The notes under the pieces are model-generated. The model was not told where the DNA came from. It searched no databases and worked only from the letters and a program-made list of their open reading frames with translations. 27,299 nucleotides of DNA from a virus. The position numbers and the translations under genes were made by a program. The DNA is taken from IMG/VR virus record IMGVR_UViG_3300034418_008582, positions 1-27,299 of that record. One strand, 5' to 3'. This document shows positions 1-27,299 of this stretch, in pieces (within the stretch, counting starts at the first letter, position 1; each line of letters opens with the position of its first letter).

Positions 1-1
1 T

Positions 2-565
2 GGTTCTACCAAAATTTTAGATAATGATGATGTTGTGTATTCAGCTCTTTCTGGGCTAACAGATAAAAGCGTCATAGCTTTTGATAGCACCGTTGGCAAA
101 TTTAGAGTGTATACTTTCGATGAATTTCAAACTCAAGTTACATTAGCTCAATCTACATCTTCTCTAAAGGTTGGAATAGTCACTGTAACTGGTGGAATTG
201 CACCAGTAGTAACAGAAAGTGAAATAGTAAGTTCGGCTGATGCTCCTGTAACCGAAAACACAATTATGAACAGTACCACAGACAAAGTAATGTTTGTGGA
301 TGCTAGTTCAAATTCAATCCAAATTACATTACCAAATGCTGCTGAAAATGATGGAGTCAAGATCATATTTAAGAGAACAGATTCTACACTCAGTAATGCT
401 GTGACCATTAAAGGGCGTGATCAAGGAGAGATATACGGTGGTGGTTATGGTGTAACTGGTTATCCTCGATATGAGACTATTGATGGGCAGTCATCAATAC
501 AACTAATCACTCAATATCAGGCATATACTTTATATTCGGATGGTGCTAACTGGTACATCATGTAA
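2..565 (+). CDS. Fibre-like or other structural protein, C-terminal fragment (5' end outside window)
   Basis: The frame is open to the left edge, so this is the last ~187 codons of a longer gene; the GTG at 35 is not needed as a start. The visible part is rich in Thr, Ser, Val, Ile and Gly with alternating beta-type patterns. It ends in a compact domain with short motifs such as VTIKGRDQGEIYGGG and LYSDGANWYIM, of a kind often seen at the C-terminus of phage fibres and other trimeric beta-structured virion proteins. It stands just upstream of the capsid block on the same strand. I cannot assign it to a named T4 protein; a fibre, a neck protein or a baseplate decoration are all possible. Confidence 0.6.
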   Translation, partial: GSTKILDNDDVVYSALSGLTDKSVIAFDSTVGKFRVYTFDEFQTQVTLAQSTSSLKVGIVTVTGGIAPVVTESEIVSSADAPVTENTIMNSTTDKVMFVDASSNSIQITLPNAAENDGVKIIFKRTDSTLSNAVTIKGRDQGEIYGGGYGVTGYPRYETIDGQSSIQLITQYQAYTLYSDGANWYIM

Positions 566-629
566 TTCTATATCTACTTTGGTTTCGGCCGACTACATCT
601 CTATATAGGTGTGAAAATCATCAAAAAAT

Positions 630-661
630 GCTGCCATTTTCACTTTCTGAAAAATGGTAGC
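630..661 (+). other. Hairpin between the fibre-like gene and the capsid block
   Basis: Bases 630-640 pair with 651-661 (11 bp, one G-U pair, 10-base loop). On the plus strand no T run follows, but on the minus strand the stem is followed by TTTTTTGA. It may be a weak terminator or an insulator in front of the late promoter at 664. Confidence 0.4.
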
Positions 662-663
662 TG

Positions 664-671
664 TATAAATA
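664..671 (+). promoter_or_regulatory. T4-type late promoter for the 67-68-21 genes
   Basis: Exact TATAAATA, the T4 late promoter element recognised by RNA polymerase carrying gp55. It lies 24 bases upstream of the first capsid-core gene. A gp55 homologue is encoded at 8584. Confidence 0.85.
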
Positions 672-694
672 CGTTAGATTTAGAGGAGAATGCA

Positions 695-871
695 ATGAGC
701 GTCAAAGATATTATTCGTTCCGTGAAAGAGAGAGATCCAGTTTCGTTTCAGGCATCGGTTGAGGCTGAGCTTGCTGCTCGTATGACAGATGCCCTAGACA
801 ACAAGAAGATCGAAATCGCTCAGAGTGTATTTACTCCTGATGAACCAGAAGAGGAACTTACCGATGACTAG
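695..871 (+). CDS. 67: Small prohead core protein, gp67-like
   Basis: A 58-residue acidic protein beginning MSVKDIIRSVKERDP. The ATG at 695 is chosen because AGAGGAG lies 7-8 bases upstream and a late promoter stands just before it; an open frame to 611 exists but would start upstream of the promoter. It has a helical N-terminal half and an acidic tail (DEPEEELTDD). In T4, gp67 is a minor prohead core component and its gene is first in the 67-68-21-22-23 order; the same place and size apply here. The stop overlaps the next start. The assignment rests mostly on synteny, size and the start of the sequence. Confidence 0.7.
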   Translation: MSVKDIIRSVKERDPVSFQASVEAELAARMTDALDNKKIEIAQSVFTPDEPEEELTDD

Positions 872-1376
872 ATTCAAGCAAGTTCGAGAAGCAGCACGAA
901 ATCTTGCCGTCCGCGCAACAGGAGATGATGGCGAAGAGGCAAAGCTAAACGATCTCCCATCGGATCAGTCGCAGCAGGATGATGCTGACGAGAATAACCG
1001 CAACCCTGATGGTTCCGCAGAGGATCAGGTTGAGAAGTCGATCAAGCCGATCTACACCAAGGCCGAAAATGGTGTATATACTCTGAATACTGAGAGTGTT
1101 GAGATTCAGATCACAGAGAATACCATCGACGACATCAAGAAGTTGACAACTCTTTCACAAGCTGGAACAGTTCGCTTTGCTGATGGGTCTTCCGCAAAGG
1201 TGTCACCTGAAACTGCAACAGCACTTCTTCAGACACATGGAAATCTAAACACAAACAACCAGAAAAAGTTTGCCAAGAAGCTCTCTTCATCTGCTTCTGA
1301 GTTTGCAAAGCTGGAGAAGTTTGCTCTTCAGCAAGCTAAACTAACTGGTCGTCTATATGCGTTGAACGATCTCTAG
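864..1376 (+). CDS. 68: Prohead core protein, gp68-like
   Basis: 170 residues beginning MTRFKQVREAARNLAVRA, from the ATG at 864. This start overlaps the stop of the previous gene and has GAGGAA 5-8 bases upstream; the frame is open further upstream but only inside gene 67. The N-terminus is basic and helical, then comes an acidic low-complexity stretch (about residues 20-55), a beta-rich middle and a Lys-rich helical C-terminus. In T4, gp68 is a minor core protein encoded between 67 and 21, which matches this position. Sequence resemblance to T4 itself is weak, so synteny carries most of the call. Confidence 0.65.
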   Translation: MTRFKQVREAARNLAVRATGDDGEEAKLNDLPSDQSQQDDADENNRNPDGSAEDQVEKSIKPIYTKAENGVYTLNTESVEIQITENTIDDIKKLTTLSQAGTVRFADGSSAKVSPETATALLQTHGNLNTNNQKKFAKKLSSSASEFAKLEKFALQQAKLTGRLYALNDL

Positions 1377-1385
1377 GAGAATCCA

Positions 1386-2051
1386 ATGAAGCTAATTAGC
1401 GAACTGACAGAGCAAGTAGAATACATTGTCGAAGAGGTCGAGCTTGCAGAAGGCAAGAAAGAAAAGACCTTTAAGATTCGTGGGCCATTCATGCAGGCTG
1501 AAGTCAAGAACCGCAACGGTCGCATGTATCCAAAGCAAACAATGGTCCGAGAAGTCAACCGCTACAATGACGAGTATGTCAAGAAGAACCGAGCATTCGG
1601 TGAGCTTGGGCATCCAGAGGGACCAACGATCAATCTTGATCGAGTCTCGCATATGATTACAGACATTTCCGAGAATGGAAATGACTTTATTGGAACAGCC
1701 AAGATTTTGGCTACTCCATACGGAAACATCGTTCGTAACCTCATCTCTGAGGGAGCGCAACTCGGTGTTTCTTCGCGCGGAATGGGATCACTGAAGCAGA
1801 ATCGAGATGGTATTCAGGTCGTCCAAGACGATTTCCATCTTGCTACTGCTGCTGACATTGTTGCTGATCCTTCTGCACCCAACGCTTTCGTTCAAGGTAT
1901 CATGGAAGGTCGCGAGTATTGGTATGATGCTGGCACTAACACATGGCGCGTTGAGCAGATGGCAGAGAGCATGAAACGAATGACAGCGAAGGAGCTGGAG
2001 GAGCGCAAGCTCGAAGCATTTACAGCGTACATGAAGTTGCTGCTGAAGTAG
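1386..2051 (+). CDS. 21: Prohead protease (gp21), capsid maturation serine protease
   Basis: 221 residues, close to T4 gp21 (about 212). It matures the prohead by cutting scaffold, core and capsid proteins after Leu/Ile-x-Glu. Visible features include KNRNGRMYP near residue 41, GELGHP with the probable catalytic His76, and GVSSRGMGS near 127-135 with the probable nucleophile at Ser129 or Ser130, all characteristic of the herpes-like prohead protease fold. A downstream Asp-rich VADPSAPNAF segment follows. AGGAG precedes the ATG by 6 bases. A likely cut site in the capsid protein (LHE|A) is present at 3492, and several more occur in the basic protein at 19464-21323. Confidence 0.93.
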   Translation: MKLISELTEQVEYIVEEVELAEGKKEKTFKIRGPFMQAEVKNRNGRMYPKQTMVREVNRYNDEYVKKNRAFGELGHPEGPTINLDRVSHMITDISENGNDFIGTAKILATPYGNIVRNLISEGAQLGVSSRGMGSLKQNRDGIQVVQDDFHLATAADIVADPSAPNAFVQGIMEGREYWYDAGTNTWRVEQMAESMKRMTAKELEERKLEAFTAYMKLLLK

Positions 2052-2058
2052 CCGATTG

Positions 2059-2066
2059 TATAAATA
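2059..2066 (+). promoter_or_regulatory. T4-type late promoter for gene 22
   Basis: Exact TATAAATA, 46 bases upstream of the scaffold gene ATG and just after the end of gene 21. Confidence 0.85.
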
Positions 2067-2077
2067 GACACACATCG

Positions 2078-2097
2078 GTAAGAAGTACCGTTCTTAC
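2078..2097 (+). other. Leader hairpin before gene 22
   Basis: GTAAGAA (2078-2084) and TTCTTAC (2091-2097) form a perfect 7-bp stem with a 6-base loop. It lies in the transcript leader between the late promoter and the AGGAG ribosome site at 2100. It could stabilise the mRNA or tune translation. Confidence 0.4.
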
Positions 2098-2111
2098 ATA
2101 GGAGTCGAACA

Positions 2112-3401
2112 ATGAGCAAGAGAAGTCTTGAAAGCACGATCCGAAATATCGCGGAAGGCGCTGAATCAGGTAAGCCAACGCCAAAGGTTTCAACACCAGG
2201 GCAGCCTGAACTGCCATCTGAAGGTGGAGATCCAGGTAAGGGCGGAAACGATCCAAAGGCCAAGGGTGGAGTCGAAGAGCCAATGAAGGACAAGCTCCTG
2301 ACTGATCCCGAGGACAAGCACGCCGACATTGCAAAAGCATCTAACGCTACATCCAAGGCAGCAAAGCGAAAGGCTGACAAGGGCGGAGCAGAGTCAATGC
2401 AGAAGGTCAAGGAAGAGGAAGAGGTTGAGGATCTTGATCTCGTTGCCGAAGAGAGTGACGAGAGTGACGAGGATGTCGAGATCATCGAAGTGGATGAGGA
2501 CATCTTCAATCTAGTCACAGAGCTTGACGAGGATGAGCTTCGCGCTCGCTATGCAGAGCTTCTTTCCGCAGTCATGGAAGAGCAGAACGATAGCGACGAC
2601 AACGAAGAGATCGCGGAGGAAGAGGTCGCAGAGATTCGACGACGCATCACAGCAGATGACATTGATCTATCTGAGGATGTTGCTGCTATGTTCGACAGCG
2701 AGGATCTTTCAGAGGATTTTCAGACGAAGGCAAAGACCATTTTCGAGGCAGCAGTTCTCGTTCAGGTCAACAACAAGCTCGATGAGCTTGAGGAGTCCTT
2801 CAAGCAAGAACTTGCTGAGTCAATCAACGTCCATGAGACAGAGCTGACTAACAAGATTGATGACTATCTAAACTATGTTGTTGAAGAGTGGATGACCAAG
2901 AATGAGCTGGCTGTTGAGCGCGGCCTACGCGCAGAGATCGCAGAGGAGTTCATTGGTGGTCTTCAGAAGCTCTTCATTGAGAGCTACATCGACGTTCCAG
3001 AGTCAAAGGTTGATGTTCTCGATGAGATGGCAACAGAGATTGATGAGCTAAAGGCTGCCCTCAACGAGCAGATCGAGGCCAACATTGATCTTCAGAACGC
3101 ACGAACTGAAGTTGTCCGTGAGAGCATTCTCATTGATGAGCTTTCAGAGCTTGCTGATAGTCAAATTGAAAAGATTGCTGATCTTGCTGAGAGCGTTCAG
3201 TTCGAGGATGAGGATCAGTATCGAAAGGCGATTAACATCCTGAAGGAGAGCTATCTTCCAAAGGCTGTTGATTTAACAGAAGATGACGACGCAGATGTGG
3301 ACGAGGAGTTCGCACAGACACTTAGTGAGTCTGTCGAGCAACCAAAGCTGGATGACGCTATGTCACAGTACGTTCGCGCTCTGGGTGGTCAGCTCAAGTA
3401 A
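2112..3401 (+). CDS. 22: Prohead core scaffolding protein (gp22)
   Basis: 429 residues, longer than T4 gp22 (about 269), extremely acidic and largely helical. It is the internal scaffold on which the capsid shell forms and is later destroyed by the gp21 protease. Order: a Pro/Gly/Lys-rich low-complexity N-terminus (about 15-65), a Lys/Ala stretch, a block of Glu/Asp runs (about 95-135), then long helical coiled-coil-prone segments to the C-terminus. Many hydrophobic-x-Glu tripeptides could serve as gp21 sites. The extra length is mostly the acidic N-terminal half. AGGAG stands before the ATG, and the gene has its own late promoter. Confidence 0.88.
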   Translation: MSKRSLESTIRNIAEGAESGKPTPKVSTPGQPELPSEGGDPGKGGNDPKAKGGVEEPMKDKLLTDPEDKHADIAKASNATSKAAKRKADKGGAESMQKVKEEEEVEDLDLVAEESDESDEDVEIIEVDEDIFNLVTELDEDELRARYAELLSAVMEEQNDSDDNEEIAEEEVAEIRRRITADDIDLSEDVAAMFDSEDLSEDFQTKAKTIFEAAVLVQVNNKLDELEESFKQELAESINVHETELTNKIDDYLNYVVEEWMTKNELAVERGLRAEIAEEFIGGLQKLFIESYIDVPESKVDVLDEMATEIDELKAALNEQIEANIDLQNARTEVVRESILIDELSELADSQIEKIADLAESVQFEDEDQYRKAINILKESYLPKAVDLTEDDDADVDEEFAQTLSESVEQPKLDDAMSQYVRALGGQLK

Positions 3402-3430
3402 CTTGTGGAACGAGTGTAGACTCGGGTTTA

Positions 3431-3438
3431 TATAAATA
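3431..3438 (+). promoter_or_regulatory. T4-type late promoter for the major capsid gene
   Basis: Exact TATAAATA, 54 bases upstream of gene 23. Confidence 0.88.
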
Positions 3439-3445
3439 AGAAAGA

Positions 3446-3467
3446 TCAGGGAATACAAGGGCCCTGA
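3446..3467 (+). other. Leader hairpin before gene 23
   Basis: TCAGGG (3446-3451) pairs with CCCTGA (3462-3467) around a 10-base loop, upstream of the GAAGGAG ribosome site. Its position parallels the leader hairpin before gene 22. Confidence 0.35.
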
Positions 3468-3491
3468 ACATTTTCACAGAAGGAGTATTAA

Positions 3492-4847
3492 ATGTATCTT
3501 TCAGAGGAACTACAGACAAAGTGGGCCCCTGTTCTGGAGCATGAAGACATGCCAAAGATTACTGACCGCTATCGAGCGGCAGTTACGGCGGTTCTTCTTG
3601 AGAACCAGGAGCAGGCTATTCGTGAGCAGTCGCTACATGAGGCACCGGCCAATGCAATCGGCCCGAGCGCAGCGGGAGCAACAAATATTGCTACATACGA
3701 TCCAGTTCTCATTTCGCTCGTTCGACGCGCAATGCCAAACCTGATCGCATATGACATCTGCGGCGTTCAGCCAATGACAGGACCAACAGGCCTGATCTTT
3801 GCGATGTATTCTCAGTATGCACCGCTTACAGCATCAGCCGACGATGCTGGATCACGAAACACCAACGAAGCTCTGTTTAATGAGGCTAACACTACGTTCT
3901 CTGCAACAGACTTCCCAGAAGGTAATCTTGGTACACCTGCTGTTCATGCGGGATCAAACTCACTTCTTGATTCTGCCGTCACTCAGGGTGGTATGACTAC
4001 AGCGAATGCAGAAACTCTTGGTGATACTAATGCCCAGATTGCTGAGATGGGATTCGTCATCGACAAGGTGACAGTCACAGCCAAGTCGCGAGCCCTCAAG
4101 GCAGAATACACAGTCGAGCTTGCTCAGGATCTCAAGGCCATTCACGGTCTGGATGCTGAGACAGAGCTTGCTAACATTCTGTCCGCTGAGATTCTTGCTG
4201 AGATCAACCGAGAGGTTGTTCGCACAATCAACAAGTCCGCTACACAAGGTGCAGCAACAGGAACAGCAACCACAGGGCAGTTCGATCTCGATGTTGATGC
4301 CAACGGACGATGGAGTGTTGAGCGATTCAAGGGAATGATGTTCCAACTTGAGCGCGAAGCAAACCAGATCGCCAAGTCAACTCGACGCGGGAAGGGCAAC
4401 CTCATCATCTGCTCGTCAGATGTTGCTTCTGCTCTTTCGATGGCTGGTCTGTTGGATCACACTCCAGCACTCTCGGACAACCTGAACGTCGATGACACGG
4501 GCAACACTTTCGCTGGTGTTCTCAATGGTCGATTCAAGGTCTTTATTGATCCATACTTTTCTGACAGCAATGGTGAGGAATACTTCACCGTGGGATACAA
4601 GGGATCGAGCGCATATGACGCTGGGCTCTTCTACTGCCCATACGTTCCGCTCCAGATGGTGCGAGCCGTTGGTGAGAATTCGTTCCAGCCAAAGATCGCC
4701 TTCAAGACTCGCTACGGAATCGTCCAGAATCCGTTTGCGACAAGTGAGGGAACGGGTGCTGTAGACGCAAACCTTGGCACTACAAACAATATTGCTGCCA
4801 ACGTCAACGTCTACTATCGAGCAGTTCGTGTGTTCAACCTCATGTAA
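3492..4847 (+). CDS. 23: Major capsid protein precursor (gp23)
   Basis: 451 residues, HK97-fold capsid subunit of the T4 family, shorter than T4 gp23 (about 521). The start is helical, then PVLISLVRRAMPNLIAYDI and GVQPMTGPTGLIFAMYSQY at about residues 80-110 are hallmark gp23 sequence. The end, with YYRAVRVFNLM, is also typical. A gp21-type cleavage site, SLHE|APAN, lies after Glu50, so the mature shell protein would begin at Ala51. AAGGAG lies before the ATG. The gene has its own late promoter, a leader hairpin and a strong terminator just behind it, as expected for the most abundant late protein. Confidence 0.97.
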   Translation: MYLSEELQTKWAPVLEHEDMPKITDRYRAAVTAVLLENQEQAIREQSLHEAPANAIGPSAAGATNIATYDPVLISLVRRAMPNLIAYDICGVQPMTGPTGLIFAMYSQYAPLTASADDAGSRNTNEALFNEANTTFSATDFPEGNLGTPAVHAGSNSLLDSAVTQGGMTTANAETLGDTNAQIAEMGFVIDKVTVTAKSRALKAEYTVELAQDLKAIHGLDAETELANILSAEILAEINREVVRTINKSATQGAATGTATTGQFDLDVDANGRWSVERFKGMMFQLEREANQIAKSTRRGKGNLIICSSDVASALSMAGLLDHTPALSDNLNVDDTGNTFAGVLNGRFKVFIDPYFSDSNGEEYFTVGYKGSSAYDAGLFYCPYVPLQMVRAVGENSFQPKIAFKTRYGIVQNPFATSEGTGAVDANLGTTNNIAANVNVYYRAVRVFNLM

Positions 4848-4877
4848 TATGAGTTCGCACTAGCGAGCAAACATTAG

Positions 4878-4906
4878 GGGGCACCTCTTCGGGGGTGCCC
4901 CTTTTT
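4878..4906 (+). terminator. Intrinsic terminator after the capsid gene
   Basis: GGGGCACCTC and GGGGTGCCCC form a 10-bp stem closed by a TTCG tetraloop (4888-4891), followed by TTTTT at 4902-4906. This is a textbook stable terminator directly behind gene 23. Confidence 0.95.
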
Positions 4907-4912
4907 GCGTTT

Positions 4913-4920
4913 GATAAATA
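4913..4920 (+). promoter_or_regulatory. Late promoter variant abutting the terminator
   Basis: GATAAATA, one base off the late consensus, starts only 6 bases after the terminator T run and ends 5 bases before the next ATG. It would restart late transcription for the tail genes independently of gene 23. Confidence 0.65.
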
Positions 4921-4925
4921 GAATC

Positions 4926-5102
4926 ATGGAACGCAAGAAACTCAAATGGGAATATGCAACTCAAGAAGTCACTGAACGCTGCCTTGAGCGCGCTCGATTT
5001 CTGATTGATCGTGGTTATATTGATGTCCGTGAAGAGGACATAGAAACTCTCGCCAAACGAATATATTATTCAGAAGAGGATGATGAAAATGGCACAGCCT
5101 AA
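4926..5102 (+). CDS. Small basic/acidic protein between gene 23 and the tail-tube gene, unknown function
   Basis: 58 residues from ATG 4926 (MERKKLKWEYATQEVTERC). The frame continues upstream to a TTG at 4905, but that lies in the terminator. It is helical, Lys/Arg-rich at the start and acidic at the end (SEEDDENGTA). The ATG is only 5 bases after the late promoter element, so the mRNA would have almost no leader; no good ribosome site is visible and no other Met is available. It overlaps the next gene. No family recognised; a tail-assembly or chaperone role is only a positional guess. Confidence 0.6.
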   Translation: MERKKLKWEYATQEVTERCLERARFLIDRGYIDVREEDIETLAKRIYYSEEDDENGTA

Positions 5103-5592
5103 TAACATCAACATGATGAGTCAACTTGGATTTCGTTTTCACGTCAGAAAACTACCCAACGTAAACTGGTTCGTCCAGAGTGTAATGCTGCCAGGATTGA
5201 CTGTTCCAGATGCAGAACACGCCACACCATTTCAAATTACATACAGGCCAGGTCGAACTGTAGAGTATGATCCACTGGCTGTTGAATTTAAGGTAGACGA
5301 AGACCTGAAGACATTTATTGAGATTATGAACTGGATGCGTGGTATCGGATTCCCTGAAAGTTATGATGAGTATAAGAACAATGTTGGCACAGGTCTTCAG
5401 GATGCCGTTATGTCAGACGCTACGCTGATGATTCTCAACTCGAACATGAACGCATCACACGAATGTACCTTCTACGATATATTCCCTATCAACATGAGCG
5501 CGCTCCAGTTTAACTCCACTTCAAGTGACGTAGACTATCTTTCAGTTCAGGTGTCGTTCCGGTACCTTCGATATGAAATAAAATCACTATAA
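5089..5592 (+). CDS. 19: Tail-tube-fold protein (gp19-like)
   Basis: 167 residues from ATG 5089, which has AGAGG 9 bases upstream; the ATGs at 5080 and 5083 are too close to it. The pattern LGFRFHVRKLPNV..FVQSVMLPGLTVP, then PGRTVEYDPLAVEFKVDED and an insertion-loop-like INWMRGIGFP segment, fits the T4 tail tube protein family (gp19 and its relatives gp48/gp54): a beta sandwich that stacks as hexameric rings inside the sheath. The C-terminal beta strand (LSVQVSFRYLRYEI) also fits. Length is near T4 gp19 (163). It may be the tube itself or a baseplate-proximal tube paralogue. Confidence 0.75.
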   Translation: MAQPNNINMMSQLGFRFHVRKLPNVNWFVQSVMLPGLTVPDAEHATPFQITYRPGRTVEYDPLAVEFKVDEDLKTFIEIMNWMRGIGFPESYDEYKNNVGTGLQDAVMSDATLMILNSNMNASHECTFYDIFPINMSALQFNSTSSDVDYLSVQVSFRYLRYEIKSL

Positions 5593-5596
5593 AGAC

Positions 5597-5624
5597 TTGA
5601 CATATTATATTACGCAGCTATAAT
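5597..5624 (+). promoter_or_regulatory. Strong sigma-70 type promoter opening the recombination/Pup cluster
   Basis: TTGACA (5597-5602), a 16-base spacer, then TATAAT (5619-5624): perfect -35 and -10 boxes for the host vegetative sigma factor. The flanks (agac before, TAT after) match the second promoter at 16194. It suggests early or middle transcription by unmodified host polymerase. Confidence 0.85.
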
Positions 5625-5654
5625 ATGTGAACTCATTTCTAAAGGAGTATTTTC

Positions 5655-6107
5655 ATGATCAGAGTAATCGGCTTCCTTATTGCGTTATTGGTTAGTTCAG
5701 TAGCCACAGCACAGGTAATTAACATTCCAACTTCAACTACCGGAGTTGCAACCTTCACTGTTGGTATTATCGAGAATGATCCTCGTATTACCGAGACGTG
5801 CATTTATCGTATTGTTGATGTGCAAGAGAAGGTCGCTTGCGCTACTCCTGACAGCTATATCGACCCCCCGCCTACTGTCGTTGCTTGGAAGATAGCTGAA
5901 ATTCCGGTTACGCTCCCGACCGTTCCTGTTGGTGTGGGCAACGAAGTTTCGTACATCGCTTATAATATTATTACTGTGCCTGATGGTCGTGGTGTTATTA
6001 CTCTGCCTGATTACAATCTTGTTGCGTCTACTCGCACGGATCAAATAGGTGAAATTACTCCTGAGCCTGTCTTACCTACCATTGTAGAGGTCAACGTAGC
6101 ACAGTGA
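5655..6107 (+). CDS. Secreted or membrane-associated protein with Sec signal peptide, unknown function
   Basis: 150 residues starting MIRVIGFLIALLVSSVATAQ. This is a classic short signal peptide (Arg near the start, hydrophobic core, AxA-type cleavage near residue 19-20). The mature part is beta-rich with two Cys (about residues 49 and 62, possible disulfide), Pro-rich loops and no transmembrane segment. AAGGAG lies before the ATG, and it is the first gene after a perfect sigma-70 promoter. Its stop overlaps the uvsY GTG. A secreted product made early could alter the cell envelope, for example in superinfection exclusion, but nothing in the sequence proves this. Confidence 0.75.
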   Translation: MIRVIGFLIALLVSSVATAQVINIPTSTTGVATFTVGIIENDPRITETCIYRIVDVQEKVACATPDSYIDPPPTVVAWKIAEIPVTLPTVPVGVGNEVSYIAYNIITVPDGRGVITLPDYNLVASTRTDQIGEITPEPVLPTIVEVNVAQ

Positions 6108-6538
6108 CGCTTGATGATATTATGACTGAGTGGGAGAAGGACAAGTCGATGGACTCAACTTCTCTTGATAGTGAATCGTTGAAAATTCCTGATCTGCATC
6201 ACAAATATCACAAGATGCTGTCTGCTGAGAATGCCGTACTTAGAAGAATGGCAGCACGAGTTGAAGAGGTCAAGACGCTTCGATGGTTATACTTCTCTGG
6301 CAAGCTCGACGAAGATACGCTGAAGAAATATAATTGGGAGCCGTTTGATCTGAAGGTGATGAAACAGGACACGCAACGATTTGTTGACGGTGATCCAATC
6401 CTAAATAAGTATGTGATCGAGTTAGGCGATCAAAAGGAGAAAATAGAGTTGATCAAGAGTATTATGTCTCAGATCAACAATCGCTCCTTTCAGATCAACA
6501 ATGCAATCAAATGGCAACAATTTCTAACAGGGCAATAA
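6104..6538 (+). CDS. uvsY: UvsY-like recombination mediator
   Basis: 144 residues, matching T4 UvsY (137). It helps load the UvsX recombinase onto single-stranded DNA covered by gp32. The N-terminal pattern [30 protein letters not shown] and the helical ..[23 protein letters not shown] fit the family. The GTG start at 6104, which overlaps the previous stop (GTGA), is kept because the family normally begins with this L-DI-x-W-x-KD segment; the ATG at 6122 would cut it off. The next gene starts 1 base after the stop. Confidence 0.85.
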
Positions 6539-6539
6539 A

Positions 6540-6716
6540 ATGTCAGAACAGAAGACGGCAAAGAAGACTGAGGAAGCTCCAAAAGAGCAAGATACCACCA
6601 AATCAGAAAAAGTCGATACTACTGGTATTGATGATCTGCTTGATGACATCGACGATGTGCTAGAGGAGAACGCTGAAGAGTTCGTAAAGAACTTTGTTCA
6701 GCGAGGTGGCGAGTAG
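6540..6716 (+). CDS. pup: Prokaryotic ubiquitin-like protein Pup, phage-encoded, ending in GGE
   Basis: 58 residues, very close to actinobacterial Pup (about 64). The N-terminal ~28 residues are Lys/Glu/Thr-rich and disordered. From residue 31 the sequence reads [18 protein letters not shown], then [10 protein letters not shown]. Compared from memory with the M. tuberculosis Pup C-terminus ([18 protein letters not shown]... VQKGGQ), about 21 of 28 positions agree and most changes are conservative. This part is the coiled-coil Mpa-binding region plus the conjugation terminus. The last residue is Glu, the ligatable form, so no Dop deamidation is needed before PafA joins it to a target lysine. 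It starts 1 base after uvsY and precedes uvsW. A cognate ATPase is encoded at 17823. Confidence 0.95.
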
Positions 6717-6734
6717 CCATTTCCTCTCTTTGTT

Positions 6735-8195
6735 ATGTCTGATATTGAACTAATCAAAGTCAACGAAGTGTATCTGCGCGTTGATGCAGAGCCGCACATT
6801 CTGGCTGAACTGGGCGACCATTTCACCTTTCTGGTGCCTGGGCATCAGTTTATGCCTGCTTTTCGCAATCGCCTGTGGGATGGCAAGATTAGACTATTAG
6901 ACACGCGCAACCAGACAATCTATTCTGGGCTTATACACCACATCGAGCAGTTTGCTCAAGACAGAGATTATGACATATCATATCCGTCTGATCTCAATAT
7001 AGCCACATCGTTTAGTCTTGTCGAAGGTAGAGAGTTTGCATCAACTCTCAATCTTCCGTTTGAACCGCGTGACTATCAAATGGAAGCATTCGTGACTTGC
7101 GTTCGCGATCATCGTAAATTGATCCTTTGCCCAACAGGTTCAGGCAAATCGCTGATCGCATATCTGCTAACAAGATACTATCAGCAGGAGTGTGATGGTA
7201 AGATACTCATCATCGTCCCTACCATCTCACTTGTCAATCAGTTATACAAAGACTTTGCTGATTATGGATGGAACACCGCAGAGAATGTCCATCGTATTAT
7301 GCAAGGGAAAGACAAAGCAACAGATTTGCCTGTTGTTATTTCAACATGGCAATCTGCTTATAAGCTGCCAAAGGCTTGGTTCGACCAGTTTGATGTTGTG
7401 ATAGGTGACGAGGCGCATCTATTCCAAGCCAAGTCCATCCAGACGATGATGACGAAGATGACCGATGTTAAGTATCGCTTTGGAATGACAGGAACACTTG
7501 CTGATGCCAAAACACACTCGCTAGTTCTTGAAGGATTATTTGGGCGCATTCGCAAGATAATCAAAACAAAAGACTTGCAAAAAGCTGGGCATCTTGCTAA
7601 ACTACAGATCAAAGCAGTTGCACTCAAGTATGCTAAAGATGAGTGCCGTGTTGTGTCCAAGATGAAGTACCACGAGGAGATCGACTTTCTGGTATCTCAT
7701 AAAAAGCGAAATATTTTCATTCGCAATCTTGCGCTTTCGCTTTCGGGGAATACATTAGTATTGTTTAATTTTGTAGAGAAGCACGGAAATGTGCTTCACC
7801 GTATGATAGAGGAGAAGGCTAACGATAAACAGGTATATTATGTCTGGGGAGGCACGGATGCGGAGCTTCGCGAACAGGTAAGGGAAATTACGGAAAACAA
7901 TAATGATGTGATTATTGTAGCTTCTGCTGGTGTATTCAGCACAGGAGTCAATATCAAAAACCTACACAACGTAATCTTCTCTCATCCTGGCAAATCAAAG
8001 ATCCGTGTGCTTCAGAGCATTGGTCGAGTTCTCCGTACCACGGAGACAAAAGAATCAGCAACTCTATACGACATTGTAGATGACTTGACAAATGGAAGTA
8101 AAAAGAACTTCGCCGCGACTCACTTTATTGAGCGACACAAATACTATGTGGCAGAAAAGTTTCCAGTCAAGCTATACAAGGTGGAGGTGAAATGA
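6735..8195 (+). CDS. uvsW: UvsW-like DNA/RNA helicase
   Basis: 486 residues, close to T4 UvsW (about 500). It is a superfamily-2 helicase that unwinds R-loops and branch-migrates recombination intermediates, and in T4 it shifts replication from origins to recombination. Visible parts are an N-terminal DNA-binding domain (LWDGKIRLLD), a Q-like motif PRDYQMEA, Walker A PTGSGKS (about 133-139), DEAH (225-228), GMTGTL, and the second RecA domain with GVFSTGVN and QSIGRVLRT (motif VI). No good ribosome site is seen in the 18 bases after pup, so translation may depend on coupling. Confidence 0.95.
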   Translation: MSDIELIKVNEVYLRVDAEPHILAELGDHFTFLVPGHQFMPAFRNRLWDGKIRLLDTRNQTIYSGLIHHIEQFAQDRDYDISYPSDLNIATSFSLVEGREFASTLNLPFEPRDYQMEAFVTCVRDHRKLILCPTGSGKSLIAYLLTRYYQQECDGKILIIVPTISLVNQLYKDFADYGWNTAENVHRIMQGKDKATDLPVVISTWQSAYKLPKAWFDQFDVVIGDEAHLFQAKSIQTMMTKMTDVKYRFGMTGTLADAKTHSLVLEGLFGRIRKIIKTKDLQKAGHLAKLQIKAVALKYAKDECRVVSKMKYHEEIDFLVSHKKRNIFIRNLALSLSGNTLVLFNFVEKHGNVLHRMIEEKANDKQVYYVWGGTDAELREQVREITENNNDVIIVASAGVFSTGVNIKNLHNVIFSHPGKSKIRVLQSIGRVLRTTETKESATLYDIVDDLTNGSKKNFAATHFIERHKYYVAEKFPVKLYKVEVK

Positions 8196-8584
8196 AAACT
8201 GAAGATATGAAGATCCATTATGTTGTGCTTGTCGATGGCACAGAACTAATTGGAAAGAGCGCAGGCAGAGGATGGGCTGGGAATGTCAAAATCATTGAAC
8301 CCTGCATTATCATTCGCGATGACTGCGAAAACAGTATAGCCGCTGTTCGTAGATGGATGCGTTGGGCAGAAGACCCAAGCAAGCCAGTTGAGCTATCATA
8401 CCATAGTGTTGTGACTTGCTTTCCTGTCAACGAAGCCATAGCGGAGCAATATGTCATTGCTCTTGATAATATCACAAAGACTAACGAAAAGCTCGATGCA
8501 ATTCAAAATAATGATATAGACGATGAACCAAGTATAGACGAGTTTATTAGCGAGTTCCTTGGTAAGAAAGGAACACTTCACTGA
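8192..8584 (+). CDS. Conserved-looking phage protein, possible Sm-like fold, unknown function
   Basis: 130 residues; ATGA overlap with the uvsW stop. The N-terminus (IHYVVLVDGTELIGKS..., then IIEPCIIIRDD) has the short-strand pattern of small Sm-like or beta-barrel domains. A Trp/Arg-rich RRWMRWAED segment, ELSYHSVVTCFPVNE and an acidic helical tail follow. T4-like cyanophages often carry small proteins of this style near uvsW and gene 55, but I cannot name a family securely. It sits translationally coupled between uvsW and the late sigma factor, so a role in transcription or RNA handling is conceivable. Confidence 0.65.
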   Translation: MKTEDMKIHYVVLVDGTELIGKSAGRGWAGNVKIIEPCIIIRDDCENSIAAVRRWMRWAEDPSKPVELSYHSVVTCFPVNEAIAEQYVIALDNITKTNEKLDAIQNNDIDDEPSIDEFISEFLGKKGTLH

Positions 8585-9168
8585 TGCCACGTCGATCAAA
8601 AGAACAACAGTCAAAGTCACACTATGTCGATAACAAAGAATTCTTCAAAGCGATGGTTGAATTTCTTGAACAGGTCAAATTAGCAGACACGAAGGGTGTG
8701 GATCGCCCTCGCATACCCGATTACATTGGTGACTGCTTTATGAAAATCGCCACACACTTATCCTACAAGCCAAACTTCATCAATTACACATATCGCGATG
8801 ATATGATTATGGATGGTGTGGAGAACTGTATTCAATACATTTACAACTTTAATCCAGAAAAGACTCAGAATCCATTTGCATATTTCACGCAAATCATCTG
8901 GTATGCGTTTTTGCGTCGCATTCAAAAAGAGAAGCGACAACTCTATATCAAGTATAAGCAAATCGAACAAATGGATATTGAAGATGCTATGAGTGAAGAC
9001 TCCATTAGTCGAAAGACAAACATCCGTGAAGAACATGCTGCTCGCTTGGAGTTCATCAAGAACTACGAAGAAGCTATGGAAGAATCCAAGAAGAAGCAAA
9101 GGCAGGTGAAGTTCAAGAAAGATCGGACCTCGAATGGATCGACTCTTTTTGGAGGTGATGATGAGTGA
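8584..9168 (+). CDS. 55: Late sigma factor gp55
   Basis: 194 residues, matching T4 gp55 (about 185). It binds host RNA polymerase core and recognises the TATAAATA late promoter together with the gp45 clamp and gp33. The segment YRDDMIMDGVENCIQYIYNF followed by NPFAYFTQIIWYAFLRRIQKEK is the reduced sigma region 2 typical of gp55, including the core-binding helix and the aromatic/basic promoter-melting helix. The start is in a TGATG overlap with the upstream gene. Exact late boxes upstream of the capsid genes in this window match its expected function. Confidence 0.93.
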   Translation: MPRRSKEQQSKSHYVDNKEFFKAMVEFLEQVKLADTKGVDRPRIPDYIGDCFMKIATHLSYKPNFINYTYRDDMIMDGVENCIQYIYNFNPEKTQNPFAYFTQIIWYAFLRRIQKEKRQLYIKYKQIEQMDIEDAMSEDSISRKTNIREEHAARLEFIKNYEEAMEESKKKQRQVKFKKDRTSNGSTLFGGDDE

Positions 9169-10246
9169 TTATAAGGTAGCCATCCTCACTGATACACATT
9201 TCGGTGCGCGTAACGATAGTCCGGTGTTCCTTGACTACTTTATGGACTTCTATAACAACGTGTTCTTCCCGTATGTCAAGGAGAACAACATCTCGACGCT
9301 GATCCATCTCGGTGATATTTGCGATCGTCGAAAGTATATCAACTTTCGCACGCTCCAGACATTCCGCGATGAGTTCGTCTTTCGCCTGTGGCGAGAGAAA
9401 ATCGACACGCATGTCATCATAGGTAATCACGATCTATACAACAGAAACGACTCCAACATCAATTCGATGACTGAGCTGTTTACGACGTTCGAGGGTGAGT
9501 GCGAGCCTTGGATTTATCACGATCCAACTGAAGTTGAAATATATGGTAAGAAGGTGTTGTTTGTTCCGTGGATCAACGAGGAGAACAAAGAGCGTAGTCA
9601 CAAACTGATTCGTTCGACTAATGCTCCTATCGTGATGGGGCACTTGGAACTATCTGGCTTCCAAATGCACAGAGGCGCACCAAACTCGCACGGAGACGAC
9701 CCGTCTATATTTGACCGATTTGATAAAGTCTTGACTGGGCACTATCACCACAAATCAGATGATGGAACCATCTTCTATTTGGGCGCACCATACGAGATGA
9801 CATGGAGCGACTATCAAGATCCTCGTGGATTTCATGTGTTTGATATGGAGACACACGAGCTGGAGTTCATTGAGAATCCCTATCGTATGTATCACAAGAT
9901 ATTCTACAATGACAAGAATAAGACGCTTGAAGAAATGATGGCAGATGACTTTGAACGCTATCGCAATCGTTGTGTCAAGTTCGTCGTTCAGGAGAAGAGC
10001 AATCCATACTGGTATGATATGGTGCTTGATAAGCTCTACAAGGTCAACCCGTTCAACGTGGCTATCGTCGAAGACTACAGCGATGATCTGTTGTCAACCA
10101 CAGCACAGCAAACGGTAGATCAAGCTCAGGATACCATGTCGATCCTGACATCATATGTCGATAGTATGCAGGTAAACCAGAAGCAAGAAATTAAGGACTT
10201 GCTCGCAGGCCTATATACGGAAGCACTAACAACAGAGGGGGACTAA
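9161..10246 (+). CDS. 47: Recombination endonuclease subunit gp47 (Mre11-like)
   Basis: 361 residues from ATG 9161 (MSDYKVAILTDTHFG), 5 bases behind GGAGG; the frame is open to 9134 but that lies within gene 55. It is a metallophosphoesterase that, with gp46, resects double-strand ends for recombination-dependent replication. All Mre11 phosphoesterase motifs are visible in order: DTHFG, HLGDICDRR, IGNHD, GHLE and GHYHH. The C-terminal part is helical and acidic, and would bind the gp46 coiled coil. The stop and the gp46 start overlap (TAATG), suggesting balanced production. Confidence 0.96.
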   Translation: MSDYKVAILTDTHFGARNDSPVFLDYFMDFYNNVFFPYVKENNISTLIHLGDICDRRKYINFRTLQTFRDEFVFRLWREKIDTHVIIGNHDLYNRNDSNINSMTELFTTFEGECEPWIYHDPTEVEIYGKKVLFVPWINEENKERSHKLIRSTNAPIVMGHLELSGFQMHRGAPNSHGDDPSIFDRFDKVLTGHYHHKSDDGTIFYLGAPYEMTWSDYQDPRGFHVFDMETHELEFIENPYRMYHKIFYNDKNKTLEEMMADDFERYRNRCVKFVVQEKSNPYWYDMVLDKLYKVNPFNVAIVEDYSDDLLSTTAQQTVDQAQDTMSILTSYVDSMQVNQKQEIKDLLAGLYTEALTTEGD

Positions 10247-11967
10247 TGGTTACCTTCAAAACTTTACGCTGGCGTAATCTGTTGTCCACGGGAAATAACT
10301 GGACAGAGATTAAACTGGACGGTCAGAGTAACACTCTGATCATGGGTGAAAATGGCTCCGGTAAATCCACCATTCTGGATGCTCTAACCTTTGCTCTTTT
10401 TGGCAAGCCATTTCGCAAGATCAACAAGCCACAGTTAGTCAACAGCGTCAATGGTGCAGACTGTCTCGTCGAGATTGAGTTTACTATTGGCACAAAGCAC
10501 TATCATGTGTCACGAGGTATCAAGCCAAATGTTTTTACAATCACTTGCAACGGTGTGGAGATCCCTTCTCCTGCTGCTGCAAAAGACTATCAAGACATTC
10601 TGGAAAGCCAGATCCTCGGATTCAGTTACAAGTCATTCTGTCAAGTCGTCATCCTCGGAAGCTCGACCTTCGTTCCCTTCATGCAACTGCCCGCTGGCCA
10701 ACGCAGAGAAATCATCGAAGACCTCCTCGACATCTCGATCTTCGGGCAAATGAATGATGCTCTCAAGACAAAGGTGTCAGAGCATAAAGAGAAAGTGAAT
10801 ACGGTCAAGTCAGAGATTGCCTTGAAGACGCAATACATCGACCTTCAAACAAGCACACTCGCTTCAATCAAGCAGTCTAATGATACCGAAGTGGATGACT
10901 TGAAGACTAAGATCGCGGAGCATACAAAAGCTCTCGACACGAGTTCAACGCAAGCTGAAACGCTAAATCTACAAATCACTGCTATGGAAGAGAAAGAAGC
11001 ATACGCTCAGCTTGATGCGAATATCAAGAGTCTCGATAAGGCAAAGAATATAAAGTCAAAGCTAGAAGGTAAGGTTGCTGGATATGATAAGCAGCTCAAG
11101 TTCCTTCACGAGAAGGATGACTGCCCGACATGCGAACAGACCATTGATGAAGCGTTCAAGCGTTCTGCTGAAACTACCAAGACAGCAGAGCGTGATGTTC
11201 ATCAAAAGCATCTCGACGAATTGAATCATAGAATCACACAGTTCAAGGACAAGATCGGATTAGGTAACAATATCAAGACAGAAATAGAAGGCGTCGTAGC
11301 ACAGCTCAATAGTGTCAGGTCTGATATGAATGCTACTCAGCGTGTCATCAACTCGCTGAACGAACAGATTGCAAAGATGGATGCAAAGCGTGACACCAAA
11401 GAGATCGAAGCAGGAATCGCTGAAGCAAAAGAAGCTCTTGTTGAGTTCGAGTCGCAAAAGGAAGAGCTTGCTTCCAAGGCAGAAGTGTTTAAGGTTGTTG
11501 CTGGATTACTCAAAGACAGTGGCATCAAGACATTGATCGTCAAGCAGTATCTACCGATCATCAATCAGCTAGTCAATGGTTATCTGGCTAAACTCGACTT
11601 CTTTGTCAAGTTCAATCTCGATGAAAACTTCGATGAGAAGATACTCTCACGGCATCGTGATGACTTTAGTTATGCCTCATTCAGCGAGGGAGAAAAGTCT
11701 CGTATTGACCTTGCTCTCCTGCTGACATGGCGTGCTATTGCCAGAATGAAAAATAGTTGTGCTACCAATCTTCTTTTGCTTGACGAAGTATTTGATAGCA
11801 GTCTTGATGATGGAGGGCTTGCTGAAGTCACAAAGATCCTGTATAATCTTGGAGAGGATCAAAACATTTTCGTGGTATCCCACAAGGGCGACCAAATCGC
11901 AGACAAGTTCAAATCAACCCTGCGTTTCGAGAAGGTGCGCGGGTTCTCAAAGATGATTGGAGCGTAG
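10246..11967 (+). CDS. 46: Recombination endonuclease subunit gp46 (Rad50-like ATPase)
   Basis: 573 residues (T4 gp46 about 560). SMC/Rad50-type ATPase partner of gp47. Walker A GENGSGKST starts at residue 34. A long coiled coil runs to a zinc hook CPTC at about 293-296, then returns. ABC signature SFSEGEKSRIDLALLL and Walker B LLLLDE follow at about 478 and 510. All motifs needed for ATP hydrolysis and hook dimerisation are intact. It overlaps gene 47 by one base, as in many T4 relatives. Confidence 0.96.
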   Translation: MVTFKTLRWRNLLSTGNNWTEIKLDGQSNTLIMGENGSGKSTILDALTFALFGKPFRKINKPQLVNSVNGADCLVEIEFTIGTKHYHVSRGIKPNVFTITCNGVEIPSPAAAKDYQDILESQILGFSYKSFCQVVILGSSTFVPFMQLPAGQRREIIEDLLDISIFGQMNDALKTKVSEHKEKVNTVKSEIALKTQYIDLQTSTLASIKQSNDTEVDDLKTKIAEHTKALDTSSTQAETLNLQITAMEEKEAYAQLDANIKSLDKAKNIKSKLEGKVAGYDKQLKFLHEKDDCPTCEQTIDEAFKRSAETTKTAERDVHQKHLDELNHRITQFKDKIGLGNNIKTEIEGVVAQLNSVRSDMNATQRVINSLNEQIAKMDAKRDTKEIEAGIAEAKEALVEFESQKEELASKAEVFKVVAGLLKDSGIKTLIVKQYLPIINQLVNGYLAKLDFFVKFNLDENFDEKILSRHRDDFSYASFSEGEKSRIDLALLLTWRAIARMKNSCATNLLLLDEVFDSSLDDGGLAEVTKILYNLGEDQNIFVVSHKGDQIADKFKSTLRFEKVRGFSKMIGA

Positions 11968-11968
11968 T

Positions 11969-13135
11969 ATGGCTGGGCACGATGAAGTTGAAATGAAAGC
12001 GTGGCAAAAAGGCATTCCACTAACTGTGCTGAAAGACATTGAAGCGCAATACAAAGTGTATAACAGTTACAGTTGCTCACCTTTCAGTGAAGTGAAGAAA
12101 CATCGTATAGCAGACGCCATAGCGAAAGGGGAACATCAACATCAAGGATTCTGTCGATATGATCTCGCCGAAGCGAAGGTCAAAGGCAAGATCGTTATGT
12201 ATGGTAAAGTAACGATTGGAGAGAAACTGCCAGGAGATTGCACGATTACAAACTTGACATTCACGGATGCAGAGAAAACTTCTGAACACCTGTCTACGAT
12301 CTGCGATCCGTGTTGGGCATTTGCTTGGGCAGATTGGCAAGAGCAGAATGATGTTCTGGTCAATGCTGGGTTCAATAAAGTTGGTGTTAAGATAACGTCG
12401 TTTGCAGAAATATATAATGTGTATTTCAAGAATGGCCAAACGTCTACTCTATTTGAAGACCTGAGGCAACATCCTATTCTCGATCCGCTTGAACATAGCA
12501 CCCTCGACAGAATGGATGTTTCTATTGATAAGATCCTTCCGCACGTTCAGGATCTTCAGAGACAACTCTCTGAGCTGTCATTGGACTTCACCGATCACTA
12601 TAGTAACTACAACGCGAAGCACTCATGGGGCGCGCTCTCGTTAAGAGGATATACACCCGATCCTGAGTTCATCACCAAGCCAGAAGAGATGAACAAGAAG
12701 TGGCATCAAGAAAATGAAAACGAGACGTTCAGACTTCAGGATACGGAGCTTCGTTCTCTGCTCCCTGCCACAGAAAAACTACTTACCCTGTTGCCTGGTG
12801 TTCACCATCGGATTCGATTGATGCGCTTGACTGCTGGTGGTGGTGAGCTTCGTCGTCACACAGATCAAGTCGATCCTGATGCTGGAGTTATGGAAGGGCA
12901 GTTACTTCGATTCCACTTTCCGATTATCACCAATGATGACGTTAAGTTTACAATGTGGAACACGAAGAATGAAAAGAAAGAAGTGAACATGCGAGTTGGT
13001 GAGCTTTGGGCTATTGACACTCGTAAGCCACACATGGCAATCAATGGAGGAGAAGATGATCGCATTCATCTTGTGATTGATGTTGAAGCGAATAATGCTC
13101 TTCGTGAGCTGATATATAAGTCTATGGAGGTATAA
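11969..13135 (+). CDS. Two-part protein: N-terminal domain of unknown type plus 2-oxoglutarate/Fe(II) Asp/Asn beta-hydroxylase-like domain
   Basis: 388 residues from ATG 11969, which has TTGGAG 6 bases upstream and follows the gp46 stop by 1 base. The C-terminal domain (about 215-380) carries the double-stranded beta-helix signature of aspartyl/asparaginyl hydroxylases: WGALSLRGY, ELRRHTDQ with H297-x-D299, LRFHFPIITN, GELWAIDTRKPH with His355, and the 2-oxoglutarate-binding Arg365 in DDRIHLVIDV. The N-terminal ~160 residues (ending GFNKVGVKITSFAEIYNVYF) look like a compact alpha/beta domain, perhaps GNAT-like, but this is weak. It may hydroxylate a protein or nucleic-acid target; the substrate is unknown. 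Confidence 0.75.
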   Translation: MAGHDEVEMKAWQKGIPLTVLKDIEAQYKVYNSYSCSPFSEVKKHRIADAIAKGEHQHQGFCRYDLAEAKVKGKIVMYGKVTIGEKLPGDCTITNLTFTDAEKTSEHLSTICDPCWAFAWADWQEQNDVLVNAGFNKVGVKITSFAEIYNVYFKNGQTSTLFEDLRQHPILDPLEHSTLDRMDVSIDKILPHVQDLQRQLSELSLDFTDHYSNYNAKHSWGALSLRGYTPDPEFITKPEEMNKKWHQENENETFRLQDTELRSLLPATEKLLTLLPGVHHRIRLMRLTAGGGELRRHTDQVDPDAGVMEGQLLRFHFPIITNDDVKFTMWNTKNEKKEVNMRVGELWAIDTRKPHMAINGGEDDRIHLVIDVEANNALRELIYKSMEV

Positions 13136-13136
13136 G

Positions 13137-13535
13137 ATGAAGAAGCTGTATGAGGATATGTTGTCTCGTATTCCACTCCGAGCGATTGGTGGAGAAGAGT
13201 ATTCATACGAGTGTTACGGTAAGAATGCTCGATACTTGGATCTTGAATGTAACGCTACGGTAATCTTTGATGAAGAGACTGAACGCATCTTTGAAGTGAC
13301 ATTATGGGACACCGGAGAAGATGCTCCAGAGTTCATCTGGCGTGACGATTTGTATTTTGATGCCTTTATGGATGAGATGCGAAAACGAAGAGGTATCAAA
13401 GAATCAGAGGAAACAGATGACATTGTTCAAATGAGAATGGCAACAACAGAGGATTTCGATCTCGTTGTTGAAACCATTCGTGAGCGTTTCATAGAAAATG
13501 ACATTATAGAAGGTAAAGCAAAAAAGAGGACGTAA
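13137..13535 (+). CDS. Acidic protein of unknown function
   Basis: 132 residues, ATG 13137 one base after the upstream stop, with a GGAGG-type site inside the end of the preceding gene. The N-terminal half has short beta segments (RYLDLECNATVIFD, IFEVTLWD). The C-terminal half is helical and charged, ending KGKAKKRT. The middle stretch APEFIWRDDLYFDAFMDEM is rich in aromatic and acidic residues. No domain recognised. It is tightly packed in the cluster, so it is likely a real gene. Confidence 0.65.
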   Translation: MKKLYEDMLSRIPLRAIGGEEYSYECYGKNARYLDLECNATVIFDEETERIFEVTLWDTGEDAPEFIWRDDLYFDAFMDEMRKRRGIKESEETDDIVQMRMATTEDFDLVVETIRERFIENDIIEGKAKKRT

Positions 13536-13536
13536 C

Positions 13537-14619
13537 ATGATGATTCATAATGAAGTAGATTTGTTTGAGAAGCGTTATCAAGAAAATCATTGTGTTGATG
13601 GTGTATCTTTCGTAGTATACAAGAATGGAAGATTGGCTACGGATGATGACAACGCTCTCTTCACGGGATTATATCTCGCTGCTGCTGCGTTTCGATATGC
13701 GTCTACCCCTCACTCTGATGATAATCTAAATGCAGTCTGTAATGCTCTTGATGGCATCTCTCTATTGACGAGTGTATCTGGCACAAATGGTGTTTTAGTT
13801 CGTCAAGCGTTTCCATTGGAGAATGCTTGGGATAGAATAGGATATGATCCTGTTATGTCAATGGTGCCTGGAAATACATTCGGGCAACGAATCCGTGATG
13901 GCTATTTGTTTCATGGTGAGTATCAAGGAAAAGAGTATGCGTTTCTAACACGAACAACAAAGGATCAGATCACGGGCATTCTGTTTGGACTAACTTGTGC
14001 TTGGCATCTTGTTCCTCCAGCTCGTGATCAAATATTCATCATCGTTGATGATCTCTGGCAGAGAATGAATAAGACAAACTATTCACTTCGTGATCACACC
14101 GGAAGCACACACGGAACGACAGCACACATGCTCGATGAACCCCTGAAAGTTTGTATGAAATCTCTATACAAGGCAGTCATCAATAGAACTGCTCCAAAGG
14201 CTGATAGCTTCTTTTTCAATCCATTCATCAACTGGCTAATGACGCTTCACTACAACAGAACGATACAAGGAACATATTCATACAATCTCAATCTTCTAAT
14301 GGCACATGCGCTGTTAATGCTGGAACCGTATCATAAATGTGACGTTGGTGTTCGTCAATGGAGAAAGAGATTACATGACATGGTTGCGAAAGACAGCAAT
14401 CCACACTTTGATATGCTTGGCGTTGGTCACATGACTGTTGGATCTGTTGATGCACTATGGAGACGTATCAATGTCCCATATCACAAAGGATTTTGTTGGA
14501 GTCGTGATCCTGAAGAATGGTTTGGATTCTCCTCTTCAAGTGATAAAGTCGGGCCCGGAATTGACGTTCTTCTTCCTTACTGGATGCACCAGTATTATAG
14601 CGAGCATCAGTTGACATGA
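13537..14619 (+). CDS. Probable alpha/alpha-toroid protein, possibly glycosidase-like, unknown role
   Basis: 360 residues from ATG 13537 (or 13540), with AGAGG upstream. The text NALFTGLYLAAAAFRYA, ALDGISLLTSVSGTNGVLVRQAFP, TKDQITGILFGLTCAWHLV and YNLNLLMAHALLML has the repeated helix pattern of (alpha/alpha)6-toroid proteins, a fold common in glycoside hydrolases and polysaccharide lyases. The Arg/Lys-Asp-Gln-x-x-Gly-x-x-Phe-Gly-Leu segment resembles bacterial hypothetical proteins of that class. No signal peptide, so it would act inside the cell or be packaged in the virion. The exact family is uncertain. I looked for the PafA/Dop ligase motifs and did not find them. Confidence 0.6.
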   Translation: MMIHNEVDLFEKRYQENHCVDGVSFVVYKNGRLATDDDNALFTGLYLAAAAFRYASTPHSDDNLNAVCNALDGISLLTSVSGTNGVLVRQAFPLENAWDRIGYDPVMSMVPGNTFGQRIRDGYLFHGEYQGKEYAFLTRTTKDQITGILFGLTCAWHLVPPARDQIFIIVDDLWQRMNKTNYSLRDHTGSTHGTTAHMLDEPLKVCMKSLYKAVINRTAPKADSFFFNPFINWLMTLHYNRTIQGTYSYNLNLLMAHALLMLEPYHKCDVGVRQWRKRLHDMVAKDSNPHFDMLGVGHMTVGSVDALWRRINVPYHKGFCWSRDPEEWFGFSSSSDKVGPGIDVLLPYWMHQYYSEHQLT

Positions 14620-15263
14620 GTTTTCTTAATGCGGACATTCCAGTATTTGAAGCGTATGTTAGGAATGAGTTTTTATACGACATGCAAAAAGGATTTGGTG
14701 AGTTCACATCAGTAGCAGTGTTTGGTGTGTGTTCAAGAGCAGGATGGGCAACTGGTTTTCATGTGATGACCGAACGTGGCGCACAAGTTGGAAGACTACC
14801 GATACATTCACTTGCATGGAAGAAGGATGCACCAAACAGACCATTAGATGCTCTACAGTTGTGGGACTCGTTTTCCGATGACGTTTCAGTTCACGAATAT
14901 GGTCTGCTGGCAAGGAAGAGATGTCGTGTTCTACTCAAAGATTCGGAGGTGGTTAGTGCCACTTACTTATTTACATTCGATTGGACAAATGGTTGTCATG
15001 CTGATGGCGTCGGTGATTTGGGCTGGAAGTGTGGCCATCTACTCAAGCTCGATGATGGTAATTTTGCTATTCAGCCTAATAATAGAATACTCTGGTACGA
15101 TCCTGCGTTCGTGGCAAACCCGTATGAAGGAACGGATAAACCAGATTATCTAATCAACACACACGAATGGATTTGTGAATCTACTAAATCAAAGTATGTG
15201 ACAACAGAGAACTCTGATAGAATGTTCTATGACGTGAAGGACAATGATGATGGGTCTGTTTGA
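14616..15263 (+). CDS. Conserved-looking phage protein of unknown function
   Basis: 215 residues, ATGA overlap with the upstream stop. Mixed alpha/beta composition with many Trp, Gly and Asp residues (RAGWATGFHVMTERGAQVGRL, DWTNGCHADGVGDLGWKCGH). It looks like a compact single domain with strands around the GLGW-type turns; Cys and His residues near 145-160 might bind metal. No family recognised. It is coupled to the neighbouring toroid-like gene and overlaps the PLP-enzyme-like gene by about 20 bases, so these three are probably made together. Confidence 0.6.
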   Translation: MSFLNADIPVFEAYVRNEFLYDMQKGFGEFTSVAVFGVCSRAGWATGFHVMTERGAQVGRLPIHSLAWKKDAPNRPLDALQLWDSFSDDVSVHEYGLLARKRCRVLLKDSEVVSATYLFTFDWTNGCHADGVGDLGWKCGHLLKLDDGNFAIQPNNRILWYDPAFVANPYEGTDKPDYLINTHEWICESTKSKYVTTENSDRMFYDVKDNDDGSV

Positions 15264-16053
15264 TATGACAGCAGAGGATTATTTGAAAGAAGTTGAAGGG
15301 TGGGTAGATCCTAATCCTGCACCTGAAATTGTAGAGCATGATGATCTTCTTGTGGTGCGTGATGATATGCTTGGGTATGGATCAAAGATCCGTGGGCTTG
15401 ATTATTTGATTGGGCACGCACCTGAGTTCTCAAAGATTGACAAGTGGTGTTTCGGTGCTTGCCCCTATCAAGGATACGCACAGATCAGTCTACCGTATCT
15501 TTGTAATCGCTATGGCAAGGAAGCGCATTTGTTTATGGCGCAGCGTAACATGGATAAGCTACACCCAAATCAAAAGATGGGAATCGAGCTTGGTGCTAAC
15601 TATCATTGGATACCTAATGGTATGTTGAATGTGACTAAAGCAAGATGTCGTGAATATGTTGCAGAAGATCCTGAACATCGCATGGAGTTCCCTTTGGGAT
15701 TGGAACATCCTACTGTCATTGGATCTCTGATAAAGGTTGCGAGAAACCTAAATATTCAACCAGATCATGTCTGGTCAGTTGGAAGCAGCGGTACGTTAAA
15801 CCGAAGCCTTCAGCTCGCATGGCCTGATGCTGACTGCTTTGTGGTTGGTGTTGGTCATGGTATGGATGATCGAGAGATTGGTAGAGCGACACACTTTAGA
15901 TCGCCATACAAGTTCAATCAGAAGGTGAAGGATGTGGATGCCCCTCCATATCCATCGGTACCAGAATACGACGCAAAATTGTGGAGTGTGGTCCGAGAAT
16001 ACTACAAAGAGAACGAGAAACCTCCGGTAGTTTTATTATGGAATGTCGCATGA
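15244..16053 (+). CDS. PLP-dependent enzyme-like protein (fold type II, ACC deaminase / D-cysteine desulfhydrase relatives)
   Basis: 269 residues; any of the ATGs at 15244, 15247 and 15250 may be the start, and the first overlaps the preceding gene. VVRDDMLGYGSKIRGLDYLIG near residue 38 resembles the RDD...GGxKxRKLE segment of this family, with Lys48 as the likely PLP Schiff-base lysine. A Cys/Gly segment (FGACPYQGYAQ) sits where the substrate loop is expected, and VGSSGTLNRSL (179-189) matches the phosphate-cradling GSGGT loop. It is shorter than typical members (about 330). It could act on an amino acid, or on an amino group in a modified nucleotide given the methyltransferase next door; that is speculation. 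Confidence 0.6.
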   Translation: MMMGLFDMTAEDYLKEVEGWVDPNPAPEIVEHDDLLVVRDDMLGYGSKIRGLDYLIGHAPEFSKIDKWCFGACPYQGYAQISLPYLCNRYGKEAHLFMAQRNMDKLHPNQKMGIELGANYHWIPNGMLNVTKARCREYVAEDPEHRMEFPLGLEHPTVIGSLIKVARNLNIQPDHVWSVGSSGTLNRSLQLAWPDADCFVVGVGHGMDDREIGRATHFRSPYKFNQKVKDVDAPPYPSVPEYDAKLWSVVREYYKENEKPPVVLLWNVA

Positions 16054-16063
16054 GGACACACAT

Positions 16064-16204
16064 ATGCTACAGCGCCTACATAATCTGTGGAAGCGCATTT
16101 TAGGATTTCACGTTTGTTTCTTTATCACCGAAGTCAAACAAGTCGATGGTATTACCCAAATGCTTTACCGATGTGAAACATGCGGAAAAAGACTTGACAG
16201 ATGA
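16064..16204 (+). CDS. 46-residue zinc-ribbon-like mini-protein
   Basis: Short gene from ATG 16064 to a TGA that overlaps the methyltransferase ATG (ATGA). The N-terminus is basic with an aromatic stretch (LWKRILGFHVCFF), the middle is beta-like and the end is MLYRCETCGKRLDR with a CxxC knuckle; His16 and Cys18 could complete a metal site. Similar small one-knuckle proteins are common in phages. The sigma-70 boxes at 16194-16221 overlap its last codons. GAGGA lies 8 bases upstream of the start. Confidence 0.6.
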   Translation: MLQRLHNLWKRILGFHVCFFITEVKQVDGITQMLYRCETCGKRLDR

Positions 16205-16221
16205 TTGGATGGGACTATAAT
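16194..16221 (+). promoter_or_regulatory. Second sigma-70 type promoter, before the methyltransferase and Mpa genes
   Basis: TTGACA (16194-16199), 16-base spacer, TATAAT (16216-16221). It has the same boxes, spacing and flanks (agac... and ...TAT) as the promoter at 5597. It sits across the start of the methyltransferase frame, so transcripts from here would begin near 16228, at the ATGATG of the in-frame Met pair. Confidence 0.75.
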
Positions 16222-17811
16222 ATACACATGATGACACCCGCATTCTATTCTCGTAACGCTGATCTAATTGACGACCCATCGGTCAATCTTCTATTTGAAG
16301 ATGCCATGGCAATGTCAGACAAGGAGTTTTCCGACTGGGCATGGAATCTCCGTAAACTGATAGTCAAGTTGTGGGATCAGGGTATTCCTCCTCGCAACGG
16401 GCTCGACGAGCAGGGTATCATTGATCAGTTCGATCGCATGACAACTCATCCGGTCCATGAGTTTCTGCTTGAGGATCTGCTGACTGGCGAGAAAAACGTC
16501 ATTCGCAACGAAACTAATCTTGGCAATGCAGCCAATCAATGGTTCCCATCCATGCTGGCTACACGCATTGCATACACATCCAAGCTGAACGATGCCAAGT
16601 CGGTATATGATTGGTTCGCTGATGATAGTCTCCATGAGCGATTTATGAAGTATGTTCGCCGACACTACCAGCGAGATGGCTTTTATCACTACTCTATGCC
16701 TGTGCGTCGGAATAATGCGAAAGATTTCCTTTTTCATACAGAGAGCGGTGAGGAGTGGGTGAAATGGTTTGAAGCGAATAGAAGACATTATTTGGAAGAT
16801 GACTATTGGCTTGCGCCCAAGTGCTTGAATAAAGCATATACGGGCGCTGCTGAGGACGAGGAAATTCATCATCAGCTTTTTATTCCCAAGGAGCGTATCG
16901 CAGACCTTCCGATCCCCGAAACATCCAAATACAACATGGGAAACCCTGATGATTGCGATGGATACCAAATCCGATACTACAAGCTGGGGCAGCGTATCTT
17001 CCCGCTGGGGCTGAAGACGTTTCGTGTTTCCTTCTGCCAGTATGCGGTCAACTATCCTCCGCTAACAGCTCGGTATCTTTACGAACGATACACTGAACAC
17101 ATCAAGGATCAGGATGTCATCAATATCTACGATCCGTCGATGGGCTGGGGTGGTCGTATTCTTGGAGCGATGGCAGTTAAGGACGATCGTAACATTCACT
17201 ACATCGGTACCGATCCTAACACCGATCACAACTTGCCAGACGGCAGCACCAAGTATGCCAATCTCGCTGATTTCTATAATACACGCACAAGTAGAGCAAA
17301 CTCCCTATTTCCACATACGCACACATATGATATATTTCAACGTGGGTCGGAAGTAATAGGAGACGATGAGCGTTTTCAGAAGTATCGTGGGAAGTTGGAT
17401 ATGGTATTCACTAGCCCTCCATACTTTGCCAAAGAGATTTACTCTGAAGATCCTGAACAGTCCGCTCACAAATTTACTACATACAAGACCTGGCGAGATG
17501 GATTTCTTCGCCCAACACTAACAACTGCTGTTGAGTATCTGAAATCGGATCGCTATTTGTTATGGAACATAGCCAACTGTGTTTTTGATAATATCAACCT
17601 ACCACTTGAGGATGACAGTCGAGCAATACTTGAAGAACTGGGAATGGAGTATATTGAAACCTTGAAAATGACACTATCTACCATGCCGGGTGGCAATCGC
17701 GTGGACGAGGAAGGAAAGCCTCGCACCGAAAGTTTTGTTCGCATACGAAAGGTAAATGATGGTGAAATGTATCGCAAATATGAACCCATATTTGTGTATC
17801 GCAAGCCATAA
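16201..17811 (+). CDS. DNA methyltransferase, N4-cytosine/N6-adenine type
   Basis: 536 residues from ATG 16201, coupled to the mini-protein stop; the in-frame ATGs at 16228 and 16231 are an alternative start for transcripts from the promoter at 16194. The SAM-binding motif I is NIYDPSMGWGGRILGAM (about 308-323). The catalytic motif IV is TSPPYF (404-409), in the order motif I then IV, and YLLWNIANCVFD follows. The ~280-residue N-terminal part is unusual in length, aromatic and charged, and probably recognises the target or modifies activity. No restriction enzyme is visible next to it, so a protective or epigenetic role on phage DNA is more likely than a restriction-modification pair. Confidence 0.85.
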   Translation: MIGWDYNIHMMTPAFYSRNADLIDDPSVNLLFEDAMAMSDKEFSDWAWNLRKLIVKLWDQGIPPRNGLDEQGIIDQFDRMTTHPVHEFLLEDLLTGEKNVIRNETNLGNAANQWFPSMLATRIAYTSKLNDAKSVYDWFADDSLHERFMKYVRRHYQRDGFYHYSMPVRRNNAKDFLFHTESGEEWVKWFEANRRHYLEDDYWLAPKCLNKAYTGAAEDEEIHHQLFIPKERIADLPIPETSKYNMGNPDDCDGYQIRYYKLGQRIFPLGLKTFRVSFCQYAVNYPPLTARYLYERYTEHIKDQDVINIYDPSMGWGGRILGAMAVKDDRNIHYIGTDPNTDHNLPDGSTKYANLADFYNTRTSRANSLFPHTHTYDIFQRGSEVIGDDERFQKYRGKLDMVFTSPPYFAKEIYSEDPEQSAHKFTTYKTWRDGFLRPTLTTAVEYLKSDRYLLWNIANCVFDNINLPLEDDSRAILEELGMEYIETLKMTLSTMPGGNRVDEEGKPRTESFVRIRKVNDGEMYRKYEPIFVYRKP

Positions 17812-17822
17812 GGAGCAAGAAG

Positions 17823-19424
17823 TTGACTGAGGAAATCCAAGACACTATCACGGTGAACGCTGAAGAACTCAGAGAGTTGCATCAGGAACACGCACACAGT
17901 GTTGCCATGAATCAGAGACTTGAGTATCTGCTTCAGCAAGCAAAAGTCAAGCTGGCGGAGATGAAGGATGAACTTGAGCGATTGAGTAATCCTCCGAATG
18001 TGTATGCTTCATTCCTTCACATGAACGATGATGGGTCGGCTGAAGTAATCGCAAATGGAAGACGAATGCGATGTACCATTTCAAATCACATACCGATTGA
18101 AGAGTTGCATCGTGGGCGTTATTTGATTATGAACGAGCAAATGGTTGCTATTGCCATTGGCCCTTACGCTGATGCTGGTGAAATCTGTAAGGTGCTTGAG
18201 GTACTTGACGATCGACGACTTGTTATTGAAGGGCGTCTCGACGAGAGAAAGATCATCTATTTGAGGGATGGGCTCAAGGTAGAGGATCGCCCACTCAAGC
18301 CAGGTGATGAAGTTCTCGTTGATCCTACAAGCGCAGTTGCTATGGAATATGTGTATAAGGTTGACGAGAAGGACACTCTACTCGAAAGCGTTCCTGATGT
18401 GACATATGATAAGATTGGTGGAATTGACGATGCGATTGAAATTGTTCATCATAGCGTCGAACTACCATACAAGCATCCTGATGTGTTCAAGGAGTTTGAA
18501 CTTGATGCACCCAAAGGTATTCTTTTGTATGGTCCGCCTGGATGCGGAAAGACATTGATTGCAAAGGCTATCGCAAACAGCCTGGCAAAGAAGGGTGGTG
18601 TATCACAATTCATCAACATCAGCGGTCCCCAACTTCTCACCAAATGGGTGGGTGAGTCGGAGCGACGTATCAGAGAAGTGTTCAACAAAGCGCGAGAGGC
18701 TGCGACGCCTGAAAGCCCTGTTGTGATCTTCTTTGATGAGGCAGAGAGCTTGTTTCGTATGCGCGGATCAGGTAAGTCATCTGATATGGAAAGCACAATC
18801 GTTCCTACACTATTGGCTCAGTTGGATGGTGTTGAAGGGCTTGAGAATGTGTTAGTTATCTTTGCGTCCAACAGACAAGATTTGATTGATCCTGCTGTTC
18901 TTCGACCTGGGCGCATTGATATTAAGATCAGATTGTCACGACCTGATCGAGATGCTTCAAAGAAAATCCTTAGTGTGTATTTACATCCTGGGCTGCCTAT
19001 TGAGGGTGATCTGGATTCTATTCTGGATAAAACTATCGACTATTTGTTTGAAGAAGCACCTAACAAAGAGTTCCTTGAGCTGGTGTATAGTAAGGGGACG
19101 AGAGAAACTTTATATTTTAAGGATTTCTTATCAGGAGCGATGTTGGAAAACATTGTTGCTCGGGCTAAGAAACTCGCAGTTCTTCGTCGAATAGAAGGTG
19201 AAACAACAGGCATCACTACAGAAGACATGATTACTGCTGTGGATCAAGAGTTCCATGCAACACGAGATTTGCCAAACACAAGTGATGTGTCTGATTGGCA
19301 AGCAATCACTGGGCGTAATAACGGTGAAGAGATTGTTAAGATCCGATCGCTTGTTCAAAAGAAGGAAGCAGAGGAAAAGAAACCGAAAATGATTGAAGAT
19401 GCTGCCACCGGGCAATATCTCTAA
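17823..19424 (+). CDS. mpa: Proteasomal ATPase Mpa/ARC homologue with C-terminal GQYL docking motif
   Basis: 533 residues from TTG 17823, 7 bases behind AGGAG (M. tuberculosis Mpa about 609). Domains in order: N-terminal coiled coil that binds Pup (about 10-55), two OB-type barrels (about 60-180), AAA+ domain from about 192. Walker A GPPGCGKT (237-244), pore-loop KWVGE (274-278), Walker B FFDE (303-306), sensor ASN (348-350) and arginine finger RPGR (361-364) are all intact. Near the end DLPNTSDVSDW resembles the conserved pre-C-terminal segment of Mpa. The last residues are TGQYL, the tail that inserts into the 20S core and opens its gate. It should unfold pupylated proteins for a proteasome. 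No 20S subunit genes are in the window, so the host core would be used. Confidence 0.95.
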   Translation: MTEEIQDTITVNAEELRELHQEHAHSVAMNQRLEYLLQQAKVKLAEMKDELERLSNPPNVYASFLHMNDDGSAEVIANGRRMRCTISNHIPIEELHRGRYLIMNEQMVAIAIGPYADAGEICKVLEVLDDRRLVIEGRLDERKIIYLRDGLKVEDRPLKPGDEVLVDPTSAVAMEYVYKVDEKDTLLESVPDVTYDKIGGIDDAIEIVHHSVELPYKHPDVFKEFELDAPKGILLYGPPGCGKTLIAKAIANSLAKKGGVSQFINISGPQLLTKWVGESERRIREVFNKAREAATPESPVVIFFDEAESLFRMRGSGKSSDMESTIVPTLLAQLDGVEGLENVLVIFASNRQDLIDPAVLRPGRIDIKIRLSRPDRDASKKILSVYLHPGLPIEGDLDSILDKTIDYLFEEAPNKEFLELVYSKGTRETLYFKDFLSGAMLENIVARAKKLAVLRRIEGETTGITTEDMITAVDQEFHATRDLPNTSDVSDWQAITGRNNGEEIVKIRSLVQKKEAEEKKPKMIEDAATGQYL

Positions 19425-19427
19425 TGA

Positions 19428-19458
19428 AAACGCCCCGGGCTTTTGGTCCGGGGCGTTT
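19428..19458 (+). terminator. Bidirectional intrinsic terminator between Mpa and the minus-strand genes
   Basis: AAACGCCCCGG (19428-19438) pairs with CCGGGGCGTTT (19448-19458), 11 bp with a 9-base loop. TTTCTTT follows on the plus strand and TTTT on the minus strand. It ends both the plus-strand cluster and the converging minus-strand genes. Confidence 0.93.
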
Positions 19459-19463
19459 CTTTA

Positions 19464-21323
19464 TCATCGGTTCACTATAGGCCTAGGGCGTCTTAGTCTT
19501 CTTCTCATTCGTCTTCGTATTCTTTTTGCGAGTTCAGTAGTTCTGCTTTGAGTTTGCCCAGCTTTTGATGCACGTCTTTCTGCGTGTTTCTGCAATGTTT
19601 TTTGCTGAAAGTTTCCTTGTGTTGTTCGCACAACATTGGGACGAGGCTTAGCAGCAGAAATCTCTTCACTTCGCATACCACGAACTTTGTTGCCGTAATC
19701 ACGAGCCTTGGTTCGTGCTAGTCGCTGCTTGGCAACCATGACACGCTGCTTGGCTTGATCAACTCGTTCCTTGGCTGCATCAACATTCTCATCCATTGAA
19801 GGGTTGATCTTTACATCCTGCTTACCCTTCTTACGTTCAGCCTTGTGAGCAGCACGCTTCGTGTCCTTGAGCGACTTCGTTCCAAGATACTTCTTCTCGA
19901 ACTTCTGAACATTCAGCTCACGCGATGGCTTCGTGCGACCGATCATTCCAGCTTCATCAACCTGCTCGATGTCTTCGCGAACACGACCGAACTGATCCTT
20001 GTTGCCAAAATGCTTGACAGCTTCGCGAGACTTGGCAGAAGCAGCATAGTGCTTTTGCTTTGCCGCTTCCTTCTGCTTTGCCTGATCCTTTTCACGAGCA
20101 GCAGCAGCACGAGCGATCTTTTCTAGTCGATCTGACTTGGCTTCTCCCATCTGTCGTCGCTTCATGTCATCGACAAGATCAGAAGCACGCAATCCACTCA
20201 CAGGCTTGTCGCCTCGAACCTTGCGACCAAGCTCTCGAATCCTCATACGAGTTTTCATGGGAACCTTGGACATTGGCATGTCGCCATACTGCTTCATCAG
20301 CTTGCTGTATTCGGACTTGGCTTCATTGACCTGCTGGAGCTTTGCCACTGCCTTCTCTGCTCCAGAGAAATTAGCGGTGTTCCGTAATGAATAACGCAGT
20401 TTCTCAGGTGAATCAAATACATTCTTCAAACCACTCTTGGCTTTCCAATAGTATTGGACTCTTCCTCCGCGCTTTACCTTTCCAATCTCAACGGCATCTC
20501 CACCACTAACCTTGATGGTTGTGGATGTGGAATCTCCCTTGGCTTCCTGCATACTACGGTGAGTGCTTGAGTAAGTATTCAACTCATATGGATTTGAACC
20601 ACCTTTGTTGTATACTTGAATGTGTATCTGGTGCTTCTTACCGGATTTGTGAGTAGCAGGAACCTTTACTGAAGTAGTCTTACCTTCGCCCGGCTTTTTG
20701 GAGTTTAGACCAATGTGGTGCATTTTGTCATCATCAGATGAACGTAGTCCACTCTTTGCGTGGTGAGCAAATGCGTGCTTTACAGCATCAGTGTATGACT
20801 TGTGATATAGTTTATAGTCTGATCCACGAGCCTCTTCGACCTGCTCGACATCAGGATCAAAAGAAGCATTGATCTCCTGATTCCTGAACGCACGCTTTGA
20901 ATAGAAAGCATTCGGCTGAATGCGTCGTCTTTCCCCACCTTGCTTCAGACCGGGATTGTTGCGAAGATGCTGCTCCCGATCGCGCTTCTTCTTTGCGAGA
21001 TACTGTTGGTATCGTTCAACCTTCTTCTCATGCGCTGTCTTACCAACATGAGGCTTGTCAGGATTCTTTGGTCCAGACGGAGGAGTTGCCTCGTCGATTC
21101 TCTTTTTCAATATGACCTTCTTTGTTCTCACCTTAGCGTCCTCCTGTCCGGGGGTATCGTTTTTGTATTTATCTGTCAGTTTGTTTGTGCCCCACTCACC
21201 AGCACCGTGTTCTTCTTTGAACTGCTTATTTGCTGTTGCGTATAGCACACGCTCCCAATCAGCACCATATCGCTTCTTGAAAGCTGCCTTGTTCTTGAGT
21301 ATAAAGCGTTCTTTACGATCCAT
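19464..21323 (-). CDS. Large, very basic virion-type protein with repeated prohead-protease-like cleavage sites
   Basis: 619 residues, extraordinarily rich in Lys, Arg, Ala and Gln, with a poly-Arg tail (RRRMRRRLRRPRP). The start, LKNKAAFKKRYGADWERVLYAT, is like the N-terminus of virion-associated structural proteins in T4-like marine phages. Hydrophobic-x-Glu|Ala sites recur: RIDE|A (78), QVEE|A (164), SMQE|A (260), QVNE|A (334), QMGE|A (394) and QVDE|A (457), dividing it into segments of about 60-100 residues. These match the gp21 cutting rule, so it may be an internal head protein cut into DNA-binding pieces. ATG 21323 directly follows the fibre stop (TAAATG). An internal late promoter plus GTG at codon 65 may give a shorter form. 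Confidence 0.8.
   Translation of the reverse strand: MDRKERFILKNKAAFKKRYGADWERVLYATANKQFKEEHGAGEWGTNKLTDKYKNDTPGQEDAKVRTKKVILKKRIDEATPPSGPKNPDKPHVGKTAHEKKVERYQQYLAKKKRDREQHLRNNPGLKQGGERRRIQPNAFYSKRAFRNQEINASFDPDVEQVEEARGSDYKLYHKSYTDAVKHAFAHHAKSGLRSSDDDKMHHIGLNSKKPGEGKTTSVKVPATHKSGKKHQIHIQVYNKGGSNPYELNTYSSTHRSMQEAKGDSTSTTIKVSGGDAVEIGKVKRGGRVQYYWKAKSGLKNVFDSPEKLRYSLRNTANFSGAEKAVAKLQQVNEAKSEYSKLMKQYGDMPMSKVPMKTRMRIRELGRKVRGDKPVSGLRASDLVDDMKRRQMGEAKSDRLEKIARAAAAREKDQAKQKEAAKQKHYAASAKSREAVKHFGNKDQFGRVREDIEQVDEAGMIGRTKPSRELNVQKFEKKYLGTKSLKDTKRAAHKAERKKGKQDVKINPSMDENVDAAKERVDQAKQRVMVAKQRLARTKARDYGNKVRGMRSEEISAAKPRPNVVRTTQGNFQQKTLQKHAERRASKAGQTQSRTTELAKRIRRRMRRRLRRPRPIVNR
21166..21173 (-). promoter_or_regulatory. 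Candidate internal late promoter within the basic virion protein gene
   Basis: GATAAATA on the minus strand, the same variant as at 4913. It is followed by AGGAGG (21145-21140) and an in-frame GTG (21131, codon 65) 8 bases further on. Distances match those of the other late promoters. It lies inside codons for DKYK, so chance is possible. Confidence 0.45.
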
Positions 21324-24300
21324 TTAGGGTTCCACAGTTCCTTCTGCCGTCCAAGTACCTGATCTTCCAAGAACATACCAAGTATTCCGAGTTCCTGATG
21401 GATTGGCTGCAAGAAGACATACAAAATCAGAAGGCGAACCACTTGACACCAATGCGGGCGGCGTCATCCCGTCTTGTCCATAACGAACACCATTCAAATA
21501 GATAGCTGGCCCAAGATATGGTTTGATACGGAACACCCCTGTTGTGGTTGCCTGAAAACAAACATTTTGGCCTGAGCGAAAGCCCGGCGTGGTGGCCCCA
21601 AGGTTTATTTCTCCTCCAGAATCATTGACAAAATACCACTGCCCTTTTGGATTAAACACAGTATTACCCATTAATATTGTTTCAGTTTCAACTAAACCTT
21701 GAATTGTTCCTCTGGCTAAATCAATACCTGGAGTCCCTGTAGTATCATCAATAATAGGAGCGTTCAGTAATATCGGTTCATTATTAGTGATATAGTTCTT
21801 TTCGACTCCACCAGCACTAACTCTATCTACGATTTGAAGTTCTGGTACTGTGGTAATGTTCCTTCCCAAATGCCAGTTAAGGTCACACCCAATATATCCA
21901 TTTGTATTACCACACACTAATTGCATGTTAGCATCAAGATTATTGTCAACATCATTACCTCTATAAAGAGCGGGATAGCCTCCTCCTGAGGGGAAACCAG
22001 CATCGAAACCTCTTGAGTCAAATCCGAAAGCATTTCCCGCTCTAATATTCGAGAAGAAGGCAAGACCAGTCTCGCCGATGGACCAGTCAGAAAGTGCCTC
22101 ATGCGGTCGAATAGCATCAGCATAAACGGTGCCATCGGAATCAACGGTAAATAATGGATCGTTTGCTATTGCTGTTTGTTTTCTATCAACTCGGAAAACA
22201 GGAGCATCTGTTAATGGATCGGTGCCGGAGTCTGGATGTGCTGTAACCACCAGAGGAGTCTGATTCTTATCTTCTGAAGCAACAATGACTGTAGGTACAA
22301 GGCTGAGGCTGGTCCTATACTGAATCTGTGGATCGAATGGATTTTGATCGCCGATGAGAGCCTTATTCAAAGATGCGTCACCAAGATTACTTATCGACCA
22401 TGTAGGGTTTACAGGAGTGTTGTCTGTTATCGAATCAAAGATGGCTGCTCCGTTCGTTGGAATGCTCCAGTTGGTGCCTGGTCCGGTGATGTCTTGAATG
22501 GCCTCAGTCCGAATAACACCATTCTGAAAAATCTGAGTAGTTTTAGTGCCGGCGGCGCCGCCACTTTCTACCTCAAATACAGGCATCGAGCCACCCTGAT
22601 CGGCCGCCCCTTTGATCAACAGTTGTCTCTGATTCACCTCTCCACCAATCTTGATCGTAGAATTGGTGCCTGCTATATCAGCCCCGATAATCATTTTATC
22701 AAACACAGCCTGGCCATTGGTATTGATAAACCACGTTGATGGGCTGCCCGAGTCACCAAGACTTGTAAAATACCCCTCTCCCCCGTCTTGTATTCTCCAG
22801 TTATTCTCGGTGGCTTCTATATCAGACAGAGCCCTGGCTTTAGCCACACCAACATTATCTACAGAAAATACTGGAGTTCCTGAAGTAATACTAGCTTCTG
22901 GATTTGTCGCATCAGTCTTACCTCCAGAAGAGACAACAAAAACAGGAGATTCTTGACCTACAGCCACCGCGTCGATCGTTTCTGGAGCCCCTTGAACAAC
23001 TAATTGACGCTGATTTGCATCACCCCCGATCATTACTCTCCCCGAAGGATTCGTAGTCGTCCCAACATTCAATGTGTTATTAAGAACGGTAGCGCCAGGT
23101 ACCGTTAATCCACCTGTGACGGTAATCGCACCGGAAAGTAATGTGCTTAACACTCCATTCTCACACTTCTTTATTATACCTTCACTAGCATCAAAGAAAA
23201 GTCCACCGTTTGTTCCAAACTGGGATACACAATCATCAGCTTTTCCGTCTGCGGGGTTCGCGTCAGTAGCTTCAATCACATCTCCAGCGACAAACTCAAC
23301 GCCCGTGTTTGGTACAACAAGCTGTGTTGTTAAGTCACCAAGAGTAGTAATATTTCCGCCTTGCACATCAAAAACAAATGTCCCTGCCGGTGGATTTCCG
23401 GTAGGGACATTTATGTGAACCGTTGAAGAATCTCGAAGATCAAGAGTGGCCTCCACTCCACCATTATTTATTTTAACCGCTGATGATCCTGCTAGTTTAG
23501 ATGCACACTTCCAAACTCCCGGGCCACTATTAGCCTCGTCGTCCCATTCAAGAATCTCTGTATCAGCACAACCTTGAAGCAATGCTAATCCTTCTGTAGC
23601 TGTGAACTCAAGCCCAGATAGACTGGAGGTTGTTCCGGTACCGTCTATTGTTCCATTTAATTTGACATTGAGTGTCGCTGTATCTGGACTCACACTATCA
23701 TTATAGGTTATGCCTACTCCGTTTCCCTCAAGGAAGTTGACACCATTTGCATCCGTGATTTGATTACTTTTAATCAACACCTGATCTGCATCAACATCAC
23801 CCGCTTCCAGATCAGTTGTAGTTCCAGCTTGACACTTTTTAAATATTGTACCGTCGAAGTATATACTACCTTGACCTGAGCTGCATGTTGTCGTGACCCC
23901 GCTCGTGAATTTGACACCACCATCACTTAAAGTCAACGCTCCGTTAATCTCTGTTGCTGTCAGTGTACCAACGCTCGTGATAGAGGACATAGCAATCTGC
24001 CCTGAGATGTTGTTAGGAGTCTGAGTAGACTGAACAAAGTCAACATCAAGAATTCCTGCTCCACCAGATCCCGTTATAAAGTTAGGTAAGGCTATAGTGT
24101 TTCCACCATCAACTGTTAGTGTGCTTCCACCTCCACCTCCAGCGCCACAACTCCAGGCTCCGCTGGACGATGTGAGAACCTGCCCATCAGCACAAGTTTT
24201 TAAGAGCGTCAATGCTCCATTGTTGAATTGCAGCCCTGAACCAGTATCCAATGTTATGTTTATTGTTACATCTTTCGGGCTGTTAGCTCCTGTTAAATCA

Positions 24301-24578
24301 AATAGTATACCATCTCCATCTATTAGATTTATTCCGGTATAATCACTACCTTGTATATTAACAGCATCACCGCCAGCGGAGGTTATGGTCAATAATTCTG
24401 ATTTAATATCGTTAAACGCAGTATCAATTTGATTCATGTGCGTTGATGTGATTCTATCACCGCGTTGGAAACCATCACCTTGACCAGAGAATCCAGTCCA
24501 ACTTAGTGCATTGACTAGCCCCGGAATCAAACTAAATACTGTCAGAAGCGCAAGTGCCAGAGGCATCGTTCGTCTCAT
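21324..24578 (-). CDS. Long fibre-like structural protein with N-terminal signal-peptide-like segment
   Basis: 1084 residues. It starts MRRTMPLALALLTVFSLIP, a hydrophobic N-terminus that looks like a Sec signal or membrane anchor ending near LVNA-LSW. The rest is Gly/Thr/Asn/Asp-rich beta structure. There are Cys-containing blocks (TCADGQVLTSSSGAWSC, GCADTEILEW...WKC), a Gly run, and diverged repeats such as IGGDANQRQLVVQG and IGGEVNQRQLLIKG, with recurring W-x-I..G.A.F units. The C-terminus (YVLGRSGTWTAEGTVEP) resembles fibre tips. It probably trimerises and binds host surface structures. AAGGAG precedes the ATG, with a late promoter variant 34 bases upstream. A secretion signal on a virion fibre is unexpected. 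Confidence 0.8.
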   Translation of the reverse strand: MRRTMPLALALLTVFSLIPGLVNALSWTGFSGQGDGFQRGDRITSTHMNQIDTAFNDIKSELLTITSAGGDAVNIQGSDYTGINLIDGDGILFDLTGANSPKDVTINITLDTGSGLQFNNGALTLLKTCADGQVLTSSSGAWSCGAGGGGGSTLTVDGGNTIALPNFITGSGGAGILDVDFVQSTQTPNNISGQIAMSSITSVGTLTATEINGALTLSDGGVKFTSGVTTTCSSGQGSIYFDGTIFKKCQAGTTTDLEAGDVDADQVLIKSNQITDANGVNFLEGNGVGITYNDSVSPDTATLNVKLNGTIDGTGTTSSLSGLEFTATEGLALLQGCADTEILEWDDEANSGPGVWKCASKLAGSSAVKINNGGVEATLDLRDSSTVHINVPTGNPPAGTFVFDVQGGNITTLGDLTTQLVVPNTGVEFVAGDVIEATDANPADGKADDCVSQFGTNGGLFFDASEGIIKKCENGVLSTLLSGAITVTGGLTVPGATVLNNTLNVGTTTNPSGRVMIGGDANQRQLVVQGAPETIDAVAVGQESPVFVVSSGGKTDATNPEASITSGTPVFSVDNVGVAKARALSDIEATENNWRIQDGGEGYFTSLGDSGSPSTWFINTNGQAVFDKMIIGADIAGTNSTIKIGGEVNQRQLLIKGAADQGGSMPVFEVESGGAAGTKTTQIFQNGVIRTEAIQDITGPGTNWSIPTNGAAIFDSITDNTPVNPTWSISNLGDASLNKALIGDQNPFDPQIQYRTSLSLVPTVIVASEDKNQTPLVVTAHPDSGTDPLTDAPVFRVDRKQTAIANDPLFTVDSDGTVYADAIRPHEALSDWSIGETGLAFFSNIRAGNAFGFDSRGFDAGFPSGGGYPALYRGNDVDNNLDANMQLVCGNTNGYIGCDLNWHLGRNITTVPELQIVDRVSAGGVEKNYITNNEPILLNAPIIDDTTGTPGIDLARGTIQGLVETETILMGNTVFNPKGQWYFVNDSGGEINLGATTPGFRSGQNVCFQATTTGVFRIKPYLGPAIYLNGVRYGQDGMTPPALVSSGSPSDFVCLLAANPSGTRNTWYVLGRSGTWTAEGTVEP

Positions 24579-24611
24579 GTTTGAAATCTCCTTGCGTAAA
24601 AGTGCTGTCCC

Positions 24612-24619
24612 TATTTATG
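24612..24619 (-). promoter_or_regulatory. Late promoter variant for the minus-strand fibre operon
   Basis: CATAAATA on the minus strand, one base off consensus, 34 bases upstream of the fibre ATG. It would drive the fibre gene and the basic virion protein as one late operon ending at the terminator at 19428-19458. Confidence 0.6.
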
Positions 24620-24636
24620 CGAACAGAGAGCCGAGT

Positions 24637-24777
24637 ATGCCCAAGACAAATCGTATACGAGAGTCCATTCTTACCGAGAAAGAGATCGAGATCGTTCCTG
24701 TTCGAGATAAGATCATGGATCAACTTGACATAGCAAAAGACAATATATTGGAGATCACCGATGAAGAACAAGATTGA
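24637..24777 (+). CDS. 46-residue charged protein, unknown function
   Basis: From ATG 24637 (MPKTNRIRESILTEKEIEIV) to 24777, helical and strongly charged, ending ITDEEQD. The frame is open further upstream, but that would start inside the divergent fibre gene; this ATG has AGAG 8-11 bases upstream. Its stop overlaps the next gene by 17 bases, suggesting coupling. It begins 58 bases from the divergent fibre start. No family recognised. Confidence 0.6.
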   Translation: MPKTNRIRESILTEKEIEIVPVRDKIMDQLDIAKDNILEITDEEQD

Positions 24778-25138
24778 TGACATTCTGGCTGGCTATGACG
24801 ACGGGGACTTTTCGTTTGAGGCTATCGACCTGCCTGCGCCTCCAGAAATCGAAGATCGCGAGCCATTTATTGCTGCTCCCCCCATGTCTACCGAACACCT
24901 TGAGAACATGATCGGTCAACTGAACGATCGACTGGACTCCATGCAATCTCACCTTGAGGGAGCAACACCAGAATATCAGAGAGATATGAAGTCTCTCGAA
25001 CAACTCATTATGCCTTTGTTAGTCAAGCTATCCAAAGGGGATCAAGAATACATTAAGTGGCCCAATAGACAAGATCAGGTCAAGAGTCAAATGCAACGCA
25101 TTCTAGCCATTACACGGAAGTATATAGTAGAGGAGTAG
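24761..25138 (+). CDS. Conserved-looking helical phage protein, unknown function
   Basis: 125 residues from ATG 24761, which lies behind GGAGAT. The N-terminus is acidic and Pro-rich (DDGDFSFEAIDLPAPPEIED), the middle is a coiled-coil helix, and it ends with a segment including LIMPLLVKLSKGDQEYIKWPNR, then QMQRILAITRKYIVEE. The YIKWPNR pattern resembles small proteins common in T4-like marine phages; I know no function for them. Membership in a short four-gene cluster supports it as a real gene. Confidence 0.7.
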   Translation: MKNKIDDILAGYDDGDFSFEAIDLPAPPEIEDREPFIAAPPMSTEHLENMIGQLNDRLDSMQSHLEGATPEYQRDMKSLEQLIMPLLVKLSKGDQEYIKWPNRQDQVKSQMQRILAITRKYIVEE

Positions 25139-25142
25139 TGTT

Positions 25143-25307
25143 ATGACTTGGAGCAAGGTCAAAAGCGATTTGAGTGAGAGTTTCATTCTCGGCATGTTTG
25201 GATTTGCTATCGGGCTTGCGCTTCTAATCATATATATTCCATACTTCATATTCTATGATGTACCACGCACATTAGACAAACTAATAACTCGATTAGTGAG
25301 AGGATGA
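25143..25307 (+). CDS. 54-residue single-span membrane protein
   Basis: ATG 25143 follows the upstream stop by 4 bases. Residues about 14-39 form one hydrophobic segment (FILGMFGFAIGLALLIIYIP), flanked by an N-terminal charged MTWSKVKSDLSES and a basic tail (RTLDKLITRLVRG). Function unknown; small membrane proteins in phages can act in lysis control or exclusion. The stop overlaps the ATGATAATG before the next gene. Confidence 0.65.
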   Translation: MTWSKVKSDLSESFILGMFGFAIGLALLIIYIPYFIFYDVPRTLDKLITRLVRG

Positions 25308-25309
25308 TA

Positions 25310-25636
25310 ATGAAGAAACTTGAGAGCTTTGCTCATGTGATGATGGGATTTGGTGCTGGGCTGGTGAACCTTAGGTTGCTACTTAACATGCGTGAACTAA
25401 ATCAACTGCCACCCGAGAATGACAAGAACCCTGTGTTATGGATACCATACATCGGAGAGAAGAACTGGGACTGGTGTAAAGCGTTTCGTGGCTCCGCATA
25501 TGGTGGCAAGGAATACTGGTCAAAGGAAAGAGTGATGGATACACTCAACGACTCGTGGGAGTATCGTGTGGGTGAAACCATCGCTTGGTTTTTCGTGTTA
25601 GGTGGTGGAATTGCTATAGGAAAGTATTTGTTATAG
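25310..25636 (+). CDS. Small membrane-associated protein, unknown function
   Basis: 108 residues from ATG 25310; the in-frame ATG at 25304 overlaps the previous stop (ATGA) and is an alternative. GAGAGG lies upstream of both. The N-terminal helix (FAHVMMGFGAGLVNLRLLL) is moderately hydrophobic. The middle has many Trp and Tyr residues (PVLWIPYIGEKNWDWCKAF, KEYWSKERVMD). The C-terminus is a likely membrane segment (TIAWFFVLGGGIAIGKYLL). No family recognised. Together with the preceding gene it forms a small membrane-protein pair. Confidence 0.6.
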   Translation: MKKLESFAHVMMGFGAGLVNLRLLLNMRELNQLPPENDKNPVLWIPYIGEKNWDWCKAFRGSAYGGKEYWSKERVMDTLNDSWEYRVGETIAWFFVLGGGIAIGKYLL

Positions 25637-25640
25637 AATA

Positions 25641-27299
25641 CTATGGCGTAGACACACGACCACCATACATAGCCGAAGTGCTTTGAGAAAATACAGTCAC
25701 TTCATATGTGGAATACAAACTACCAATATTGAAGGTAGAATTGGTCTGAACTCCATTCAATGTAGCGGTTTGAGTTCCAGCGGCCGGATTTGTTGTATCA
25801 GGATCAATGGTAATTGATCCTGAAAATCCTATGATTACAATCTTGTCTCCTGTCGAACCAGCAGCCGTTGGCGTTTGAATTGTTATGCCACTAGCAGTAG
25901 CAAGCACATATGTATTCCATTGGCTCACTTTACAATTTGTGGAGCATATTTGCTCTGACCATGTAACACCAGAAGACGGGGCCGTTGGTACCCAATTTTG
26001 CCCATCATATTCCAACGTATCACCCGAGTTAATCCCGGCTGTATCATCAATCGCCACGATTGGAAGACTATCCCCAATCATCCATCCTTTATCTCTGTTA
26101 AGTCTGATGTCCCAATTCACACCACTCTCCTCGACATCAACAAAAGTAAGATAGTTTGAGTTCCCGTCACCCCAATTAGAATCTGTGGATGGTGGCTTGA
26201 TGCGAATTGCTTTATTGCCAGATGCTTGATTCATGTTCAAATAATGATAATTTACTCCATTTGTTGCTGCGCCTGGAGGCATGTAAAGCCCATTTTCCCA
26301 TGCACCAAAGGTGTAGTCATCGAGGTCAGATATAGCTGGATCAGAATTAACGACTCCAGTGTAACCAGCCTCAAAAGCACTTTTCATTTGTAATCGACCA
26401 CCAGACCCAAGTGTGTTTAAGACTTCAACTCCAGATCCTCTGTTTCCATATGCTCGATTGGCAACATATCTGGTTCCTGCAACGGACCATTCTCCATAAT
26501 GGGGAATCTCAAAAGCGGTTCCATTTGATATTGCAGGTAGATTTGATCCAACATTGTGGACAATCACGTTCGTTGTGCGCCCTTCTCCATTTGTCTGAAC
26601 GTCAACTATTTTTGCACATGGAGCAAAACTAAGATTTCCCGAATAGAAGATTTTCTCTGGATATTTGTAATCGGTGGATTGACCGAACCACTCTGTGTCA
26701 AATTGTGTTCTGTCGAGTGGATTAATATCAGAAATCATCAACCAATATGATCTAAGCACACCAGCTATTTCTACATCATTAGCAGAATCACTAACACACC
26801 AAGTTCCTGCGTTTATATTCGATGGCAAGTCAGCCTGCATCGTCCAGTTATAATCTTGAGTTACTCTATCTGCTATGTTTTGTGCAGGAAGGTAACTACT
26901 ATCAACTTCGCGAAGCCCAGGGGGTCGATTTACAGTTGATCCCGACAAACTGACCGCATCCCCTGACACAACGATCAACTTACCTATTCCAGCAAATTGA
27001 CTTTCAAATTCTGACAGCGGATCGGTGAATATCAGCTTCTTCATTGGGAGTGCATCCGGTCCATACATACCTCCTGGTACCCAATTTGGATAGTCATTTG
27101 GTAAATTTAAACTTGCCGCCCCCGTGAGAGTTCCCTCCGCATAACCATAGGTTTCCGATGCTGCTAAACGAGCGACTGTTACTCCCTCATCTCCAGCAGT
27201 TTGTGATCCTCCGCTTCCAAATACGCGAAGATGCAATCCAATGGGATCTGTATCACCACCTGAAATCATTGTACCATATATCAAATGAGATTCTGATGG
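25641..27299 (-). CDS. Fibre-like or adsorption structural protein, C-terminal part (5' end outside window)
   Basis: The minus-strand frame is open to the right edge (codons before the TTG at 27284 read PSESH), so at least 552 residues of a longer protein are visible. It is rich in Gly, Asn, Ser, Thr and aromatic residues. Middle stretches such as FEAGYTGVVNSDP, NYHYLNMNQASGNKAIRIKPP and WDIRLNRDKGWMIGD suggest beta-helical fibre or spike repeats. The C-terminal 110 residues (ICSTNCKVSQWNTYVLATASG to YGGRVSTP) form a separate domain comparable in style to the end of the protein at 2-565. It is probably a host-recognition protein; exact type unknown. Confidence 0.7.
   Translation of the reverse strand, partial: PSESHLIYGTMISGGDTDPIGLHLRVFGSGGSQTAGDEGVTVARLAASETYGYAEGTLTGAASLNLPNDYPNWVPGGMYGPDALPMKKLIFTDPLSEFESQFAGIGKLIVVSGDAVSLSGSTVNRPPGLREVDSSYLPAQNIADRVTQDYNWTMQADLPSNINAGTWCVSDSANDVEIAGVLRSYWLMISDINPLDRTQFDTEWFGQSTDYKYPEKIFYSGNLSFAPCAKIVDVQTNGEGRTTNVIVHNVGSNLPAISNGTAFEIPHYGEWSVAGTRYVANRAYGNRGSGVEVLNTLGSGGRLQMKSAFEAGYTGVVNSDPAISDLDDYTFGAWENGLYMPPGAATNGVNYHYLNMNQASGNKAIRIKPPSTDSNWGDGNSNYLTFVDVEESGVNWDIRLNRDKGWMIGDSLPIVAIDDTAGINSGDTLEYDGQNWVPTAPSSGVTWSEQICSTNCKVSQWNTYVLATASGITIQTPTAAGSTGDKIVIIGFSGSITIDPDTTNPAAGTQTATLNGVQTNSTFNIGSLYSTYEVTVFSQSTSAMYGGRVSTP

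Follow-up and report, generated by a model that had tools for sequence, protein, structure and literature searches.

What does a T4-like phage hydroxylate? The question is raised by a 27,299-base stretch of DNA (the window), a contig of an uncultured T4-like phage from an IMG/VR virus record, which carries gp23, uvsY, uvsW, sigma gp55, gp47 and gp46. Directly behind gene 46 (SbcC-like; 10,246–11,967, + strand; phrog_77, E 1e-168; SMC_N and AAA_23), and separated from it by a single base, lies an open reading frame for a protein of 388 residues, here called OXY (11,969–13,135, + strand). A first-pass annotation had described its product as a two-domain protein, which it is, having seen in the C-terminal half the HxD...H...R set of Fe(II)/2-oxoglutarate (2OG) hydroxylases; it left the N-terminal domain unplaced, and offered a host protein, a phage protein or a nucleotide as substrate. 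The best reading of the evidence below, to which we give a somewhat better than even chance, is that OXY belongs to DNA hypermodification.

The C-terminal hydroxylase domain

The AF2 model of full-length OXY, made with 46 aligned sequences, comprises two domains and has a mean pLDDT of 93.6. The second domain, about residues 177–388 (12,497–13,132, + strand), is predicted by its fold matches to be a double-stranded beta-helix, and it is here that Pfam family PF05118 (Asp_Arg_Hydrox) matches, over residues 202–373 (E 2.4e-10; 40.9 bits against a cut-off of 22.6), as it also does in 46 of 46 aligned relatives. The residues of the predicted active site, namely H297 and D299 as first two metal ligands (codons of H297-T-D299 at 12,857–12,865), H355 as third ligand (13,031–13,033) and R365 as the arginine that would bind 2-oxoglutarate (13,061–13,063), all on the + strand, are invariant in all 46 aligned rows.

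The closest solved fold by Z is that of Cpz10, the caprazamycin beta-hydroxylase (PDB 7v4f/7v4m; Z 16.0, 2.8 Å over 158 residues, 21–22% identity), which has the same HxD...H...R site and in which, judging from the alignment and PMC9814697, Arg170 would be the equivalent of R365. Together with L-proline cis-4-hydroxylase (Z 15.5, and the best PDB sequence match, limited to the hydroxylase half), the oxygenase domain of human AspH (Z 15.3; the type of PF05118) and proline 3-hydroxylase, it forms a set spanning Z 14.8–16.0, with prolyl hydroxylases next at Z about 12. The beta-helix with its metal site, on the presence of which the first-pass assignment had been made to depend, is thus found in the model, and from fold and conserved active-site residues the predicted enzyme class, that of the Asp/Asn/Pro-type Fe(II)/2OG hydroxylases, can be taken as secure. 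By itself, the fold also spans enzymes acting on free amino acids, on proteins and on lipid A. Just before the beta-helix core there is a further block, W220, R226-G-Y228, K237-P-x-E240-M241 and W245, which is likewise invariant (46/46) and may serve to read the substrate.

The N-terminal domain

The N-terminal domain can now be placed. Comprising residues 1–178 (11,969–12,502, + strand), of which about 16–163 are aligned, it gives an AF2 pLDDT of 93.8 when modelled alone, and GNAT proteins head both the Foldseek and the VIA matches, the best being 2pc1 (Z 11.4, 3.1 Å, 138 residues). In GNAT enzymes the pyrophosphate of acetyl-CoA is usually held by a loop of pattern [QR]xxGx[GA] between beta4 and alpha3. 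This motif is present at the beta4–alpha3 junction in none of the 46 rows (chance matches elsewhere in the domain occur in 9), and because it is missing the domain is filed here as a GNAT fold rather than as an acetyltransferase. Comparison with a single sequence of Mu Mom gave an hhalign probability of 0.6%.

The genomic neighbourhood of OXY

Relatives of OXY were found in 255 cases in viral contigs, a number that makes OXY more than a chance occurrence, and the best 80 of these 255 were taken into the set of loci. For counting neighbours, only loci found with OXY as query were used: of 94 such loci, 50 were dropped for short flanks, leaving 44 flanked by 3 kb or more on either side, and a further 13 as redundant, leaving 31 that are non-redundant at 90% identity. 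Gene gaps in this count derive from stop-to-stop frames and are hence approximate.

In 30 of these 31 loci a gene for a PLP-dependent enzyme, an N6/N4-type DNA methylase, or both, lies no more than 6 kb from OXY (both in 20, methylase only in 9, PLP only in 1), the remaining locus, L099, having neither; a methylase gene is therefore near in 29, while PLP is absent within this distance in 10, L099 included. The next recognised gene downstream is likewise one of these (the PLP families PLP and PLP2, or the methylases MT24 and MT536) in 30 of 31. The usual order is gp55-gp47-gp46, often a peptide deformylase gene, OXY, and then a PLP enzyme of either family and/or MT536. The deformylase (PF01327, E 7.6e-34) is the nearest gene recognised before OXY in 23 of the 31 loci; in most relatives its cluster (L036:1262-1873, 47 loci) separates gp46 from OXY, an arrangement not seen in the window. 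Since relatives of OXY are nearly always found beside genes that alter DNA bases, OXY probably aids the phage in decorating its own DNA, rather than hydroxylating protein. Of the substrates first offered, a nucleotide is the best fit, and more specifically a base in DNA or an amino-acid group carried on such a base; a protein is not favoured.

The position behind gp46 is not a fixed one. In L049, L062 and L076 OXY stands between MT536 and a second methylase, downstream of clamp and clamp-loader genes; the gene comes after cobS in L024, and in L100 OXY and PLP are adjacent between tail fibre and baseplate genes (several of these labels having been assigned by eye). The “recombination cluster” to which the gene had been assigned is thus correct as an address and as nothing further.

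In some relatives genes resembling cupin sugar isomerases and PfkB-type kinases also lie downstream of OXY, and OXY has a weak NCBIfam match to the lipid A hydroxylase LpxO (E 4.9e-4), both of which would suit an LpxO-like enzyme that modifies a cell-surface lipid or sugar in remodelling the envelope. However, that match scores 19.3 bits where the cut-off is 500, the sugar-gene clusters have just 6 and 5 members, and the company of methylase and ADDT genes (for the latter see below) would be left unexplained; we regard such a role as very improbable.

In the window itself three genes, for proteins of 132, 360 and 215 residues, separate OXY from PLP. The first (13,137–13,535, + strand) has relatives in L001–L007 and no match in Pfam, PHROG or NCBIfam. 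The third (14,616–15,263, + strand) bears the PHROG label “ferredoxin” (E 2.8e-50), which Pfam and NCBIfam do not support.

The PLP enzymes and methylases

The PLP gene of the window (15,244–16,053, + strand) is predicted to encode an enzyme of fold type II (PALP type), matching phrog_7093, “threonine dehydratase” (E 1.3e-27), and retaining K48 and an SSGT loop. The protein itself has no PALP match in Pfam; a Microcystis phage Mae-JY30 protein 38% identical to it does (E 4.6e-12). The lysine is retained in 14 of 14 members of this family and in 9 of 9 of the other, PLP2, which resembles cysteine synthase. MT536 (16,201–17,811, + strand) is DNA-methylase-like, of N6/N4 type, with the motifs DPSMGWGGR and TSPPYF and matches to phrog_12517, phrog_498 and PF01555, the last at E 2.6e-4, which is under the family cut-off; its columns D311, P312, G315, W316, G318 and R319, and T404–F409, are invariant (16/16).

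Two named phages tie the PLP family to the modification of DNA. In one of them, Erythrobacter phage ZS04, a PLP domain (residues 395–622, E 3.9e-68) is found inside an 812-residue ParB-N6_N4-methylase protein (L085:2326-4764), where it sits between the methylase motifs DPFAGGS and SCPPYGD (located by eye), and in Mae-JY30 the PLP gene is downstream of ParB and methylase genes.

Distribution, and the relative in phage LilMcDreamy

Two further metagenomic contigs, L001 and L002, carry near-copies of OXY (99% protein identity). Among 84,980 bacterial and archaeal genomes there is one relative, on a contig that itself carries gp46-OXY-PLP-MT536, and among 50,697 phage records the sole relative is gp4 of Mycobacterium phage LilMcDreamy (two records of one genome). 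The T4-like phages concerned are represented here almost entirely by uncultured contigs. Searches with single proteins (those of L081 and L100, and the window PLP) returned only themselves or near-identical loci.

LilMcDreamy gp4 (L081:2656-3759) matches OXY with an hhalign probability of 99.9%, and a BFVD structure search placed it at rank 1 (TM 0.79/0.83 over 378 columns). The sequence match is confined to its residues 104–359, the first 100 residues being unaligned by sequence, while by predicted structure the two-domain layout is shared, as are the H-x-D, H and R residues and the blocks W-x-A-x-x-L-x-G ... K-P-x-E-M ... W. It differs from OXY in being only 21–25% identical and in its neighbours, which are not PLP and methylase genes: the genome begins with genes for a ParB-like protein, a Tet/JBP-like oxygenase (gp2), ADDT (gp3) and gp4, of which gp3, directly before gp4, matches PF18724, ADDT or “Amino acid:DNA transferase”, at E 2.7e-12. 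Gp2 (L081:855-1787) is labelled a queuine tRNA-ribosyltransferase by GenBank and phrog_6059. That label was set aside because of an oxygenase-like pattern, HRD...GGHLHLP...H...R (seen by eye), a weak Tet_JBP match (Pfam E 0.0022, by itself below significance) and a best PDB match to a Tet-like dioxygenase (E 0.85); gp2 is probably a Tet/JBP-like 2OG oxygenase.

These observations bear on another possibility, in which the substrate of OXY is a free amino acid and its product is used by the PLP enzyme, of serine/threonine-dehydratase type, in a small metabolic pathway to which the methylases are bystanders. The substrate of L-proline cis-4-hydroxylase, close to OXY in both fold and sequence searches, is indeed a free amino acid; the labels of both PLP families, threonine dehydratase and cysteine synthase-like, are in keeping; and OXY and PLP adjoin in many relatives and are found together at another site in L100. 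Against this, the LilMcDreamy relative adjoins an ADDT gene, with no PLP-family gene recognised in bases 1–11,756 and 30,000–71,552, the parts of that genome searched, a member of the PLP family lies within a DNA methylase in ZS04, and methylase genes attend OXY in nearly every locus counted. We consider this possibility unlikely, and the cultured LilMcDreamy makes the preferred idea, that of DNA modification, directly testable.

Glycosyltransferases as alternative partners

Both MT536 and PLP are also found without OXY, and in such loci a different partner may appear. Among 37 PLP loci (non-redundant at 90% identity) a glycosyltransferase gene, of family GTa or GTb, is present in none of the 22 that have OXY and in 6 of the 15 that do not (Fisher p 0.002); at 70% identity the figures are 0/10 and 4/9 (p 0.03). 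The loci were pooled from OXY, MT536 and PLP searches, and are not independent in ancestry. GTa and OXY are never found together: the GTa loci (n = 17, many of them near-identical contigs) have PLP in 17, MT536 in 15 and OXY in none. Glyco_trans_1_2 of Pfam is matched by 2 of 5 GTa members (best E 4.4e-4), and the sole PDB sequence matches are to T4 DNA beta-glucosyltransferase at E 0.13, with an hhalign score of 22.9, two other T4 proteins scoring 13.1 and 16.3; this similarity is by itself below significance, and is no more than suggestive of GTa being a DNA glucosyltransferase. GTb matches Glycos_transf_1 at E 3.5e-5, just under the family cut-off. In one locus (L228:9017-10006) a protein resembling, by eye, the phosphate-binding protein PstS is encoded between PLP and the glycosyltransferase.

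Shared ancestry

Some of this consistency must be put down to descent. Distances between OXY sequences correlate with those of gp46 at r = 0.85 and with those of PLP at r = 0.61, the partial r for the latter given gp46 being 0.17; OXY thus follows the phage backbone, and as most relatives belong to one T4-like lineage, the recurring neighbours are in part a legacy of common descent. That OXY and PLP have been transferred together, over and above the backbone, is only weakly supported. That the PLP part can exist alone is illustrated by L103, in which bases 6736–8231 are 99.5% identical in DNA to 14,616–16,111 of the window, PLP included. The identity breaks off sharply at the 215-residue gene's start codon, upstream of which L103 has a diverged gp46 region and a different phage backbone, with OXY absent between gp46 and the PLP block; the break reflects either recent recombination or a chimeric assembly.

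A possible pathway, and comparison with known systems

For OXY in particular, we would put at about even the chance that it is a tailoring enzyme in a phage DNA hypermodification pathway, hydroxylating an amino-acid-like group that a base already carries or is to receive. The nature of that substrate, taken alone, is the more tentative part, and we hold it with rather less than even confidence. In the order of steps that we infer, MT536 (plus MT24 in some relatives) would select and prime the base, the PLP enzyme would make or attach an amino-acid-like side group, and the beta-helix domain of OXY, with Fe(II), O2 and 2-oxoglutarate, would hydroxylate a C–H of that group, either once it is on the base or shortly before it is attached. 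The N-terminal GNAT fold, which has no usual CoA motif, would probably grip the substrate by its aminoacyl or nucleotide part without acetylating it, and in related phages that lack OXY the group would instead receive a sugar cap from the glycosyltransferase encoded beside PLP. The wider proposal to which this leads is of an undescribed base modification in which a PLP enzyme and a DNA methylase (fused in ZS04) place an amino-acid side group that is finished, according to the phage, through hydroxylation by the GNAT-hydroxylase fusion or through glycosylation by a DNA-glucosyltransferase-like enzyme; as a whole this is possible but doubtful.

Cpz10 offers a chemical parallel. According to PMC9814697 it hydroxylates the amino-acid group on a glycyl-uridine nucleoside, and since it acts on a nucleoside-linked amino acid the chemistry proposed for OXY is plausible, although not proven. 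Unlike OXY it is a single domain, without the GNAT domain, and belongs to an antibiotic pathway that does not involve DNA. The CmoX/CmoY/CmoA carboxymethylcytosine system of Synechococcus phage S-B43 is another known system with likenesses to this one: as described in the main text of PMC12783734, a methylase-fold enzyme sets a handle to which a second enzyme adds an amino acid, the same succession as proposed here, and ParB proteins are nearby. CmoX, however, has an SPPC motif and uses Cx-SAM, where MT536 has TSPPY, and the terms oxygenase, hydroxylase, PLP and GNAT are absent from that main text. In the literature searched, no account was found of GNAT and AspH-type domains fused in a DNA-modifying protein, though an earlier mention in Iyer 2013 is possible. 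If the preferred reading is right, phage DNA hypermodification would gain a new tailoring chemistry, in which an amino acid is hydroxylated by an enzyme of AspH type and not of the TET/JBP kind.

Protein hydroxylation and the proteasome ATPase

Action on a host or phage protein, in the manner of AspH or the prolyl hydroxylases, would accord with the fold similarity to both. AspH is, however, just 14% identical to OXY and has a TPR partner domain in addition to its protein substrate, and the neighbours of OXY relate to DNA modification rather than to translation or proteolysis, the frequent peptide deformylase excepted. Protein hydroxylation had been suggested as a pairing with a protein-degradation system nearby, the window encoding a predicted proteasome ATPase of Mpa/ARC type (17,823–19,424, + strand; NCBIfam TIGR03689, pup_AAA, 586 bits against a cut-off of 504.75). 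That pairing does not recur: no relative of this ATPase is found in 80 OXY loci (many of them on short contigs), where the recurrent neighbours are PLP and methylase genes, and a protein substrate appears to us quite improbable. The ATPase is present in two closer relatives of the window by DNA similarity, L104 and L182. No core protease was noticed in the window. The ATPase has the C-terminus GQYL, a motif through which Mpa/ARC proteins attach to the 20S core, and the phage may by this means redirect the proteasome of its host.

Follow-up and report, generated by a model that had tools for sequence, protein, structure and literature searches.

The 619-residue protein P0001, encoded in a 27,299-base record of a T4-like aquatic phage (the window, meaning the whole stretch of DNA analysed here), is probably a modular chain of cargo resembling the internal proteins (IPs) of T4, cut by the protease gp21 in the prohead. 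This reading builds on the module architecture of the protein, its protease-type sites, the genetic seams that coincide with such sites in relatives, and stand-alone counterparts of its third module, all of which are apparent in the sequences. From these features we infer cleavage of the chain and the retention, injection and function of its pieces. Briefly, the prohead core would take up the chain during head assembly, and gp21 would cut it after the Glu of each hydrophobic-x-Glu|Ala site, these sites lying in acidic linkers (consensus E-E-[VT]-[DE]-[LIV]-[DE]-E|[AGK]) that separate the modules. The roughly seven basic products, 60-160 residues long, would stay in the head with the DNA and be injected at the next infection. 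The linkers would double as cut sites and genetic seams, at which phages and head proteins could acquire, lose and exchange modules. In T4, the injected IPs inhibit restriction enzymes of the host, with a different GmrSD enzyme blocked by each of IP1, IP2 and IP3 (PMC12373910); if T4 IP1-3 and Alt are a guide, the likeliest function of the pieces would be counter-defence or host take-over.

Aside from P0001, the window encodes gp21, a gp22-type scaffold, gp23 and a gp19-like tube protein (Table 1). The open reading frame that an earlier note on this DNA had placed at 19464-21323 is present there, on the minus strand, and the six [ILMV]xE|A sites proposed in it lie exactly after residues 78, 164, 260, 334, 394 and 457. 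The site of the same type attributed to the capsid protein was likewise recovered in gp23.

Table 1. Positions of P0001, its modules and other features of the window.
Feature	Position	Strand	Remarks
P0001, 619 aa	19464..21323	-	ATG at 21323, stop 19464-19466
Module 1 (residues 1-78)	21090..21323	-	Ends at IDE|A
Module 2 (79-164)	20832..21089	-	Ends at EQVEE|A (site VEE|A); extra 65-aa module at same site in L001
Module 3 (165-260), 'Y[EDK]LYHK' domain	20544..20831	-	Ends at MQE|A
Module 4 (261-334)	20322..20543	-	Ends at VNE|A; related module in L004
Module 5 (335-394)	20142..20321	-	Ends at MGE|A; related modules in L004 and L005
Module 6 (395-457)	19953..20141	-	Ends at IEQVDE|A (site VDE|A)
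Module 7 (458-619)	19467..19952	-	Conserved up to 553, Arg-rich divergent tail; MDE|N 512 a possible site
gp21, T4-type prohead core protease	1386..2051	+	Expected processing enzyme; Peptidase_S77, E = 1.8e-36
gp22-type scaffold	2112..3401	+	T4_CASP match
gp23 major capsid protein	3492..4847	+	LHE|A after residue 50, Glu codon 3639-3641
gp68-position core protein	825..1376	+	Probable start at ATG of MTRFKQVRE|A
Fibre-like gene, 1084-aa protein	21324..24578	-	Directly upstream of P0001; TAA adjoins P0001 ATG, same frame
Mpa/ARC homolog	17823-19424	+	Proteasome-associated ATPase, homology over nearly the full length
T4-type late promoter TATAAATA	664, 2059, 3431	+	Upstream of gp68-position, gp22 and gp23 genes

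The strict motif occurs six times in P0001 versus 0.59 expected, six or more copies arose in none of 20,000 composition shuffles, and the P3 residue is hydrophobic in 6 of the 8 Glu-Ala dipeptides of the protein. No excess was detected in the 20 other ORFs of the window that were tested, which hold a maximum of two sites each. A looser motif, in which P1′ may be A, G, S, D or N and F is permitted as well at P3, is found eight times against 2.23 expected (P = 0.0014), the extra sites being VRE|D at 450 and MDE|N at 512. The very basic character ascribed to the protein was borne out by 151 Lys and Arg residues versus 75 Asp and Glu, with a pI of 10.3; Cys is absent. Every one of the predicted pieces, which measure 60-162 residues, is basic (pI 9.6-11.7). 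The proposed piece size of about 60-100 residues stands except for the last piece, which has 162 residues unless MDE|N 512 is also cut.

Searches of Pfam, PHROG and PADLOC with P0001 returned zero matches. The full-length AlphaFold model (pLDDT 55.5, pTM 0.23) is too poor for placing domains other than those for which there are several family members; in this shallow, poor model, sites 334 and 394 sit in predicted helices and not in loops. P0001 starts with MDRKERFILK and carries no N-terminal capsid-targeting tag, its first site lying only at 78. A capsid-targeting sequence (CTS) was also searched for 5′ of the start and not found, the upstream stop codon adjoining the ATG in frame, an arrangement that makes translational coupling to the fibre gene likely. 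The absence of an N-terminal tag weakens the case for gp21-processed cargo, as do the P3 residues of the six sites (I, V, M, V, M and V), with V or M in five; the T4 enzyme prefers L or I at P3 (PMC9026906).

The closest relative of P0001 is an 839-residue homolog on a 73.8-kb IMG/VR contig (L001), in which the gene neighbourhood matches that of the window (fibre gene, chain gene and Mpa-like ATPase). In the alignment of the two proteins the sites retain a hydrophobic P3 and Glu at P1, with P2 and P1′ variable. The additional 65-residue module of L001 lies exactly at site 164 (VEQV[DE]E|), and module 6 gives way to two unrelated modules whose boundaries are VDE|N, VDE|A and VAE|A. Residues 554-619, the poly-Arg C-terminus, are replaced in L001 by a tail that is likewise Arg-rich; judged by this alignment, this C-terminal stretch does not constitute a conserved domain. 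Nucleotide identity between the two loci ranges from 0.98 in module 3 to 0.76 in module 5, as expected if the modules have separate histories.

The modules also recur in other settings. A counterpart of module 6 is one of two modules inserted in the gp68-position head protein of locus L002, and module 6 counterparts also occur in L004 and L005, in which P0001 modules appear in a different order and combination, the L005 copies lying downstream of a cytidylyltransferase domain. The GxGEWGTxxLxxKYKxDTPGQ motif of module 1 is shared with L060 and with a 1274-residue chain of L144, a relative that also matches CTP_transf_like (bits just under the cut-off) and DUF5824. Whole modules are thus inserted, swapped and deleted in relatives at hydrophobic-x-Glu sites, in agreement with the chain of basic modules with prohead-protease-type boundaries that the earlier note had proposed. 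On these comparisons the P0001 chain is not a one-off; it is one case of a broad modular system.

The coincidence of seams and sites was quantified in a set of 106 non-redundant related ORFs, seeded with protein QZI94753.1, the module-3 chain of Methylophilales phage Melnitz, and drawn from 61 IMG/VR loci, many of which match only in part. Among 41 distinct insertions of at least 25 residues, 24 had both ends within 5 residues of a hydrophobic-x-Glu site, versus about 2.3 expected by random placement. No enrichment was detected for other P1 residues in the same 41 insertions (hydrophobic-x-Asp 2 versus 1.9, hydrophobic-x-Lys 5 versus 5.8, hydrophobic-x-Gln 0 versus 0.2). E-x-E (26-fold) and non-hydrophobic-x-Glu (3.3-fold) were likewise enriched at seams because the linkers are generally acidic, with a junction consensus of E-E-[VT]-[DE]-[LIV]-[DE]-E|[AGE]. 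The ends of BLAST alignments displayed the same trend in a blurred form (2.7-fold), and in pairwise comparisons the P1 Glu of sites was retained in 68% of cells versus 52% for other Glu residues, a modest effect. In T4, processing of the IPIII tag is blocked, with targeting unaffected, when its final (P1) residue is Asp (PMC9026906), a genetic result that fits the Glu specificity of the seams.

Module 3 served as a test case. A search of IMG/VR with an alignment of its 'Y[EDK]LYHK' domain recovered at least 407 relatives, of which 80 were kept. A host origin of the module was rejected, as the bacterial and archaeal genomes, amounting to 11.3 million contigs, yielded only 3 relatives, all in MAG contigs, which makes it essentially viral. 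In 66 distinct ORFs among the matches listed, a hydrophobic-x-Glu site lies within 10 residues upstream of the module core in 88% (null 19%) and within 15 residues downstream in 53% (null 25%). The neighbours of the module are highly diverse among the matches listed, with 33 clusters for 57 upstream and 25 clusters for 44 downstream neighbours. Consistent with the proposed chain, gp21 is encoded in all 5 of the listed module-3 contigs longer than 130 kb, and in 3 of 13 shorter fragments.

In addition, module 3 exists as a free small protein behind an IPIII-type tag ending at a like site. Such stand-alone forms are found in L114 (MIKLKDLFNE|AKSDY, 115 residues) and L125 (MISLKALLTE|AKF, 113 residues); T4 IPII and IPIII themselves begin with MKTYQEFIAE|A. 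Module 3 is also the first domain of a longer protein in L151, behind the tag MKSFKQIRE|AKSSSGY, and the first domain behind a capsid-targeting-like tag in L080. The occurrence of a free IP-like form and a chain form, with the same site before both, is the strongest single argument that these sequences offer for a polyprotein. The AlphaFold model of module 3 is a compact alpha+beta fold with a pLDDT of 75.7, in which the segments below 50 are both ends, where the sites lie. No relative was found for the module in a sequence search of the PDB, nor did its model match any structure in the PDB or BFVD at E ≤ 0.001. A cyanophage stand-alone 'major head protein' (T4-GC426; L077, 14070-14603) resembles the module inserted in the L001 chain and is, on this resemblance, another pair of free protein and chain module. 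Within the chain of L044 (3487-6096), residues 602-638 gave a weak, below-cut-off match to the ribosome modulation factor PF04957 (E = 0.00095), possibly a host-shutoff module.

A link to the virion is provided by cytidylyltransferases of T4-like marine phages, which carry IPIII-type tags (S-SM1 MKKFSAFLNE|A, S-SM2 MKSFFQFLSE|A and Melnitz MKKFSEIIE|A) and in several phages bear chains of modules from the P0001 network. Members of this family have been detected by mass spectrometry in virions of S-SM1 (T4-GC190, PMC3037559) and S-CREM2 (ORF154, PMC10665884), a finding that supports packaging for this class but does not bear directly on P0001. The T4-GC190 protein of Kyanoviridae has an enzyme domain, whereas P0001 is without a recognised one. 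Kyanoviridae genes between gp41/mazG and gp61/nrdA (L006, 116-4779; L079, 26447-29420) look like tagged head cargo; the tagged products comprise a possible nuclease-like protein (MQGFKTFLSE|A), a DUF6267 protein (MLTLINFSKYITE|D) and a cytidylyltransferase.

Several known systems share part of this organisation. T4 IPI, IPII and IPIII are, like the members of the P0001 system, small basic proteins with a gp21-type site directly before the mature part, and their gene content is variable and exchangeable between related phages. However, each T4 IP has a separate gene and its own N-terminal CTS of 10-19 residues ending at a gp21 site, whereas P0001 joins many modules in one chain with internal sites and no CTS. 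Polyvalent proteins of phages and conjugative elements are multidomain, have been proposed to be packaged and injected, as is proposed for P0001, and proteolytic separation of their domains has been suggested (PMC5512222). They contain known enzymatic domains and often an in-chain zincin protease (PMC5512222), whereas P0001 would rely on the head protease, and the two or more disparate known domains that define the class were not found in P0001 by Pfam or PADLOC. SPN3US gp53 and other giant-phage head proteins undergo several prohead-protease cuts per protein, as documented by semi-tryptic mass spectrometry in the portion of that report considered here (PMC10052503). In that portion the cuts, at an A-x-E motif, remove propeptides to leave one mature protein, and module shuffling is not reported. 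A viral polyprotein, in which one ORF gives several functional proteins through a virus protease, is the category that the predicted architecture and seams of P0001 would fit.

Single-CTS internal proteins, gp21 substrates with several sites and polyvalent injected proteins have all been described (PMC9026906, PMC5512222, PMC12373910). In the open-access papers searched, no shuffled cargo chain delimited by prohead-protease sites was found, nor any work linking bacteriophage polyproteins with internal head proteins. We consider the odds about evenly poised that the whole system represents combinatorial cargo of T4-like phages infecting aquatic bacteria, with exchangeable effector modules chained on the gp68-position protein, on the cytidylyltransferase and in stand-alone chains, and with each site acting as both cut and shuffling seam. 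With such an arrangement a single gene could load numerous injected proteins in equal amounts, and the set could be changed quickly. Should protease-cut chains of this kind indeed be used by aquatic T4-like phages, hundreds of unannotated 'hypothetical proteins' could be predicted to be injected cargo, their N- and C-termini exactly defined; cargo function could be tested module by module, and injected proteins could be located in T4-like genomes simply by the site pattern. Tailed phages would then offer an example of polyprotein cargo at equal stoichiometry, and mixing and matching cargo in this way would be a new and widespread strategy.

The leading alternative is disposal: P0001 would be part of the prohead core or scaffold, helping to build the core, and gp21 would cut it at many sites so that the fragments leave the head as waste and not as cargo. 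The T4 core proteins gp22, gp67 and gp68 do resemble P0001 in having several gp21-type sites per protein, and the several fragments into which gp22, gp67 and one more core protein are processed mostly leave the head (PMC9026906). The insertion of a P0001 module into the gp68-position protein of L002 points in the same direction, as does the relationship of the N-terminal domain of Melnitz p20 to the gp68-position protein (blastp 8e-6). However, T4 gp22 and gp67 are acidic products of the head operon that are for the most part discarded, whereas P0001 is strongly basic, built of conserved modules and encoded elsewhere, at a locus adjoining a fibre gene; no homology to the gp22, gp67 or gp68 families was found by Pfam or PHROG. 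Material meant for destruction needs no conserved folds, and module swapping together with stand-alone tagged copies suits cargo, which leaves disposal an unlikely reading.

In second place stands a multidomain protein, in the virion or ejected from it, that stays uncut and has flexible acidic hinges; the hydrophobic-x-Glu pattern would then reflect a recombination-favouring linker and not a protease target. The generally acidic linkers and the E-x-E enrichment at seams speak for such a protein, and some of the known polyvalent injected proteins are transferred full length (PMC5512222). Nevertheless, Asp, Lys and Gln at P1 are unenriched at seams, and P3 and P1 are kept between the window and L001. 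Moreover, the same site ends the tags of the stand-alone copies, and tag removal is a known T4 mechanism (PMC9026906); we consider an uncut protein improbable. That a composition rich in Glu, Ala and hydrophobic residues merely yielded motifs which the reader then picked is barely credible and was rejected by the shuffles and by the seam statistics in independent loci, although the motif is short and degenerate and the loose form is not in general excess across the whole Melnitz proteome (192 observed versus 182 expected).

Further observations concern the surrounding genes. Three copies of the late promoter were found in the window versus 0.5 expected, and upstream of the fibre/P0001 pair only an imperfect CATAAATA is present as a late promoter. 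The fibre-like protein has a signal-peptide-like start (MRRTMPLALALLTVFSLIPGLVNA), and its L001 counterpart is very different in length (1305 residues). On the other side of P0001, the Mpa-like ATPase matches 7px9_A over residues 15-533 (phmmer, E = 3.7e-135), has its best phage match elsewhere at 41% identity, and is kept in L001 (12555-14156). Its C-terminal residues are GQYL, which we take to be the proteasome-docking tail of Mpa. An Mpa/ARC homolog with this end suggests that the host of the phage has a Pup-proteasome, perhaps being an aquatic actinobacterium, and that the phage feeds the host proteasome.
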